From positions 310,001-374,000 of the forward strand of contig NZ_JAIGNM010000002.1 of NCBI RefSeq assembly GCF_019711495.1: DNA of 64,000 nt, given 5' to 3'. The DNA comes from Qipengyuania xiamenensis. Its GTDB lineage: Bacteria; Pseudomonadota; Alphaproteobacteria; Sphingomonadales; Sphingomonadaceae. Under the pieces are notes generated by a model that saw only the letters and a list, made by a program, of their open reading frames with translations, did no database searches and was not told where the DNA came from. This document shows, in pieces, positions 1-64,000 of the stretch. The position numbers were made by a program, and so were the translations under genes. The number at the start of each line of letters is the position of its first letter. Position 1 is the first letter of the stretch.

Positions 1-303
1 CTGCTCTTCCGTCATCAGCGACTGGCCCTGTTCGCCGAGCGCGTTGAAAGCCTCGTCCACCGGGGCAAGCACGGTGTAGCTGGCGGGGCCATCGAAGATC
101 GAGTTCAGCTGTGCGCTCGAGATGGCACCATTAAGGCTCGCCATTTCGGGAAGATCGCCAAGAGCAGCCGCCACGGTGCGCGTGGTGTAGTCCTGCGTCT
201 CTTCAACGCCTTCCTCGGTTTCGCCGCTGCTGCATGCCGGCAGGATCGCCAGACCGGCAATTGCACCGGCCAGCACGAAGGGTTTCGTGAAGTTGGTCTT
301 CAT
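1..303 (-). CDS. fasciclin (FAS1) domain lipoprotein, C-terminal part beyond window
   Basis: Only the first 101 codons are in the window; the gene runs off the left edge. The N-terminus is a lipoprotein signal with a lipobox ILPAC (Cys24), so the mature protein should be a membrane-anchored lipoprotein facing the periplasm. After a short Glu/Thr-rich linker comes the start of a FAS1 fold: a helix ending in QLNSIF and the strand TVLAPVDEAF (about residues 77-86), which matches the first conserved FAS1 box (TVFAPTDEAF in typical members). FAS1 proteins mediate adhesion or cell-surface interactions; the ligand here is unknown. A gap of 14 bases separates its start from the stop of the next minus-strand gene, so the two may be cotranscribed. 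Confidence 0.85.
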   Translation of the reverse strand, partial: MKTNFTKPFVLAGAIAGLAILPACSSGETEEGVEETQDYTTRTVAAALGDLPEMASLNGAISSAQLNSIFDGPASYTVLAPVDEAFNALGEQGQSLMTEEQ

Positions 304-317
304 CTCTTTTCTCCAGG

Positions 318-1313
318 TCAGATGAGCAGGTCGATCGCCGCGGCGACGAGGCGCGTTTCGGGGTCGATCTGGTACACGTATCCGTCCGAGTAGCGGTACA
401 TGCGGTCCGGACTGTCGTAGTAGCGGTCCCTGTAGGCATAGGGCACGTTGTAGACGTCGTAACCGCGCGGCATGGGCTGGCCCACGGTGATTTCGTCACC
501 CGTGATCAGCGCTGCCACGGAAGTGATCGCAGCATCCTCGGGGTCGACGCGGTAGATCACGTTATCGGCGTAGCGATAGCGATCCGGACCGCCCAGATTG
601 TAATAGTCGACGTAATAATCCGGCACCTCGTAGCTGCGATATCCGCTCGGCCAGGCATTGCCGATTCCAAGCGCGCCGCCGAGCAGGGGGATCCAGCCGG
701 AAATACCGCCCCGATCGCCGTAGCGGACGAGGTAGCCGTCGTTGTAGTAGTAGTCTCCACGGCCGTAGTTGTTCAGGCCGAACAGGCTCGGGCGATAGGC
801 CGAACCGAAGAGGCTCCGCTCGTAGCGATCACGGACCTGTCCCGGAGGGTTGCAGCCATTGCGCTTCTTCGCGAGCCCCGGAGGGCAGCCATCGATGAGG
901 CCACGCGAACGATCTTCCGAGAGCCACCGGTAGTCGCGATCGCCACGGATCACGCGGCGATCGTCACGATCGTCATAGGTGACGCGAACGTCACGGCGAT
1001 CGGCGGCATTGCTGCGACCCTGTCCGTTACCGCGGCGCTCGGCCTGGCGGTCCTGGCCGTTGCCCCGGCGTTCGGCAGAATTGCCGCGCTGCTCGACGCG
1101 GCGCTCAACTTGACGGTCTTGCCGTTTTTCGCTCCGGTCCGGGCCACGATCGGCGCGAGCCTTGCCGTTCCCGTTCCCATTGCCTTTATGGCCTTGGGCA
1201 GCAGCAGGCTTGTTGCCTGCATTGCCCTGACCGTTACCTTTGCCATTTCCTTGGGCATAAGCCCCGCTTGCGGCGAGCGCGATGGCCGCCGCTCCAGCCA
1301 TGATAAGACGCAT
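318..1313 (-). CDS. secreted Arg/Gly/Asn-rich protein of unknown function
   Basis: The 331-residue product has a Sec signal peptide (about residues 1-20, AYA before Q). Residues 21-105 are low complexity, first Gly/Asn/Lys-rich and then built from imperfect repeats of the type ERRGNGQDRQ. A conserved-looking element CPPGLAKKRNGCNPPGQ follows at 143-159, with two cysteines (143, 154) that could form a disulfide. The C-terminal half contains two similar Tyr/Asp-rich segments (around RYRYADNVIYRVDPEDAAI and RMYRYSDGYVYQIDPETRL), suggesting an internal duplication. I recognise this as a style of periplasmic protein common in sphingomonads, but no enzymatic motif is present and I assign no function. 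Confidence 0.75.
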   Translation of the reverse strand: MRLIMAGAAAIALAASGAYAQGNGKGNGQGNAGNKPAAAQGHKGNGNGNGKARADRGPDRSEKRQDRQVERRVEQRGNSAERRGNGQDRQAERRGNGQGRSNAADRRDVRVTYDDRDDRRVIRGDRDYRWLSEDRSRGLIDGCPPGLAKKRNGCNPPGQVRDRYERSLFGSAYRPSLFGLNNYGRGDYYYNDGYLVRYGDRGGISGWIPLLGGALGIGNAWPSGYRSYEVPDYYVDYYNLGGPDRYRYADNVIYRVDPEDAAITSVAALITGDEITVGQPMPRGYDVYNVPYAYRDRYYDSPDRMYRYSDGYVYQIDPETRLVAAAIDLLI

Positions 1314-1398
1314 TTCAATACTCCTTTGTCTTCCCCAACGGGGTGAAAAGGCATCGGGTTCCGGCCATTTTAGCTGTTCGTCGCGCGGAGGGGGGTCT

Positions 1399-1992
1399 TT
1401 AACTGCGGTAGAGGGCTACCTCCGCGCGGCGACGACGGACCAAACCCTTGAGGACGCGGCCACCGGCATGCTTCCACTTGGCGAATTCCCGAGCGGCCGC
1501 CTGGTGATCGCCTGCCAAATGTCGACGGGTGAGGGTGGCACGGGCGATTGCGCCGGTATTGTAGTGAAAACTGACCAGCGCATCGAACTGCCCCTGCGTG
1601 GTCGGCGCATCTCCGATGGCCTTGCGTACGTCAGCCGCATGGCGCGCGACATCCGCTTCAAGCCGTGCATCGCATTGCGCCTGTGTCCAGACGGTGCCCG
1701 AAGTGACATCCGCGCCGGTCGCGCCCCAGCCGATCGTCCACGGGTCGCCACCGGTGCCGGGGTCGGGATAGGCTTCCACCATGCCGTCGTGGCGCAATCT
1801 CGCGCAGCCTTCGAACGCCTTGATCAATTTGAGACCGGCCTTGGAAACCCCACAGGATGGAACGGCTGGAACACGGTCCTGGGACGAATCCAGCGAGGCG
1901 TCGATCGCGGTATCGAGGCGGTCCACTTCGGACTGCCGGAAACCACGCCCGAGCATGCGGCGGACGGTATCGAACAGGGACTTGCGACTCAT
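1399..1992 (-). CDS. phage-type lysozyme (GH24), orphan
   Basis: The 197-residue protein has a GH24 muramidase domain over about residues 50-197. The catalytic signature is visible: Glu61 in KAFEG, Asp77 in AYPDPG and Thr86 in WTIGWG, the Glu-Asp-Thr arrangement of T4-type lysozymes. FHYNTG (the conserved FNxNxG-like element) and a C-terminal GLVRRRRAE helix (as in endolysins) follow. The start chosen gives MSRKSLFDTV; a possible start 12 codons upstream is less likely. There is no signal peptide or obvious membrane anchor, and the N-terminal 45 residues are an extra helical segment. No holin, spanin or other phage gene is adjacent, so this may be a domesticated endolysin or a cell-wall remodelling enzyme. 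Confidence 0.85.
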   Translation of the reverse strand: MSRKSLFDTVRRMLGRGFRQSEVDRLDTAIDASLDSSQDRVPAVPSCGVSKAGLKLIKAFEGCARLRHDGMVEAYPDPGTGGDPWTIGWGATGADVTSGTVWTQAQCDARLEADVARHAADVRKAIGDAPTTQGQFDALVSFHYNTGAIARATLTRRHLAGDHQAAAREFAKWKHAGGRVLKGLVRRRRAEVALYRS

Positions 1993-2057
1993 GACTGGCA
2001 CCTCTTGCTTTGAGACGAGGTGCAGCAAGTAGGCACAATGTTGTCGCGTAGGAAAAC

Positions 2058-2080
2058 GATCCCGGCCGGTTGGCGGGATC
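2058..2080 (-). terminator. intrinsic terminator of the PilZ gene
   Basis: On the minus strand a 7-bp stem GATCCCG/CGGGATC with a 9-base loop overlaps the PilZ stop codon and is followed directly by GTTTTCC. Short but with a U-tract, so a plausible Rho-independent terminator. Confidence 0.55.
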
Positions 2081-3080
2081 AGGCCTCGGAGGCCGCGTCC
2101 TTATCCTTTCCCGCCTTGTCGGTGCCGGGCCGGCCATGCGGGTATAGCGTGGCGTAAAGCTCGTCGAGCGTCAGGCGCTCGTAGTGCATTTCGGGCGGCT
2201 GGTGCGGGTTTTCGACCTTGCCCATGCGGACGACGAGGCTGTCGCTATCCTCGTCGACAACGCTGTCCTGCTCTGCCGGAGCGCGAAGTCCGCGGGCATC
2301 GTCCGGCGGCGCAAGTTCCGCACAAAGCTCGTGAGCGAGTTGTGCGACGTCGAATTCTTCGGCGAATTCGAGGCCGTAGTGCTGGCCTGCGATCCATCGG
2401 ATGGTGGCAGCGATTTCGCCCGATGCGGCAAGCGACAAGCGGACTTCGTCCCCGCTCGCCAGATTGTTTGCCTGCGTGATGGCCACCATGGCACCGTGCT
2501 TGGAAATATTGCGCAGGCGAGCCGTCGCGTCGCGGTCCTTCCAACGAAGCTTGCCGATGAAGACCAAGGGGTGGCGCTTCTGGATACCGCGCTGTTCGGC
2601 GCCGATCAGCGGCTTGGCGTTATAGCCTTCCATCGCCCGTTCACGCGCAATCGTCTTGACGATGAAGTCCTGCACGCCGGCTTCCGCGATGATCACGGTT
2701 TCCGCGATAAATTCGAGGCCCACGCGGCCGCGTCGCCCCCAGCGTACCGCAGTGGTGATCGGCGCGCACTCGTTGATCGCAAGGCGGACGGTCGCCCCGA
2801 TCGGCGCATCGCCTTCATACCCGATCATGACGCCGTTGGAGGACAGGTTGATCACCTCTACCTCGTGTTCGACCCCGTCGATCAGGGCCTTTGCCGTCGT
2901 GCCTTCGAGGTAGTGGCGATCCTCGTTCCGCTGGTGGATGCTTCGTTTGCCACGGCGCGGGATAGCGACGGCTCCGAGGCCGGAAGCCTGCGGGTCCTGT
3001 TTGCGTTTCTTCTTCTGGATAATCACGTCCGCACGCGTTTCAGCGGCTTCTTCGGTGATGTCCTTGCGCCAGAAATTCAT
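2079..3080 (-). CDS. protein with two PilZ domains
   Basis: The 333-residue cytosolic protein contains two PilZ domains. The first spans about residues 50-145 and shows RNEDR (Arg51/Arg55) plus NLSSNG (78-83), close to the RxxxR and D/NxSxxG cyclic-di-GMP motifs. The second spans about 166-255 with QKRH and NISKHG (191-196); its arginine motif is weaker, so binding may be lost there. The N-terminus is Lys-rich and charged; the C-terminal 70 residues are acidic and probably disordered. PilZ proteins act as c-di-GMP effectors on motility, exopolysaccharide or the cell surface; the partner here is unknown. The ATG at MNFWRKD was chosen because upstream codons look non-coding and a GGGAAAG sits just before it. 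Confidence 0.85.
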   Translation of the reverse strand: MNFWRKDITEEAAETRADVIIQKKKRKQDPQASGLGAVAIPRRGKRSIHQRNEDRHYLEGTTAKALIDGVEHEVEVINLSSNGVMIGYEGDAPIGATVRLAINECAPITTAVRWGRRGRVGLEFIAETVIIAEAGVQDFIVKTIARERAMEGYNAKPLIGAEQRGIQKRHPLVFIGKLRWKDRDATARLRNISKHGAMVAITQANNLASGDEVRLSLAASGEIAATIRWIAGQHYGLEFAEEFDVAQLAHELCAELAPPDDARGLRAPAEQDSVVDEDSDSLVVRMGKVENPHQPPEMHYERLTLDELYATLYPHGRPGTDKAGKDKDAASEA

Positions 3081-3180
3081 GTCTTTCCCGTCTTGCCGGA
3101 GGTTCCGAGGTCTCACGACTAGCCCCAGCACCCTAAGAAAGCGTGTAGGGCGGGGAGTGGGATGCCTGCGGGAATGAACA

Positions 3181-3210
3181 AGGGGCGCCCGGATCGCTCC
3201 GGACGCCCCT
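3181..3210 (-). terminator. hairpin terminator downstream of glnA
   Basis: Two 13-base arms (AGGGGCGCCCGGA and TCCGGACGCCCCT) pair with one mismatch around a 4-base loop, 43 bases past the glnA stop. On the minus strand it is followed by TGTTCATT, a weak U-rich stretch. Confidence 0.65.
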
Positions 3211-3253
3211 CTGTCTGGCCCTTGCTCGATGCAGGGGCCTATTCTGATCGCCC

Positions 3254-4663
3254 TTAGGCGCTGTAATACATGTCGAATTCGACCGGGCAGGGCGTGGTTT
3301 CGACACGCAGGACTTCTTCCCACTTCAGTTCGGCATAAGCGTCGATCTGATCCTTGGTGAAGACGTCGCCCTTCAAGAGGAACTCGTGGTCGGCTTCGAG
3401 CGCTTCGAGCGCTTCGCGAAGCGAACCGCAAACGGTCGGAACGTCGGCGAGCTCTGCCGGGGGCAGGTCGTAGAGGTTCTTGTCCATGGCTTCGCCCGGG
3501 TGGATCTTGTTCTGGATCCCGTCGAGACCGGCCATCAGCAGCGCGGCGTAGGCGAGGTAGGGGTTGGCCATCGCATCGGGGAAACGGAACTCCACGCGCT
3601 TCGCCTTGTCGCCCGCACCATAGGGGATGCGGCAGGCGGCCGAACGGTTGCGCGCCGAGTAGGCGAGCAGGACCGGCGCTTCGAAGCCCGGCACCAGGCG
3701 CTTGTAGCTGTTGGTGGTCGGGTTGGTGAAGGCGTTCAGTGCCTTGGCGTGCTTGATGACGCCGCCGATGTAGTAGAGGCAGTTTTCGCTCAGGCCGCCG
3801 TACTGGTTGCCGGCGAAGGTCGGCTTGCCGCCGTCCCAGATCGACATGTGGGTGTGCATGCCGCTGCCGTTATCGTCCTTGATCGGCTTGGGCATGAAGG
3901 TCGCGGTCTTGCCGTAGATGTGGGCGACCTGCTGCACGACATACTTGTAGATCTGCAGATTGTCGGCGGTTTCCACCAGCGTACCGAAGGTGACGCCGAG
4001 CTCGTGCTGGGCAGCAGCCACTTCGTGGTGATGCTTGTCGCAGGGCAGGCCCATTTCGATCATGGTCGAGACCATTTCGCCGCGGATGTCGACTGCGCTG
4101 TCGACCGGGGCCACGGGGAAGTAGCCGCCCTTGGCGCGCGGACGGTGAGCGAGGTTGCCGCTCTCGTATTCCTTGCCGGTGTTGGTCGGCAGCTCGATGT
4201 CGTCGATCGCATAGCCCGAACCGGCATAGCCGTCTTCGAAGCGGACATCGTCGAACATGAAGAATTCGGCTTCCATGCCAACGTAGATCGTGTCGCCGAG
4301 GCCGGTGCTCTTCACGAAGCTTTCGGCGCGCTTGGCGGTCGAACGCGGATCGCGCGAATAGAGTTCGCCGGTCGAGGGTTCGACGATGTCGCAGAACAGG
4401 ATCAGCATGGGTTCGGCGCTGAACGGATCGACGTAGACACGGTCGAGATCGGGGCGCAGGATCATGTCGCTTTCGTTGATGACTTTCCAGCCGGCGATCG
4501 ACGAACCGTCGAACATCAGGCCGTCTTCAAGCTGGTCTTCGTCAAGCGCCTTGGCGACCATGGTCAGGTGCTGCCACTTGCCCTTGGGGTCGGTGAACCT
4601 GAGATCGACCCACTCGATGCCTTCGTCCTCGATACGCTTCAGGACGTCTTTCGCACTTGCCAT
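3254..4663 (-). CDS. glnA: glutamine synthetase type I
   Basis: The 469-residue enzyme makes glutamine from glutamate, ammonia and ATP in the cytosol and is the entry point of ammonium assimilation. The beta-Grasp N-terminal domain begins with [15 protein letters not shown], and the catalytic domain carries [15 protein letters not shown] (metal-binding glutamates), [12 protein letters not shown] and the ATP-binding NRSAACRIP. Tyr398 in KNLYDLPP corresponds to the adenylylation site of E. coli GlnA, so covalent inactivation by GlnE is expected. The length is that of the GSI-beta dodecamer. It lies 60 bases downstream of glnB in the same direction, the usual alphaproteobacterial glnBA operon, and ends in a hairpin terminator. 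Confidence 0.98.
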
Positions 4664-4723
4664 GTTGATTGTCTCCGTTGGGATTGTTCGTATTGCGCCC
4701 GCCGCGTGACGGGCAGGAATTGG

Positions 4724-5236
<513 letters not shown>

Positions 5237-6175
5237 TTAGGCACGGGGCAGTTTGAGGCCTGCAGTTTCGGGCAGGCCGCACAGCAGGTTGAGGTTCTGC
5301 ACGGCAGCGCCGCTCGCGCCCTTGCCGAGGTTGTCGAGCCGGGCCACGAGGCGCGCATTCCAGCCGCCCTCATTGCCGAAGACGAACAGCTCTAGGGCAT
5401 CGCTCGGCTCGCTGTCCGTTTCCAGAAGCATTTCGCCCATGACCTGCTTCTCGTGCACGGTCACGACCGGCGCGTCACGGTAGAATTCCTTGAGGCAATC
5501 GCGCAGCGCGTCTGCATGCGGCTCGCCTTCCATGGCGCCGAGATGGAGCGGCACCTCGACGATCATGCCGCGATAGGCAGGCACGACCGAAGGCGCGAAC
5601 AGGACTGGGTGTTCCAGCCCGGCATGCTCTTTCATCTCGGGAAGGTGCTTGTGCGCCAAGTCATAGCCATAGGCACGGAAGGCAGGTGCACCTTCGGCCT
5701 CGAAGCGTTCGATCAGCGCCTTGCCGCCGCCGGAATATCCGCTGACCGCATTGACCGTATAGGGCCAGTCGGCGGGCAGCAGGCCTTCGCGTACGAGCGG
5801 CGCGACAAGGCCGAGAAAGCCGGTGGGATAGCACCCGGGATTGCTGACGCGGCGGGCATCGGAAACGCGCGCGGCACCGACCAGCTCGGGAAAGCCATAG
5901 CACCAGCCCTCGGCGGTACGATGGGCGCTGGAGGCGTCGATCACGCGGGTACCGCCTGCCGGATCGATCAGTTCGACAGCCTCGCGCGCCGCATCGTCGG
6001 GCAGGCAGAGAATGGCGACGTCGGCTTCGTTCAGCGCCTCGCGCCGTGCCTCGGTGTCCTTGCGCCGGGCATCGCCCAGCGTGATGAGCGTGAATTCGCT
6101 GCGACCAGCCAGCCGCTCCGCGATTTCGAGGCCGGTCGTGCCGGCCGCGCCGTCGATGAAGACCTTATGCGTCAC
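5237..6175 (-). CDS. argC: N-acetyl-gamma-glutamyl-phosphate reductase, short (type 2) form
   Basis: The 312-residue enzyme performs the NADPH-dependent reduction of N-acetylglutamyl phosphate to the semialdehyde, the third step of arginine synthesis. The Rossmann start VFIDGAAGTTG (5-15) and the active-site Cys115 in SNPGCYPTG identify it. At about 310 residues it is the shorter AGPR type, distinct from the 340-residue E. coli type. The start is a GTG inside the end of the upstream SH3 gene (11-base overlap), implying translational coupling. A small inverted repeat TGCCTAA/TTAGGCA overlaps its stop codon. No other arg gene is in the window. Confidence 0.95.
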   Translation of the reverse strand: MTHKVFIDGAAGTTGLEIAERLAGRSEFTLITLGDARRKDTEARREALNEADVAILCLPDDAAREAVELIDPAGGTRVIDASSAHRTAEGWCYGFPELVGAARVSDARRVSNPGCYPTGFLGLVAPLVREGLLPADWPYTVNAVSGYSGGGKALIERFEAEGAPAFRAYGYDLAHKHLPEMKEHAGLEHPVLFAPSVVPAYRGMIVEVPLHLGAMEGEPHADALRDCLKEFYRDAPVVTVHEKQVMGEMLLETDSEPSDALELFVFGNEGGWNARLVARLDNLGKGASGAAVQNLNLLCGLPETAGLKLPRA

Positions 6176-6518
6176 TGTCGCTGGCAAGAGCGCTTTCGCG
6201 CACATATCCGCTCGGACCTTCGGGTCCGCAGGTGATCCATGCCCAGTCGCCCGCCTGGTCGAGCAGTTCGACAGGCGAACCGGCATCGAGGGTGACGCCG
6301 TCCTCGGCATCGTCGCGCATCGCGATCTTGAGAGTGGCGGCGCTGCCGCCGATGTGGCGGACCTTGGGGATGACGTAGTGGGCGGCGAGGAAGGAATCTG
6401 CCAGCGCGATATGCGCAAGGTCGCCGCGCAGCGGCAGCGTGCCGGGCGCAGGCTTTACGATCGGACCCTTCAGTCCGACGATACCGGTTGGCAATTCGTA
6501 ATTCGCAGCTTCGCTCAC
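6165..6518 (-). CDS. SH3-like domain protein
   Basis: This is a 117-residue protein with no signal peptide or membrane segment. Residues about 60-113 fit a bacterial SH3-like barrel: TLDAGSPVELLDQAGDWAWI then GYVRESALA, the usual pattern of a valine-rich strand, a W-containing strand and a closing GYV. The N-terminal half (LPLRGDLAHIALADSFLAAHY) resembles the leading segment of the SH3 proteins of many sphingomonads. The 3' end overlaps the argC start by 11 bases, so both are probably translated from one mRNA. The function is unknown; a link with arginine synthesis is only positional. Confidence 0.8.
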   Translation of the reverse strand: MSEAANYELPTGIVGLKGPIVKPAPGTLPLRGDLAHIALADSFLAAHYVIPKVRHIGGSAATLKIAMRDDAEDGVTLDAGSPVELLDQAGDWAWITCGPEGPSGYVRESALASDSDA

Positions 6519-6551
6519 GCTGAAATCCCTGTTGCAGATGCGGGCGCTTAA

Positions 6552-6570
6552 CCCCGGCAGGTGCCCGGGG
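6552..6570 (-). terminator. possible terminator after the aminopeptidase gene
   Basis: A 6-bp GC stem CCCCGG/CCGGGG with a 7-base loop lies 17 bases past the aminopeptidase stop; on the minus strand it is followed only by TTAAG. Weak evidence. Confidence 0.35.
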
Positions 6571-6587
6571 CAAGCGCGAGAAACGGA

Positions 6588-7976
6588 CTATGCCGCTTTG
6601 AAACGCTTTTGGAGCATGTGCCACGAAGCGCGCAGGCCGTAGGCGTCTCCGCCCTTGGGCCGGCCCGGCTTGGCCGAGGGGCGCCAAGCGAAGGTGTCGA
6701 AATGCGCCCAGTCGATCCCTTCGCCGACGAACTTGTCGAGGAACAGGCCGGCGACGCTCGCCCCTGCGAAAGAATTGCCATGTGCATTGTTGGTATCGGC
6801 AATGTCCGATGACAGCCATTCGGCATAGCCTTCGGGAAGGGGCAGACGCCAAGGTTCGTCATCGACCGTGCGGCCCGCGGTGATAAGGTCTTCCGCGGTC
6901 TCGTCGCGCCGGGTCATCAGGGCGGGATAGTCCGGACCCAGCGCCACGCGGGCTGCGCCCGTGAGGGTGGCGAAATCGACGATGAATTGCGGGTTTTCCT
7001 CCGAAGCGCGGGTCAGGGCGTCGCCAAGGATGAGGCGGCCTTCGGCATCGGTGTTACCGATCTCGACGGTCAGCCCCTTGCGCGAATTGAGCACGTCGCC
7101 GGGACGGAAAGAGTTGCCCGAGATCGCGTTCTCGACGGCTGGTACGAACAGGTGCAGACGCACCGGCAGCTTGGCGCCCATAATGAGGCCCGCAAGCGCG
7201 ATCGCATGGGCGGCGCCGCCCATGTCCTTCTTCATCAGCAGCATGCCGGTGGAGCTCTTCACATCGAGCCCGCCGCTGTCGAAGCACACGCCCTTGCCGA
7301 CCACGGCGATCACCGGATCGCTTTCCTTGCCCCAGGTCAGGTGCATCAGGCGCGGCGCGTGACTGCGCGCCGCCGCACGCCCGACCGCGTGGACCATCGG
7401 GTAGTCCTGCTCCAGCGCATCGCCGCGGACCACCGACAGCTTGCCGCCGTGGTCCTTGGCCAGCTTCTCGCACTGTTTTTCCAGCGCTGCCGGACCCATG
7501 TCCTCTGCGGGAGTGTTCACCAGATCGCGCACGAGACAGACCGCCTTCGCTTCGGCGATCGCATTGTCGATCCTGCCGGCTTCCTTGGTCAGCAGGATGC
7601 GCGGGCCGGTCGGGTTGGTCGGCTTCTTGTAGCGTTCGAAGGAATATTGCGCGGTCTGCCAGCCATGGAGGGCAGGGCCGGGTTCACCGCTCGCGCGGCG
7701 ATAAGTGCCTTCGGGAAGCGCTTCGGCGAGCTTCGCCATGCACCAGCTCGACAGTTCATCGGGATTGGCAACACCGCCGACGGCAAACCAGCCATCACCA
7801 TCGGGCACGATCGCGACTTGGTATCCGCTTCCATCGAACTTCTGTGCGGCCAGCGATGCGCGCTGCCCGGCGGAAAGCGATTTCACCCAGTCAGGAAATC
7901 CGTCCTTGTTTACCAGATGGATGGGGATAGCCTCCTGTCCACGGTCCGCTTGGATTAGGTCGGCTTTGTCGGCCAT
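6588..7976 (-). CDS. leucyl aminopeptidase family M17
   Basis: The 462-residue protein is a dimetal aminopeptidase that removes N-terminal residues from peptides in the cytosol. The catalytic C-terminal domain shows GKGVCFDSGGLDVKS, where lysine and aspartate bind zinc, then MKKDMGGAA and the family signature NTDAEGRLIL, whose Asp/Glu/Arg complete the active site. The N-terminal macrodomain-like part is divergent and slightly shorter than in E. coli PepA (503 residues), so it belongs to the shorter PepB/LAP-like members; exact specificity cannot be told. The start MADKADLIQ was chosen because it gives the expected N-terminus. It is divergent from the lipoprotein gene at 8021, with 44 bases between. 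Confidence 0.92.
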   Translation of the reverse strand: MADKADLIQADRGQEAIPIHLVNKDGFPDWVKSLSAGQRASLAAQKFDGSGYQVAIVPDGDGWFAVGGVANPDELSSWCMAKLAEALPEGTYRRASGEPGPALHGWQTAQYSFERYKKPTNPTGPRILLTKEAGRIDNAIAEAKAVCLVRDLVNTPAEDMGPAALEKQCEKLAKDHGGKLSVVRGDALEQDYPMVHAVGRAAARSHAPRLMHLTWGKESDPVIAVVGKGVCFDSGGLDVKSSTGMLLMKKDMGGAAHAIALAGLIMGAKLPVRLHLFVPAVENAISGNSFRPGDVLNSRKGLTVEIGNTDAEGRLILGDALTRASEENPQFIVDFATLTGAARVALGPDYPALMTRRDETAEDLITAGRTVDDEPWRLPLPEGYAEWLSSDIADTNNAHGNSFAGASVAGLFLDKFVGEGIDWAHFDTFAWRPSAKPGRPKGGDAYGLRASWHMLQKRFKAA

Positions 7977-8020
7977 GATATGTCCCTTGAATACGAAGTA
8001 GGTCTTGCGAAGGTAATTCG

Positions 8021-8839
8021 ATGCGTGCGCCCCTGTTCCTGATTTCGCTCGCCCTGTCGAGCGCGGGATGCTCCGAACAGGCAGACGAAAACGCCGTCGA
8101 TGCTCCGGCAGCCGAGACGCAGCCCGTTCCCCCGACACCGCCCGAGCCGTCCCCCGAAGCGGTCACCTTCGACGATGATGAAGAGCGCAGCGGCGGAACG
8201 CGCGAGTTCGCCTACAGCTGGCCCGCCGCGGTAAATGCTCAGCCTGCGCTCGCGGCACAGTTGGAGGAGGAACGCGACGCAGCGCTCGCCTCGCAAAAGA
8301 GGGAGTGGGAGCAGTCGCTGGTCGATTTCCCAGGCGACTGCGTGACCTGCAAGGCACGCGGGTATGAAAAGGAATGGAAGGTCGTGGCAGATCTTCCCGA
8401 CTGGCTGAGCCTGTCGGCCGACATTTACGAATACACCGGCGGCGCGCATGGCAATTACACCAGGCAGTCGCTGGTCTGGGACAAGCGGGCAGGGACCAGC
8501 CTCGCGGGGATCGACTTCTTCACTTCGCCCGTCGCCTTGGAGAACGCCCTCGGCGCGAGGCTCTGCAATGCGCTCGACCGTGCCCGCGAAGCGAAGCGCG
8601 GTATCAAGATCGATCGCAATTCGGGCGATCTCTTCAACGATTGTCCGGGTCTCGACGAAGCGAGCGTCCTGATCGGATCCTCGAACGGCCAGACCTTCGA
8701 CCGGATCGGCGTCTATTTCGGACCTTATGTCGCAGGCCCCTATGCCGAGGGCGATTACGAGCTCAATTTCCCGGTCACCGCTTCGGTCATCGATGCCGTG
8801 AAGCCCGAATATGCCAGCGCTTTCAGGGTGAAGCGCTGA
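8021..8839 (+). CDS. DUF3298/DUF4163-like lipoprotein
   Basis: The 272-residue protein begins with a lipoprotein signal (SSAGC, Cys17) and an acidic, Pro-rich linker to about residue 55. The body starts with REFAYSWP and contains LSLSADIYEYTGGAHGNY, the conserved core of the DUF4163-DUF3298 architecture found in RsiV-type extracellular domains. RsiV binds lysozyme in Bacillus, but these stand-alone proteobacterial lipoproteins have no established role. C-terminal DRIGVYFGPYVAGPYAEGDY is also typical of the family. It is followed after 41 bases by map. Confidence 0.82.
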   Translation: MRAPLFLISLALSSAGCSEQADENAVDAPAAETQPVPPTPPEPSPEAVTFDDDEERSGGTREFAYSWPAAVNAQPALAAQLEEERDAALASQKREWEQSLVDFPGDCVTCKARGYEKEWKVVADLPDWLSLSADIYEYTGGAHGNYTRQSLVWDKRAGTSLAGIDFFTSPVALENALGARLCNALDRAREAKRGIKIDRNSGDLFNDCPGLDEASVLIGSSNGQTFDRIGVYFGPYVAGPYAEGDYELNFPVTASVIDAVKPEYASAFRVKR

Positions 8840-8880
8840 CACTCTCGCAATTCGCGCGCAGCATCGCTACATGGACGCGC

Positions 8881-9708
8881 ATGACCGAATACCAGGTAAT
8901 CGACAGCGAACAGACCGTCTATCGCGACGGCACCATCAAGCTCCACGGGCCGGAAGGTTTCGAAGGGATGCGCAAGGCCGGACGCCTTGCCGCAGAAATC
9001 CTCGACGAGCTGACCGATTTCGTCGCGCCGGGCGTGACCACGGGCGAGATCGACGACAAGGTTCGCGGCATGATGCTAGATGCGGGCGCTGTTCCGGCAA
9101 CGATGGGCTACCGCGGCTATGCACATAGCTGCTGCACCTCGATCAACCATGTCATCTGCCACGGTATTCCGGGCGAGAAGGCCCTGAAGGACGGCGACAT
9201 CGTCAATATCGACGTGACCCCGCTACTCGACGGCTGGCACGGCGACACGAGCCGCATGTATTTCGCCGGCGAGCCTGCTCTGAAGGCGCGCAAGCTGGTC
9301 GACGTGACCTATGAATGCCTCATGCTCGGTATCGAGGCCGCCAGCCAGCCCGGCGCGCGTCTCGGCGATATCGGTGCGGTGATCGAGGCTCACGCGAAAT
9401 CGCACCGCTACGGCGTGGTCCAGGAATTCTGCGGTCACGGTCTCGGCCGCCTGTTCCATGACGCTCCGGAAGTGATCCACACCGGCCGCAAGGGCACCGG
9501 ACCGCTTCTGAAGCCCGGCATGTTCTTCACCATCGAACCGATGATCAATCTCGGCCGCCCGCATGCGAAAATGCTGCGCGATGGCTGGACTGCTGTGACG
9601 CGCGACAAGTCGCTGTCGGCGCAGTTCGAACATTCGATCGGCATTACTGAAGACGGCGTGGAAATCTTCACCACCAGCCCGCGCGGCCTCCACCAGCCGC
9701 CGTACTAA
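8881..9708 (+). CDS. map: methionine aminopeptidase type I
   Basis: The 275-residue enzyme removes the initiator methionine from nascent proteins. All five metal ligands of the pita-bread fold are visible: Asp111 and Asp122 (NIDVTPLLDGWHGDT), His186 (CGHGLGRLFHDAP), Glu219 (FTIEPM) and Glu250 (QFEHSI). It is slightly longer than E. coli MetAP (264), with about 20 extra N-terminal residues before the first helix. The ATG at MTEYQVID was taken as start. The stop lies 4 bases from the stop of the convergent J-domain gene, with no room for a separate terminator. Confidence 0.97.
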   Translation: MTEYQVIDSEQTVYRDGTIKLHGPEGFEGMRKAGRLAAEILDELTDFVAPGVTTGEIDDKVRGMMLDAGAVPATMGYRGYAHSCCTSINHVICHGIPGEKALKDGDIVNIDVTPLLDGWHGDTSRMYFAGEPALKARKLVDVTYECLMLGIEAASQPGARLGDIGAVIEAHAKSHRYGVVQEFCGHGLGRLFHDAPEVIHTGRKGTGPLLKPGMFFTIEPMINLGRPHAKMLRDGWTAVTRDKSLSAQFEHSIGITEDGVEIFTTSPRGLHQPPY

Positions 9709-9712
9709 GCGT

Positions 9713-10294
9713 CTATTCGGCCTCGTCCCGCTTCGACTGCTCGAGGAACAGCTTTTCCTTGGCTTCGGCACGGCTGCTCGAGATGACGTGATCGACGCCC
9801 GCGATGGTGATCGCGAGCTCGCTTTCCTGCGTGATCTCGATGAAGCCCTTCGACTTCAGGTACCAGATGTGGAAGTCGAAGCTCTCGTCTGAACAGTCGA
9901 GATCGTTCTGGATATGGTAGGGCATGACGCCCGGCTGGCCGGCCTTTTCGCGGCGACGCTTGTATAGCGCGAGCAGCAGTTTTTCATGGATTTCGGCATC
10001 CTCGACCGCGGTCGATCCGTCGATGACGATATCGTCGCGTGGCTGCGGCTTGGCGGGATCGATACCCTTTTCGGTAGCGTAGGCACGGTCATAATCGGCA
10101 CGTTTGCGGGGGTCCTTCAGGACCTTGTAGGCGCGGGTGGCTTCCTGGAACTTGTCGACGTCCGCCGTATCCGAATGATCCGGATGATAAAGCTGCGCGA
10201 AATGACGATAGGCTTTCTCCACGATCAAGCGTTCGCAGAACGGATCGACCTGCAGAATAGCGTAAAGGTCTACAAAATCTTCGTCGTCTTCCAC
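9713..10294 (-). CDS. J-domain (DnaJ-like) protein with winged-helix-like C-terminus
   Basis: Residues 8-72 of this 193-residue protein form a J domain: DLYAILQVDPFC, the HPD tripeptide (37-39) needed to stimulate DnaK ATPase, and the closing helix KVLKDPRKRADYDRAY. There is no Gly/Phe region, zinc finger or DnaJ C-terminal domain, so it is a specialised co-chaperone rather than DnaJ. The C-terminal part (about 100-180) reads like a winged helix: a helical pair followed by YLKSKGFIEI and a beta hairpin ELAITIAGVDHV. This could be a client-binding or nucleic-acid-binding module. The role is unknown. Confidence 0.85.
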   Translation of the reverse strand: MEDDEDFVDLYAILQVDPFCERLIVEKAYRHFAQLYHPDHSDTADVDKFQEATRAYKVLKDPRKRADYDRAYATEKGIDPAKPQPRDDIVIDGSTAVEDAEIHEKLLLALYKRRREKAGQPGVMPYHIQNDLDCSDESFDFHIWYLKSKGFIEITQESELAITIAGVDHVISSSRAEAKEKLFLEQSKRDEAE

Positions 10295-10389
10295 CGTTGC
10301 CCCCGTAGCGGTGCCTGTTCGCGTCCAATACTGAAATAGATCGCAGCTGTCACTTTCCCAAAAGGGCTATTGTGTCAGTAATACGCAGG

Positions 10390-11049
10390 TCAGCTTTCCC
10401 TTGCCGCCTTTAGCGCAGCTGCGGCGGCAAGCGGGGCGAGGGCGCACAGGGCAAGGCTGATAGCCGCAGTCAGGAGTATCCCGCTGCTGTCGGGCCGCGA
10501 GAGGGCGCCCGCGCCGAAAATCAGGATGGGGACGGCAAGGGGGATGACCATCAGTCCGGCCAGCGCCGCTCCCCCGCGCAGGGAAGCCGTCAGCGCGCCG
10601 ACCGCGAGACCGACCGCCGCAAGCCCCGGAGTGCCCGCGAGGAGGCCGAGCAGGACGGTCCCGGTCGTCTCGCCCGATAGGCCGAGGAGGGCGGCCGCAG
10701 GGAGCGTCGCGACGAGAAGCAGCGGCGCGAAGGCCAGCCAGTGCGCTATCAGCCGCACCACCATCACAAGCTCTTCCGAGACACCGCGCACATGGAGCTG
10801 GTCGAACACGCCCGCCTCCAGATCGCCGGTCACGAGACGTTCGAGCGGGAGGATAGCCGCCAGTAGGGCCGCCACCCAGATCACGCCGCCCCCGGTTCGC
10901 GCGAGCAGCGCTGCATCGGGTCCGACGGCGAAAGGATAAAGCATCGCCACGGCGAGGAAGAAGAGTAGCGGCAGGACCCCGCTGCCGCCGCTGCCACCGG
11001 GCATCAGCAGGCCGAGATCGCGGCGCAGCAGGCTCAGGAAAACACGCAT
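10390..11049 (-). CDS. ccmB: heme exporter membrane subunit CcmB
   Basis: The 219-residue inner-membrane protein is the permease part of the CcmAB transporter that works with CcmC and CcmE in delivering heme for c-type cytochrome maturation. MRVFLSLLRRDLGLLM, six predicted membrane helices, and LVTGDLEAGVFDQLHV (the conserved cytoplasmic loop) identify it. The start ATG overlaps the ccmA stop by one base (TGATG), so translation is coupled. The ccmC, ccmD and ccmE genes are not in the window. Confidence 0.93.
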   Translation of the reverse strand: MRVFLSLLRRDLGLLMPGGSGGSGVLPLLFFLAVAMLYPFAVGPDAALLARTGGGVIWVAALLAAILPLERLVTGDLEAGVFDQLHVRGVSEELVMVVRLIAHWLAFAPLLLVATLPAAALLGLSGETTGTVLLGLLAGTPGLAAVGLAVGALTASLRGGAALAGLMVIPLAVPILIFGAGALSRPDSSGILLTAAISLALCALAPLAAAAALKAARES

Positions 11050-11627
11050 CAGGAGAAGTACCCGATCGACACGGTCCGGTTGCCGGGCAGGGATATCTGC
11101 TGGTGCGATGCAACCACGGCAATACCGCCGCCCTCGCAATGCTCTGCCACGAGCGTTTCGACAGTGCGCTGTGCCTCGGTGTCAAGGCCGTTCAGCGGCT
11201 CGTCCAGCAGCCAGATGGGGCTCGAGCTATTGAGTAACCGGGCCAGCGCAGCGCGCTTTTTCTGGCCGGTGGAGAGGAACCTCACGGGCACATCCAGCAG
11301 TGCCTCGATCTGGAGGAGGCCGTAGACGCGGCCCGGCTGGTCCACGCTGTCGAGCTGCTCCCAGAAGCCGAGTGCCTTGCCCAGCGGCTGGTTCGGATCG
11401 AGCGCCAGCCGCTCGTCGACCAGTCCGATCGCTCCCGAGGTCTCGACCTTGCCCGCAAAGGGGCGCAGCAATCCGGCGAGTATCCGCAGCAGGCTGGACT
11501 TGCCCACGCCGTTTGCCCCCGCGACATGGACGGCATCGCCCGCCTCGCAGGCGAGCGTCAGCCCCTTGAACAGCAGCCTGTCGCCGCGCCGGCAGGCAAT
11601 GTCGTTTGCGATGAGCTGCGCTTGCAT
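11049..11627 (-). CDS. ccmA: heme exporter ATP-binding subunit CcmA
   Basis: The 192-residue ABC ATPase of cytochrome c biogenesis has Walker A GANGVGKS (37-44), an LSTGQKKR signature (a CcmA-like variant of LSGGQ) and Walker B IWLLDEP. CcmA uses ATP hydrolysis to release holo-CcmE from the CcmABCD complex on the cytoplasmic side of the inner membrane. The length is normal for CcmA (about 200). It is the first gene of the ccmAB pair and lies 57 bases from the divergent phhB. Confidence 0.94.
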   Translation of the reverse strand: MQAQLIANDIACRRGDRLLFKGLTLACEAGDAVHVAGANGVGKSSLLRILAGLLRPFAGKVETSGAIGLVDERLALDPNQPLGKALGFWEQLDSVDQPGRVYGLLQIEALLDVPVRFLSTGQKKRAALARLLNSSSPIWLLDEPLNGLDTEAQRTVETLVAEHCEGGGIAVVASHQQISLPGNRTVSIGYFS

Positions 11628-11684
11628 GGGACGGTGCGATAGGCAAAAGGCTCACGCGCCACAAGCAAGAGAGGACCTGGCACG

Positions 11685-11975
11685 ATGACCGTTGAACAGC
11701 TGACCGCAGAAGAACGCGACACCTGGATGCGCGCACTGCCCGAATGGTCGCTCTCGCGAGAAGGCAAGGCGATCGAGCGCAAGTTCGAATTTGCCGATTT
11801 CGCCGAAGCATTCGCCTTCATGACGCGGATCGCCATCATGGCGGAAAAGCGCGACCATCATCCCGAATGGTTCAACGTCTACAACAAGGTCGAGATCACG
11901 CTGACCACGCATGACGCGGGCGGGCTGTCGCTGCGCGACGTGAACATGGCCAAGAAGATCGACAAGCTCGTATGA
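11685..11975 (+). CDS. phhB: pterin-4a-carbinolamine dehydratase
   Basis: The 96-residue protein matches the family over its full length, with the signature [16 protein letters not shown] (55-70; His58/His59) and THDAGGLS (His76), the three catalytic histidines. It recycles the 4a-hydroxypterin cofactor formed by aromatic amino-acid hydroxylases. No phenylalanine hydroxylase gene is in the window, and bacterial homologues can have other pterin-related roles. Its stop overlaps the start of the next gene by four bases (ATGA). Confidence 0.95.
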
Positions 11976-13051
11976 GCCTTGTCGCCGCTGCGCTCCTGTC
12001 CGTGGGCGCAACCGGAGCCACCGAGCCACCCGGCTATCCCTTCGATGGGTTGTGGACCGGAACCGTCGGAAAGATGCCAGTCACGGTCTGCTTCACGCGC
12101 GGCCGGGGCTCCTATTACTACGACAAGTACCTCACCCCCATTTCACTTCGCGATGGCGATGCGGTCGGCATCTGGACCGAGGGTTATGGTGACGAGGCGC
12201 CGGACTGGTCGCTAACCCTTTCGGGAAGTAATCGCGCATCGGGCAACTGGGCACAGGGCGGGCGCGTCCTGTCGCTGGAGCTCGCGCGTCAGGAGTGGAC
12301 GGAAACGGAAGATGGCTGGGGTGAGGCATGCGGGTCCGCCGAATTCCTCGGCCCGCGCAGTTTCGAACCGGACTTCTCCTTCGAAGAAAAAGAGCTTGGC
12401 GGCTGGCGCTACCGGGAGGTCGAGTGGCAACCGCCCGCGCATCTTGCCGACAATAGTTATTCCGGGTTCGAGTTCGTGCCGGAACAGCCGGGTGACGCTG
12501 CGATCCTGCAAGAGCTTGCTGCGGACCGGCCGTCCGGCAAGCCGGGAGATGCATTGTTCGACTGTATAAGCGGCAGCATCTCTTCCTTGGGGGTGGATGG
12601 GTACGTGAGTGCCGGGACGCAACCGGTCTTCGCAAATCCAAACTTCATTTCCGCGCTCACGACCACGGGCAACTTTTGCGGCGGTGCCCATCCCAACTTC
12701 TGGCTGGATTACCGCGTATTCGATCGCGAAACGGGTACCAAAATCGACATCCCGGAGAGCTGTTTTTCGTCCAACGGGTTTGCCTCGAACGAATGGGACA
12801 GCATTGTCGCCACGCCGGAGCTGCGTGATGTGGTGATGCGCTATTACGACAATGACGAAGCGGAATGTCGCGAAGCGATTGGCGAGCAGCTATATTGGAA
12901 CGTCGGACTGGTCGAGGACGGGCTGGGATTCATTCCCTCAGTACCGCACGTTCTGACGCCTTGCGGCGACGATACTCTTGTCCCCTGGGACGATCTCGAG
13001 CCGTTCCTTTCCGAAGAAGGTCGCTCGGCGCTTAGCAAGGCAAAACGCTAG
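11972..13051 (+). CDS. secreted protein of unknown function
   Basis: The 359-residue product has a short signal-like N-terminus ([18 protein letters not shown]), so export is likely, followed by [18 protein letters not shown], a motif resembling the opening strands of extracytoplasmic beta-barrel-like domains. Five or more cysteines (CF, EACG, FDCISG, NFCGG, ESCF) suggest disulfides and a periplasmic location. The segment [21 protein letters not shown] recalls the GGAHPN element of DUF3298-like domains, and so resembles the lipoprotein at 8021 in its C-terminal half. No catalytic motif was recognised. It overlaps phhB by four bases. Confidence 0.75.
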
Positions 13052-13061
13052 CGGCCCGTCG

Positions 13062-13871
13062 CTATTTCCCGAGCGGGCGAGCGGATCCACGGGTCTGCTT
13101 GCGCACGCGGCCGGGCATCCAGCGTGCGCCGAAGGCGAGCTGCTTGGCAGACTTGCCGACAAGCGTGTGCAGTTTCTCGCCATGCACCGCATCCCATGCG
13201 GCCTTGGCGACTTCCTCGACCGGCGTAATCTCGAGGCCGGCCTCTGTCACGCGGCTGCGGATGTCCTCGTTGCTCTTGGCGTTAGGGTTGTGATCGAGCA
13301 GCGGCGTGTCGATGAAGCTGGGCATGATCGAGCGGACCTTGATGCCGTCTTCCGCCCATTCGCCATCGAGGCTTTCGGTGATCGCGCGCACACCGAACTT
13401 CGTCGCCGAATAGACGCTGGCGCCCGGCGTGCCATAGACGCCCGCCGCGCTGGCCGTATTCAGCAGGCATGAGCCGGGAGCGGTCTTCTTGAGGTGCGGA
13501 TATGCCGCCTGTGCGCCGAACAGCACGCCCTTTAAATTGATATCGAGGCAGCGCTCGATCTCCTCGACGCTGTTTTCTTCCAGCGCGCCGCCCAAGGGGA
13601 TGCCCGCATTGTTGGCGAGCACATCGATCCGGCCGCCAGTGGCTGTGGCAAAGCTCTCCAGCGCCTCGTCCCAAGCGGCGCGGTCGCGTACATCGAATTT
13701 GTGCTGGAACACGAAGCCGTGGCCGATCATGTCCATCGTCGCTTCCATGCCGAAAGTGTCGACATCGCCGAGCCCGACGAACCAGTCACGCTGGCCGAAA
13801 TAGAGCGCGATGGCCCGCCCGATGCCCGAGGCACCACCGGTGATGAAGATAGCCTTGCGTGTGCCCACCAA
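13062..13871 (-). CDS. short-chain dehydrogenase/reductase
   Basis: The 269-residue NAD(P)-dependent oxidoreductase has the classical SDR landmarks: TGGASGIG (11-18) for cofactor binding, NNAG (87-90), the catalytic Ser near 141, and YSATK with Tyr154 and Lys158. A 20-residue basic C-terminal tail (RVRKQTRGSARPLGK) extends beyond the fold. An acidic residue at the end of strand 2 (GDVD) suggests NAD preference. The substrate cannot be inferred. It is followed upstream, after 12 bases, by the glycosylase gene in the same direction. Confidence 0.9.
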   Translation of the reverse strand: MVGTRKAIFITGGASGIGRAIALYFGQRDWFVGLGDVDTFGMEATMDMIGHGFVFQHKFDVRDRAAWDEALESFATATGGRIDVLANNAGIPLGGALEENSVEEIERCLDINLKGVLFGAQAAYPHLKKTAPGSCLLNTASAAGVYGTPGASVYSATKFGVRAITESLDGEWAEDGIKVRSIMPSFIDTPLLDHNPNAKSNEDIRSRVTEAGLEITPVEEVAKAAWDAVHGEKLHTLVGKSAKQLAFGARWMPGRVRKQTRGSARPLGK

Positions 13872-13883
13872 TTCTCTCCCAAT

Positions 13884-14501
13884 TCAGAGCGTCGGGTCGG
13901 CATAGGCATGCCAGGTGAAGATGGCCATGGCCCCGCGATAGGGCTTCCACTTCTCTGCCAGTGCGCGCGTATCCTTTTCGCTCGGCCTTTCCGGTAGGTC
14001 GAGCAGCTTGCCGCACGCTGCCTGCACGGCAAGGTCGCCTGCGGGCCATATATCCTGCCGCCCTTCCGCGAACAGCAGGTAGATTTCCGCCGACCAGCGG
14101 CCGATCCCCTTGATGCGGGTAAGCTGCGCGATGGCTTCCTCGTCGTCTTCCGGCAGGCTTTCGAGGTCCAGTTCGCCGCCCGCGACCAGTTCGCAAAGGC
14201 TGCGGGCATAGCCCTGTTTCTGCCGCGACAATCCGCAGGCGCGCAGCGTGTCGAAATCGCGCGCTAGCAACTCGTGGGCGTGCATGTCCTCGCCCAGCTC
14301 GGCCTCTAGCTTGTTCCACACCGAGGCTGCTGCCGCCACGCTCACTTGCTGGCCCACGATGGTGCGCAACAGGGTGCGATAGCCGGTCGGGCGAATGCGT
14401 TCTTCGGGATAGCCGACGCGTTCGATCGCGCCTGCCACCACGCGGTCTTCGGCCGCCACGGCATCGAGGTGTTCGCGTATCTGCGCAGTCGTGAGACCCA
14501 T
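13884..14501 (-). CDS. DNA-3-methyladenine glycosylase II (AlkA-like)
   Basis: The 205-residue HhH-GPD glycosylase excises alkylated bases. GYRTLLRTIVGQQVS (40-54) is the conserved first helix, LTRIKGIGRWSAEIYLLF the helix-hairpin-helix (about 127-144), and Asp156 in PAGDLAVQ the catalytic aspartate. It lacks the N-terminal TBP-like domain of E. coli AlkA, as do most alphaproteobacterial versions. No FeS-cluster cysteines are present, ruling out Nth/MutY. It lies 88 bases from the divergent ferredoxin gene. Confidence 0.92.
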   Translation of the reverse strand: MGLTTAQIREHLDAVAAEDRVVAGAIERVGYPEERIRPTGYRTLLRTIVGQQVSVAAAASVWNKLEAELGEDMHAHELLARDFDTLRACGLSRQKQGYARSLCELVAGGELDLESLPEDDEEAIAQLTRIKGIGRWSAEIYLLFAEGRQDIWPAGDLAVQAACGKLLDLPERPSEKDTRALAEKWKPYRGAMAIFTWHAYADPTL

Positions 14502-14589
14502 GAGTAGAGCTTGCCTTCCCGCTTCGCTTTGAATAGCAGCCCTTCGCATACGGCCCGCGTGGCGGGCGACGCAACACAGGAATGCATCG

Positions 14590-14907
14590 ATGCCCAAGCT
14601 GATCGTCACCACCCGTGAAGGCGAGACTTCCGAAATCCAGGTCGAAGACGGCCTGACCGTGATGGAAGCCATTCGCGACAACGGTTTCGACGAATTGCTG
14701 GCGTTGTGCGGCGGCTGCTGCAGCTGCGCCACCTGCCACGTCCACGTCGATAGCGAGTTCACCGGCAAGCTTCCGGAAATGAGCGAAGACGAGGACGACC
14801 TGCTGGAAAGCAGCGACCACCGCGTCGAAACTTCGCGCCTGTCGTGCCAGATCCCCTTCACCGGCGATCTCGACGGCCTCAAGGTTACTATCGCGCCGGA
14901 AGATTGA
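14590..14907 (+). CDS. 2Fe-2S ferredoxin, adrenodoxin type
   Basis: The 105-residue electron carrier has the Cys40-x5-Cys46-x2-Cys49 ... Cys86 pattern of vertebrate-type (adrenodoxin/putidaredoxin) ferredoxins, with [10 protein letters not shown] and LSCQIPF. Two additional cysteines (43, 44) in the loop CGGCCSC are unusual but also occur in related proteins. Members reduce cytochrome P450s or support Fe-S assembly; no P450, reductase or isc gene is nearby, so the partner is unknown. Confidence 0.93.
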
Positions 14908-14949
14908 TCTTGTTTGCGTGAGGGGGCACCCGCGCCTACCTCGTCCAGC

Positions 14950-15966
14950 ATGACACAGATACCCGTTCGCGAGCGTACGCTCGACCTTATCGGCAACACT
15001 CCGCTGGTGCGGCTCGAAGGCCCCAGCAAGGAGGCCGGCTGCGACATTTACGGCAAGTGCGAATTTGCCAATCCCGGCGCTTCGGTAAAGGACCGCGCCG
15101 CGCTCTACATCATCCGTGATGCAGAAGCGCGCGGCGAGCTGAAGCCGGGCGGCTGCGTGGTCGAAGGCACTGCCGGCAATACCGGCATCGGCATCGCGCT
15201 GGTGGCCAATGCCCTTGGCTATCGCACGATCATCGTCATGCCCGACAACCAGTCGGCCGAGAAGATGGCGACCTTGCGTGCGCTCGGCGCCGAACTCGTA
15301 ACGGTCCCGCCGACCAAATATGCCGATCCCAACCATTTCCAGCACGTCTCGCGCCGAATGGCGGAGGAGACCGAGGGGGCGATCTGGGCGGGACAGTTTG
15401 ACAATACCGCCAACCGCAAGGCGCATATCGAAGGTACGGCAAAGGAAATCTGGGAGCAGATGGACGGACGGATCGACGGCTTCACCTGCGCGGCTGGCAC
15501 GGGCGGCACGATTGCCGGTGTCGGCATGGGCCTCAAGGAATTCGACGAGAACGTCGTTATCGCGCTGACCGACCCGCATGGTGCAGCGCTCTACAATTAT
15601 TACGCCAATGGCGAGCTGAAGGGCGAGGGCTCCTCGGTCGCAGAAGGCATCGGGCAGGGCCGCATTACCGGCAATCTCGAAGGCGCGCCTATCGATACGC
15701 AGTTCCGCATCTCTGACGAGGAAGGCCTCGGCTGGGTGGCACGATTGCTGCGTGAAGAGGGTCTCTGTCTCGGCCTGTCGAGCGGCATCAATGTCGCGGG
15801 CGCTGTCGAACTGGGCAAGCAGCTTGTGGCTGAAGGGCGCGAGAACCCGCGTGTCGTCACGATCCTGTGCGATACCGGCTTCCGTTACCTGTCCACGCTC
15901 TACAATGCCGACTGGCTCCGCTCGAAGAACCTGCCGGTCTTCGACTGGCTCAAAGACAGCGATTGA
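14950..15966 (+). CDS. cysK: cysteine synthase A / PLP-dependent cysteine synthase family
   Basis: The 338-residue PLP enzyme joins O-acetylserine and sulfide to make cysteine. Lys47 in NPGASVKDRA forms the Schiff base, EGTAGNTGIG is the asparagine loop, and CAAGTGGTIAGVG binds the PLP phosphate. It is somewhat longer than E. coli CysK (323) and resembles the variant that reads ...IGNTPLVRL with a C-terminal extension, so a cystathionine beta-synthase-like role is not excluded. The ATG at MTQIPV was chosen over an upstream TTG. The sulfate-activation genes lie 42 kb away. Confidence 0.9.
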   Translation: MTQIPVRERTLDLIGNTPLVRLEGPSKEAGCDIYGKCEFANPGASVKDRAALYIIRDAEARGELKPGGCVVEGTAGNTGIGIALVANALGYRTIIVMPDNQSAEKMATLRALGAELVTVPPTKYADPNHFQHVSRRMAEETEGAIWAGQFDNTANRKAHIEGTAKEIWEQMDGRIDGFTCAAGTGGTIAGVGMGLKEFDENVVIALTDPHGAALYNYYANGELKGEGSSVAEGIGQGRITGNLEGAPIDTQFRISDEEGLGWVARLLREEGLCLGLSSGINVAGAVELGKQLVAEGRENPRVVTILCDTGFRYLSTLYNADWLRSKNLPVFDWLKDSD

Positions 15967-15998
15967 CGGCGGCGCCGGCATTGCCCAAGATTCCCGGC

Positions 15999-16364
15999 AT
16001 GCCGCGTTCATTCGATCTTACCCGCGACAAGCCGCGCGTGACCGAGTTTTCCGAGGTGCCGCTCGGCGGCACGCGCGCGCAGGCCATGCAGCGCCTGCAG
16101 GTGGGTGTGGGCGGCGTCGTCCTCATGATCCTGCTGGTCGGCCTTGCCAGCCTCATCCAGGACCGTACCCGCGAAGTGGATGCCTCATCTGTGCCCGCCG
16201 CTGCGCCCACGACGGAACCCAGTGCCGCGCCGGTCCAGAACGATCCGCTCGTGGAAGCGGGCGTGGTCCCTGACTTGCCCGCACAACCGACGCCCACATC
16301 GACGCAATCGCCTGCGGTCGTGCCGGGACAGGGTTCGCCCGATGCAGCCACGCCGCCTGAGTAA
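15999..16364 (+). CDS. single-pass membrane protein with Pro/Thr-rich tail
   Basis: The 121-residue protein has a basic cytosolic N-terminus (about 1-34), one membrane helix (about 35-54, VGVGGVVLMILLVGLASLI) and a Pro/Ala/Thr-rich periplasmic tail. No known domain. A TTG at 15963 is an alternative start with 12 more residues. The 3' end overlaps the next lipoprotein gene by 23 bases, so the two should be co-expressed. Confidence 0.65.
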   Translation: MPRSFDLTRDKPRVTEFSEVPLGGTRAQAMQRLQVGVGGVVLMILLVGLASLIQDRTREVDASSVPAAAPTTEPSAAPVQNDPLVEAGVVPDLPAQPTPTSTQSPAVVPGQGSPDAATPPE

Positions 16365-17109
16365 GGCGCTCGCCCCGGTACTGGCCCTGTGCCTTGCTGC
16401 ATGCGGAGGAAGCTCTGCGGACAGCCAGGTCGAGCCAGGTGCGACGGGGCAGGAAGCCGCCGAAAGCGTGAGCCTCGGCCTGTTCACCACGCTTCCGATC
16501 TACTGGGGCGAGGGGGCGGATATCGGTTCTATGCTGGATGGCGCGAGCGAGCCGGGCTGGGTGCGCCCGGCCCTTGAGAAGCGCGCTACTCTCGTTCCGC
16601 TCGACACGCTCGAGCAGGACTCGCTCGAAGGCCTGGGCCATGTGGTTCTCGCGCAACCACGACCATTGGCGCCTTCGGAGAATGTCGCCTTTGATAGCTG
16701 GCTTCGCGAGGGCGGGCGCGCGCTGATCTTCGCCGATCCCCTTCTTACCCAGCACAGCGACTACCCGCTCGGCGATCCTCGCCGGCCGCACGACATGGTC
16801 GTCATGTCGCCGCTGTTTACGCGCTGGGGGCTCGAACTGCGGTTCGACGATCGCCAGCCCGAGGGTGAGCGCCTCGTCGGCTTCGGCGATGGTGAGATCC
16901 CGGTCGATCTGGCCGGCGAGTTCGCGCTCGCCGGGAACGATGCGCGGGCGGATTGCTCCCTTAGCGACGGCGGCCTCATTGCGCGATGCAAGCTGGGCGA
17001 GGGCGAGGTGACACTGGTTGCTGACGCCGCGCTGGTCGACGATCATTTCGACAGTCCCCAAAGGCGCGCGGTGCTGGACACGCTGGTCGGCGAAGCACTT
17101 TCCGAATGA
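16342..17109 (+). CDS. lipoprotein with GATase1/DUF4350-like fold, function unknown
   Basis: The 255-residue product starts with a lipoprotein signal (lipobox LAAC, Cys21). The rest reads like a flavodoxin/GATase-like alpha-beta domain: FTTLPIYWGEG, a central HVVLAQPRPLAPSENVAFDSW, and GGRALIFADP, similar to the DUF4350 or ABC-associated (GldG-type) domains, which typically sense or bind ligands without catalysis. This assignment is by pattern only. It is adjacent to the mraZ control region, 361 bases upstream of mraZ. Confidence 0.65.
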   Translation: MQPRRLSKALAPVLALCLAACGGSSADSQVEPGATGQEAAESVSLGLFTTLPIYWGEGADIGSMLDGASEPGWVRPALEKRATLVPLDTLEQDSLEGLGHVVLAQPRPLAPSENVAFDSWLREGGRALIFADPLLTQHSDYPLGDPRRPHDMVVMSPLFTRWGLELRFDDRQPEGERLVGFGDGEIPVDLAGEFALAGNDARADCSLSDGGLIARCKLGEGEVTLVADAALVDDHFDSPQRRAVLDTLVGEALSE

Positions 17110-17121
17110 CCTGATAGAAGT

Positions 17122-17173
17122 CCCCGGGACTCGGCCGGGGATTTTGCGGGACTCGCACGGGGAAAGTGCGGGA
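17122..17173 (+). repeat. 22-bp tandem repeat with terminator-like hairpin
   Basis: Two 22-base units starting GGGACTCG (17126-17147 and 17148-17169) match at 17 of 22 positions, followed by a partial GGGATGAC. The first unit is also part of a hairpin CCCCGG/CCGGGG followed by ATTTT, 12 bases past the lipoprotein stop, so it may be a terminator. GGGA cores recur at 17126, 17138, 17148, 17160 and 17170. Confidence 0.55.
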
Positions 17174-17282
17174 TGACGACCGATTCCCGGTAGTTTTCCG
17201 AGGGTTGCGTTAGCTATTCGGTAACCAATCCACAGATCATTGAGGTATAATTCATTCGATAAAACAATGATTTGCGGACAAT

Positions 17283-17328
17283 TCCCGTAAAATCCCGCAA
17301 TTTTCCCTTCCATCCCCGCGCTTCCCGC
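17283..17328 (-). promoter_or_regulatory. candidate MraZ-binding repeat array
   Basis: CCC triplets start at 17284, 17294, 17305, 17314 and 17324, giving five units with a 10-bp period; on the minus strand each reads roughly CGGGA(A/T). MraZ in E. coli binds TGGGN direct repeats with 10-bp spacing upstream of its own gene, so these are likely autoregulatory boxes, though in the opposite orientation to mraZ. Confidence 0.55.
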
Positions 17329-17470
17329 GATAAATCATCCAGACATCGGACATGCCATTGTCTTTGCGCGCACCGCCAACGGCGATGCGAGCCGCGGAAG
17401 CTCGTGTTTCTGCGGACGGGGGAGGCTTGTCTGGTGAGGAGAACGATAAACGCCAACTGGGGACAGGGCA

Positions 17471-17956
17471 GTGCAATTCGGAGGGTACAGCGGTCAAGCC
17501 TATTCGCCTGCGGGCGATAAGGGCCGCTTTGTGCTTCCGCCGCTGTTCCGCAAGGCCGTCAAGGAAAGCTCCGACGGCCGCGTACTCTGCCTCATGAAGC
17601 ACCCCACCTGGAACTGCCTCACCGGCTTCGGCCTCAGCCGCAAGACCGAACTCGACGCACAGCTCGATCGCGAGGAAGAGCTTGCCTACAAGGTCGGCCG
17701 CGATTTCGACCGCGACACCCGCGCCAGCCAGCTTTTCGGTTTCGTCGAAATGCCTTTCGACGACAGCGGTCGTTTCGTCATGCCCGAACACCTGCGCCAG
17801 CTCGGCCGGATCGAGGATGGCCTCTACTTCCAGGGTGGTGGCCGCTTCTTCACCCTGTGGAATCCCACGCAGCTTGCCGAAATGGGCGACGACTGGGCTA
17901 GCGCCAAGGCTGCCTGCGAAAGCTTCCTTGCCGACGCGAAGGCGAAGGGCAAATGA
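17471..17956 (+). CDS. mraZ: transcriptional regulator MraZ
   Basis: This is the first gene of the dcw cluster. The 161-residue protein has two AbrB-like halves, marked by [12 protein letters not shown] and [13 protein letters not shown]; the DxxGR signature occurs in both. MraZ forms rings and binds tandem repeats in its own promoter, repressing the dcw operon in E. coli. The start is GTG at 17471 with GGGGACAGGG just upstream. Its last four bases overlap rsmH (ATGA). Confidence 0.95.
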
Positions 17957-18891
17957 GCGAAGCGCCCCACATCCCCGTCCTCCTCGACGAGGTGATCGAG
18001 GCACTCGACCCGCAGCCGGGCGACGTGCTGATCGACGCGACATTCGGCGCGGGTGGCTATACCCGCGCGCTGCTCGAGCGCGGCGCGACCGTGCATGCCT
18101 TCGACCGGGATCCCGACGCTATTGCCTCGGGTCGCACATGGCGGGAGACGGAGGAAAATCCGCCCCGCCTGATCCTCCACCCGCACCGCTTCTCCGAAAT
18201 GCTGGAGGTCATGCGCGATGCGGGCGTCGAAAGCGTGGATGGCGTCGTGATGGATATCGGCGTGTCGTCGATGCAGCTGGACCAGGCCGAACGCGGCTTC
18301 GCCTTCTCGTCGGACGGCCCGCTCGACATGCGCATGAGCCAGGAAGGCGAAAGCGCTGCCGATTTCCTCAACACCGCCGAGGAAGGCACGATTGCCGACG
18401 TGATCTACCAGTATGGCGAAGAGCGCCAGTCGCGCCGCGTTGCGCGCGCGATCGTCGCCGCGCGCCCGCTGGAGACGACGGGCGAGCTGGCGCGCGTCGT
18501 GCGCAAGGCGCTGGGATACAAGCCGACCGACAAGAAGGACCCGGCAACCCGCACCTTCCAGGCCATCAGGATTCATGTGAACGGCGAGCTCGACGAACTG
18601 TCCCAGGGGCTGTCGGCTGCCGAACACCTGCTGCGCGAAGGGGGCCGCCTCGCGGTGGTCAGCTTCCACAGCCTCGAAGACCGGATCGTCAAGCGCTACC
18701 TGCGCGAGGCATCCTCGACCCCGAGCGCCTCGCGACATGTCCCCATGGTCGCGCAGGTCGATCCGGTCTTCTCTAGAGTTTCCAAGGCGATCAAGCCGGG
18801 TGAGGCGGAAATCGCGCGCAATCCGCGTGCCCGTTCCTCGGTGCTTCGCCACGCAGTCCGCACTGCGACACCTGCAAGGGAGGCGGCATGA
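17953..18891 (+). CDS. rsmH: 16S rRNA (cytosine1402-N4)-methyltransferase
   Basis: This 312-residue SAM-dependent enzyme methylates N4 of C1402 in the 16S rRNA P-site. [23 protein letters not shown] (SAM-binding) and [13 protein letters not shown], followed by GFAF, are the diagnostic motifs. It overlaps mraZ and ftsL by four bases each. Confidence 0.97.
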
Positions 18892-19409
18892 TGGCCCATA
18901 CCTCGCGCCTCCGCCAGATCGGCTGGCTCGCCCTCCTCGCAGTCTGCGTCGCTGCTTTCCTCGCGCTGACTTTCAAGGTCAACGCGGTGAAGAGCGACGT
19001 GCGCATCGTCGAACGCCAGATCATTGCCGCCGAACGGTCCAAGCAGATGCTGGAAACCGAATTCCAGACCCGCGCCAACCAGCACCAGCTTGCTGACTGG
19101 AACCGGGTCGAATTCGGCTATTCCGCGCCGCGCGCCGACCAGTACCTCGAACAGGAACGCCAGCTTGCCGCGCTCGGAACGCCGCGCGGCATCGGTGCTC
19201 CACAGCCCATTCGTGTCGCAATGGCCGACAACGGCCCCATCGAAGAAGAAGGCCTGTTCGAGGACTGGTTGGGCGATGATGATGCAGAGCCGACCCGCAT
19301 GGTGAAATCGCGCGCGGCCGATCCCTCGCGCCGGATCGCCTCCAGCCTTGCCCAGCGGCTCGCCCAGCCTGCCAGCGTCTCCGTCGCTGCAGCGGAGGTC
19401 GCGCAGTGA
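18888..19409 (+). CDS. ftsL: cell division protein FtsL
   Basis: The 173-residue bitopic protein has an N-terminal membrane helix (about 12-31), then a coiled-coil-like stretch ([20 protein letters not shown]) that should pair with FtsB to form the FtsQLB complex. Sequence conservation of FtsL is low, so the call rests on position between rsmH and ftsI, topology, and the heptad-like region. The C-terminal 90 residues are longer than in E. coli FtsL (121 in total) and low in complexity. The start codon overlaps the rsmH stop and the stop overlaps the ftsI GTG. Confidence 0.88.
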
Positions 19410-21163
19410 ACGCATTTTCCGCTCTCCACGGTGGCCCGGGAGCGGTGAGCATGGCGATGGCGAGCGGGCGGGTGCAGCTCGTGACGGTGCGCCAGCAATC
19501 GCTCGACCTCGCGCGCTGGCGCGTTCTCTGGATTGCCGCAGCCTTCGCCTTCGTGGCGCTGCTTGCACTGTCGCGGATTGCCTATCTCGGCATCGGTGGC
19601 GAGGGCGCTCGCGCTACCTCGCTCGAAGATGCGCTGCTGCCTTCGCGCGGCCAGATCGTCGATCGCAACGGCGTGCCCATGGCGCGCGCCTTTCCGGCCT
19701 ACGCTCTCTGGTTCAACCCCAAGGCGATGGGCGAGGACGAGGCTCCGCTCGTCGGCAAGCCCGAAGATGTGGCGGCCAAGCTCGCCGAAATCTTCCCCGA
19801 CCTCGATGAAAAGAAAGTCGCCGCGCAGCTCGCGAGCGGCAAGTCCGGCTATATCCGGAAGCGCCTGCTTCCCGAAGAAGCGAACCGCGTCCACGAACTG
19901 GGCGAACTCGCTTTGGAGATGCCGACCGAGGAAGACCGCCACTACCCGCAGGGCGCCATGGCGGCCCATGTGCTCGGCTATGTCGGTGCCGACGGCAAGG
20001 GCCGAGTGGGCATGGAGCAGGTCTTCGACAAGCACTTGTCCGATCCCCTGACGCGCGGCACGCCGGTGGCGCTGTCGATCGACGTGCGCGTTCAGGGCGC
20101 GCTCGAGGATGAACTGCGCCGTGGCATGAAGCTGACCCGCGCACAGGGCGGTGCGGGTATCGTGCTCGATGTCGACACGGGCGAAGTCGTCGCGCTTGCC
20201 AGCCTTCCCGAATTCGATCCCAACAAGATCGACGAAGAAGGCCAGAAGCTCATGTTCAACCGGGTGACCAACCAGGTTTACGAGCTCGGTTCGACCTTCA
20301 AGCCGCTGACCGTGGCCGCCGCAATCGACAGCGGCATGCTGCGCGATCTTGGCCGCCGTTTCGATGCTTCGCCGGTCACGGTCGGGCGTTTCACGATCCG
20401 TGACAGCCACGAGATGGGCGCCACGCTCAATGCCGTCGAAACGCTGATCCATTCGTCCAACACGACAAGCGCACGCATCGCCGATGAACTGGGTGCGGAA
20501 CGTCTGCGCCGCTACATGATAGATCTGGGTATGAATGCTCGCCCGGAAATCGAAATTCCTGCCCGCGGCTTTCCCATCTGGCCGGGCGACAAATGGCCGC
20601 GCCTCACCAATATGACGGTCGGGTTCGGCCACTCGATCGCGGTTACGCCGCTGCACCTCGCCAGCGCCTATGCGGCGATGGTCAATGGCGGTGTCTACCG
20701 TCCGGCTACGCTCAAGAAGCTGGGTCCGGGCGAAGCGCCCAAGGGGCGCCGCGTGTTCAAGGCATCGACCTCCAGCCGCATGCGCCAGATGATGCGCGCC
20801 ATCGCGGTCTATGGCACCGGCCGCAATGCAGATGCCCCGGGCTACCGCGTGGGAGGAAAGACCGGTTCGGCAGAAAAGCCGGGCGGCAAGGCGGGCTATC
20901 GCAAGACCGCGCTGGTTTCGACCTTCGCTGCGGCCTTCCCGATGGATCGCCCGCGCTACGTGGTGATCGCCATGCTCGACGAACCGCGCGGTACCCTTGC
21001 AAGCTCCTACCAGCGCACCGCGGCATGGAACGCTGCGCCGATCGTCGGACGCCTCGTCCCGCGCATCGGCCCGCTCATCGGCGTGCGCCCCGACGACAAG
21101 CGAGATATCGATATTTCCGCAATCACTCCCCTGATCCCGGAGGCGCAGGATGAAGCTGAGTAA
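19406..21163 (+). CDS. ftsI: peptidoglycan transpeptidase FtsI (PBP3)
   Basis: The 585-residue septal transpeptidase has one N-terminal membrane helix (about 41-62), a pedestal domain and a penicillin-binding domain. The active site is complete: Ser296 in GSTFK, the SSN motif at 350-352, and KTGS at 485-488. It crosslinks septal peptidoglycan with the FtsW glycosyltransferase. Translation starts at a GTG inside the end of ftsL; the 3' end overlaps murE by 14 bases. Confidence 0.97.
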   Translation: MNAFSALHGGPGAVSMAMASGRVQLVTVRQQSLDLARWRVLWIAAAFAFVALLALSRIAYLGIGGEGARATSLEDALLPSRGQIVDRNGVPMARAFPAYALWFNPKAMGEDEAPLVGKPEDVAAKLAEIFPDLDEKKVAAQLASGKSGYIRKRLLPEEANRVHELGELALEMPTEEDRHYPQGAMAAHVLGYVGADGKGRVGMEQVFDKHLSDPLTRGTPVALSIDVRVQGALEDELRRGMKLTRAQGGAGIVLDVDTGEVVALASLPEFDPNKIDEEGQKLMFNRVTNQVYELGSTFKPLTVAAAIDSGMLRDLGRRFDASPVTVGRFTIRDSHEMGATLNAVETLIHSSNTTSARIADELGAERLRRYMIDLGMNARPEIEIPARGFPIWPGDKWPRLTNMTVGFGHSIAVTPLHLASAYAAMVNGGVYRPATLKKLGPGEAPKGRRVFKASTSSRMRQMMRAIAVYGTGRNADAPGYRVGGKTGSAEKPGGKAGYRKTALVSTFAAAFPMDRPRYVVIAMLDEPRGTLASSYQRTAAWNAAPIVGRLVPRIGPLIGVRPDDKRDIDISAITPLIPEAQDEAE

Positions 21164-22628
21164 GCTCTGCGCGCAGGCCGGCATGGATTGTCCCGATGAC
21201 GGCGATACCAATGTCACCGGCTTTGCCATCGACAATCGCAAGGTCGCGCCCGGCACCGTGTTCGGCGCGTTCCAGGGCACGCAGGTCAATGGCGAGGACT
21301 TTATCCCTGCCGCGATCGAAGCCGGCGCCGTGGCCGTCGTCGCGCGCGCAGAGGCGAAGGTCGAAGGCGCGATCCACATCGCCAGCGACACGCCGCGCAA
21401 GACCTTCGCCGACCTCGCAGCGCAGTTCTTCACGCCCGTGCCCGACCATATCGTTGCGGTCACCGGCACCAACGGGAAGACCTCCTGCGTCGAGATGACC
21501 CGCCAGATCTGGCGCATGTCGGGCGAGCGCGCGGCGAGCATCGGGACGCTCGGTGTCACGACACCGGACGAGAGCGTGTCGACCGGGCTGACCACGCCCG
21601 ACATCGTCACTTTCCTCTCGAACATGAGCGGCCTTGCGCGCGAAGGCGTGACCCACGTGGCCTACGAAGCCTCCAGCCACGGGCTGTCGCAATACCGCAA
21701 CGAGGGCATCCCCGTCGAAGCGGCAGGCTTCACCAACTTCAGCCGCGACCATCTCGATTACCACGCGGATATGGAAGACTACTTCGCGGCCAAGATGCGC
21801 CTGTTCGACGAGGTCGTCTTGGACGATGCGACTGCGGTCATCTGGATGGGCGCAGGCGATAGCGGTTGGAACAAGCGCGTCGTCGAACATGCCGAGAACC
21901 GCGGTCTTGCCATCATGACCGTGGGCGAGGAAGGCGGAGATATCCATCTCTCGCACCGCGAGCCGACGCAGCTCGGCCAGTCGCTGACGGTCGAGCACGC
22001 GGGGATCGAACGCACCATCAACTTGCCCCTGATCGGCGCCTACCAGGTCTCGAACGCCCTCGTTTCGGCCGGTCTTGCGCTGGCGAGCGGGATCGATGCG
22101 AGCCGCGTATGGGATGCGGTTGCACGCCTCCAGCCCGTGCGCGGCCGTCTCGAGCGTGCCGTCATCGCTCCGAGCGGCGCACCGGTTTACATCGACTATG
22201 CCCATACGCCCGATGCGCTCGAAGCCGCGATCGCGGCGCTGCGTCCGCATGTCTCGGGCAGGCTCATCACCGTTTTCGGTGCGGGCGGCGACCGCGATCA
22301 TGGCAAGCGCGCGCCCATGGGCGAGGCTGCTGCCAAGGCCAGCGATCTCGTCATCGTCACGGACGACAACCCCCGCGGTGAAGATGCTGCGGAAATCCGC
22401 CGCCAGGTGCTTGAAGGCGCGCCGCAAGCGCGCGAGGTAGCGGGCCGTCGCGAAGCAATCCATGCTGCCATTGCCGAAGCGGGCAAGGACGACATCGTCC
22501 TCATCGCCGGCAAGGGCCATGAAACGGGTCAGATCATCGGATCGGGAGAAAACATGCGGGTGCACCCCTTCGACGACGTGGAAGTCGCACGCGAATGCGC
22601 GGCGCAAATTGCCAGAGGTGACGCATGA
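21150..22628 (+). CDS. murE: UDP-MurNAc-L-Ala-D-Glu:meso-DAP ligase
   Basis: The 492-residue Mur ligase adds the third stem amino acid. The P-loop is TGTNGKTS (105-112), and TDDNPRGED contains the DNPR motif that selects meso-diaminopimelate over lysine, as expected for a Gram-negative wall. Length and three-domain order are standard. It overlaps ftsI by 14 bases and murF by 4. Confidence 0.97.
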   Translation: MKLSKLCAQAGMDCPDDGDTNVTGFAIDNRKVAPGTVFGAFQGTQVNGEDFIPAAIEAGAVAVVARAEAKVEGAIHIASDTPRKTFADLAAQFFTPVPDHIVAVTGTNGKTSCVEMTRQIWRMSGERAASIGTLGVTTPDESVSTGLTTPDIVTFLSNMSGLAREGVTHVAYEASSHGLSQYRNEGIPVEAAGFTNFSRDHLDYHADMEDYFAAKMRLFDEVVLDDATAVIWMGAGDSGWNKRVVEHAENRGLAIMTVGEEGGDIHLSHREPTQLGQSLTVEHAGIERTINLPLIGAYQVSNALVSAGLALASGIDASRVWDAVARLQPVRGRLERAVIAPSGAPVYIDYAHTPDALEAAIAALRPHVSGRLITVFGAGGDRDHGKRAPMGEAAAKASDLVIVTDDNPRGEDAAEIRRQVLEGAPQAREVAGRREAIHAAIAEAGKDDIVLIAGKGHETGQIIGSGENMRVHPFDDVEVARECAAQIARGDA

Positions 22629-24082
22629 GCGCCGCCATCCTGCGCCATCCCGCCTATCTCGAATGGCCTGCCGATCCGCGCGACCGCCTTCCGCTCACCC
22701 TTTGGGACGCACGCACCATTGCCGAGGCGGTCGGCGGAACGGCTAGCGGAGATTTCCAGGTATCCGGCGTCGAAATGGACAGCCGCGATGTCGTGAACGG
22801 CGACCTCTTCGTTGCGCTCAAGGGCGAGGCGATGGACGGCCACCGCTTCCTCGACAAGGCGTTCGAAAACGGAGCTAGTGCCGCCATCGTCGATCGACCG
22901 GTCGATTATCCGCATATCCTCGTCGACGACACCACCGAGGCGCTCCGCAAGCTGGCCGCAGCATCGCGTGCCCGCACGGATGCCAAGATCATCGGCGTCA
23001 CCGGATCTGTCGGCAAGACGGGCGTCAAGGAAGCGATCTTCGCGGCGTTGGAACGCGCCAGCCGCGGTGCAGCCCATCGCTCAACGCGCAGCTACAACAA
23101 TCACGTCGGTGTGCCGCTCAGCCTTGCGCGCATGCCGGCGCGCAGCCGTTTCGGCATTTTCGAGATGGGCATGAACCATGCCGGTGAAATCGAAGGCCTG
23201 ACCACGCAGGTCCGCCCGCACGTCGCCGTCATCACCACCATCGCGCCTGCTCATATCGAGAACCTCGGTTCGATGGAGGCTATTGCCGACGCGAAAGCTG
23301 AAATCTTCGCCGGTCTCGAGCCGGGCGGCATCGCCGTCATTCCGGCCGACAGCGAATATTACGAACAGCTCCGCACCGCCGCCGAAAAGCTGGGTGCCAA
23401 GGTCGTGAGCTTCGGCCGCGCGCGCCATGCTGACATGCGCCTGCTGGACGCTATCCCCAGCGCCAATGGCGGCAGCCTCGTCACCTGCGAATTTCCCGAA
23501 GGGCGCCTGTGCTACACCGTCGCCGAGCCGGGCGATCACTGGGTCACGAATTCCCTCGCAGTCATGGCGACAGTACGTGCAGCCAAGGGCGATCTTGCAG
23601 CAGCGGGCCTCGCGCTTGCCGAGATGGGCGGTCTGAAGGGTCGCGGTGCGCGCCACGGTATCGACGTGCCGGGCGGCAAGGCTCTGCTGATCGACGAGAG
23701 CTACAACGCCAACCCCGCCAGCATGCGCGCAACGCTAGCGCAGCTGGGCCAGACGCCATCGACCCGCCGGATCGCCGTGCTGGGTTCGATGAAGGAGCTG
23801 GGCGACTTTGCCGACAAGTTCCACGGACAGCTTTCGGAACCCCTTATTGCGGCCGATGTCGACTATGCGTTGCTGGTGGGCGACGAGATGCGCGCGCTGG
23901 CCCGTGAACTGGGGAAACCGGCCTTCAACTCGCTTGGCAAGCCGCTCGAGTGGGAGCATTGCAATTCGGCCGACGAGGCTATCGAGCTGATCGAGGAATT
24001 CGGTATCGTCGCCGGCGACGCCGTGCTCGTCAAAGGTTCCAATTCGGTCGGCCTCGGCAAGCTCGTGGACCACTTTACCTAG
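22625..24082 (+). CDS. murF: UDP-MurNAc-tripeptide--D-Ala-D-Ala ligase
   Basis: This 485-residue ligase attaches D-Ala-D-Ala to complete the pentapeptide. The P-loop is [12 protein letters not shown], and [10 protein letters not shown] plus [12 protein letters not shown] are characteristic MurF elements. The start overlaps the murE stop (ATGA), and mraY follows 16 bases after the stop. Confidence 0.97.
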
Positions 24083-24098
24083 GAGCCGCTGCGCCCCG

Positions 24099-25169
24099 AT
24101 GCTGTACTTCCTCGCCGAGTATTTCAATTTCGAAGGTCTCTTCAACCTCGTGCGCTACCAGACGGCGCGCGCAGGGGCGACGCTGCTTACGGCATTGCTG
24201 ATCGGCCTGCTCATTGGGCCGCGCTTCATCGACATGCTGCGCGTGCGACAGGGCAAGGGTCAGCCGATCCGCGAAGATGGCCCGCAGACGCATCTCGCCA
24301 AGGTCGGAACGCCGACCATGGGCGGCTTGATGATCCTCATCAGCCTCACGCTTTCGATGCTGCTGTGGATGGACCTTTCCAATCCCTTCGTATGGGCATG
24401 CCTGGCCGTGACCGGCGGCTTCGGCCTGATCGGTTTCCTCGACGATTACGACAAGGTCACCAAGGCCAGCCACAAGGGCGTTTCGGGCAGGGTGCGCCTG
24501 CTGTTCGAATTCCTCGTGGCAGGCGTGGCGAGCTACCTGATCGTCAGCCAGATCAACACCTTCCTCTACGTGCCCTTCGTCAACGACTTCGGCATCGAGC
24601 TCGGGCCGCTCTACTTCGTCTTCGCCGCCTTCGTGATCGTGGGGGCGGGCAATGCGGTGAACCTGACCGACGGGCTGGATGGCCTTGCAACCATGCCGGT
24701 GATCATCGCGGCGGGCACCTTTGCGGTCATCGCCTATCTCGTGGGCCGCGTGGACTACTCCGAATATCTCGGCATCCCGCACGTACCGGGTGCTGGTGAG
24801 TTGGCAATCCTGTGTGCGGCGATCATGGGGGCGGGTCTCGCCTTCCTGTGGTTCAATGCGCCGCCTGCCGCCGTTTTCATGGGTGACACGGGTTCCCTGG
24901 CTCTTGGCGGCGCGCTGGGCGCAATCGCGGTGGCGACGCATCACGAAGTCGTGCTGGCGATCGTCGGCGGACTGTTCGTTTTCGAAGCGCTCAGCGTCAT
25001 CATCCAGGTCTTCTGGTTCAAGCGCACGGGCAAGCGGGTGTTCCGCATGGCCCCGATCCACCACCATTTCGAGCAGCTCGGCTGGTCCGAGAGCAAGGTC
25101 GTGATCCGCTTCTGGATCGTCGCCATCGTGCTCGCACTTCTGGGACTGGCAACGCTCAAGCTCAGATGA
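24099..25169 (+). CDS. mraY: phospho-MurNAc-pentapeptide transferase
   Basis: The 356-residue polytopic inner-membrane enzyme makes lipid I. TPTMGG near the N-terminus, FLDDYDKV (the Asp-rich loop), [13 protein letters not shown] and the C-terminal HHHFE (after MAPI) are the catalytic and Mg-binding motifs of the family. About ten membrane helices are predicted. Four bases overlap with murD. Confidence 0.97.
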
Positions 25170-26443
25170 TCACCTCGCCCGCCTGGAAGGACAAGAAGTA
25201 CGCGGTGCTAGGCCTCGCGCGGTCCGGCCGGGCGACGGTCGAGGCGCTGCTGGCGGCTGGCGCGGACGTTCTGGTGTGGGACGACCGCGAGGAAGCGCGC
25301 GAACCGTACAGCGGGCGATGCGCCATCGGTGATCCGCTGGAGGCTGACCTGACCGGCTATGCTGGCGTGGTCGTCAGCCCCGGCGTCCCGCTCAACACCC
25401 ACCCGATCAAGCCCCATGCCGACAGCTTCGGCGTGCCGGTGATCGGCGATATCGAGCTTTTCGCGCAGGCGCGCGAGCACCTGCCGCCGCACAAGGTCGT
25501 CGGCATTACCGGCACCAACGGCAAGTCGACCACCACCGCGCTGGTCAACCACATCCTCAAGACCGCCGGCGTGCCGACCACCATGGGCGGCAATATCGGC
25601 CTCCCGATCCTCGAGCAGGAGCCGCTCCCGGAAGGCGGGGTCTATGTGCTGGAACTGTCGAGCTACCAGATCGACCTGACCTATTCGCTCGATTGCGATG
25701 TGGCGGTGCTGCTGAATATCACGCCCGATCACCTCGACCGCTATGACGGTGACTTTCACGCTTATGCGGCGAGCAAGAACCGCCTGCTCGATATGCAGGG
25801 CGAAGAAAGCTACGCGCTGGTGAACTGGCCCGCTTTCACTTCCGGGCTGATCCATTCGGGCAAGGCCGGTTTCAACGGTATCATGGCCGCCGACAGTGAG
25901 GCACAGGCAAACTGGCCGTCGCTTTCCGGACCGCACAATGCCGAGAATGCCGGTGCGGCGATGTCAGCCTGTGCCTGGCTGGGATTGTCCGTCGAGCAGA
26001 TCGAGCAGGGCCTGCAAACCTATGGCGGCCTCCCGCACCGCATGGAGCGGGTTGCCGAAATCTCCGGTGTCGCCTACGTCAACGACAGCAAGGGCACCAA
26101 CACCGCCGCCTCCGCGCCCGCGCTGGCGGCGTTCGACGAGATCCACTGGATCCTCGGCGGGCTGGCCAAGGAAGCGGGATTGGGTGAGTGCGAGGCCAAA
26201 CTAGGCCACGTCAAAGCCGCCTACACCATCGGCAAGGCCGGTCCGGACTTTGCCGCGCTGCTGGAAGGCCGCGTGCCGGTGGAGCAGTGCGAAACGCTGG
26301 ACCGCGCGGTAACCGCAGCGGCCTCCAATGCCGAGGCCGGCGATACCGTCCTCCTTTCGCCCGCCTGCGCGAGTTTCGACCAGTACACCGACTTCGAAAA
26401 GCGCGGTGAGCATTTCCGCGAGCTCGTGGAGGCGCTCGCATGA
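25166..26443 (+). CDS. murD: UDP-MurNAc-L-Ala--D-Glu ligase
   Basis: This 425-residue ligase adds D-Glu to UDP-MurNAc-L-Ala. The Rossmann-like N-terminus (VLGLARSG) and P-loop [13 protein letters not shown] (about 112-124) are typical, followed by [16 protein letters not shown] and YVNDSKGTN. The start overlaps mraY and the end overlaps ftsW, each by four bases. Confidence 0.97.
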
Positions 26444-27708
26444 ACGCGCCGCAGCCCTTCGTCCCCGGTGCCAAGCGCAAGCCCGCCCATATACCGGGCG
26501 GCAAGCTGTCGCGCTGGAGCCAGATCAAGATCTGGTGGCGCGAGATCGACCGCGTGCTCCTCACGCTCATCCTTGCGCTGATGACTTTGGGCACCATCGC
26601 CGTTGCCGCGGCAAGTCCGGCGAGCGCAAACAGGCTGTCGACCTCTGCCGAAACTCTCGACCCACTCTACTTCTTCTGGCGACACCTCGTCTGGCAGGTG
26701 ATCGCGCTCGGCGTGCTGATCGGGGCTTCGCTACTGACGCGGGAGAATGCGCGCAGGTTCGGCGTGCTACTTGCGGCAGGCATGATCGGCCTGTTGTTCC
26801 TCGTTCCCTTCATCGGTGTGGAGATCAACGGCGCGCGGCGCTGGATCAACCTGGGTATGCAGTTCCAGCCATCGGAATTCCTCAAGCCTGCCTTCGCGAT
26901 TACGCTTGCGTGGATATTATCGTGGCGGATGCGCGATCCCAATCTGCCCGTCCTTGTCGTCGGCACCGGCCTGCTGGCGCTGATCGCCGCGCTACTGATG
27001 CTCCAGCCCAACCTTGGCGAAGCGATCCTGTTCGCAGGCGTCTGGTTCGTGATGGTAATCCTCTCCGGCGTGGAGGTGAAGAAGCTCGGGGCAGTCATCG
27101 GCGGCGTTACGGTGGCGCTGACCGCAACATATTTCCTCTATGACAATGCGCGCCACCGTATCGATGCCTTCTTCGGCGGCGGCACGGCTTTCGACCAGGT
27201 CGATCTTGCGAGCCGGACGCTGGTCGCCGGTGGCTGGACGGGCGCTGGCTATGGCCTCGGCATTCGCAAGATGAGCCTTCCAGAAGCGCATACCGACTAC
27301 ATTTTCTCCGTCATCGGCGAAGAATTCGGACTGATCGTCTGCGGCGTTATCGTTGCCCTTTACCTTGCAATCGTCGTGCGGGTGCTGATGCGGCTGGTGG
27401 ACGAGGAAGACCTTTTCGCACTTCTTGCCGGAACGGGCCTCGTCGCGCTGTTCGGCGGGCAGGCCTTCATCAATATCCTCGTCAACCTGCAGCTGTTCCC
27501 CTCCAAGGGCATGACCTTGCCGCTGGTGAGCTATGGCGGCTCGTCGACCATCGCCATCTGCCTGACCGTCGGCCTTCTGATCGCCGTCACGCGGCGCAAT
27601 CCCTACCTCAAAACCACGACAAGGGGACTTGGCGACCTGCTGGGCTTCGGGCAGGGGGATGGAATGAATGCAAAACAGGCGCGCAGCTCGCGCGAGATTC
27701 ACCAGTGA
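26440..27708 (+). CDS. ftsW: septal peptidoglycan polymerase FtsW
   Basis: The 422-residue SEDS-family glycosyltransferase polymerises lipid II at the septum with FtsI. It has about ten membrane helices; conserved elements include GARRWINL, FQPSEFLKPAFAI, GAGYGLGIRKM, FSVIGEEFGLI and LPLVSYGGSS. A basic cytosolic N-terminus of about 45 residues precedes the first helix. Four-base overlaps join it to murD and murG. Confidence 0.97.
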   Translation: MNAPQPFVPGAKRKPAHIPGGKLSRWSQIKIWWREIDRVLLTLILALMTLGTIAVAAASPASANRLSTSAETLDPLYFFWRHLVWQVIALGVLIGASLLTRENARRFGVLLAAGMIGLLFLVPFIGVEINGARRWINLGMQFQPSEFLKPAFAITLAWILSWRMRDPNLPVLVVGTGLLALIAALLMLQPNLGEAILFAGVWFVMVILSGVEVKKLGAVIGGVTVALTATYFLYDNARHRIDAFFGGGTAFDQVDLASRTLVAGGWTGAGYGLGIRKMSLPEAHTDYIFSVIGEEFGLIVCGVIVALYLAIVVRVLMRLVDEEDLFALLAGTGLVALFGGQAFINILVNLQLFPSKGMTLPLVSYGGSSTIAICLTVGLLIAVTRRNPYLKTTTRGLGDLLGFGQGDGMNAKQARSSREIHQ

Positions 27709-28901
27709 CCCGCTCTTCCCGCCATTACGTACTCGCCGCCGGCGGCACCGGGGGGCACCTGCTTCCCGCTTTCGCGCTGGCGGCCGAACTCGACCGGCGA
27801 GGGCATCACGTCGCGCTGATCACCGACGAGCGCGGTGAGGCGATCCCGGGCAAGCCCGACTTCATGCCCGCGCATGTCATTCCTGCGGGTCGCTTCGGCA
27901 AGAACCCGCTGCAGTGGATCAAGGGCACGAAGGCCGTGCTCGAAGGCCGCAAGATGGCGCTTCGCCTCTTCGACAGCTTCCAGCCGAGCGCGGTGGTCGG
28001 CTTCGGCGGCTATCCCTCGCTTCCCGCGATCCTTGCCAGCACTTCGGCAGGCATCCCGACAGTCGTTCACGAACAGAACGCCGTTCTGGGCCGCGTGAAC
28101 CGCCTGCTGGCTGGCCGCGTGCAGGCGATCGCAACCGCCTATCCCGACGTCCAGCGCCTGAAGGCGGGCCACCAGGGCAAGACCTATCTGGTCGGCAATC
28201 CCGTTCGCCACGAGGTGCTCTCGCTGCGCGACGAGCCTTTTCCCGCCTATGACGAGGACGGGCTGCTGCGCGTGCTCGTTACCGGCGGTAGCCAAGGTGC
28301 GCGGGTGCTGTCCGAAATCGTGCCCGACGGGCTTGCTATGCTGCCGCCCGCGATCCGCCAGCGGTTGCAGGTGACGCAGCAGTGCCGCCCCGAAGACCTC
28401 GATGCCGTGCGCGAGCGTTACAGCAATCACGGTATTCCCGCGGAGCTTGCGACCTATTTCGAAAACATGGCCGAGCGGCTGGCCGATGCGCACCTGTTCA
28501 TCGGCCGCGCTGGTGCTTCCACGATTGCCGAACTCACGGCCGTGGGTCGTCCGGCTATCCTGATCCCGCTGCCCATTGCGACCGATGATCACCAGGCCGC
28601 CAATACGCGCGAGATGGTAAAAGCAGGCGGCGCGCGGATGATCCGGCAGGAGAAGTTCGAGGGCAAGGAACTCGCAAAGCAGATCCGCGCGCTGGCGGAT
28701 AATCCGCAGGGGCTCGCCAATGCGGCCCATGCTGCGTGGAACTGCGGCCGCCCCAAGGCGGTGGAAGACCTTGCTGACCTCGTCGAAAGCTTCGGCGGGG
28801 CAGACATGATGGATGTAATCCGCGTCGGCGGAAACAATGCTCGCGGCGCCACTCAGGGGCAGGTCGCGGGCCAGGGTGCGAAAAGGGAGCGCATGAAATG
28901 A
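27705..28901 (+). CDS. murG: lipid II synthase (GlcNAc transferase) MurG
   Basis: This 398-residue peripheral membrane GT28 enzyme adds GlcNAc to lipid I. The first G-loop is [10 protein letters not shown] and the second is [22 protein letters not shown] is the UDP-GlcNAc-binding stretch. It is about 40 residues longer than E. coli MurG, the extra part being a Gly/Ala/Arg tail with no obvious fold. Four-base overlaps on both sides. Confidence 0.97.
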
Positions 28902-30307
28902 GGGGCGTTCCGACAGATATCGGTATCATCCACTTCGTCGGCATCGGCGGGATCGGCATGTCCGGTATTGCGGAGGTGATGAACAACCTCGGCTACACGG
29001 TCCAGGGCAGCGATCTCAACGAAAGCCCGACCGTGGAGAGGCTGCGTGGGCAGGGCATCTCGGTCAAGATCGGCCACGAGAAGGAAAACGTCGAAGGCGC
29101 AGCCGTCGTCGTGACCTCGACTGCGGTCAAACGGACCAATCCCGAAGTCGCCCATGCGCTCGAAAACCGTATTCCGGTCGTGCGGCGCGCGGAAATGCTC
29201 GCCGAACTTATGCGCCTGAAGTCCACCATCGCGGTGGCCGGCACGCACGGCAAGACGACCACCACCAGCATGATTGCCGCGCTGCTCGATTGCGGCGAGA
29301 TCGATCCGACCGTCATCAACGGCGGCATCATCGAGCAGTACGGCTCGAATGCGCGCCTCGGCGACAGCGACTGGATGGTCGTGGAGGCCGATGAAAGCGA
29401 CGGCAGCTTCCTGAGGCTCGACGGGACGATTGCGGTCGTCACCAATATCGATCCCGAACATCTCGACCACTACGGCGATTTCGACGGGGTCAAGGATGCT
29501 TTCGTCGAGTTCATCCATAACGTGCCCTTCTATGGCGCGGCGATCCTGTGCATCGACCATCCCGAAGTGCAGGCCGTAATCGGCAAGGTGCGCGACCGCC
29601 GGGTGATGACCTATGGTTTCAACCTGCAGGCGGATATTTGCGGCGTGAACGTCCAGCCGCATGAAGGCGGCAACCGCTTCGACGTCATCGTGCGCCAGCG
29701 CGGCGAGGAAGATCGCCGGATCGAGAATGTGACGCTGCCCATGCCCGGACGGCACAATGTCCAGAACGCGCTCGCCGCGATTGCGGTCGCCATCGAGATG
29801 GGCTGTCCGGACGAGGTGATCTGCAATGGCTTCGGCAGCTTTAGCGGCGTGCGCCGCCGGTTCACCAATGTCGGAACCGTTGCAGGCGCGACTGTCATCG
29901 ACGATTACGGCCACCACCCGGTCGAAATCCGCGCCGTGCTGGAGGCAGCGCGCGAGGCGACCGGCAACCGCGTGATCGCCGTGATGCAGCCGCATCGCTA
30001 CACGCGCCTCAACGACCTGATGGACGACTTCCAGAGCGCCTTCAACGAAGCCGACCAGGTCTATGTCACCCCGGTCTATGCCGCGGGCGAAGACCCGATC
30101 GAGGGCGTGAGCTCCGAAAGCCTCGTCGCCGGTCTCAAGTCGCGCGGGCACCGCTCGGCAGCCACGGTCGAAAGCTGCGAGGATCTCGCGGCCAAGCTGG
30201 CAGGCGATATCGAGGAAGGCGACCTTATCGTCTGCCTCGGTGCAGGCGATATCACGAAGTGGGCAGCCGGATTGGCGGATGCCATCGAGAAGGAACGCGC
30301 TTCGTAA
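28898..30307 (+). CDS. murC: UDP-MurNAc--L-Ala ligase
   Basis: This 469-residue ligase starts the peptide stem. [12 protein letters not shown] is the nucleotide-sugar-binding motif and [11 protein letters not shown] the P-loop; [10 protein letters not shown] is diagnostic of MurC. The stop overlaps the murB start by one base (TAATG). Confidence 0.97.
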
Positions 30308-31275
30308 TGGATCAGCCCGACGACGTCTGGAACTGGGATAACGGCATGGCGCCCGATTGCGCCGTCGAAGGCGGTATCGAAGCGCCGATCGACACCGAAG
30401 GGCTGCGCGGCAAGCTGACCCCGCAGGCGCCGCTCGCCAAGCTCGTCTGGTTCAAGACCGGCGGCAAGGCGGACTGGCTGTTCGAACCCGAAGACCGCGC
30501 CGACCTCGAAGAATTCCTCGGCCGCCTCGACGGCGACCTGCCTGTCATGGCGCTGGGTCTCGGCTCCAATATGATCGTGCGCGATGGCGGCGTTCCCGGC
30601 GTCGTGATCAAGCTCGGCAAGCCGTTCGCCGATGTCTCGATCGACGCAGACAGCTGCATCGTCGAATGCGGCGGAGGTGCGCATGGCATCCTCGTCGCCA
30701 GCGCGGCGCGAGACGCTGGTGTCGCAGGCCTCGAATTCATGCGCGGGATTCCCGGTACTGTCGGCGGCTTCGTTCGCATGAACGGCGGAGCCTACGGCAC
30801 CGAAGTCGCTGACGTGCTGGTCGACTGCACGGTCATCATGCCCAATGGCGAGTGCCATACGCTGCCAGCCTCCGACCTCCAGTATTCTTATCGCCACTCG
30901 GCGCTGCCGGAAGGGGCCGTGGTCGTGTCCGCCCGTTTCAAGGGTGAGCCGGGCGACCCTGAAGTCATCGGCGCGAAGATGGACGAGATCGCCGAAGCGC
31001 GCGAGAATTCGCAGCCGCTGCGCACCAAGACCGGTGGCTCCACCTTCAAGAACCCGCCGGGCGAGAAAGCCTGGCAGCTGGTCGATGCTGCGGGATGCCG
31101 CGGCCTGAAGATGGGCGGGGCCCAGGTGAGCGAGAAGCACACCAACTTCCTGCTCAATGTCGATAATGCGACCAGTGCCGATATCGAGGGGCTGGGCGAG
31201 GAAGTGAAGCGCCGCGTCTACGAGAATTCGGGCATTGAGCTCGAATGGGAAATCCAGCGCGTGGGGCGTCCGTAG
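30307..31275 (+). CDS. murB: UDP-N-acetylenolpyruvoylglucosamine reductase
   Basis: The 322-residue FAD enzyme reduces enolpyruvyl-UDP-GlcNAc to UDP-MurNAc. FKTGGKADWL, LGLGSNMIVRDGG and GGAYGTEVADVL are FAD-binding elements, and GGSTFKNPPG carries the catalytic serine. The overall form (type I/IIa without the E. coli C-terminal extra domain) fits the alphaproteobacterial enzyme. The ATG at MDQPDDVW was chosen because it abuts the murC stop. Confidence 0.96.
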   Translation: MDQPDDVWNWDNGMAPDCAVEGGIEAPIDTEGLRGKLTPQAPLAKLVWFKTGGKADWLFEPEDRADLEEFLGRLDGDLPVMALGLGSNMIVRDGGVPGVVIKLGKPFADVSIDADSCIVECGGGAHGILVASAARDAGVAGLEFMRGIPGTVGGFVRMNGGAYGTEVADVLVDCTVIMPNGECHTLPASDLQYSYRHSALPEGAVVVSARFKGEPGDPEVIGAKMDEIAEARENSQPLRTKTGGSTFKNPPGEKAWQLVDAAGCRGLKMGGAQVSEKHTNFLLNVDNATSADIEGLGEEVKRRVYENSGIELEWEIQRVGRP

Positions 31276-31284
31276 GAACACAGC

Positions 31285-32265
31285 ATGACCGATCTTCCCA
31301 AACTGCATGTCGCCGTCCTGATGGGTGGCTGGGCCAATGAACGGCCCGTGAGTCTCATGTCTGGCGAAGGCGTCGCCAAGGCGCTCGAAGGCCGGGGCCA
31401 CAAGGTCACGCGGATCGACATGGACAGGCAGGTCGCTGCCCGCATCGCCGAGACTGCGCCGGATGTCGTTTTCAACGCGCTTCACGGCGTGCCGGGTGAA
31501 GATGGCAGCGTGCAAGGCATGCTCGACCTGATGGGCGTGCCCTATACGCATTCGGGCCTCGCAACCTCGGTCATCGCGATCGACAAGCAACTGACCAAGC
31601 AGGCGCTGGTCCCACATGGCATTCCAATGCCCGGCGGGCGCATCGTGAAGAGCGCCGACGTGTTCGAACGCGATCCGCTGCCGCGACCCTATGTCCTGAA
31701 GCCCGTCAACGAGGGCAGTTCGGTGGGCGTCGCCATCGTTACCGACGAGGGCAATTACGGCAATCCGATTTCGCGTGATGCGAAGGGCCCGTGGCAGGAT
31801 TTCGACGAACTGCTCGCCGAACCCTATATCAAGGGTCGCGAGATGACCTCGGCAGTCGTCGATTTCGAGGACGGTCCGCGCGCGCTTGCCGTGACCGAAC
31901 TCAAGCCCAAAAGCGGCTTCTACGATTTCGACGCCAAATACACCGACGGCATGACCGATCATATCTGTCCTGCCGACATACCCGACCACATCCGCGACCT
32001 GTGCCTCGAGATCGCGTTGAAGGCGCACAAGCTCTTGGGGTGCAAGGGCACCAGCCGCACCGACTTCCGCTGGGACGAGGAACAGGGCGAGGACGGCCTT
32101 TTCGTGCTCGAAACCAACACGCAGCCGGGCATGACGCCGCTCAGCCTCGTTCCCGAACAGGCGAAGCACGCCGGTATCGAATATGCGGAACTGGTCGAGA
32201 CGGTCATTGCGGCCGCGCTGCGCGATCACACAGCCAGAAAACGGGACGCGGGGCGCGATGGCTAA
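31285..32265 (+). CDS. ddl: D-alanine--D-alanine ligase
   Basis: This 326-residue ATP-grasp ligase makes the D-Ala-D-Ala dipeptide for MurF. VLMGGWANERPVSL (the family N-terminal signature), ALHGVPGEDGSVQG, VKPVNEGSSVGV (ATP-grasp) and LETNTQPGMTPLS (metal-binding) are all present. The 3' end overlaps ftsQ by eight bases. Confidence 0.96.
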   Translation: MTDLPKLHVAVLMGGWANERPVSLMSGEGVAKALEGRGHKVTRIDMDRQVAARIAETAPDVVFNALHGVPGEDGSVQGMLDLMGVPYTHSGLATSVIAIDKQLTKQALVPHGIPMPGGRIVKSADVFERDPLPRPYVLKPVNEGSSVGVAIVTDEGNYGNPISRDAKGPWQDFDELLAEPYIKGREMTSAVVDFEDGPRALAVTELKPKSGFYDFDAKYTDGMTDHICPADIPDHIRDLCLEIALKAHKLLGCKGTSRTDFRWDEEQGEDGLFVLETNTQPGMTPLSLVPEQAKHAGIEYAELVETVIAAALRDHTARKRDAGRDG

Positions 32266-33166
32266 GGTCAAGCGCAAACCGACAGGCGTCCGGCGTTCCG
32301 CCGCGGCGCGTAGCCGTACCCAGAAAGCGCGGGCGGCCAAGAAACACACTTCCGGCCTGCTCGACCGGGCGATGGCCGCGCTGCCGTTTACCGAAGAGCA
32401 GTGGCACAAGTTCTTCCTGTTCCTGATCGTCGCTGCCGGTCTCGGCATTGCATGGACTGTCGCAAGCTATGCGGGCGTGCCGGAAATGGCGCGGACGGAA
32501 ATAGCGAAATCGGCGAGCCGTGCGGGTTTCGAAGTGGAAAGGGTGCGCGTCACCGGGGTCGAGCGGCTCAACCGGCAGGCGGTCTATGAACGCGTGCTGG
32601 GCGAGCAGGATCGCCCGATGCCGCTGGTCGAGGTCGACGAAATCCGCGAGCGGCTGCTTGAGCTCTCCTGGGTCAAGGACGCGCGGGTCTCGCGTCAGCT
32701 GCCCGATCTCCTGCGCATCGATATCGTCGAGCGAGAACCGCATGCCGTGGTTCGCAAGCCCGACCGGCTGATCCTCGTCGATGCGACAGGGCATGAACTC
32801 GAACCCGTCTCGAGTGAGCAGGCAAAGGGAATGCTGCTGATCTCCGGCCCCGGCGCGCAAAAGCAGGTCGCCGAACTAAACCGCCTGCTCGATGCTGCGC
32901 CAGCGCTCAAGCCGCAGATCGCAGGGGCGGAATGGGTCGGTAACAGGCGCTGGAACCTCACCTTCAAGACCGACCAGCTGCTTGCCCTGCCGGAAGGCGA
33001 CAAGGGTCCCGCGGCGCTGGTCAAGTTCGCCGAAATGGACGGGCGCAACCGGCTCATCGGCGGCAAGGCGATTGCCATCGACATGCGCGTGCCCGACCGG
33101 GCCTATCTTCGCTGTGCCGACGGGCCCTGTCCGCAGGGCATGAGCGCACAGGTGGAGGCGGAATAA
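32258..33166 (+). CDS. ftsQ: cell division protein FtsQ
   Basis: The 302-residue bitopic protein has a basic, Lys/Arg-rich cytosolic tail (about 1-45), one membrane helix (about 53-72, FFLFLIVAAGLGIAWTVA) and a periplasmic POTRA domain beginning FEVERVRVTGVERLN, followed by the beta domain. FtsQ bridges FtsL/FtsB and recruits the septal synthase. The start MAKVKRKP overlaps the end of ddl; the stop overlaps ftsA by one base. Confidence 0.94.
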   Translation: MAKVKRKPTGVRRSAAARSRTQKARAAKKHTSGLLDRAMAALPFTEEQWHKFFLFLIVAAGLGIAWTVASYAGVPEMARTEIAKSASRAGFEVERVRVTGVERLNRQAVYERVLGEQDRPMPLVEVDEIRERLLELSWVKDARVSRQLPDLLRIDIVEREPHAVVRKPDRLILVDATGHELEPVSSEQAKGMLLISGPGAQKQVAELNRLLDAAPALKPQIAGAEWVGNRRWNLTFKTDQLLALPEGDKGPAALVKFAEMDGRNRLIGGKAIAIDMRVPDRAYLRCADGPCPQGMSAQVEAE

Positions 33167-34464
33167 TGGCTACTCCTGCAAGCGCCCCGCTCCCGCGCGT
33201 CACCCGCGTCTTCGCCGCGGTGAATATCGGCTCCTTCCGTATTTCCGCGATGATCATGGGCCAGGCCGAAGACGAGGAAATGATCGTCCTCGGTTCCTCT
33301 CACCGTCGGGCTGAGGGGATCAAGCGCGGCTACGTCACCGACATGCGTGCCGCGACCCATGCGATCCGCAGCGCGATCGAGCTGGCGGAGGCCAATGCCA
33401 ACACCAGCGTCAACGGCGTCTGGATCGCCTGTGCGGGCGCCGGCCTGACCAGCAAGATTTCCAGCGTCGAAATCGCCATCGGCGGCAGGCGTATCGACGA
33501 AGACGATATAGAACATCTGCTGTTCGCCGCACGCGACCATATCCAGCCCGATGGCCGCATGGTGCTGCACGCGCAGCCCGCGCATTACACGCTCGACGGT
33601 GCGCACGGCATTGCCGACCCGACCGGCCTCCATGCAGAGGCGCTCGGCGTCGACATCCATGTAACCCTGGCCGAAGGCGCGCCGGTCCGGAACCTCATCG
33701 AGGCGGTCCAGAGTGCGCATCTCGACGTCGAAGGCGTTGTCGCAAGCCCGCTGGCCGCAGCGCATGCGTGCCTGTCCTACGAAGAGCGCGATCTGGGGGT
33801 CGCACTGGTGGAGATCGGCGCGCAGGTCACCAATGTCTCGGTCCATGCAGGCGGCATGCTCTTGGGGTTGCGGTCGATCCCGGTCGGTTCGAACGACATC
33901 ACCGATGCGATCGCTTCCTCGCTCGGCATTCGCCGGGGGCAGGCTGAACGCCTGAAGTGCGTCGCGGGCTCTGCCATCGCCACACCGAGCGACCACCGCG
34001 AGATGATTCCGGTTAACGCACCGGGCGACGAGCCGGGCGGACAACTCGCTCGGGGTGCCGACGAGCAGAACCGCATTCCCCGCGCCGAGCTGGTCTCGAT
34101 CGTCACCGACCGTCTGGGCACGATGACCAGCGAGATCGGCAAGGGCTTGAAGGCAATGGGCTTTTCCGGCGCGAACGGTGGCCAGGTCGTCCTCACCGGC
34201 GGCGGCGCCGAGTTGCACGGGATCGCCGAATTCATGCAAGGCGCGCTTGGCCTTCCGGTCCGCATCGGCAAGCCGCCGGCCCTGCGCGGCCTGCCCGAAG
34301 CCCATGCAACGCCCGGTTTCGCGACGCTGGCCGGGCTGTGCCTCTATGCGGTCGAGGATCCGGTAGACATCCGCTCGGTCGGACCGAGTTACCAGCCCGC
34401 GCGGCGGTATTCGGGGCTTGGGCTGGTTAACAGGGTCGTACAGGCGGTTCGCGAGTATTTCTGA
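33166..34464 (+). CDS. ftsA: cell division protein FtsA
   Basis: This 432-residue actin-like ATPase tethers FtsZ to the membrane. RVFAAVNIGSFRISAMI is the phosphate-1 loop, VALVEIGAQVTNVSV the phosphate-2 loop and VVLTGGGAELHGI the adenosine motif. The C-terminal amphipathic helix is VNRVVQAVREYF. The SHS2 insertion is normal; a Pro/Gly-rich loop near 285-310 is a little longer than in E. coli. Confidence 0.96.
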   Translation: MATPASAPLPRVTRVFAAVNIGSFRISAMIMGQAEDEEMIVLGSSHRRAEGIKRGYVTDMRAATHAIRSAIELAEANANTSVNGVWIACAGAGLTSKISSVEIAIGGRRIDEDDIEHLLFAARDHIQPDGRMVLHAQPAHYTLDGAHGIADPTGLHAEALGVDIHVTLAEGAPVRNLIEAVQSAHLDVEGVVASPLAAAHACLSYEERDLGVALVEIGAQVTNVSVHAGGMLLGLRSIPVGSNDITDAIASSLGIRRGQAERLKCVAGSAIATPSDHREMIPVNAPGDEPGGQLARGADEQNRIPRAELVSIVTDRLGTMTSEIGKGLKAMGFSGANGGQVVLTGGGAELHGIAEFMQGALGLPVRIGKPPALRGLPEAHATPGFATLAGLCLYAVEDPVDIRSVGPSYQPARRYSGLGLVNRVVQAVREYF

Positions 34465-34501
34465 GATCGGCGAGAACCCGCCGAAAAGCAGGCTTGGGCA
34501 T

Positions 34502-34510
34502 TGTGGATAA
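34502..34510 (-). promoter_or_regulatory. DnaA box upstream of ftsZ
   Basis: The minus strand reads TTATCCACA, a perfect 9-mer DnaA box, 92 bases before the ftsZ ATG. In Caulobacter DnaA directly activates ftsZ transcription. A GANTC methylation motif (GAATC, 34534-34538) lies 24 bases downstream. Confidence 0.6.
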
Positions 34511-34601
34511 AGGCATTTAACCTTTGCATGGGTGAATCGCTTTGTGCCAAAAGGCGTAGTGACAGGCTTCGGCCGAATTTTATTCCCAAAGGGACCAGTA
34601 A

Positions 34602-36398
34602 ATGAGCATCAACATCGGACCCGCCTCCAGCGACGACATGCGCCCCAAAATCATGGTTGTGGGCGTCGGCGGTGCGGGCGGAAACGCCATCGCCAACATG
34701 ATGGAATCCGAAATCGAAGGCGTCGATTTCATCGTCGCCAACACCGATGCGCAGGCCCTCGCAAGCAGTCCGGCAGAAAAGCGCATCCAGCTCGGCCCCG
34801 ACATCACCGGCGGTCTCGGCGCGGGTGCCCGCCCCGAAGTGGGCAAGGCGGCTGCCGAAGAAACCTTCGAAGACATCGAAGACGCGCTCGACGGCGTGAA
34901 CATGTGCTTCATCGCTGCCGGCATGGGCGGCGGCACCGGCACCGGCGCTGCACCCGTGATCGCGGAAGCTGCGCGCAAGAAGGGTGTCCTGACCGTCGGT
35001 GTCGTGACCAAGCCGTTCCTGTTTGAAGGCACGCGCCGCATGCGCGCAGCTGAATCGGGTATCGACGAGCTGCAGAAGCACGTCGACACGCTGATCGTCA
35101 TTCCGAACCAGAACCTGTTCCTGGTCGCCAAGTCGGACACCACCTTCAAGGAAGCCTTCGCGCTGGCCGACGAAGTCCTGCAGCAGGGCGTGCGTTCGAT
35201 CACCGACCTCATGGTCATGCCGGGCCTCATCAACCTCGACTTCGCCGACGTGCGCAGCGTGATGAGCGAAATGGGCAAGGCGATGATGGGCACCGGCGAA
35301 GGCGAGGGCGACAACCGCGCTCTCGAAGCAGCCGAACGCGCCATCGCGAACCCGCTGCTCGACGGTGTCAGCATGGCCGGCGCCAAGGGCGTGATCATCT
35401 CGATCATCGGCGGCGAAGACATGAAGCTCCTCGAAGTCGACGAAGCGGCGAACCACATCCGCGAGCTGGTCGACGAAGATGCCAACATCATCTGGGGTAG
35501 CGCATTCAACCCCGAGCTCGACGGCAAGATCCGCGTTTCGGTAGTTGCGACCGGTATCGAGCAGGACGGCTCGGCTGCAGCCAAGCCGACACGCAATTTC
35601 TCCATGGCTCCGCAGCGCGCGCCGCAGCGCCCGGTTCTCGACCTTCAGGAAGATGCGGGTGAGGAAGAGCCCTTCGAGCTCAGCGAAGGCCTCTCGGCGG
35701 ATCCGGAGCCGGAACCTGTCCAGACCTACGAACCGCAGCCCGAGCCCGCACCCGAGCCGGTCGAAGCGGCCATTGAAGATTCCTTCGACGACGAGCCGCC
35801 CTTCCGGGAAGAAGGCCTCTCGCCTGCCGGTGCCGATGATTTCGGCGATGACAGCGACGATGTCGACGGCATCGTCGATCCGCTGGCCGGCATGCGTAAC
35901 GAGGAAACCGAGCGTTTCGACAATTACGAGGACGAAGGCACAGTCCCTCCGCCTGCAGATGATAGCGGCTTCGGCGAAGCAGCCGAGCAGGAAGGCTGGA
36001 CCGACGATAGCGACGGCGGCCCGCCGCCGCTCGACCTCTCTGAACCGGTCGACGAAGGCGTAGGCGATGAATTGCAGCTCGGCGCCGATCAAGTTGCGGA
36101 AGGCGAAAGCCCGCTTGCGACGAAGCCCGCACGTGGTCCTGCTACGGGCGGTGACACTAGTGGCGGTTTTGCTGGTGGGGCAGGTGCAGCTGGTGCTGGT
36201 GCAGCGGCGGGTGGCGCCGGTGGCGCGCCGGCTGGTGGCGCTCCGGGCGGCGCGGCACAGGGCAGCACGCTGTTCGAGCGTATGGCTAACCTGTCGCGCG
36301 GATCGAGCACTTCGGACGAAGACGAGGATGACGACGACGAGGATGGCAGCGGCGCGCTGAACATCCCGCGTTTCCTCGGACGTCAGAACAACCAGTAG
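34602..36398 (+). CDS. ftsZ: cell division GTPase FtsZ with long acidic linker
   Basis: FtsZ forms the cytokinetic ring. The GTPase core (about 12-325) contains [11 protein letters not shown] and the tubulin signature GGGTGTG (109-115), then NLDFADV (T7 loop). It is 598 residues long against 383 in E. coli: residues about 325-585 form an acidic, Pro-rich linker that ends in a Gly/Ala-rich stretch and a run of Asp/Glu. The conserved C-terminal peptide [13 protein letters not shown] (586-598) that binds FtsA is intact. AAAGGGACC before the ATG is a good ribosome-binding site. A 137-base gap after ftsA carries a DnaA box, so it probably has its own promoter. Confidence 0.97.
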
Positions 36399-36442
36399 GT
36401 TAGCCTGAACCTTCGCGCCCGCTGGTGCGTTGGTCAAAGGAT

Positions 36443-38242
36443 ATGGCAATTAAACAAGGCAGACGCTGGGCTACGGGTGTTGCGCTGCTGGCGCTTGTCG
36501 CCGGTGCCTCGCCGGCCCTCACACAGGAAGTCGTTCAGGCGCTACCGGCACCCGGCTCGCAAGAGCTGGGTGACGCGCTCCAGCGCCTTGCGCGCAATTC
36601 GGGCGATATCGAGGCCCTGATCGATGCGGGCGATGCCGCTCTCCTGCTCGGCGATATTCCCGCGGCGATCGGCTTCTTCGGCCGTGCGGAGGATCTCGCG
36701 CCGACCAATGCCCGCGTATCCTTTGGACTTGCGCGCGCCTACACGCGTTCGCGCCGTCCGGTGGAGGCGCTCCGCCTTTTCGCAATGGCAGAGCAGGGCG
36801 GCATTCCGGTTGCGACCATGGCAGCCGATCGCGCGTTGGCCTTCGACCTGGTCGGCGATGCCGTGAGCGCGCAGGAGCTCTACCGTGTCGCGCTCGCACA
36901 GGAGGACAATCCCGAGACGCGCCGTTATCTTGCGCTGAGCCAGGCAATTTCGGGCAACCGCGAAGGTTTCGAGGCTACGCTCCTGCCCTTGCTGCAGGAA
37001 GGCGACAACGCTGCCTTCAGGACGCGCGCCTTCGGGCTGGCGATCCTCGGCGACACCGAGGCTGCTGTCACGATTGCCGACGACATGATGCCGCAGCAAA
37101 TGGCGGCAAGGGTCGCTCCCTACCTGCGCTACATGCCGCGCCTGACGCCGGCCCAGCAGGCCGCTGCAGGGTCGCTCGGCGTATTCCCGCGCACGGCCGC
37201 GATCGGGCGCGACGATGCCTCGATTGCTGCTTATGCGACCTCTTCCGCGCCAGCCGCGCGCACTGCGGATGCGTCCCTAGCGCCCGCCGGGCCTGCGCTC
37301 GGCCGCGTCAGGGCAGCACAGGAACGGCAGGGAGAGCTCCCTCCGCGTTCGAGGTCCTCGCTCACCGCCTCGGACCCGCTCGAGCGCACAAGGCCGCGCA
37401 CACGGCGGGTTGAGCGCGAAGAACAGGCCACTACTCCCACACCTGCGCCTGTGCCTGCACCGGCGCCAGTGCCGACACCCGCTCCGCCGCCGCCGCCGCC
37501 ACCTCCACCGCCTCCCCCTCCGCCGCCGCCGGCGCAGAGCGTGGAGGATGCATTCAGCAGCTTCGATCTCGGAGACAGCGTTTCTGCGGCTCCCCGCAGC
37601 GGTGCAGTCGATATCACCGCCATCGAGGTGCCACGCGAAGTCGAGGCGAAGCCTGCCGCGCCGCCACCTCCTGCTCATCCTTCACGGTACTGGGTGCAGG
37701 TTGCGACTGGACGGGACATCGACGCTCTCGGCTTCGACTGGCGGCGCATCACCCGCAACGCCGACGGCGAACTTGCCGGCAAGAGCGGCTTCACAGCCCC
37801 CTGGGGTGAAGCCAATCGCCTGCTCGCCGGGCCCTATGACAGCGCTGCGGAGGCGCGCGAGGTGGTCGGACGCCTCAAGGCCAACGGGATCGACAGTTTC
37901 CCGTTCACCAGCGCCACCGGTGAGGAAATATTCCCGCTCGAAGGCGCCCGACCTGCGCCGGCTGTCGAGCGTCATCCGGCCCGCCACTGGGTACAGGTGG
38001 CGACCGGCCGCGATCTCGATGCGCTCGGATTCGACTGGCGCCGCATCGCACGCAGCGCGCAAGGTGCGCTCGACGGTATCGGTCCGTTCACCGTTCCCTG
38101 GGGCGAGGCCAACCGCCTGCTCGCTGGCCCCTTCGAAAGCCGCGAAGAGGCGCGCGAGATGGTCAACCGGCTGAAAGAGCGCGGTATCGATACCTTCACC
38201 TTCTCCAGCGAGGATGGCGAGCGGATCGTCGAACTCGACTGA
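36443..38242 (+). CDS. exported TPR-like protein with two tandem SPOR domains
   Basis: The 599-residue product begins with a signal peptide (about 1-29). Residues 50-230 contain TPR-like helical repeats (ALIDAGDAALLLGDIPAAIGFF). Next is a Pro/Ala-rich linker with 16 consecutive prolines. Two SPOR domains close the protein (about 415-500 and 514-599); the two aligned blocks share 58 of 86 residues (67 percent), a recent tandem duplication. SPOR domains bind denuded septal glycan, and the gene follows ftsZ by 44 bases, so a role at the division site is likely. An alternative GTG start 6 codons upstream has no better ribosome-binding site. Confidence 0.85.
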   Translation: MAIKQGRRWATGVALLALVAGASPALTQEVVQALPAPGSQELGDALQRLARNSGDIEALIDAGDAALLLGDIPAAIGFFGRAEDLAPTNARVSFGLARAYTRSRRPVEALRLFAMAEQGGIPVATMAADRALAFDLVGDAVSAQELYRVALAQEDNPETRRYLALSQAISGNREGFEATLLPLLQEGDNAAFRTRAFGLAILGDTEAAVTIADDMMPQQMAARVAPYLRYMPRLTPAQQAAAGSLGVFPRTAAIGRDDASIAAYATSSAPAARTADASLAPAGPALGRVRAAQERQGELPPRSRSSLTASDPLERTRPRTRRVEREEQATTPTPAPVPAPAPVPTPAPPPPPPPPPPPPPPPPAQSVEDAFSSFDLGDSVSAAPRSGAVDITAIEVPREVEAKPAAPPPPAHPSRYWVQVATGRDIDALGFDWRRITRNADGELAGKSGFTAPWGEANRLLAGPYDSAAEAREVVGRLKANGIDSFPFTSATGEEIFPLEGARPAPAVERHPARHWVQVATGRDLDALGFDWRRIARSAQGALDGIGPFTVPWGEANRLLAGPFESREEAREMVNRLKERGIDTFTFSSEDGERIVELD

Positions 38243-38387
38243 TTTTCGCGCCTATCCGTAAATCGGTTCTTGTGCACAGGGTTTGCACAAGCCGCTTTCG
38301 TTCTCCCCAAGAGCCTTCGCTGCGCCGATTGCCAATCGGCCCGCCGCTTCGGCACATGGTTTCCATGAGCCTGAGAAACCTCACCTG

Positions 38388-38891
38388 ATGCGTTCCGTGG
38401 AAGCCAGATTCGAAGCCGAAGACGACGCGGCACCGCTCGAAATGCTTGTTGCACTGTTCGAGGCGCGCGGCTGGCCGTGCGAGGCGAATGCGGAAGAAAT
38501 CAGCGGCGAGATCCAGGGCAGCTGGGCCAAGTACCAGCTGCGCGCGATCTGGCGCGGAGAGGACCGCGTCCTCCAGCTTCTCTGCCTTCCCGACATCCGC
38601 ATTGCGGCCGAAAAGCAGACGGCGGCGCGCGAGTTGGTGGCGCTGGCGAACGAGCAGATGTGGCTCGGCCATTTCGACATCTGGTCCAATGGCAACGTCC
38701 TACTTTACCGCAATGGCACCCTGCTCGGGAATGATGGCCTGCTGAGCCTCGACCAGGCGCAATCGCTGGTCGAGATCGCGGTCGAGGAATGCGACCGCTT
38801 CTATCCGGCGTTCCAGTTCGTGCTGTGGGGCGACAAGGAACCGCGCGAGGCGCTGAAGGCAGCCATGGTGGACGCTGCCGGCGAGGCTTGA
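38388..38891 (+). CDS. YbjN domain protein
   Basis: The 167-residue cytosolic protein fits the YbjN/DUF1790 pattern: PLEMLVALFEARGWPCE, an alternating beta-sheet core ending in LLCLPDIRI, then a helix-rich C-terminus (LVEIAVEECDRFYPAFQFVLWG). Such proteins resemble the type III secretion chaperone fold and have been tied to stress or regulatory roles without a defined mechanism. The ATG at MRSVEARF was preferred over upstream starts that lack coding character. proC follows after 32 bases. Confidence 0.85.
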   Translation: MRSVEARFEAEDDAAPLEMLVALFEARGWPCEANAEEISGEIQGSWAKYQLRAIWRGEDRVLQLLCLPDIRIAAEKQTAARELVALANEQMWLGHFDIWSNGNVLLYRNGTLLGNDGLLSLDQAQSLVEIAVEECDRFYPAFQFVLWGDKEPREALKAAMVDAAGEA

Positions 38892-38923
38892 AGCCCACCG
38901 CCTTCGCTCTACAAGCGCATTCC

Positions 38924-39730
38924 ATGAATATTCTGGTTTACGGCTACGGCACCATGGCCGGGGCGATGGTCGAAGGCTGGCTGCGCGCCGGCATGGATCC
39001 TGCGCGCATCACCGCATACAACCCGCGACCCAAGCAGGTCGCCGAGGGGGTGACCCTTGTCTCGGAGATACCAGAGAGGGCTTTCGATGCCGTGGTGCTT
39101 GGTTTCAAGCCGCACATGCTCGCCGATATCGCACCGGAAATGGCGGAGGTAACGCGCGGTGCGATCGTCTTGTCCATCCTCGCGGGCGTCGAGCTGGCGA
39201 CACTGGAGGAACGCTTGCCGACGTCGCGGGGCTGGGTGCGGTTCATGCCGAACCTTGCCGTTGCCCTCGGAAAGTCGCCCAATGCGCTGGTCGAGCACGG
39301 ATTGACAGAGGAGGATCGTGCGTCCGTGACCGAACTCGCGCGCCAGTTGGGAAGCGCGGAATGGTTGCCTGACGAAAGCCAATTCGAACTGGTGACCGCG
39401 CTGGCAGGATCTGGTCCGGGCTTCGTCTACCGCTTCATCGACACGCTTGCCGCAGCAGCGGGTGATCTTGGCCTCCAGCGCGATCAGGCACAGCGGTTGG
39501 CGGTCCAGATGGTGGAGGGTGCGTCGGCCCTGGCCGCGGCTTCCGAACATTCTCCCAGCGAACTGGCGCGACGTGTCGCGAGCCCGGGCGGGATGACCCA
39601 GAGAGGGCTCGACGTGCTCGACGAGAATGCGGCCTTGCGCCAGTTGATGACCGCATGCCTTGCTGCGGCGCGCGATCGCGGCCTTGAAATGGGCCGGGAA
39701 GCACGCAAATCTGCCGAAAAAGACAGTTAA
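38924..39730 (+). CDS. proC: pyrroline-5-carboxylate reductase
   Basis: This 268-residue NAD(P)H enzyme performs the last step of proline synthesis. A Rossmann start (MNILVYGYGTMAGAMVEGW), VLGFKPHML, a middle FMPNLAV and the C-terminal family signature (VASPGGMTQRGLDVL) identify it. The cofactor motif is GYGTMA, a variant of the usual GxGxMG. Confidence 0.94.
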   Translation: MNILVYGYGTMAGAMVEGWLRAGMDPARITAYNPRPKQVAEGVTLVSEIPERAFDAVVLGFKPHMLADIAPEMAEVTRGAIVLSILAGVELATLEERLPTSRGWVRFMPNLAVALGKSPNALVEHGLTEEDRASVTELARQLGSAEWLPDESQFELVTALAGSGPGFVYRFIDTLAAAAGDLGLQRDQAQRLAVQMVEGASALAAASEHSPSELARRVASPGGMTQRGLDVLDENAALRQLMTACLAAARDRGLEMGREARKSAEKDS

Positions 39731-39840
39731 ATCGCGTTACCCACAAGCATTCCGGTTTCGCTTGAAATTACGGGTGTAAAACACGATATTGTCAGCAGAA
39801 GCAGGGTCGCAACCGCTCCCTGCGCTAGGGAGAATTGTAA

Positions 39841-40623
39841 ATGGCCGATTGGAACGACACCGACCGCAGCCAGCACGCTACGTCCGTGCCGCGTGCGGGC
39901 GACGCCGTTGCGCGTGGCACCACCTTCGATGCTGGCCTGCGCCAGCACATGCTTTCCATCTACAACATGATGGCTTCGGGCGTGCTGCTTACCGGCATCG
40001 TTTCGCTGCTTTTCGTGAACACCGCGCTGTTCGACGCGGCCTTCACCATCGTGCAGACGCCTTACGGTCGTTCGCTGCAGGTGACCGGCCTTGGCTGGGT
40101 GATCAAGCTGGCACCGCTGGCCTTCATCCTCGTCCTGTCTTTCGGCGGGATCCAGCGCTTCAGCAAGTCCACGCTCCAGGCGATGTTCTGGGGCTTTGCA
40201 GTCCTGATGGGCCTGTCGCTTTCGACGATCTTCGCGATCTACACCGGTGAATCGGTCGCCGCCGCGTTCTTCTCGGCTGCCGCCGCTTTCGCAGGCCTGA
40301 GCCTGTTCGGTTACACGACCAAGAAGAACCTGTCGGGCTGGGGCAGCTTCCTGATGATGGGCCTGATCGGCATCATCGTCGCCATGCTGCTGAACGCCTT
40401 CGTGTTCCAGTCGGGCGCGATGGGCCTGGTCATCAACATCCTCGGCGTGCTGATCTTCGCTGGCTTCACTGCCTACGATACGCAGCGCCTGAAGGAAGAA
40501 TACGCCTATCTCCGCGGCACCGAGTTCGCGGGCAAGGCTGTCGTGATGGGCGCCCTGAGCCTCTATCTCGACTTCATCAACCTGTTCCTCTTCCTGCTGC
40601 AGTTCCTCGGCAACCGCGAGTAG
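39841..40623 (+). CDS. Bax inhibitor-1/YccA family membrane protein
   Basis: The 260-residue protein has seven predicted membrane helices and the family elements LRQHMLSIYNMMASGV, TTKKNLSGWGSFLMMGL and TAYDTQRLKE (with the conserved acidic residue implicated in pH-gated calcium leak in BsYetJ). It is exported to the inner membrane without a cleavable signal. E. coli YccA interacts with FtsH; the role here is not known. The ATG is preceded by AGGGAG. A strong terminator follows. Confidence 0.92.
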   Translation: MADWNDTDRSQHATSVPRAGDAVARGTTFDAGLRQHMLSIYNMMASGVLLTGIVSLLFVNTALFDAAFTIVQTPYGRSLQVTGLGWVIKLAPLAFILVLSFGGIQRFSKSTLQAMFWGFAVLMGLSLSTIFAIYTGESVAAAFFSAAAAFAGLSLFGYTTKKNLSGWGSFLMMGLIGIIVAMLLNAFVFQSGAMGLVINILGVLIFAGFTAYDTQRLKEEYAYLRGTEFAGKAVVMGALSLYLDFINLFLFLLQFLGNRE

Positions 40624-40660
40624 TCGCAACCGCCTGACGCAGCTAAGAGTCGCTTGATCG

Positions 40661-40698
40661 TGCCCGGGGCGGAAGTTTCGCCCCGGGCATTTTCTTTG
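40661..40698 (+). terminator. intrinsic terminator after the Bax-inhibitor gene
   Basis: An 11-bp perfect stem (TGCCCGGGGCG with its complement CGCCCCGGGCA) with a 7-base loop is followed by TTTTCTTT. Confidence 0.9.
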
Positions 40699-40793
40699 CC
40701 TCCACAAGGCGCTAGGGTTTGGCCAGCTTCATCCCCCGTCAATGCGTGATGGGAGAAGATGAATTGATATCGCTCTAGGAGGGTCAGCGCACC

Positions 40794-41762
40794 GTGAGCC
40801 GAAATGCCACCCAATCTATCCGTGTCGCGGCAATCGCCGCGGCTCTTGCTGCAATCGCAGCCTGTGCTCCGCCGCCTCCCCCACCGCCGCCTCCTCCGCC
40901 GCCGCCACCGCCGCCTCCGGCCGTAGTCATTCCGCCGCGTCCGACGCCTCCGAGCGGCGCGACCACCAGCATGACGATCCCGATGGTTGCCGCTTCCGGC
41001 GTGCGCCAGACGGTGAATGCCAACCTCACCCCGGCGCAGACGACCTGGAACCTGCGCAGCGCCCTGAATGTCGCTGCGCTCAACTGCCAGTCGCCCGAGT
41101 ATGCATCTCTGGTGGATAATTATTCCGCCAAGCTGCGCATCCATGCACGCGAGCTGTCGGCGACCAATCGCGCGCTGCAGGCCGAATTCCGCCAGCGCTA
41201 CGGCGCGACCTATCGCGACGTGCAGGATTCCTACATGACGCAGGTCTACAACTACTTCGCGCTTCCGCCGGCGAAGAAGCAGTTCTGCGATGTCGCAAAT
41301 GCCATCGGTGCCGAAGTGGTCGGCGTCGCACCCGGGGACCTCGAGGTTTTCGCTGCGACCGCGCTTCCCCGTATCGAGGCCGTTTTCGAGGACTTCTTCC
41401 GCGCTTACGAACAATACCGCATCGACCTGAATGCGTGGGATTCCCAGTACGGCCCGCCCACCGTCACGACGACGGTCCAGGGCTATACCAACCCGCTCGA
41501 TCCTTCCGTCGAAGTAGAGCCGGGCGAAACGCTGGTCGGCACGATGCCTGCCACCGCACCCGTCAGCGCCGCTGGCGAACCGCAAGCGCCCGTCGATATC
41601 CCGCCCGCGACCGAGCAGACCCCCGTGGTGGTTGCGACCGATCAGGTGGATGCCGATGGCAACGCGGTCGTGACGCTGCCGACCGAGGGTCCGATCTTCC
41701 AGTCGGGCGAAGTGGTGCAGGGCCAGCCCACGGCTGACGATACGCCCGACCCGCAAAGCTGA
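40794..41762 (+). CDS. polyproline lipoprotein of unknown function
   Basis: This 322-residue lipoprotein (lipobox AIAAC, Cys24) carries 17 consecutive prolines right after Cys-Ala, which would form a stiff polyproline-II stalk near the membrane. The middle (about 75-235) is a helical domain (NLRSALNVAALNC, LSATNRALQAEFRQRYG) with paired cysteines and no recognised family. The C-terminal 90 residues are acidic and Pro/Thr-rich, probably disordered. The start is GTG with AGGAGG upstream. Ribosome stalling on the run would need EF-P. Confidence 0.8.
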   Translation: MSRNATQSIRVAAIAAALAAIAACAPPPPPPPPPPPPPPPPPAVVIPPRPTPPSGATTSMTIPMVAASGVRQTVNANLTPAQTTWNLRSALNVAALNCQSPEYASLVDNYSAKLRIHARELSATNRALQAEFRQRYGATYRDVQDSYMTQVYNYFALPPAKKQFCDVANAIGAEVVGVAPGDLEVFAATALPRIEAVFEDFFRAYEQYRIDLNAWDSQYGPPTVTTTVQGYTNPLDPSVEVEPGETLVGTMPATAPVSAAGEPQAPVDIPPATEQTPVVVATDQVDADGNAVVTLPTEGPIFQSGEVVQGQPTADDTPDPQS

Positions 41763-41782
41763 TCCGCCTCAAGGCGAACGTG

Positions 41783-41810
41783 AAGGCGGCTGGAGCGATC
41801 CGGCCGCCTT
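41783..41810 (+). terminator. terminator hairpin between convergent genes
   Basis: A stem of about 12 bp (AAGGCGGC pairing with GCCGCCTT, extended by TGGA/TCCG with one G-T wobble) closes a GCGA loop. A short TTTC tail is on the plus side. It separates the polyproline lipoprotein gene from the halogenase gene on the other strand. Confidence 0.7.
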
Positions 41811-41817
41811 TCGCATG

Positions 41818-43314
41818 TCAGACGGGCGTGTAATCCGGAAAATTGCCAGCACAGGCCGTCAGCATGGCGCGGGTCGCATCGACATCGGCCGCCTCGATAC
41901 CGGCGGGGAGGGGCTGGAGCTTCTCCTGAGGAGGAAAGGCGCCGTAGCCTGCGAAAAGGCACAGCCAGCTCATCGACGAATAGGCCGGGTTCTCGCCATT
42001 AGTGGCGCGATTGGTCTCGGCCATGTCCTTGTGCGTGAACCAGCCCGTCACCATGGCCTTGAGGCCATCGGGCAGGACATCGTTTGTCGCGTTCTCGCGC
42101 CAGTATTCGGTGTCCGAGCGCCGGTTCATCCGGTAATGCGCCACGATGTAGTCGCGGATCCCGTCGTAACGCGAGGCGACGCGCCGGTTGAACGTGTCGC
42201 GGTGCTGCGCGGTGAAGCCGCCGACCTCGTAGGCCTTGGCGAAGTCGAGCGCGGTAAAGATCACGATATGCAGCGCGGTCGCCTCGAGCGGTTCGATAAA
42301 GCCTTGCGAGAGCCCGGCCGCGAGGCAGTTCCGCGTCCAGCTGTTCTCGACGCGGCCCACCTTCATGCTCAGAAAGCGCGCTTGTGTGTCCTCGCCCGTG
42401 GTGCCGATGGCCTCGCGAAGCTCTGCCTCCGCCTCTTCGTCGGTGATATGGCGCGAGGAATAGACGTAGCCGTTACCGACCCGCGTCGTCAGCGGGATCG
42501 ACCAGCGCCAGCCAGCTTTCATCGCGATGGCGTCGGTTTGCGGGCGCGGCGTCTGGTGATGCGGTGTAGGCATGACCACGGCGCGGTCGTTGAACAGGTT
42601 CTCGCCGAAGGAGAGGAACTTCGCGCCCAGCTTCTGCTGCGCGAGCACTGAAGCGAAGCCGGAACAGTCGACGAAGAAATCGCCCTCGATCCGCTCGCCT
42701 CCTTCGCACAGCAGGGCAGCGATGTCCCCGTCGTCGCGCAGTTCGACATCATCCACCTTGAGCGGACGATGCTCGACCCCGCGCGCTGTCGCCCATTCGC
42801 GCAGGAAACCGCCCAGCTTGTGCGCATCGAAATGATAGCCGTAGCTCGGGCCGAAGGGGAATGTATCGCCCGGCTGCGGCGCCTTGCCACCGTCGGCCAG
42901 CACGCTTGCGAGGAACCAGTCGTCGGGATGGGCGGGCACATCGATCCCGCGCCGCCGCAGCGCGCAATTATGCGCAAAACCCGGCTCGCTATGCAGGTCG
43001 ATCGGGCCGGGGAAGGGATGGAAGTAGCTCTCGGAGCCTTCGACCTCGCTCCAGCCGGTGAACCGGATGCCGAGCTTGTAGGTGGCGTCGCAGGCGCCCA
43101 TCCATTCGCTCTCCTCGATACCGAGGTGATCGAAGAATGCCTTGAGCTGCGGTGTCGAGCCTTCACCGACCCCGATGATGCCGATCGCGGGGCTCTCGAC
43201 CACGGTGACCTTGCCGCCACGCTCACCCCATTCCCTGTGCAGCAGGCAGGCCGTGATCCAGCCCGCACTGCCGCCGCCGAGGACGACGACATGGGGAAGG
43301 GCGGGCTCAGTCAC
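41818..43314 (-). CDS. flavin-dependent tryptophan halogenase-like protein (distal copy)
   Basis: The 498-residue FAD-dependent enzyme has GGGSAGW (13-19) for FAD, Lys80 in TYKLGIRF (the lysine that guides hypohalous acid in PrnA), the WRWSIP motif (269-274) typical of halogenases, and EPLE (341-344; the catalytic glutamate region). The active-site set is therefore complete. It is the last of the overlapping run after the TonB receptor, with its start overlapping the GH97 gene by four bases. Related enzymes in TonB-receptor loci halogenate free indole in vitro; no flavin reductase partner is in the window, and the true substrate is unknown. Confidence 0.9.
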   Translation of the reverse strand: MTEPALPHVVVLGGGSAGWITACLLHREWGERGGKVTVVESPAIGIIGVGEGSTPQLKAFFDHLGIEESEWMGACDATYKLGIRFTGWSEVEGSESYFHPFPGPIDLHSEPGFAHNCALRRRGIDVPAHPDDWFLASVLADGGKAPQPGDTFPFGPSYGYHFDAHKLGGFLREWATARGVEHRPLKVDDVELRDDGDIAALLCEGGERIEGDFFVDCSGFASVLAQQKLGAKFLSFGENLFNDRAVVMPTPHHQTPRPQTDAIAMKAGWRWSIPLTTRVGNGYVYSSRHITDEEAEAELREAIGTTGEDTQARFLSMKVGRVENSWTRNCLAAGLSQGFIEPLEATALHIVIFTALDFAKAYEVGGFTAQHRDTFNRRVASRYDGIRDYIVAHYRMNRRSDTEYWRENATNDVLPDGLKAMVTGWFTHKDMAETNRATNGENPAYSSMSWLCLFAGYGAFPPQEKLQPLPAGIEAADVDATRAMLTACAGNFPDYTPV

Positions 43315-45344
43315 CCCTGCGGCACGAGCTCGATCGCGAAACCGCCTGCTGGCGCAATGCGCAGGTCGAGCGTCTGGTCGGACGTCACGGTGCGGGTTTC
43401 GACCTCCATGGCATGGCGGTCTTCGCCCTGGCCGTCTGCAGTCGCGCCGTCACGCCAGATCGTGGCGCGATAGCTCTTGCCTGGATCGAGGAACGACAGC
43501 GGCACGCTGACATTGCGCTCGGCCTCGTCGGTGACGGCACCCACGTACCAGTTGAGCGTGTTGCGATCGCGGCGGGCGATGACGGCGAACTCGCCCACGG
43601 CCCCGTCAACCAGCATGCTTTCCGCCCAGTCGGCCGGAACCCGCTTCACGAAGTCGAGCGCGCGCGGGTATTTGACGAGGTTTTCGGGCAGGTCGGCGAC
43701 CATCTGGATCGGCGAATAGATCGTGACGTAGAATGCCAGCTGGCGCGCGAGCGTGCTCGGCAGGTCGGGTGCGGTCGCGCCGCGTCCCTCGAGCGAGAAG
43801 ACGCCCGGCGTATAGTCCATCGGGCCCGACAGCAGGCGAGTGAAGATCAGTTCGGGCACGTGGCCGGGATCGTTCTTCGGTTCCGCCCAGGCATCGTATT
43901 CCGCACCGCGGGCGCCTTCGCGACTAACCCAGTTGGGGTAGGTACGCCTGAGGCCGGTATCCTTGATGGGCTCGTGCGGATTCATCGCGATCTGGTGCTC
44001 GGCTGCTTCTTTCACGACCTTGAGGTGGTGGCGGACCATTTCCTGCCCGTCGTGCCAGACGTATGTCTCGCCCCAGCCGCCTTCGCCGGCAGGTGCGATT
44101 ACGCCGCCCGCATCGGCGACATAGCCGCTCTTCACAGCATCGATGCCGAGGTCCTGGTAAAAGGCCATCGCGTCTTCGAGCTGTTCCTCGTAGACTTTGA
44201 TATTGCCGCCGGTTTCGTGGTGGCCGATGATCTTCACGCCCTTTTCCTCGGCGTAGCGGGCCAGTTCGGCGATATCGAAATCGGGATAGGCTTCGGTGAA
44301 GCTGAACTCGCCGCCATTGCCGAACCAGTTGCCGTCCCAGCCGACGTTCCAGCCTTCGATCAGCACACCGCGGAAACCGTGTTCGGCGGCGAAATCGATG
44401 TATTTCTTGGCGTTTTCGGTGGTGGCGCCGTGCTTCTCGCCGCTCGCCCAGCTCTCGATATCGAGATGCATGCCCCACCAGATGCCGATGTATTTGTGCG
44501 GGGTGAACCAGCTGACATCGCCCAGCTTGTTGGGCTCGTTAAGGTTGAGGATCAGGTCGCTCTCGAACAGACCCTTGGGGTTCGAGCTGATCTGGATCGT
44601 GCGCCACGGAGTGGTGAAGGCGCCTTCGCGCACCACCTTCGCGCCGCGCGGGCTCGGGGCCAGCTGCGCGCGCAGCCGCGTGCCATTGATCCGCTTCAGC
44701 CACATGCCCGAATAATCGACCAGCGCTGCTTCGTGGAAAGAGAGATGCGTGCCGTTCTGCAGCACCATGGTGACGGGTGTGTGCACCGTCGAGAGCGCGC
44801 TGATCGGGGTCTTCTCGTAGAGATATTCGTAGCGGTTCCAGTCGCCCGCCGGGATCGACCATGCGGTACCGTCGCTGGCGATGTTGAACTCGGTCAGTTC
44901 GTCCGCAATGTTGTAGAAACGCTGCTGCGGATTGTCGGGGAATTCGGTGCGGAAACCGATCCCGTCGTCGAAGACGCGCAGGCGGACGGTGATCTCGCGC
45001 GCGGCCTCGTCCTTCTGGCGGAACGTGAGGGCCAGTTCGTTATGGCTGTCGATCACCCACTGCTGTTCGCCCCAGGGCTGTTCCCAGGTGCTGCTGTGCG
45101 CCTGTTCGCGGAAGGCCACGACTTCGAAATTGCGGCGCATCGGATCGGCATCGGTGAAATTGAAGCCGATATTCGACTTGGTGATGATCGGCACGCCGTC
45201 ACGGGTGACTTCGTAATAGGGAATGCCTTCGCCGTCGGCATCGAGCGTCACCTTGATACGTCCGTCGGGCGAGGCCACCGTTTCCGCCTGCGCAGCGGAC
45301 AGCGGGAGGAGGGCGGCACCAAGAAGCAGAGCAAGGCGGGTCAT
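43311..45344 (-). CDS. GH97 alpha-glucosidase (exported)
   Basis: The 677-residue enzyme starts with a signal peptide (about 1-20, AQA before E). The N-terminal beta-sandwich is followed by a barrel with three glutamates equivalent to those of the inverting SusB type: Glu377 (HHETGG), Glu458 (NPHEPIKDTG) and Glu476 (VSREGARG). This suggests an inverting alpha-glucosidase acting on maltooligosaccharides in the periplasm. It is linked by four-base overlaps to the GH13 gene upstream and the halogenase gene downstream. Confidence 0.93.
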   Translation of the reverse strand: MTRLALLLGAALLPLSAAQAETVASPDGRIKVTLDADGEGIPYYEVTRDGVPIITKSNIGFNFTDADPMRRNFEVVAFREQAHSSTWEQPWGEQQWVIDSHNELALTFRQKDEAAREITVRLRVFDDGIGFRTEFPDNPQQRFYNIADELTEFNIASDGTAWSIPAGDWNRYEYLYEKTPISALSTVHTPVTMVLQNGTHLSFHEAALVDYSGMWLKRINGTRLRAQLAPSPRGAKVVREGAFTTPWRTIQISSNPKGLFESDLILNLNEPNKLGDVSWFTPHKYIGIWWGMHLDIESWASGEKHGATTENAKKYIDFAAEHGFRGVLIEGWNVGWDGNWFGNGGEFSFTEAYPDFDIAELARYAEEKGVKIIGHHETGGNIKVYEEQLEDAMAFYQDLGIDAVKSGYVADAGGVIAPAGEGGWGETYVWHDGQEMVRHHLKVVKEAAEHQIAMNPHEPIKDTGLRRTYPNWVSREGARGAEYDAWAEPKNDPGHVPELIFTRLLSGPMDYTPGVFSLEGRGATAPDLPSTLARQLAFYVTIYSPIQMVADLPENLVKYPRALDFVKRVPADWAESMLVDGAVGEFAVIARRDRNTLNWYVGAVTDEAERNVSVPLSFLDPGKSYRATIWRDGATADGQGEDRHAMEVETRTVTSDQTLDLRIAPAGGFAIELVPQG

Positions 45345-46942
45345 TCGGAAATCTCCGTTATGATGGCGGCAAAGGCCGGCAATTCGCTTTGGCTCGCGCC
45401 ATTGATAGCCATCAGAACTTCGCCTTGGCAATGCTCTGTCGCCAGAGTGTCCCTGCCGAGATTGAAGCGGCACTCGACGCGCTGGCCATCGGCCTCGCGC
45501 GTCACGACCAGCAGATCACCGTCATGTCGGCAGCTGGTCACAGCACCGTGGCGCAGCGCCGGATTGTCCTTGCGGAGCGCGATTGCGGTGCGCGTGAAGG
45601 ACAGTAGGGAGTCCTTGTCCCGCAGCTGCAGTTCGACCGGGCGCGAGCGATTTTCCTCGCCCACTGGCAACCACGGTTCCTTGCTGCCGAAACCTGCGCA
45701 TTCGGTCTGGTTCCACGGCATCGGGGTGCGGGCACCGTCACGGCTTAGGGTCAGCGGCCAGTTGGCGATGGCTTCGGGATCGTGGAGCTGGTCGAAAGGA
45801 ATATCGACCTGCGTCAGGCCCAGTTCCTCGCCGTAATAGAAGATCGCATTGCCGCGCAGGCTGACGAGCAGTAGCGTCTTGAGGCGGGCAAAATCCTCAC
45901 GGTCTTCGGGCTTGCACCAGCGGCTGAGCGCGCGCGGTGCATCGTGGTTCTCGAACGCCCAGCTCGGCCAGCCGATGTCCATGTCGTCGGGCCATTCGGC
46001 GAGCGAACCACACACGAGCTGCGCGGTAAGCGCTTCAGCGTAGAGGAAGTTGAAGCTGTAGGCCGAATTGAGGTGGTTCTCACCGGCCGTGAACAGGCGC
46101 ATTTCGCGCATGGCGTCATCGCCGCCGACCTCGGCCACGGTGAAGATGTCGTCATACTCGTCGGTCAGCGCGCGGATACGCTCGATGAAGGCCGGGATGT
46201 CGGCATGGCCCTGGTTGAACTTCTTGATCTGGAAGTCGAAGGGCCGCGTACGCTGCTTGTCGGTAGCCGGGGCGGGCGGATTATCGCGCAGCTCCGGATC
46301 GTGCATCGCGAAGTTGAGCGCATCGATGCGGAAGCCGTCGACGCCGCGTTCGAGCCAGAAACGCATAACGTCCAGCACTGCGTCCTGCACCTGCAGATTG
46401 TGGAGGTTCATCTGCGGCTGCGAATTGAGGAAATTGTGCAGGTAATACTGGCCGCGGCGCGCGTCCCACGTCCATGCGGGGCCACCGAAGACCGATTGCC
46501 AGTTCGACGGTGGTGAACCGTCAGGCTTCGCATCGGCCCAGACATACCAGTCCGCTTTCGGATTATCCTTGCTCGAACGGCTTTCCTCGAACCAGGCGTG
46601 CTCGTCGGAGGTGTGCGAATAGACCTGGTCGATCAGGACCTTGAGGCCGAGTTCGTGTGCCCGGGCGATGAGATCGTCGAAGTCCGAGAGGTCGCCGAAG
46701 ATCGGATCGACTTCGCGATAGTCGGATACGTCGTAGCCGAAGTCTTTCATCGGCGACTTGAAGAAGGGACTGATCCAGATGGCGTCGATGCCGAGGTCTG
46801 CCACGTGGGGCAGCTTTTCGGTGATGCCCGGAAGGTCGCCGATGCCGTCGCCGTTGGAATCGCGGAAGCTGCGCGGATAGATCTGGTAGATCGTCGCACC
46901 CTTCCACCAAGGGAGGCTTAAGGTTTCGGTCGCCGAGCTCAT
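45341..46942 (-). CDS. GH13 alpha-glucosidase (cytosolic)
   Basis: The 533-residue enzyme has no signal peptide. The GH13 conserved regions are QVYSH (region I variant), GFRIDALN with nucleophile Asp207, VAEVGG with acid/base Glu271 and FENHDAP with Asp334. YQIYPRSFRDSNGDG at the N-terminus is typical of alpha-glucosidases (GH13 subfamily 23-type oligo-1,6/alpha-1,4 enzymes). It probably hydrolyses sugars imported by the GPH transporter. The start is the ATG at MSSATETL, which overlaps the upstream gene's stop. Confidence 0.92.
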   Translation of the reverse strand: MSSATETLSLPWWKGATIYQIYPRSFRDSNGDGIGDLPGITEKLPHVADLGIDAIWISPFFKSPMKDFGYDVSDYREVDPIFGDLSDFDDLIARAHELGLKVLIDQVYSHTSDEHAWFEESRSSKDNPKADWYVWADAKPDGSPPSNWQSVFGGPAWTWDARRGQYYLHNFLNSQPQMNLHNLQVQDAVLDVMRFWLERGVDGFRIDALNFAMHDPELRDNPPAPATDKQRTRPFDFQIKKFNQGHADIPAFIERIRALTDEYDDIFTVAEVGGDDAMREMRLFTAGENHLNSAYSFNFLYAEALTAQLVCGSLAEWPDDMDIGWPSWAFENHDAPRALSRWCKPEDREDFARLKTLLLVSLRGNAIFYYGEELGLTQVDIPFDQLHDPEAIANWPLTLSRDGARTPMPWNQTECAGFGSKEPWLPVGEENRSRPVELQLRDKDSLLSFTRTAIALRKDNPALRHGAVTSCRHDGDLLVVTREADGQRVECRFNLGRDTLATEHCQGEVLMAINGASQSELPAFAAIITEISE

Positions 46943-48780
46943 TCGGCGCGCTCCGACACGCGGCACACCGCCCAGCCGAAGGCGGGGAGGGTGAAGGCTG
47001 CGCTGCCGGGTGCCGAGACCGCAGAGGGGCAGGTGCCGGCAAGCGTCTCGAAGCTGCGCGCATCATAGCCAAGCGCTATGTTCGCACTCTGGCTTTTTCC
47101 GCTGGTGTTGAAGGCCAGCAAATACTCGCGCCCGTCTTCGGGATCGAAGCGGCTGGCGGCGAAGATGCCTGCTTCCTGGCCGTAATGGCGCACCACCTGC
47201 CTGCCTTTCGACAGCGCATTGTGAGCGCGGCGCACCTGCGAAAGCTCGGCGATCAGGCGATAGAGCGGATGGGCGGTGTCGAAGTTGCTGACCGCAGTGG
47301 TCGCTTCGGTGCCGATCAGCGTGTTGTCGTTGTAGCTGTCGGTGCGGCTGGGGAACATGTCCTCTCGCGCGGCCTGATCGTTGCCGTCGCCCACGAAGCC
47401 CTGTTCGGCGCCGTAGTAGATCACCGGCGAGCCGCGCAGCGTCAGCAGCATGGCATGGGCAAGCTTGGTGCGGGCCAGCATCTCGTCTGCGCCCATGTCC
47501 TCGTTGTCCCACCGCAGCATGGTCGTGAAGCGGCCCATGTCGTGGTTGCCCAGGAAAGTCGGCATACCGAGAGCGGCTTCCTCGCCGCCTTCGTAGAGCA
47601 CGTCGCCATCGAACAGTTCGTTGAGGATGTAGGTGCCCTTGTTCTGGCTCACGACTTCGCGAATGCCCTGCTGGAAGGCGAAGTCGAGCACGGCTGGGAA
47701 GCCGTCGCGGCGGGTGTACTGCGCGATATATCCATTGTCGTGATCGTCACGGTAAACTTCGCCGAAGATATGGAAGTTCGGAATACCCGCCTCGCGCGCC
47801 GTGGCCAGCATCGCGGGTACGAATTCTTGCCAGAACTCGGGGTTCACATGGCGCGCGGTGTCGACGCGGAAACCGTCGATGCCGGTATCGCGAATCCAGC
47901 CCGCGTAGATGTCGATCATGCCTTCGACCACGCGCGGGTGCTCCGTGAACAGATCGTCGAGCCCTACGAAGTCGCCTTGGCGGCTGCTTTCGCCGGTGAA
48001 AGTCGTGTCCCCGCGATTGTGGTAGTAGATCGGGTCGTTGAGCCAGGCTGGGACCTTCACGTCCCGTTCGGCGGCCGGAACCACCGGCGTATAGGCGTAG
48101 GACGGATCGGTCAGCTTGGCGAAGTTCTCTGCGCTGCGATCTTCGTCGCCCATGAAACCGTCATTGATTGCCGGACCATCGACGCCGCCCTTGCGCGAAT
48201 AGGGGAAGTCCCCCTTGCTGCGATAGGCATAACCGGTTGCGTCGCCTTCCGCATAGCGGATCACGTCGGCGGTGTGGTTGGTGATGATGTCCATATAGAC
48301 CTTCATCCCGCGCGCATGGGCCGCGTCCACGAAGGCCCTGAATTCCGCGCGGCTGCCGAAGTGGCCGTCGGGGCGAGTGAAATCGGTGACCCAATAGCCG
48401 TGATAACCCGCGCTCTCATTGCCTTTGGGGCCCTGCACCGGCTTGTTCTGGAAAATCGGCGCGAACCAGATCGCGGTGATGCCAAGGCCTTCGAGATAGT
48501 CGAGCCGCTGGGTCAGGCCGGCAAGGTCGCCGCCGTGGAAGAAGCCCTTGTGGGTCGGGTCGAAGCCATGCTGCAGCGGTCCGCCGGTAAAGTCTCCAAG
48601 GTCGTTCGAGGTGTCGCCATTCTCGAAGCGGTCTGGAAGGACGAAGTAGACGATCTCTTCCGAAGGTGCGCGATCGCGGAACGAGGGCTCACCTGCAGTG
48701 GCCTCGGGCGGAGGTGTCTGCGCATGGGCACAGGCGGCTGTTGCGAGCGCCAGCAGGGGCAGGGCTGTGCGGAATTTCAT
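46939..48780 (-). CDS. exported GH13 alpha-amylase-type enzyme
   Basis: The 613-residue protein has an N-terminal export signal, either SPI (AHA before Q) or a weak lipobox (ATAAC, Cys17). The GH13 catalytic regions are present: DIITNHT, GFRVDTARH (nucleophile Asp), IFGEVY (acid/base Glu) and GNHDMGRF. IVYFVLPDRFENGD at the N-terminus is typical of extracytoplasmic alpha-amylases. It should cut maltodextrins in the periplasm or on the surface. Start and stop each overlap a neighbour by four bases. Confidence 0.92.
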   Translation of the reverse strand: MKFRTALPLLALATAACAHAQTPPPEATAGEPSFRDRAPSEEIVYFVLPDRFENGDTSNDLGDFTGGPLQHGFDPTHKGFFHGGDLAGLTQRLDYLEGLGITAIWFAPIFQNKPVQGPKGNESAGYHGYWVTDFTRPDGHFGSRAEFRAFVDAAHARGMKVYMDIITNHTADVIRYAEGDATGYAYRSKGDFPYSRKGGVDGPAINDGFMGDEDRSAENFAKLTDPSYAYTPVVPAAERDVKVPAWLNDPIYYHNRGDTTFTGESSRQGDFVGLDDLFTEHPRVVEGMIDIYAGWIRDTGIDGFRVDTARHVNPEFWQEFVPAMLATAREAGIPNFHIFGEVYRDDHDNGYIAQYTRRDGFPAVLDFAFQQGIREVVSQNKGTYILNELFDGDVLYEGGEEAALGMPTFLGNHDMGRFTTMLRWDNEDMGADEMLARTKLAHAMLLTLRGSPVIYYGAEQGFVGDGNDQAAREDMFPSRTDSYNDNTLIGTEATTAVSNFDTAHPLYRLIAELSQVRRAHNALSKGRQVVRHYGQEAGIFAASRFDPEDGREYLLAFNTSGKSQSANIALGYDARSFETLAGTCPSAVSAPGSAAFTLPAFGWAVCRVSERAE

Positions 48781-50282
48781 GCGACACTCTCCTTCGCGCG
48801 CACCTGCGACACCAGTTTCCCGAGCACTTCGACGTGCTGCGGCATGGCGTTCGCGGCGCGAACCATCTGTTCTTCTGTATTGGCGAGCAGGCCGATAAGC
48901 TCGTTTTCCGGCAAGGCATCGGCGAGCGGATTGTAGCCTTCGGTCTCGACACCCTGTCCTGCGAGCACCTGGAACCACGCCACTTCGGTGAACAGCTCCT
49001 CGTGTTCACGGTGGATGTGTCCGTTCGCGCGCCACTGCTCCAGCTTGGCGGAAAGGGTTTCGGGCAGTTCGAGCGCGCGCATCGCGTCCCAGAACGGCTG
49101 GCCCTCGCGGCCATTGGCCCAGTAATGCAGCACGAGGAAATCGCGGATACGCGTCCACTCGAAGTCTGCCTGCGCGTTGAAATGGTCGACCAGCGCAGGG
49201 GCAGGGCGGCCTTCGCCCAGCAGGTTCAGCAGCCGGGCGAGCGCGCTCTGGACGAGATGGATGCTGGTCGATTCCAGCGGCTCCATGAAACCGGCGGCAA
49301 GGCCCAGGGCCATGCAGTTTCCGACCCATTGGCGGCGGCGCTTGCCGGTGGTGAACTTGAGGACGCGGGTGTCGCCATCCGCTTCGCCATCGAGATTGGC
49401 GAGCAGCGTGCTGGCGGCCTCGTCTTCCGAGATATGCGCGCTGGAAAAGACATAGCCATTGCCGATCCGGTGCTGGAGCGGGATGCGCCACTGCCAACCG
49501 GCATCGCGGGCGATGGAACGGGTATAGGGCGTGAAATCGCCGCCGCCACTGCAAGGCACCGCAACCGCGCGGTCGCAGGGCAGGAGGGCGGACCAGTCGT
49601 CGAACCCGGCCTCCATCGCGCCTTCGATCAGAAGCGCGCGAAAACCGGTGCAGTCGATGAAGAAATCGGCCTCGATGCGGCGCTCGCTATCGAGGGCCAG
49701 AGCGGTGATGTCTCCGTTTTCGGCATCGCGATCGACGCTTTCGATCAGGCCCTCGGTGCGCGTGACGCCGCGTGCCTCGGCCATGCGGCGCAGATAAGCC
49801 GCGTAGAGAGTGGCGTCGAAATGATAGGCGTAAGGAAGTTCGGGGCCACTTGGTCCGGGCATGCGCAGGGCGCGGGCCGCGATCTCGTTGAGCGAATAGT
49901 GGTCCAGCGTCCGTGCGTGGCCGAGCTTCTTCGCTCTCAGCCAGTGCTGGTGGAACGGCAGTACTCCAGCAGCCCGGCCAACCTGGCCGAAGGCATGCAT
50001 GTAGCTGTGCCCGTCACCCATCCAGCCATCGAAGGCGATGCCCAGCTTGAAGCTGCCCTTGGTCTCGCGGAGGAACTCGCCCTCGTCGATGCCAAGCGCC
50101 TGGTTGAAATGGCGGATCTGGGGGATTGTCGCTTCACCGACACCCACGGTGCCGATGGTTTCGCTCTCGACCAGTTCGATATCGAAATGGGCCGGAGCAA
50201 AGCGGGCGAGCAACGCGGCTGCCATCCATCCGGCGGTTCCACCGCCTGCAATGGCAATTCGGAAGGGTTTCTGCTCGCTCAC
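48777..50282 (-). CDS. flavin-dependent tryptophan halogenase-like protein (proximal copy)
   Basis: This 501-residue FAD enzyme has AGGGTAGW near the N-terminus, Lys79 in SFKLGIAF (the position of the PrnA lysine), WQWRIP (263-268) and EPLEST (334-339) around the catalytic glutamate, so all core residues are present. The GTG at 50282 is preferred over one at 50291 because GAGGTG lies 6 bases before it. It is the first gene after the TonB receptor, 100 bases downstream, and overlaps the secreted GH13 gene by four bases. It differs clearly from the distal halogenase, so the pair is not a recent duplication. Confidence 0.9.
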   Translation of the reverse strand: MSEQKPFRIAIAGGGTAGWMAAALLARFAPAHFDIELVESETIGTVGVGEATIPQIRHFNQALGIDEGEFLRETKGSFKLGIAFDGWMGDGHSYMHAFGQVGRAAGVLPFHQHWLRAKKLGHARTLDHYSLNEIAARALRMPGPSGPELPYAYHFDATLYAAYLRRMAEARGVTRTEGLIESVDRDAENGDITALALDSERRIEADFFIDCTGFRALLIEGAMEAGFDDWSALLPCDRAVAVPCSGGGDFTPYTRSIARDAGWQWRIPLQHRIGNGYVFSSAHISEDEAASTLLANLDGEADGDTRVLKFTTGKRRRQWVGNCMALGLAAGFMEPLESTSIHLVQSALARLLNLLGEGRPAPALVDHFNAQADFEWTRIRDFLVLHYWANGREGQPFWDAMRALELPETLSAKLEQWRANGHIHREHEELFTEVAWFQVLAGQGVETEGYNPLADALPENELIGLLANTEEQMVRAANAMPQHVEVLGKLVSQVRAKESVA

Positions 50283-50345
50283 AATGGTCACCTCACCGCT
50301 TCAGGAGCGGTCCGGTTTAGCTGCAAGTTCATGGGTTCCAAGGGT

Positions 50346-50373
50346 GGCCGGGCGATCTTGCGAGCGCCCGGCC
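50346..50373 (-). terminator. intercistronic hairpin after the TonB receptor gene
   Basis: A perfect 9-bp stem GGCCGGGCG/CGCCCGGCC with a 10-base loop lies 10 bases past the receptor stop. There is no U-tract, so it is more likely an mRNA-stability or partial-termination element. Confidence 0.5.
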
Positions 50374-50382
50374 GGGAGGAAC

Positions 50383-53172
50383 TTAGAACTTGTAGGTGAA
50401 GCCCGCGAGGAAGCGACGACCATATTCCTGGTAGTCGATGACCGCGCGCGGTTCGGGGACGTTGAACTGCGACACGAACGGCGCGTTCGTCAGGTTCTGT
50501 CCCTGCACGTAGACCGACAGGCCTTCCAGTGCGCTGCCCGGCTGGAATTCATAGCCGATCTGCGCGTCGACGATGGTCTCGTCACGGGCAAGGCGACGCG
50601 TGGGCGAACCACCGAAGCCGGTGAAGTCGGCAAGGAATTCCGAGCGATAGCGGACACTACCACGGGCGCTGAAGCCGTTCAGGTCATAGTAGAGCGTGCC
50701 GTTCGCAACCCACTTCGAATAGCCGGGGATCTGATCGATGTTGCCGTTGGCGTCTTCGATCTTGGTCTTGGTGTAGCCGACACCGCCGGTAACGCCGAAG
50801 CCGTTCAGCGCTTCGGTGAAAGTGTCGAAGGGGATCGTTGCCGAAAGTTCGGCGCCGTAGAAGTCGCCACCGCCGGTGTTCACCTCGGAGTCGAGGTAAC
50901 CGATGGTCGTGGCGGGCGTCTGGCCGGCCGGGACCGGGAAGGCGGCATAGTCGAAGACGACGCGCGATCCGTCGATGTAGCTCACGAGATCCTTGTAGAA
51001 GACCTGCGCTGCCACAACGCCTGCACCTCCGGCGAAGTACTTCTCGATGTTGAAGTCGATCGCGTTCGCACGATACGGACGCAGGAGCGGGTTACCGCCG
51101 CCGCCGCTGATGAAGGGTACAAGGCCGGTAGGACTGTCAGCCTGGTTGTTATTGATGCCGTAGCTGATCGCGACACGCAGGTCGTCGAGCTGCGGGCGCT
51201 GGATCTGGCGGCTTGCAGCCAGACGGAAGACCCAGCCGCTGTCCAGACGGAGCGAGAGGTTGGCGCTCGGCAGGACGTCCCAGAAGTTATCGCCAAGCGA
51301 GAGATCGACCCGTTGATCCGGAGTGCCCGGGTCGTTGTCGAGGTCGACGAACGCCAGGCCGGTCGAATTCTGTTCGGTATTGATGGCCTGCACACCGAAG
51401 TTACCGGTGATTTCGCCACCGCCGATATCCTGCTGGACGTCGAACTGGAGGTAGGCGGTCATCAGCTTTTCGGTGATGCCATACGCCTTGGCCGGGATGT
51501 CGTTCGACGTGTTCGGATCGAGCACCAGCGTGCCGTCGGCAATCAGCTCACGCACGTCGTAGCTGACGATCGGGCCGAGGCCGAGATAGCCAAGGTCGGT
51601 CGAACGAAGCAGGGCGCCCGAAGGAATCGCGACTTCGGTCGCGCCGCCAGCGGGCGAGACGAAGAATTCGTCCGGCGTAAGGCTCTTGGCGCGGTCGGTA
51701 TAGGCGAGGCCGAAATTGACGCCGGAGATGAAGCTGTCGATCTCCTTGCCGACACCGAGACGGTACTGGAACAGCTCGTCGTCGATGATGCGGTTGTTGT
51801 AGTAACCTGCCTGAACGCGGCTGCCACCCCATCCGAGCGGGTCGGTCAGGACGATCAGGTTCGGGTCCGAATAGTCGAGCGTCGGGCTGAAGCTGGTGCC
51901 CTGCGTGTTCGAGATGAAGCCGATGGTATCGGTTGCGCCGACACCGGCGCCGTAACCGGTGCCCGAATAGCTTTCGATGCTCAGTTCCTCGCGATCGGTA
52001 CGCGAGTATCCGAAGTCGAGGAACGCGCTCCAGCCGTCGTCACCCTGGTAATCGAGGTTGAGGCCGCCCGAATAGAGGTCTGCCTGGCGCTGGAACACGT
52101 CGTTACGCACGACGCCTTCGACGTTCTCGAATGTGCCGGCCTCTGCGAAGCCACCGAAGGGACCATCTACGACCGTCGCAGTCGACGGATCGAAAGTCGT
52201 ACCGAAAGCGCCGAAGCCGAGCGGAAGCTCGATGCCGCGCTTGGACTGGTCATCGTCGAAGTTCGAATAGAAGCCGTCGAGCGTGACCATCAAATTGGGA
52301 TTGGCTTCCCACTGGAACGTACCGTTCACACCGAAGCGCTTGAGCTGGGTCGAGGTGACAAAGCTCTTGTTGCCGCCGATGACGAAGGGGCTGCCAGGTT
52401 CACCATTGCCCGCATAGCCCCAGGCGTTGAATTCCTGCAGCTGGTAGGGCTCGTCCGTATAGGCAGCCGAAAGCGCGAGGCCGACGGTGTCGTCGGCGAA
52501 CTGGTCCACAAAGGTCGCGTTGACGCGATAGCCGAATTCCTTCGAACCGGCGTTCAGCGCGCCGAGGTCGGCGTAGCTACCCTTGGCGCCGATCGCGAGG
52601 ATGCTTTCGCTCGCTTCCAGCGGACGAACCGTGCGTACGTCGACCGTACCGACGAGGCCCTGACCGACAAGGCTGGCCGTCGGGCTCTTGTAGACGACGA
52701 CTTGGTTCACGACTTCCGACGGATACTGGTCGAATTCGACGGCGCGGTTGTCACCGGTCGAGGTCTGTTCGCGGCCGTTGAGCAGCGTCTGCGAGAAATC
52801 GGGGCCAAGGCCGCGGATGGCGATGACATTGGCACGGCCGTTGAGGCGCTGCGAGGTCACGCCGGGCAGGCGGGCGATCGATTCACCGATCGAATCGTCG
52901 GGCAGCTTGCCGATGTCTTCGGCAGTCACCGATTCAAGGATTTGGTCGCTGCGGCGCTTTTCTGCGACGGCGGTCGCCAGCGATTCACGGAAGCCGCTGA
53001 CCACGATGACCGAGGATTCGTCTTCCTCGTCGGCCACGGGCTGGCCTTCTTCGGTGACGTCCGGAGTTTCGGGCTGGGTGCCCTGCGCCGAAGCCACGGT
53101 CGGAAGGCCGCCGACCAATGCCAGCGCCACGGCCGACGCGCTGACGCCGGTAAGATGCTTGCGGAATGCCAT
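50383..53172 (-). CDS. TonB-dependent outer-membrane receptor for alpha-glucan
   Basis: The 929-residue protein has a signal peptide (about 1-29, ASA before Q), a TonB-box-like VIVVSGF, a plug domain (ESVTAEDIGKLPDDS through LVGQGLVGTVDVRTV) and a long 22-strand barrel ending in aromatic FTYKF. This is the type used for maltodextrin-like carbohydrate uptake in Caulobacter and sphingomonads (MalA-like). The start MAFRKHL has GGAGAGGATT upstream. The promoter shares a divergent control region with the lacI gene. Confidence 0.93.
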   Translation of the reverse strand: MAFRKHLTGVSASAVALALVGGLPTVASAQGTQPETPDVTEEGQPVADEEDESSVIVVSGFRESLATAVAEKRRSDQILESVTAEDIGKLPDDSIGESIARLPGVTSQRLNGRANVIAIRGLGPDFSQTLLNGREQTSTGDNRAVEFDQYPSEVVNQVVVYKSPTASLVGQGLVGTVDVRTVRPLEASESILAIGAKGSYADLGALNAGSKEFGYRVNATFVDQFADDTVGLALSAAYTDEPYQLQEFNAWGYAGNGEPGSPFVIGGNKSFVTSTQLKRFGVNGTFQWEANPNLMVTLDGFYSNFDDDQSKRGIELPLGFGAFGTTFDPSTATVVDGPFGGFAEAGTFENVEGVVRNDVFQRQADLYSGGLNLDYQGDDGWSAFLDFGYSRTDREELSIESYSGTGYGAGVGATDTIGFISNTQGTSFSPTLDYSDPNLIVLTDPLGWGGSRVQAGYYNNRIIDDELFQYRLGVGKEIDSFISGVNFGLAYTDRAKSLTPDEFFVSPAGGATEVAIPSGALLRSTDLGYLGLGPIVSYDVRELIADGTLVLDPNTSNDIPAKAYGITEKLMTAYLQFDVQQDIGGGEITGNFGVQAINTEQNSTGLAFVDLDNDPGTPDQRVDLSLGDNFWDVLPSANLSLRLDSGWVFRLAASRQIQRPQLDDLRVAISYGINNNQADSPTGLVPFISGGGGNPLLRPYRANAIDFNIEKYFAGGAGVVAAQVFYKDLVSYIDGSRVVFDYAAFPVPAGQTPATTIGYLDSEVNTGGGDFYGAELSATIPFDTFTEALNGFGVTGGVGYTKTKIEDANGNIDQIPGYSKWVANGTLYYDLNGFSARGSVRYRSEFLADFTGFGGSPTRRLARDETIVDAQIGYEFQPGSALEGLSVYVQGQNLTNAPFVSQFNVPEPRAVIDYQEYGRRFLAGFTYKF

Positions 53173-53310
53173 TCTGTAATCCTCTCCCCAAAGGCCCCAA
53201 TTTCGCCGTGTAGCGACAGTCCCGGGCCGGAAAATCCTCTTGCGAGTCCGGACTTGTCGCCGGGTGCTCTGCGCCTCCAAGTATGTCCGCAGATCGGCCT
53301 CCGCATAGAC

Positions 53311-53324
53311 GGCATACGTATACG
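53311..53324. promoter_or_regulatory. LacI-type operator candidate, site 1
   Basis: The sequence GGCATACGTATACG has a central ATACGTAT palindrome. Its right half GTATACG is identical to the right half of the site upstream of the transporter gene. Confidence 0.5.
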
Positions 53325-53360
53325 CAAGCTGCGCGGCGAAGCGGCTTGGTGCACAAAAAC

Positions 53361-53380
53361 AACAGTGAACGTTCACAGTT
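53361..53380. promoter_or_regulatory. 20-base quasi-palindrome, LacI-type operator candidate
   Basis: AACAGTGAACGTTCACAGTT pairs at 18 of 20 positions around a central CG, the usual LacI-family layout. It lies 131 bases before lacI and 189 before the receptor. Confidence 0.55.
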
Positions 53381-53510
53381 TGAAATTCATGTGAAGCGCG
53401 CGGTTTTGCGCGTTTCTGGGCGGAATAACGCGCTGAATATTTGCGCCGTTGCCAAACCCTTTATAGGGTCGAACCGGCAGCGCGGCAGAGGCGCTGCCTG
53501 GGGAGGAAGC

Positions 53511-54548
53511 ATGGGACGCAAGCCGACCGGTCGGCCCACGAGTTTCGACATTGCCTATGCGGCGGGCGTTTCACAGCCGACGGTCAGCCGTGCCCTGCGC
53601 GGTGACCGTTCGGTCAGCGAAAAGACGCGTGAGAAGATCAAGCAGATCGCGCGTGATCTCAATTACACCGTCGACAAGAATGCATCCTCCCTGCGCTCTC
53701 AGCGGTCGAACACGATCGCGCTATTGTTCTTCGAGGATCCGACCCCCGACGAGAGCATGATCAACCCCTTCTTCCTCGCGATGCTGGGCTCGATCACCAA
53801 GGCCACGGCGGACGAGGGGCTCGACCTGCTCATCTCCTTCCAGCGCATGGAAGACGACTGGCACGTGAGGTACCAGGACAGCCACCGCGCCGACGGCCTG
53901 ATCCTGCTCGGCTATGGCGATTACACGCAATATCGCGAGCGGATGGACCAGCTTTCGCGGCAGGGTACCCATGTCGCGCGCTGGGGTTCGGTGTCGAGCG
54001 ACAGCAGCGGGGTGACCGTGGGCACGGACAATGTGCAGGCGGGGCGGCTTGCGGGCGAACATCTTGTCGAGCAAGGGCGTCGCAAGATCGCCTTCCTCGG
54101 TCATGCCGACGAACACTATCCCGAGTTCAACGGTCGCTATCGCGGTCTGGTCTCGGCTCTTGCCGATGCCGGTATCGAGGCGGACGAAGGTCTCCAGTTC
54201 GATGCGCTGACTACAGAGGAAGAAGGATTCTCCGCCGCCCGCTCGCTGATCGAAAGCGGGAGGGAATTCGATGCCATCTTCGCTGCCAGCGACCTGATCG
54301 CGATCGGCGCGATGCGTGCGCTTGCCGAAGCGGGGCGCAGCGTGCCGGAAGATGTCGCCATCGTCGGCTTCGACGATATTCCCGCAGCGAGCATGACCAC
54401 ACCTCCGCTCACCACGGTGATGCAGGACATCAAGCGCGCAGGGCAGGTGCTGGTCGAGGCGCTGCTGGCCCAGATCGAAGGTCGCGACCTGCCGCCGCGC
54501 AAGCTGCCCGGCAAATTGATCGTTCGTGGAAGCAGCGTAACCTCCTAA
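53511..54548 (+). CDS. LacI-family transcriptional regulator
   Basis: The 345-residue repressor has an N-terminal helix-turn-helix (FDIAYAAGVSQPTVSRAL) and hinge helix, and a periplasmic-binding-protein-like C-domain (NTIALLFFEDPTPDE, ADGLILLGYG, GRRKIAFLGH, VAIVGFDDIP). The start at MGRKPTG has GGGGAGGAAGC just upstream. It is divergent from the TonB receptor and upstream of the GPH transporter, so it probably controls the alpha-glucan genes through the palindromes in the control region. The effector is presumably maltose or a derivative. Confidence 0.93.
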   Translation: MGRKPTGRPTSFDIAYAAGVSQPTVSRALRGDRSVSEKTREKIKQIARDLNYTVDKNASSLRSQRSNTIALLFFEDPTPDESMINPFFLAMLGSITKATADEGLDLLISFQRMEDDWHVRYQDSHRADGLILLGYGDYTQYRERMDQLSRQGTHVARWGSVSSDSSGVTVGTDNVQAGRLAGEHLVEQGRRKIAFLGHADEHYPEFNGRYRGLVSALADAGIEADEGLQFDALTTEEEGFSAARSLIESGREFDAIFAASDLIAIGAMRALAEAGRSVPEDVAIVGFDDIPAASMTTPPLTTVMQDIKRAGQVLVEALLAQIEGRDLPPRKLPGKLIVRGSSVTS

Positions 54549-54549
54549 G

Positions 54550-54563
54550 CGTATTCGTATACG
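54550..54563. promoter_or_regulatory. LacI-type operator candidate, site 2
   Basis: CGTATTCGTATACG is a 14-base palindrome with a single mismatched pair around a central CG. It begins two bases after the lacI stop, 99 bases before the transporter ATG, and shares GTATACG with site 1. Confidence 0.55.
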
Positions 54564-54648
54564 TAGTGGCCTCCTGCGAGCCTTCGTGCCAGCGTTGTGA
54601 GATTGAGGGACCGGGCATGAAGACCCGGCCGGGACGAGGATAAGCACT

Positions 54649-56181
54649 ATGGACGCGACTTTGCGCGAGAAGCCCCGCCAGAGCTGGGCCGGACTGTGGA
54701 ACATCAGCTTCGGCTTTTTCGGCATCCAGATCGGCTTTGCGCTGCAGAACGCCAATATGAGCCGCGTCTTCCAGACGCTCGGCGCGAGCATGGACGATTT
54801 GCCCGCCTTGTGGGTCGCAGCGCCGCTCACCGGCCTCATCGTGCAGCCGATCATCGGTCACCTTTCGGACAAGACCTGGAACCGGCTCGGTCGCCGCCGT
54901 CCCTACTTCCTGACGGGAGCGATTTTTGCGGCATTGGCGCTCTTCTTCATGCCGCTCAGTCCTGCATTCGGGGCGCCTCTGCTCTTCGCGGCGGCCATGC
55001 TGTGGGTCCTCGATGCCTCACTCAACGTGTCGATGGAGCCGTTCCGCGCCTTTGTCGGCGACATGCTGAGGACCGATCAGCATAGCGCCGGCTATGCCGT
55101 GCAGACTGCCTTCATCGGTGCAGGCGCGGTCGTGGGATCGATCTTCCCCTATTTCCTCGAGCAGATGGGCGTCGCGAATGTCGCTGCAGGCGGCGGTATT
55201 CCCGATACGGTCAAATACAGCTTCTGGTTTGGTGCCTTCGCGCTGTTCACGGCGGTCATGTGGACCATCGTGACCACCAAGGAGTTTTCGCCGGAAGAAA
55301 TGGCAGCATTCGGAGAACAAGCCGAAGCCGATACCGCACAGCCGATCCGCGCGCTGGCGGCGAAGACCTATCTTTCCAGTGCCGTCTGGATAGCTGCCGG
55401 TCTCGTGGTCGTACTGGTCGTGCAATCGCTCGAGCTTCAGAAGGAAATGCTGCTGCTCGGCGCGCTGTTGGCTGTCTATGGCCTGCTCAGTGCCATTGCG
55501 ATCTCGATGGCGAAGAAGGGGCAGGCGGCCAACATGCTCTCCAGCATCGTCGGCGATTTCGCTGGTATGCCCGACGTCATGAAGCGCCTCGCGCTGGTGC
55601 AGTTCTTCAGCTGGTCTGCGCTCTTCATCATGTGGATCAACACCACCCCGGTGGTCACCCAATATGTCTTCGGGAGCAGCGACACGGCGAGTGCCGCCTA
55701 TAACGAGGGCGCAAACTGGGTGAACCTGCTCTTCACCGTCTACAATGGCGTGGCCGCCATCGCTGCTCTCGCGCTGCTTCCGGTGCTGAGCCGCAAGGTC
55801 GGGCAAGTCATGACCCATTCGATCTGCCTGACGCTGGGCGCGCTCGGCTTCCTTATGTTCTTTTTCGTGCGCGACGCGAACACGCTGCTGCTGGCCGAGG
55901 TCGGCATCGGCATCGCATGGGCCAGTATCCTTGCCATGCCTTACGCAATCCTCGCCTCGAACCTGCCGCAGGCAAAGCTCGGCATCTACATGGGGCTGTT
56001 CAACGTCTTCATCGTTGTCCCGCAGCTACTGGTAGCGACCGTGATGGGGCAGATCATGCTGTGGCTGTTCCCGGGCGAGCCCATCTGGACGATGCTCTTC
56101 GCCGCAGCCGCATGGCTGATCGCCGCGCTATCCATGCTCCGGGTGAAGGCAGCCATCCCGCAGGAGAACGTCCATGCGTGA
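54649..56181 (+). CDS. GPH/MFS-type sugar transporter
   Basis: The 510-residue protein has about 12 membrane helices and SDKTWNRLGRRRPYF, the signature loop between helices 2 and 3 of glycoside-pentoside-hexuronide symporters. The likely substrate is maltose or short maltodextrins, by analogy with sphingomonad and Xanthomonas loci. Its last eight bases overlap the next gene. Confidence 0.9.
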   Translation: MDATLREKPRQSWAGLWNISFGFFGIQIGFALQNANMSRVFQTLGASMDDLPALWVAAPLTGLIVQPIIGHLSDKTWNRLGRRRPYFLTGAIFAALALFFMPLSPAFGAPLLFAAAMLWVLDASLNVSMEPFRAFVGDMLRTDQHSAGYAVQTAFIGAGAVVGSIFPYFLEQMGVANVAAGGGIPDTVKYSFWFGAFALFTAVMWTIVTTKEFSPEEMAAFGEQAEADTAQPIRALAAKTYLSSAVWIAAGLVVVLVVQSLELQKEMLLLGALLAVYGLLSAIAISMAKKGQAANMLSSIVGDFAGMPDVMKRLALVQFFSWSALFIMWINTTPVVTQYVFGSSDTASAAYNEGANWVNLLFTVYNGVAAIAALALLPVLSRKVGQVMTHSICLTLGALGFLMFFFVRDANTLLLAEVGIGIAWASILAMPYAILASNLPQAKLGIYMGLFNVFIVVPQLLVATVMGQIMLWLFPGEPIWTMLFAAAAWLIAALSMLRVKAAIPQENVHA

Positions 56182-57577
56182 GCTGATCGCAGCAACTGCC
56201 GCCTTCGCACTTGCAGGCGGGGCATACGCCATGAGCGGTACTGCCGACGAACCGGAAGAAACTGGATGGGCCTCGGACAGCAAGGTCACCATCGAGCATC
56301 CCGAATGGTCGCGCGATGCCGTGCTCTACCAGATCAACACCCGCCACTTCACCGAGGAAGGCACCTTCAAGGCTGCGCAGGAAGAACTGCCGCGCCTCAA
56401 GGAACTGGGCGTAGACATTCTCTGGCTGATGCCGATCCACCCGATCGGAGCTGAAAACCGCAAGGGCACGCTGGGCAGCCCCTATTCTGTCCAGGACTAT
56501 TACGGCGTGAACCCCGAATTCGGGACCGAGGAAGACTTCCGTGCCTTCGTCCATGCGGCGCATGCACAGGGTTTCAAGGTCATCCTCGATCTCGTCGCCA
56601 ACCACACCGCGTGGGACAACGCGCTCGCGAAGGAACATCCCGACTGGTACGAAAAGGACTGGAAGGGCGACTTCCGCCCTACGCCGTGGTGGGACTGGTC
56701 CGACATCATCGACCTCGACTGGTCTAAGCCCGGCGTGCGCGAGCATGTCGGCGGAGCGATGGAATACTGGGTCCGCGAATTCGACGTGGATGGCTACCGC
56801 GCCGACGTGGCGGGATACGTCCCGCTCGACTTCTGGGAAACCGCGCGCGCAAGGCTCGATGCGATCAAGCCGGTCTTCTTGCTCGGCGAAGTCCAGCAGA
56901 GCGGTTTCCACCACGCGGCCTTCGACGCGACCTATGCCTGGGACTGGCACAACACGACCAAGAACGTCGCGCAGGGCAAGGGCAACGCCACCAACTTCTA
57001 TGGCTACTATGCCGAGAATGAGAGTCTCTGGCCGCGCGAGGCGATGCGCATGACCTATATCGAGAACCACGACAGCAATGCGTGGGAAGGCACGATGGAG
57101 GAGAATTACGGCGCTGCGCTCGAGGCGATGACCGCGCTGTCCTTCACCGGCGAGGGCCTGCCGCTCATCCATAACGGGATGGAGGCTTGCAACGCCAAGC
57201 GGCTCGAGTTCTTCGAGCGCGATCCGATCGACTGGCAACAGGACGAGAATTGCGGGTACGGCGACCTGCTTGCCCGGCTGATCGCCTTCCGCAAGGCCAA
57301 TCCCGCGCTCGAAAACGGGCAGTGGGGCGCGGTGATGCACAAGGTCGAAAGCTCCGCCCCCGAGCAACTCTTCGCTTGGGTGAGGCAGGAGGACGGCAAC
57401 AAGGTGCTCGGCCTGTTCAACATGAGCGACCGTCCCCTCGTGGCGACATTCTCTGACGACCTCCCGGTCGGCGATTATACCGATTTCGCCGACGGCAGCG
57501 CTGTGACCATCGAAAGCGGCGACCGCGTCGAACTGCCTGCCTGGGGCTACCGCCTCCTGAGCAGCACCGCGCAGTAG
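56174..57577 (+). CDS. exported GH13 alpha-amylase-type enzyme
   Basis: The 467-residue protein has a signal peptide (about 1-19) and the GH13 regions [16 protein letters not shown] (nucleophile Asp), LLGEVQ (acid/base Glu) and IENHDSN. It is smaller than the GH13 enzymes of the minus-strand operon. It lies downstream of the GPH transporter with an eight-base overlap, so both are one operon. It should act on maltooligosaccharides in the periplasm. Confidence 0.92.
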
Positions 57578-57593
57578 CGCTGCCCATACGATT

Positions 57594-57646
57594 GCAGGCG
57601 CACAAAAGGCGCGGGGGTACCCCGCCTGCGCCATTGTGCTGCCTGC
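57594..57646 (+). terminator. large nested hairpin between amylase and cysD
   Basis: A 12-bp outer stem (57594-57605 with 57634-57646, one bulged T) encloses a second 5-bp GGCGC/GCGCC stem and a GGGGTACCCC palindrome. It follows the amylase stop by 16 bases. There is no U-tract, so it could terminate or protect the upstream mRNA, or be a cysD leader structure. Confidence 0.5.
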
Positions 57647-57755
57647 CAACTTCTCCTATCGGGCTCGCGACCTTTCGCTGCTTGCCGGCGATAGAAGTGC
57701 GCGCCACAAGGTCGTCTCTCCGGCACGCCAGAACAGAACCCGTAAAGAGACCCTA

Positions 57756-58664
57756 ATGTCCCTCACACATTTGCAGCGGCTTGAGGCCGAAAGCATCCAC
57801 ATCATGCGTGAAGTGGTGTCCGAGGCCAAAAAGCCCGTGATGCTCTACTCCATCGGCAAGGACAGCGCCGTCATGCTGCACCTTGCGAAGAAGGCCTTCT
57901 ATCCTTCGCCGCCGCCGTTCCCGCTGCTCCACGTCGATACGACGTGGAAGTTCAAGGACATGTACGAACTGCGTGAGCGCAGCGCGGAAGAAGCAGGCAT
58001 GGAACTGCTCGTCCACCAGAACCCCGAAGCGCAGGAGATGGGGATCAACCCGTTCGACCACGGTCCGCTCCATACGGACATGTGGAAGACGCAAGGGCTC
58101 AAGCAGGCGCTCGACAAATACGGATTCGACGCGGCCTTCGGCGGCGCGCGCCGCGACGAGGAAAAGAGCCGCGCGAAAGAGCGCATCTTTTCCTTCCGCA
58201 CCGCCAGCCACGGCTGGGACCCGAAGAGCCAGCGCCCCGAGCTCTGGAACCTCTACAACGCCAAGAAGAAAAAGGGCGAGAGCATCCGCGTCTTCCCGCT
58301 GTCGAACTGGACCGAGCTCGACATCTGGCAGTACATCCATCTCGAGAATATCGAGATCGTGCCGCTGTACTATTCGGCCAAGCGCCCGACCTTCGAATAT
58401 GAGGGTGGTCTGTTCATGGCCGACGATATCGAGCGCCTCGAAAAGGTCATGGGCAAGCGCCCCGAAATCGCCGAACGTTCGATCCGTTTCCGCACGCTGG
58501 GCTGTTTCCCGTTGACCGGCGCTGTCGAGAGCGAGGCGGCAACGCTGCCCGAGATCATCCAGGAAATGCTCCTGACCACGACCTCCGAACGCCAGGGCCG
58601 CGTGATCGACAAGGATTCGGGTGACGCTTCGATGGAGAAGAAGAAGCAGGAGGGTTACTTCTGA
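57756..58664 (+). CDS. cysD: sulfate adenylyltransferase subunit 2
   Basis: This 302-residue small subunit makes APS from sulfate and ATP with Cys[17 protein letters not shown] is the PP-loop, and [19 protein letters not shown] and [11 protein letters not shown] are diagnostic. The ATG at [10 protein letters not shown] follows ACCCTA without a strong ribosome-binding site. The 178 bases before it contain the hairpin at 57594 and an imperfect repeat CTATCG/CGATAG. The stop overlaps cysNC by one base. Confidence 0.97.
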
Positions 58665-60571
58665 TGACCGATCCCATCTACAAGACCGACGCCCTCATCG
58701 CCGAGGATATCGACGCCTACCTCGAGAAGCACCAGCACAAGACCATGCTGCGCTTCATTACCTGCGGCAGCGTGGATGACGGCAAGTCGACCCTGATCGG
58801 CCGCCTGCTCTACGATTCCAAGATGATCTTCGAGGACCAGCTCGAAGCGCTCAGCAACGACAGCAAGAAGGTCGGCACGCAGGGTCAGGAAATCGATTTC
58901 GCACTGCTGGTCGATGGCCTCGCCGCCGAGCGCGAGCAGGGCATCACCATCGACGTCGCCTATCGCTTCTTCTCGACCGAGAACCGCAAGTTCATCGTCG
59001 CCGACTGCCCGGGACACGAGCAGTACACGCGCAACATGGTGACCGGCGCTTCGACCGCCGATCTCGCCTGCATCCTGATCGATGCGCGCAAGGGCGTGCT
59101 GGTCCAGACCAAGCGCCACAGCTTCCTGTGCCACCAGCTCGGCATCAAGAACCTCGTGCTCGCCGTGAACAAGATGGATCTGATCGATTACGACCAGGAA
59201 AAGTACGACGCGATTATCGCCGGTTACGAGCATTTCGCCGAGAGCATCGGCATCGAGAATTTCACCGCGATCCCGATCTCCGGCCTTGCCGGCGACAACA
59301 TCACCTCGCGTTCGGAAAACACGCCCTGGTTCACGGGCCCGACGCTGATGGAGCATCTCGAGGCAGTCGAGGTCCGCTCGGACGAGAACCTTGCCCACCC
59401 GTTCCGCATGCCGGTGCAGTGGGTAAACCGTCCCAATCTCGACTTCCGCGGCTTCTCAGGCCTCATCTCGACCGGTTCGGTCAAGCCGGGTGACACGGTC
59501 CGTTCTCTGCCCTCGGGCAAGACGAGCACGGTCAAGTCGGTCGTGACGATGGATGGCGACCTCGAAGAGGGCGTTGCCGGCCAGTCGGTGACCATCACCC
59601 TGAATGACGAGATCGACTGTTCGCGCGGCGACGTGCTGGCAGCGGCCGACAGTCCGCCCGAAGTCGCCGACCAGTTCGAAAGCACGATCGTCTGGATGGA
59701 CGAGGACCCGCTCGTCGTGGGCCGTGCATACTGGATGAAGCTCGGTTCGCAGATGGTCAGCGTGACCGTTGCCGAACCGAAATACGAGGTCGACGTAAAC
59801 ACGATGGAGCATCTTGCTGCCAAGACGCTCCACCTCAACCAGATCGGTGTTGCCGAAATCACGACCGACAAGCGGATCGTGTTCGATCCCTATACCGAGA
59901 ACCGCGCGCTCGGCGGGTTCATCCTTATCGACAAGATCAGCAACCACACGGTGGGTGCAGGCATGCTGAACTTCAGCCTGCGCCGCGCGCAGAACGTGCA
60001 CTGGCAGGCCACCGACATCACGCGTGACGATCACGCCGCGATGAAAAACCAGAAGCCGCGCGTGCTATGGTTCACCGGCCTTTCGGGCTCGGGCAAGTCG
60101 ACCATCGCCAACGAGGTCGAGAAGAAGCTGGCGATCATGAACCGCCACACCTTCCTGCTCGATGGCGACAATGTCCGTCACGGTCTCAACAAGGACCTCG
60201 GCTTTACCGAAAGTGACCGGATCGAGAATATCCGTCGCATCGGCGAAGTCGCCAAGCTGATGACCGACGCCGGCCTGATCGTGCTGACGGCCTTCATCAG
60301 CCCTTTCCGCGCAGACCGCCAGCTGGTCCGCGACATGATGGGCGAGGGCGAGTTCATCGAGATCCATGTCGACACTCCGCTCGAAGTGGCGGAAGCGCGC
60401 GACGTGAAGGGCCTCTACAAGAAGGCGCGTGCCGGTGAGTTGAAGAACTTCACCGGTATCGACAGCCCCTATGAGGAGCCCGAGGAACCGGAAATCCGCG
60501 TCAACACCGTGGCCATGAGCCCCGAGGAAGCTGCGGACTACATCATCAAGCAGATCCTGCCGCTCAAGTAA
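58664..60571 (+). CDS. cysNC: bifunctional sulfate adenylyltransferase subunit 1 / APS kinase
   Basis: This 635-residue fusion couples GTP-driven APS synthesis (CysN, about 1-450) to APS phosphorylation giving PAPS (CysC, about 460-635). CysN has the GTPase motifs GSVDDGKS (35-42), DCPGHEQYT and NKMD; CysC has the P-loop GLSGSGKS (472-479) and the [10 protein letters not shown] motif. Fused CysNC is common in alphaproteobacteria. The start overlaps the cysD stop by one base (TGATG). Confidence 0.97.
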
Positions 60572-60588
60572 GGCGTAAGAACAGACAC

Positions 60589-60837
60589 ATGATCCTGTTT
60601 CGCGGGCGTGAAGCCCATTCGCGCAGCTTCGCGAAGGCTGTCAGCTGGCGTATTCTCGGCAGCTTGGACACCTTCGCGCTGAGCTGGTTCTTCACCGGCA
60701 GCGCAAAGGCGGCAGGCGCCATCGCGGTCACCGAAGTGCTGACCAAGATAGTGCTGTACTATTTCCACGAACGCGCCTGGGCACACGTGTCTTGGGGATT
60801 TGCGAAGGACGATCAGGCGGCCGGGAAAGCCGCCTGA
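60589..60837 (+). CDS. DUF2061 small membrane protein
   Basis: The 82-residue protein has two predicted membrane helices and the DUF2061 elements RSFAKAVSWRILGSLDT and AIAVTEVLTKIVLYYFHERAW. It lies 17 bases after cysNC, and DUF2061 genes are often found next to cysNC, so a link with sulfate assimilation (perhaps as a transport or assembly factor) is plausible but unproven. Its stop faces the thiolase gene with 13 bases between. Confidence 0.88.
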   Translation: MILFRGREAHSRSFAKAVSWRILGSLDTFALSWFFTGSAKAAGAIAVTEVLTKIVLYYFHERAWAHVSWGFAKDDQAAGKAA

Positions 60838-60850
60838 CAGTCTAGGTCGA

Positions 60851-62119
60851 TCAGTCGACGAAATCGTCGACGCGCTCGATCACGATGGCAGGGGCCATGC
60901 CGCCCGCGGCACACATGGTGATGAGGCCATAGCGCTTGTTCTGGCGCTCCAGCTCGTCGACCATCGTGCCGATCAGGATCGAACCGGTGGCGCCGATCGG
61001 GTGGCCGAGCGCGATCGAACCGCCGTTCACGTTGACTTTGTCCCAGTCGAGATCGAGGTCGCGCACGAACTTGGCGGCGACCACGGCGAAGGCTTCGTTG
61101 ATCTCGTAAAGGTCGATGTCGTCCTTGGTCAGACCGGCCTTTTCCAGAACCTTCTTCGCAGCAGGGACGGGGGCGTTGAGCATCAGCGTCGGGTCATCGC
61201 CCATGTTCGCAGTCGCGACAATGCGCGCGCGGGGCTTGAGGCCATGCTTCTGCGCATAGTCCTTGCTTGTCACGAGGACCGCAGCCGCTCCGTCGACCAC
61301 GCCCGAGCTGTTGCCGGCGTGGTGGAAGTGCTTGATTTCGAGATCGGGATATTTGGCGTTTACCAGTCCGGCGAAGGTGGTGCCGTTCTTGTCGAGCGGG
61401 ACATGGGCAATCTTGGTGAAAGCCGGTTCCAGCTGGGCGAGGCCTTCCATCGTGGTCTGCGGACGGGGGAATTCCTCGTGGTCGAGAACGACGTTGCCGT
61501 CATCGTCGACGACGGGGACGACCGACTTGTCGAAGCGGCCTTCCTCGATCGCCTGTGCGGCGCGCTGCTGGCTACGGTAGCCGACCTCGTCCAGTTCCTC
61601 GCGGGTGAAGCCTTCCATGGTGGCGATGGCATCGCCGCACACGCCCTGGTGGCTTTGCGGATGGCTCGCCTGCAGGCGCTCGTTATAGCTGCCCATCATC
61701 GGCGGCCTGATCCCGGCCTGCATCTTGTCCTTCGACATTTGCGCAGTGAGGCTCATCATCTCGGTGCCACCTGCAACCACGCAATCTTCCATGCCGCTCA
61801 TGACCTGCGCTGCGGCCAAGGCGACCGAGGTGATGCCGCCGCCGCAGAAGCGGTCGAGCGTCGTACCCGACGAGGTAATGTCGTAGCCTGCATCCAGCGA
61901 AGCCATCCGGCCCATGTCGCCGGCCTGCATCCCGTCCTGCGTGCTGACCGACCAGATCACGTCGTCCACGGTCGAGGTGTCCAAGTTGTTGCGGTCCTTG
62001 ATCGCCTTCAGGCAGGTTGCCGCGAGATGTTGCGGGTGCATCGCTGCCAGCGCGCCCTTGCCCTGCTTGCCGATCCCGCGCGGGGTACGGACGGCATCGA
62101 TGATATAGGCTTCGGACAT
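60851..62119 (-). CDS. acetyl-CoA C-acyltransferase (thiolase)
   Basis: The 422-residue thiolase has Cys92 in RFCGGGITS as nucleophile, [14 protein letters not shown] with the catalytic His, and CAAGGM with the second Cys. EINEAFAVV is also diagnostic. It would cleave 3-ketoacyl-CoA or condense acetyl-CoA. The neighbours (enoyl-CoA hydratase and acyl-CoA dehydrogenase, divergent) favour a beta-oxidation role. The start is MSEAYIID, 118 bases from the divergent gene. Confidence 0.94.
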
Positions 62120-62237
62120 GGGCGTGTTCCTCTCTCGTTTGATCGAATCTTGCGGCTTTTGCCGGTTGACGTTTGCGTAAACCTCCCGCAGCAAGGGCGC
62201 AAGAACAGTTTCGTTTTGCAATTGGAGAGAGAGCCCC

Positions 62238-62999
62238 ATGTCTGAAGACGTCCTGACCGAAGTCGACGACGGTGTCCTGATCGTCACGATCAACCGTCCA
62301 GAAGCCAAGAACGCCATGAACAAGGCCGCTGCCGAAGGCATTGCAGCGGCGATGGATCGCCTCGACGAGGACGACGACCTGCGCGTCGGCATCCTGACCG
62401 GTGCGGGCGGGACGTTCTGCTCGGGCATGGATTTGAAAGGCTTCCTGCGCGGCGAATCGCCCAGCATCGAAGGCCGCGGTTTCGGCGGCGTGGTGCAGGC
62501 TCCGCCGAAGAAGCCGCTGATCGCAGCTGTCGAAGGCTATGCGCTTGCAGGCGGCCTCGAACTGATGATCGCCTGCGATCTCGTGGTGGCGCACAAGGAC
62601 GCCAAGTTCGGCATTCCCGAAGCCAAGCGCGGCTTGGTGGCGGCTGCCGGCGGCGTGATGATGCTGCCCGACCAGATCCCCGAACGGGTCGCGATGGAAC
62701 TCGCGCTGACGGGCGATTTCATCGGTGCAGACCGCGCCTACGAAATCGGCCTCATCAACCGCGTGACCGACGGATCGGCGCTGGAAGGTGCGAAGGCGCT
62801 TGCTGCCAGCATCGCCGCCAATGGCCCGCTTGCAGTGAAGGTCTCCAAGCAGATCATGAAGGAATCGCGCGGCTGGGCGATGGACGAGCGCTACGACAAG
62901 CAGGCTCAGCTCATCGGACCGGTCTTCGTCTCCGAGGACGCACGCGAAGGCGCTGCGGCCTTTGCCGAGAAGCGCAAGCCGAATTGGAAGGGGAAGTAA
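62238..62999 (+). CDS. enoyl-CoA hydratase/isomerase family (crotonase) protein
   Basis: The 253-residue crotonase fold protein has INRPEAKNAMN, GTFCSGMDLKG (oxyanion-hole stretch), AGGLELMIACD and PEAKRGLV, where the conserved catalytic Glu lies. It should hydrate or isomerise enoyl-CoA. ATTGGAGAGA before the ATG is the ribosome-binding site. The acyl-CoA dehydrogenase gene follows after one base. Confidence 0.92.
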   Translation: MSEDVLTEVDDGVLIVTINRPEAKNAMNKAAAEGIAAAMDRLDEDDDLRVGILTGAGGTFCSGMDLKGFLRGESPSIEGRGFGGVVQAPPKKPLIAAVEGYALAGGLELMIACDLVVAHKDAKFGIPEAKRGLVAAAGGVMMLPDQIPERVAMELALTGDFIGADRAYEIGLINRVTDGSALEGAKALAASIAANGPLAVKVSKQIMKESRGWAMDERYDKQAQLIGPVFVSEDAREGAAAFAEKRKPNWKGK

Positions 63000-63000
63000 G

Positions 63001-64000
63001 ATGGCCGTTATCGACGTACCCCAGCCCGAATTCATGGACGACGAGGAGATCTCTATCTTCGCGGATGCAGTGGGTAAGTTCTACCAGCAGCATGCGCCTG
63101 AAAAGCGCGTTCTCCAATGGCGCGAAGAGGGCCAGGTCGAGCGAGATTTCTGGCGCGAGGCCGGTGAAGCTGGCCTGCTCGGCACCTCCGTCCCCGAGGA
63201 ATACGGCGGCCATGGCGGTGATTTCCGCCACGAGATGGTCGTCATCGACCAGCAGGCCAAGCATGGCGTCGAGGGCTTCGCAGCCAGCCTGCACAACACG
63301 GTGATCCTTCCGTACCTGGTGCGGCACGGGACCGAGGAGCAGAAGAAGAAGTACCTGCCCAAGCTCGTCACCGGCGAACTGGTCAGCGCGATCGCAATGA
63401 CCGAGCCGGGTGTCGGCTCCGATCTCCAGAGCATCACGACCACCGCTTTGAAGGACGGCAACGGCTACCGCATCAACGGTGCCAAGACCTATATCTCGAA
63501 CGGCCAGACCGCCGATTTCATCATCGTGGTTGCCAAGACCGATCCCAACGAGCGTGCCAAGGGCATCTCCCTCATGCTGCTCGAGACCGAGGGCGCTGAG
63601 GGTTTCCAGCGCGGCAAGAAGCTCGACAAGATCGGGATGGATGCTGCCGATACGTCGGAACTGTTCTTCGACGATGTCTTCGTGCCCGCCGAGAATGTTC
63701 TCGGCGGTGAGGAAGGCAAGGGCTTCTACCAGCTCATGGGCGAGCTTCCGCAGGAGCGTCTGATCATCGCGATGGGTGCGATGACTGGGATCGAGAAGGC
63801 GCTCGAGACCACGATGGAATACGTGAAAAGCCGCAAGGCATTCGGACAGACGATCTGGGATTTCCAGAACACGCAATTCGTGATGGCCGATCTCAAGGCG
63901 CGAGCCACTGCGGCGCGGGTATTCGTCAACGATTGTATCGCCAAGCACCTCAAGCGCGAACTCAGCGTCGATACCGCCTGCATGGCGAAATACTGGGTCA
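63001..64000 (+). CDS. acyl-CoA dehydrogenase, 3' end beyond window
   Basis: 333 codons are in the window and the frame is still open at the right edge. MTEPGVGSDL is the conserved FAD-binding segment of the family and ISNGQTADFIIV follows it; the third conserved region MEYVKSRKAFGQTI is near the end. The catalytic base Glu would be beyond the window. It dehydrogenates acyl-CoA as the first step of beta-oxidation, and immediately follows the enoyl-CoA hydratase gene with a single base between. Confidence 0.93.
   Translation, partial: MAVIDVPQPEFMDDEEISIFADAVGKFYQQHAPEKRVLQWREEGQVERDFWREAGEAGLLGTSVPEEYGGHGGDFRHEMVVIDQQAKHGVEGFAASLHNTVILPYLVRHGTEEQKKKYLPKLVTGELVSAIAMTEPGVGSDLQSITTTALKDGNGYRINGAKTYISNGQTADFIIVVAKTDPNERAKGISLMLLETEGAEGFQRGKKLDKIGMDAADTSELFFDDVFVPAENVLGGEEGKGFYQLMGELPQERLIIAMGAMTGIEKALETTMEYVKSRKAFGQTIWDFQNTQFVMADLKARATAARVFVNDCIAKHLKRELSVDTACMAKYWV

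What the first reader, a model, noticed from the sequence alone, without database searches (positions are those of the whole stretch)
41818..50282. Two complete flavin-dependent halogenases built into an alpha-glucan utilisation operon
Seen: two different halogenase-like genes, each with the FAD motif, the PrnA-type lysine (Lys79/Lys80), WxWxIP and the catalytic-glutamate stretch, flank three glycosidase genes and overlap them by four bases. Known: halogenase-like genes recur next to TonB receptors in Caulobacter and Xanthomonas, and one such enzyme (BrvH) brominates free indole in vitro. Inference: their natural substrate may be connected to the sugar or receptor system, or they may not halogenate at all. 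No flavin reductase is in the window.
Basis: partly seen in the sequence, partly recalled or inferred. Interest (0 to 1): 0.7.

Follow-up and report, generated by a model that had tools for sequence, protein, structure and literature searches.

The report
Halogenase pair tied to sugar receptors
A predicted alpha-glucan uptake operon carries two halogenase genes with intact catalytic residues, and most of the related halogenase loci examined lie near the same class of outer-membrane receptor, so the enzymes likely modify something tied to the receptor rather than the sugar.

Summary
Hal1 (48777-50291) and Hal2 (41818-43314) are full-length PF04820 proteins with PrnA's catalytic Lys79 and Glu346. 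They bracket GH13, GH13 and GH97 genes; all four junctions are 4-base overlaps. Upstream lie a TonB receptor and a divergent LacI/MFS/GH13 unit.

The link is real and wide. Outside the order, 40 of 46 listed halogenases lie within 4 kb of a TIGR01782 receptor, against 1.4 expected; inside it, 69 of 91 windows do. Linkage follows receptor phylogeny: 10 changes against 47 shuffled. Receptors without a halogenase also sit among glycosidases, in a different mix. So the halogenase seems to go with the receptor clade, not with sugar use as such. SapC and Cupin_8 genes often join.

The genome's one PF01613 flavin reductase lies 41 bases from a third receptor-linked halogenase.

Best mechanism, inferred: cytosolic FADH2-dependent halogenation of an aromatic residue in the receptor precursor or a partner peptide. 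Against it: no Trp is shared by all linked receptors, and Hal1 hardly follows a receptor swap. The substrate remains unknown.

The parts
50383..53172 (-). TonB-dependent receptor, TIGR01782 (TonB-Xanth-Caul); ATG start with signal-peptide-like N-terminus (by eye)
   Evidence: NCBIfam 518.9 bits, cut-off 310; Plug and beta-barrel Pfam domains; start 53172
50292..50382 (-). Receptor-Hal1 spacer with a strong GC-rich stem-loop just after the receptor stop codon (possible differential-expression hairpin)
   Evidence: MFE -38 kcal/mol, z -3.66, 0 of 200 shuffles as low (folded with the stop codon); a comparable hairpin is printed for each of the 16 related loci L004-L019, with differing sequences (read by eye, no shuffle control)
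48777..50291 (-). Hal1, flavin-dependent halogenase of the BrvH/Xcc4156/9luq group; K82, E340, S341; no signal peptide seen by eye
   Evidence: PF04820 599.8 bits; best PDB relatives 9luq, 6y1w, 6frl; residues
46939..48780 (-). GH13 alpha-amylase-family enzyme with signal-peptide-like start, ATGA overlap with Hal1
   Evidence: PF00128 210.7 bits; junction
45341..46942 (-). GH13 alpha-glucosidase-like enzyme, no signal peptide seen by eye, ATGA overlap
   Evidence: PF00128 418.6 bits; junction
43311..45344 (-). GH97 glycosidase with signal-peptide-like start, ATGA overlap
   Evidence: PF10566, PF14508, PF14509; junction
41818..43314 (-). Hal2, second flavin-dependent halogenase, K80, E344, A345 (Ser to Ala beside the catalytic Glu); GTGA overlap with GH97
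53511..54548 (+). LacI-family regulator (start at MGRKPTGRP inferred)
   Evidence: PF00356, PF13377
54649..56181 (+). MFS sugar transporter
   Evidence: PF07690, PF13347; GPH_sucrose below cut-off
56174..57577 (+). Further GH13 enzyme, overlapping the transporter gene
   Evidence: PF00128 117.1 bits

Best explanation
Two halogenase genes with intact catalytic Lys and Glu overlap the glycosidase genes of one TonB-receptor operon by four bases each, and their enzymes likely halogenate an aromatic side chain of a protein or peptide tied to that receptor. Inferred steps: the operon is induced by alpha-glucan through LacI; the receptor is made in excess of the enzymes (hairpin after its stop codon); Hal1 and Hal2, in which I see no signal peptide, act in the cytosol with FADH2 supplied in trans, probably by the genome's one PF01613 reductase; they place Br or Cl on an exposed Trp (or Tyr) of the unfolded receptor precursor or of a receptor-associated polypeptide through open active sites. 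Shown: gene order, overlaps, catalytic residues, receptor-clade linkage. Not shown: halogenation, substrate, halide, timing.
For: Catalytic residues intact in both window proteins and in nearly all A- and B-type relatives. Receptor linkage: 40 of 46 outside the order within 4 kb, 1.4 expected from receptor density; 69 of 91 windows in the order. The label follows receptor phylogeny, 10 changes against 47.1 shuffled, 0 of 500 as low. Receptors without a halogenase are also in glycosidase loci, so glycosidase context alone does not predict the halogenase. Hal1's nearest solved relatives include BrvH and Xcc4156, open-site enzymes that refuse free tryptophan; their authors suggest a peptide substrate (PMC7336383 passages; PMC5945002 passages and section 23). 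Region-1 loops: Hal1 56, Hal2 60, BrvH 62, Xcc4156 56, Th-Hal 79 residues. SapC and/or Cupin_8 (the latter a family that I recall includes protein hydroxylases) lies within 2.5 kb of 26 of 86 linked receptors; of 60 control windows one holds Cupin_8, at 2.8 kb, and none SapC. A pseudo-halogenase clade lies directly beside an A-type halogenase on the same strand in 10 of 10 cases, as an adaptor for a large substrate might. The genome's only PF01613 reductase lies 41 bases from a receptor-linked halogenase.
Against: No Trp column is shared by all linked receptors: the best reaches 0.70 weighted, and it is missing in the window's own receptor type. Trp is richer in linked receptors (1.36% against 1.02%) but not significantly over 7 independent pairs. 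Hal1-receptor partial correlation is 0.30, no more than receptor-GH13 at 0.33. Between the two receptor types of 13 loci the receptor differs by a residual of 0.464, Hal1 by 0.067 (p 0.083), the secreted GH13 by 0.036 (p 0.009): Hal1 hardly follows the swap. 21 of 91 windows have neither a TIGR01782 receptor within 4 kb nor SapC/Cupin_8 within 2.5 kb; B-type halogenases are within 4 kb of a receptor in 20 of 42 cases only. The reductase neighbour is confined to one genus, 2 of 91 windows.
Confidence: 0.35

Rival explanations
1. The halogenases make a diffusible halogenated small molecule (such as a bromoindole) when sugar is sensed, as a signal or against competitors, and sit in receptor loci to be co-induced with feeding.
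For: BrvH brominates free indole at C3, with low activity (PMC5945002, section 23). No signal peptides seen by eye. Tandem halogenases are common (27 of 91 windows).
Against: In a clustering of neighbour ORFs the recurrent families that I identified were receptor, SapC, Cupin_8, glycosidases, regulators and transporters, no biosynthetic family; not every cluster was annotated. A signal role does not explain why glycosidase loci with other receptor clades lack halogenases.
Confidence: 0.25
2. They act on the imported ligand or an aromatic part of it inside the cell.
For: Genes are co-directional with sugar-degrading enzymes and overlap them. The glycosidase mix differs between linked and control loci.
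Against: Alpha-glucans have no aromatic ring, yet this operon holds two halogenases. Halogenases are found with varied glycosidases (GH3, GH13/97, fucosidase/GH31, trehalase-like).
Confidence: 0.1
3. They no longer halogenate and work as flavin-dependent hydroxylases or redox sensors.
For: Hal2 has Ala for the Ser beside the catalytic Glu, as do 17 of 17 glucan-operon orthologs. A related clade has lost the Lys in 10 of 10. BrvH's measured activity is low (PMC5945002, section 23).
Against: Lys is kept in 101 of 101 A-type and 54 of 55 B-type proteins; replacing it abolishes BrvH activity (PMC5945002, section 23).
Confidence: 0.15

Closest known systems
BrvH (6frl), Xcc4156 (6y1w) and 9luq (Pseudoalteromonas): halogenases of the open-site indole group (9luq placed by sequence only)
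   Same: Hal1 aligns over nearly its whole length at 405-469 bits, with the catalytic Lys, Glu and Ser; its region-1 loop is as short as theirs, and region 2 equals BrvH's. brvH also has a neighbouring halogenase gene (PMC5945002, section 23).
   Different: Hal1's gene overlaps a glycosidase gene in a receptor operon; the word TonB does not occur in the main texts of the BrvH and Xcc4156 papers.
PyrH, SttH, AbeH, Th-Hal: free Trp 5/6-halogenases
   Different: Hal2's region 1 is 60 against 79 residues in Th-Hal; the Ser beside the catalytic Glu is Ala; it sits in a receptor operon. Xcc4156 ties with them in Z (44.7).
CUT loci (carbohydrate utilisation with TonB receptor), including the Caulobacter mal locus
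   Same: Receptor, inner-membrane transporter, degradative enzymes and sugar-type regulator together (PMC1790865, passages read).
   Different: That paper's main text does not contain the word halogenase; here two halogenases belong to the unit.
MibH, lanthipeptide Trp halogenase (5uao)
   Same: Precedent for halogenating Trp inside a peptide (PMC7336383, PMC5945002 passages).

Membership tests
Flavin-dependent tryptophan-halogenase family (PF04820) | Family profile above the curated cut-off over the full length | tested here: met
   599.8 and 424.8 bits, cut-off 21; profile 1-458 and 2-448 of 458
Flavin-dependent tryptophan-halogenase family (PF04820) | FAD motif, catalytic Lys (PrnA K79), WxWxIP, catalytic Glu (PrnA E346) | tested here: met
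Flavin-dependent tryptophan-halogenase family (PF04820) | Ser beside the catalytic Glu (PrnA S347; its importance is recalled) | tested here: inconclusive
   Hal1 Ser341; Hal2 Ala345. B-type proteins have Ala in 32 of 55
Flavin-dependent tryptophan-halogenase family (PF04820) | Halogenating activity with FADH2 | not testable with these tools
   Needs purified enzyme
Free-tryptophan halogenases | Region-1 or region-2 loop closing over tryptophan | tested here: inconclusive
   Lengths only. Hal1: region 1 56, region 2 35 residues, as BrvH (62, 35). Hal2: region 1 60 (short), region 2 42 (Th-Hal 79, 41). Hal1 was not modelled
Open-site indole halogenases (BrvH/Xcc4156 group) | Closest sequence relatives and short loops in both regions | tested here: met
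   Hal1 only. Hal2 does not meet it: its best sequence relatives are Trp 5/6-halogenases
CUT locus | TonB receptor with degradative enzymes, inner-membrane transporter and sugar-type regulator | tested here: met
CUT locus | Induction by its carbohydrate | not testable with these tools
   Needs expression data

The most novel reading that the evidence does not exclude
Many Proteobacteria halogenate their own outer-membrane nutrient receptors, or a peptide bound to them: a cytosolic set of halogenases, pseudo-halogenase adaptors, a JmjC-like cupin and SapC finishes the receptor chain before export, and this is the missing natural role of the BrvH/Xcc-type enzymes.
Probability: 0.22. Interest if true: 0.92.

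Novelty: new variant of a known kind. Interest (0 to 1): 0.6.

Why it matters
The native substrates of BrvH and the Xanthomonas halogenases are stated to be unknown in PMC7336383 (passage). The receptor linkage narrows the search from 'some indole' to 'something that travels with TIGR01782 receptors', and this can be checked by proteomics of induced cells. If a receptor or its partner proves halogenated, that would be a new kind of outer-membrane protein modification as far as I know (recalled, not searched), and a source of enzymes that label large substrates.

Tried and rejected
Receptor target residue: columns of 147 receptors compared by halogenase label under two alignments; no universal Trp. 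Trp content: strongest of ten residues tested without phylogeny, not significant over independent pairs.

Co-evolution of Hal1 with the receptor: not above neighbouring genes; receptor swap hardly followed.

Linked flavin reductase as a general rule: only 2 of 91 windows, one genus. A first attempt used a wrong reading frame as seed and was repeated.

Hal2's structural neighbours do not decide its substrate class: Trp-halogenases and Xcc4156 tie in Z.

In print: seven searches joining halogenase with TonB, SapC, cupin, carbohydrate, Caulobacter or Xanthomonas terms listed no paper whose title or abstract start describes the link. Of those hits I opened only PMC11337851 and PMC1790865 (passages); the others were seen as listings. 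One search listed structure, family-analysis and review papers, mostly TonB-transport papers. The library holds open-licence papers only.

Full report
What is there. On the minus strand, in order: TonB receptor (50383-53172), a 91-nt spacer, Hal1 (48777-50291), GH13 (46939-48780), GH13 (45341-46942), GH97 (43311-45344), Hal2 (41818-43314). Divergently: LacI (about 53511-54548), MFS transporter (54649-56181), GH13 (56174-57577). Each junction from Hal1 to Hal2 is a 4-base overlap (three ATGA, one GTGA), which suggests translational coupling. The spacer folds into a strong hairpin (z -3.66), and the 16 related loci L004-L019 each print a comparable one (by eye). The closest named relatives are Erythrobacteraceae.

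Are they halogenases? Both pass PF04820 far above cut-off. Along the printed PrnA alignment the conserved Lys and second Glu are K79 and E346 (positions counted by me). I split 166 rows of at least 380 residues, the two window proteins included, by score into A-type (101), B-type (55) and degenerate (10). Lys and Glu are kept in 101 of 101 A-type; Lys in 54 of 55 (one gap) and Glu in 55 of 55 B-type; Lys in 0 of 10 degenerate. Hal2 is B-type and has Ala for the Ser beside the catalytic Glu, as do 17 of 17 rows of the glucan-operon clade (window included), one clade with local support 99. Loop lengths copied from printed alignments place Hal1 with the open-site enzymes; Hal2 is mixed: short region 1, Th-Hal-like region 2. 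A model of Hal2 (pLDDT 92.1) matches Trp-halogenases and Xcc4156 about equally. A search for Hal2 relatives scored 7,997 candidates, of which 7,770 passed E 1e-20; 120 were listed.

Is the receptor link real? In the window's genome 3 of 3 halogenases sit in a receptor locus (Hal2 about 7 kb from the receptor, at the operon's end), and both receptors over the TIGR01782 cut-off (2 of 11 matches) have a halogenase beside them. In 60 Sphingomonadales genomes, 40 have a PF04820 match over cut-off. From the listing I kept 139 rows of at least 80 bits (31 genomes), dropping the weaker listed rows; the tool left further matches unlisted. They form 91 windows, three of which overlap a neighbour. 69 of 91 have a receptor within 4 kb of a halogenase, one more has SapC only, 21 have neither. 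Some of the 21 hold weaker receptor-like ORFs. By type, leaving out genes at window edges: A 69 of 84, B 20 of 42, degenerate 5 of 10 within 4 kb. Coordinates alone gave 99 of 139 within 5 kb, scoring at most 12 receptor candidates per genome. Outside the order, 46 listed halogenases of at least 298 bits in 16 genomes: 40 within 4 kb, 1.4 expected from receptor density; other classes only, 38 of 41 in 12 genomes. The phylum search scored at most seven halogenase candidates per genome, so it is not a census.

Receptor or sugar? Of 150 listed receptors over cut-off, 80 lie more than 10 kb from any listed halogenase; I fetched 60 of these as controls. On a tree of 147 receptors (86 with a halogenase within 2.5 kb, 61 without) the label needs 10 changes, against 47.1 for shuffled labels, 0 of 500 as low. 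The linked receptors were chosen through their halogenases, 16 of them through Hal1 itself, which adds near relatives. The longest neighbour gene was scanned for 58 of 60 control windows and 63 of 67 linked windows. Glycosidases appear in both: controls GH43 (4), GH2 (4), melibiase (3), GH92 (2), GH13 (2), single GH3 and GH97; linked GH3 (10), GH13 (7), GH97 (5) and others. The mix differs, so a ligand effect is not excluded, but glycosidase context alone does not predict a halogenase. Among 86 linked receptors, 26 have SapC and/or Cupin_8 within 2.5 kb (13 both, 11 SapC, 2 Cupin_8); among 60 control windows one has Cupin_8, 2.8 kb away, and none SapC.

Flavin supply. PF01613 has one match in the genome, 41 bases from the third halogenase and on its strand. 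The same arrangement is in the congener G042 and in no other of the 91 windows. Reductases of other families were not searched. Supply in trans is inference.

Mechanism. The enzymes look cytosolic (by eye, no signal-peptide program); the receptor passes through the cytosol unfolded (general knowledge). Open-site relatives refuse free Trp, and their authors suggested peptides (PMC5945002 section 23 and passages, PMC7336383 passages). The module travels with a receptor class and with a cupin family that I recall to include protein hydroxylases. I therefore favour halogenation of an aromatic side chain in the receptor precursor or a partner peptide. Results against are real: no shared Trp, no excess co-evolution, Hal1 nearly unchanged across a receptor swap, Trp enrichment not significant over independent pairs. 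Hence 0.35.

Literature. BrvH halogenates indole, prefers bromide and has a second halogenase gene beside it (PMC5945002, section 23). PMC8269204 (passages) places BrvH and the Xcc enzymes apart from Trp halogenases. PMC1790865 (passages) defines CUT loci and mentions the mal locus, without the word halogenase. PMC7142613 (passages) on sphingomonad receptors also lacks it. PMC11337851 (passages) speculates that a halogenase may affect virus-host receptor redox, a different setting.

Noticed in passing
L032:7513-10694 (G000 contig C1): The only PF01613 flavin reductase of the genome lies 41 bases from a third receptor-linked halogenase, followed by nitronate monooxygenase and acyl-CoA dehydrogenase genes.
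   Followed up: partly
L035, L041, L046, L050, L051, L067, L072, L086, L106, L111: A clade of pseudo-halogenases without the catalytic Lys (10 of 10) lies directly beside an A-type halogenase on the same strand in each case, 7 of 10 with a 4-base overlap.
   Followed up: partly
L007, L008, L010-L013, L018, L019 against L004-L006, L009: The same operon carries one of two receptors: 40-43% identical to the window's in the first set, 76-97% in the second, while the first set's other operon genes are 59-93% identical. Receptor replacement in place.
   Followed up: yes
27 of 91 windows, for example L067 and L086 (four genes each): Tandem halogenase genes less than 300 bases apart.
   Followed up: partly
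L062, L085, L097, L103: B-type halogenases without a receptor, near what look like murA and hisG genes (names recalled from sequence), in four genomes.
   Followed up: no
L048:8531-10813: Halogenase ORF of 760 codons with about 250 residues before the halogenase domain; the start codon may be misplaced.
   Followed up: no
window 21150-36398: Cell-wall and division genes (four Mur ligases, FtsZ) on one side of the operon, cysD and cysNC at 57636-60571 on the other.
   Followed up: no
window 40794-41762: ORF of 322 codons with a long poly-proline run after a lipoprotein-like start, no Pfam match, convergent with Hal2.
   Followed up: no
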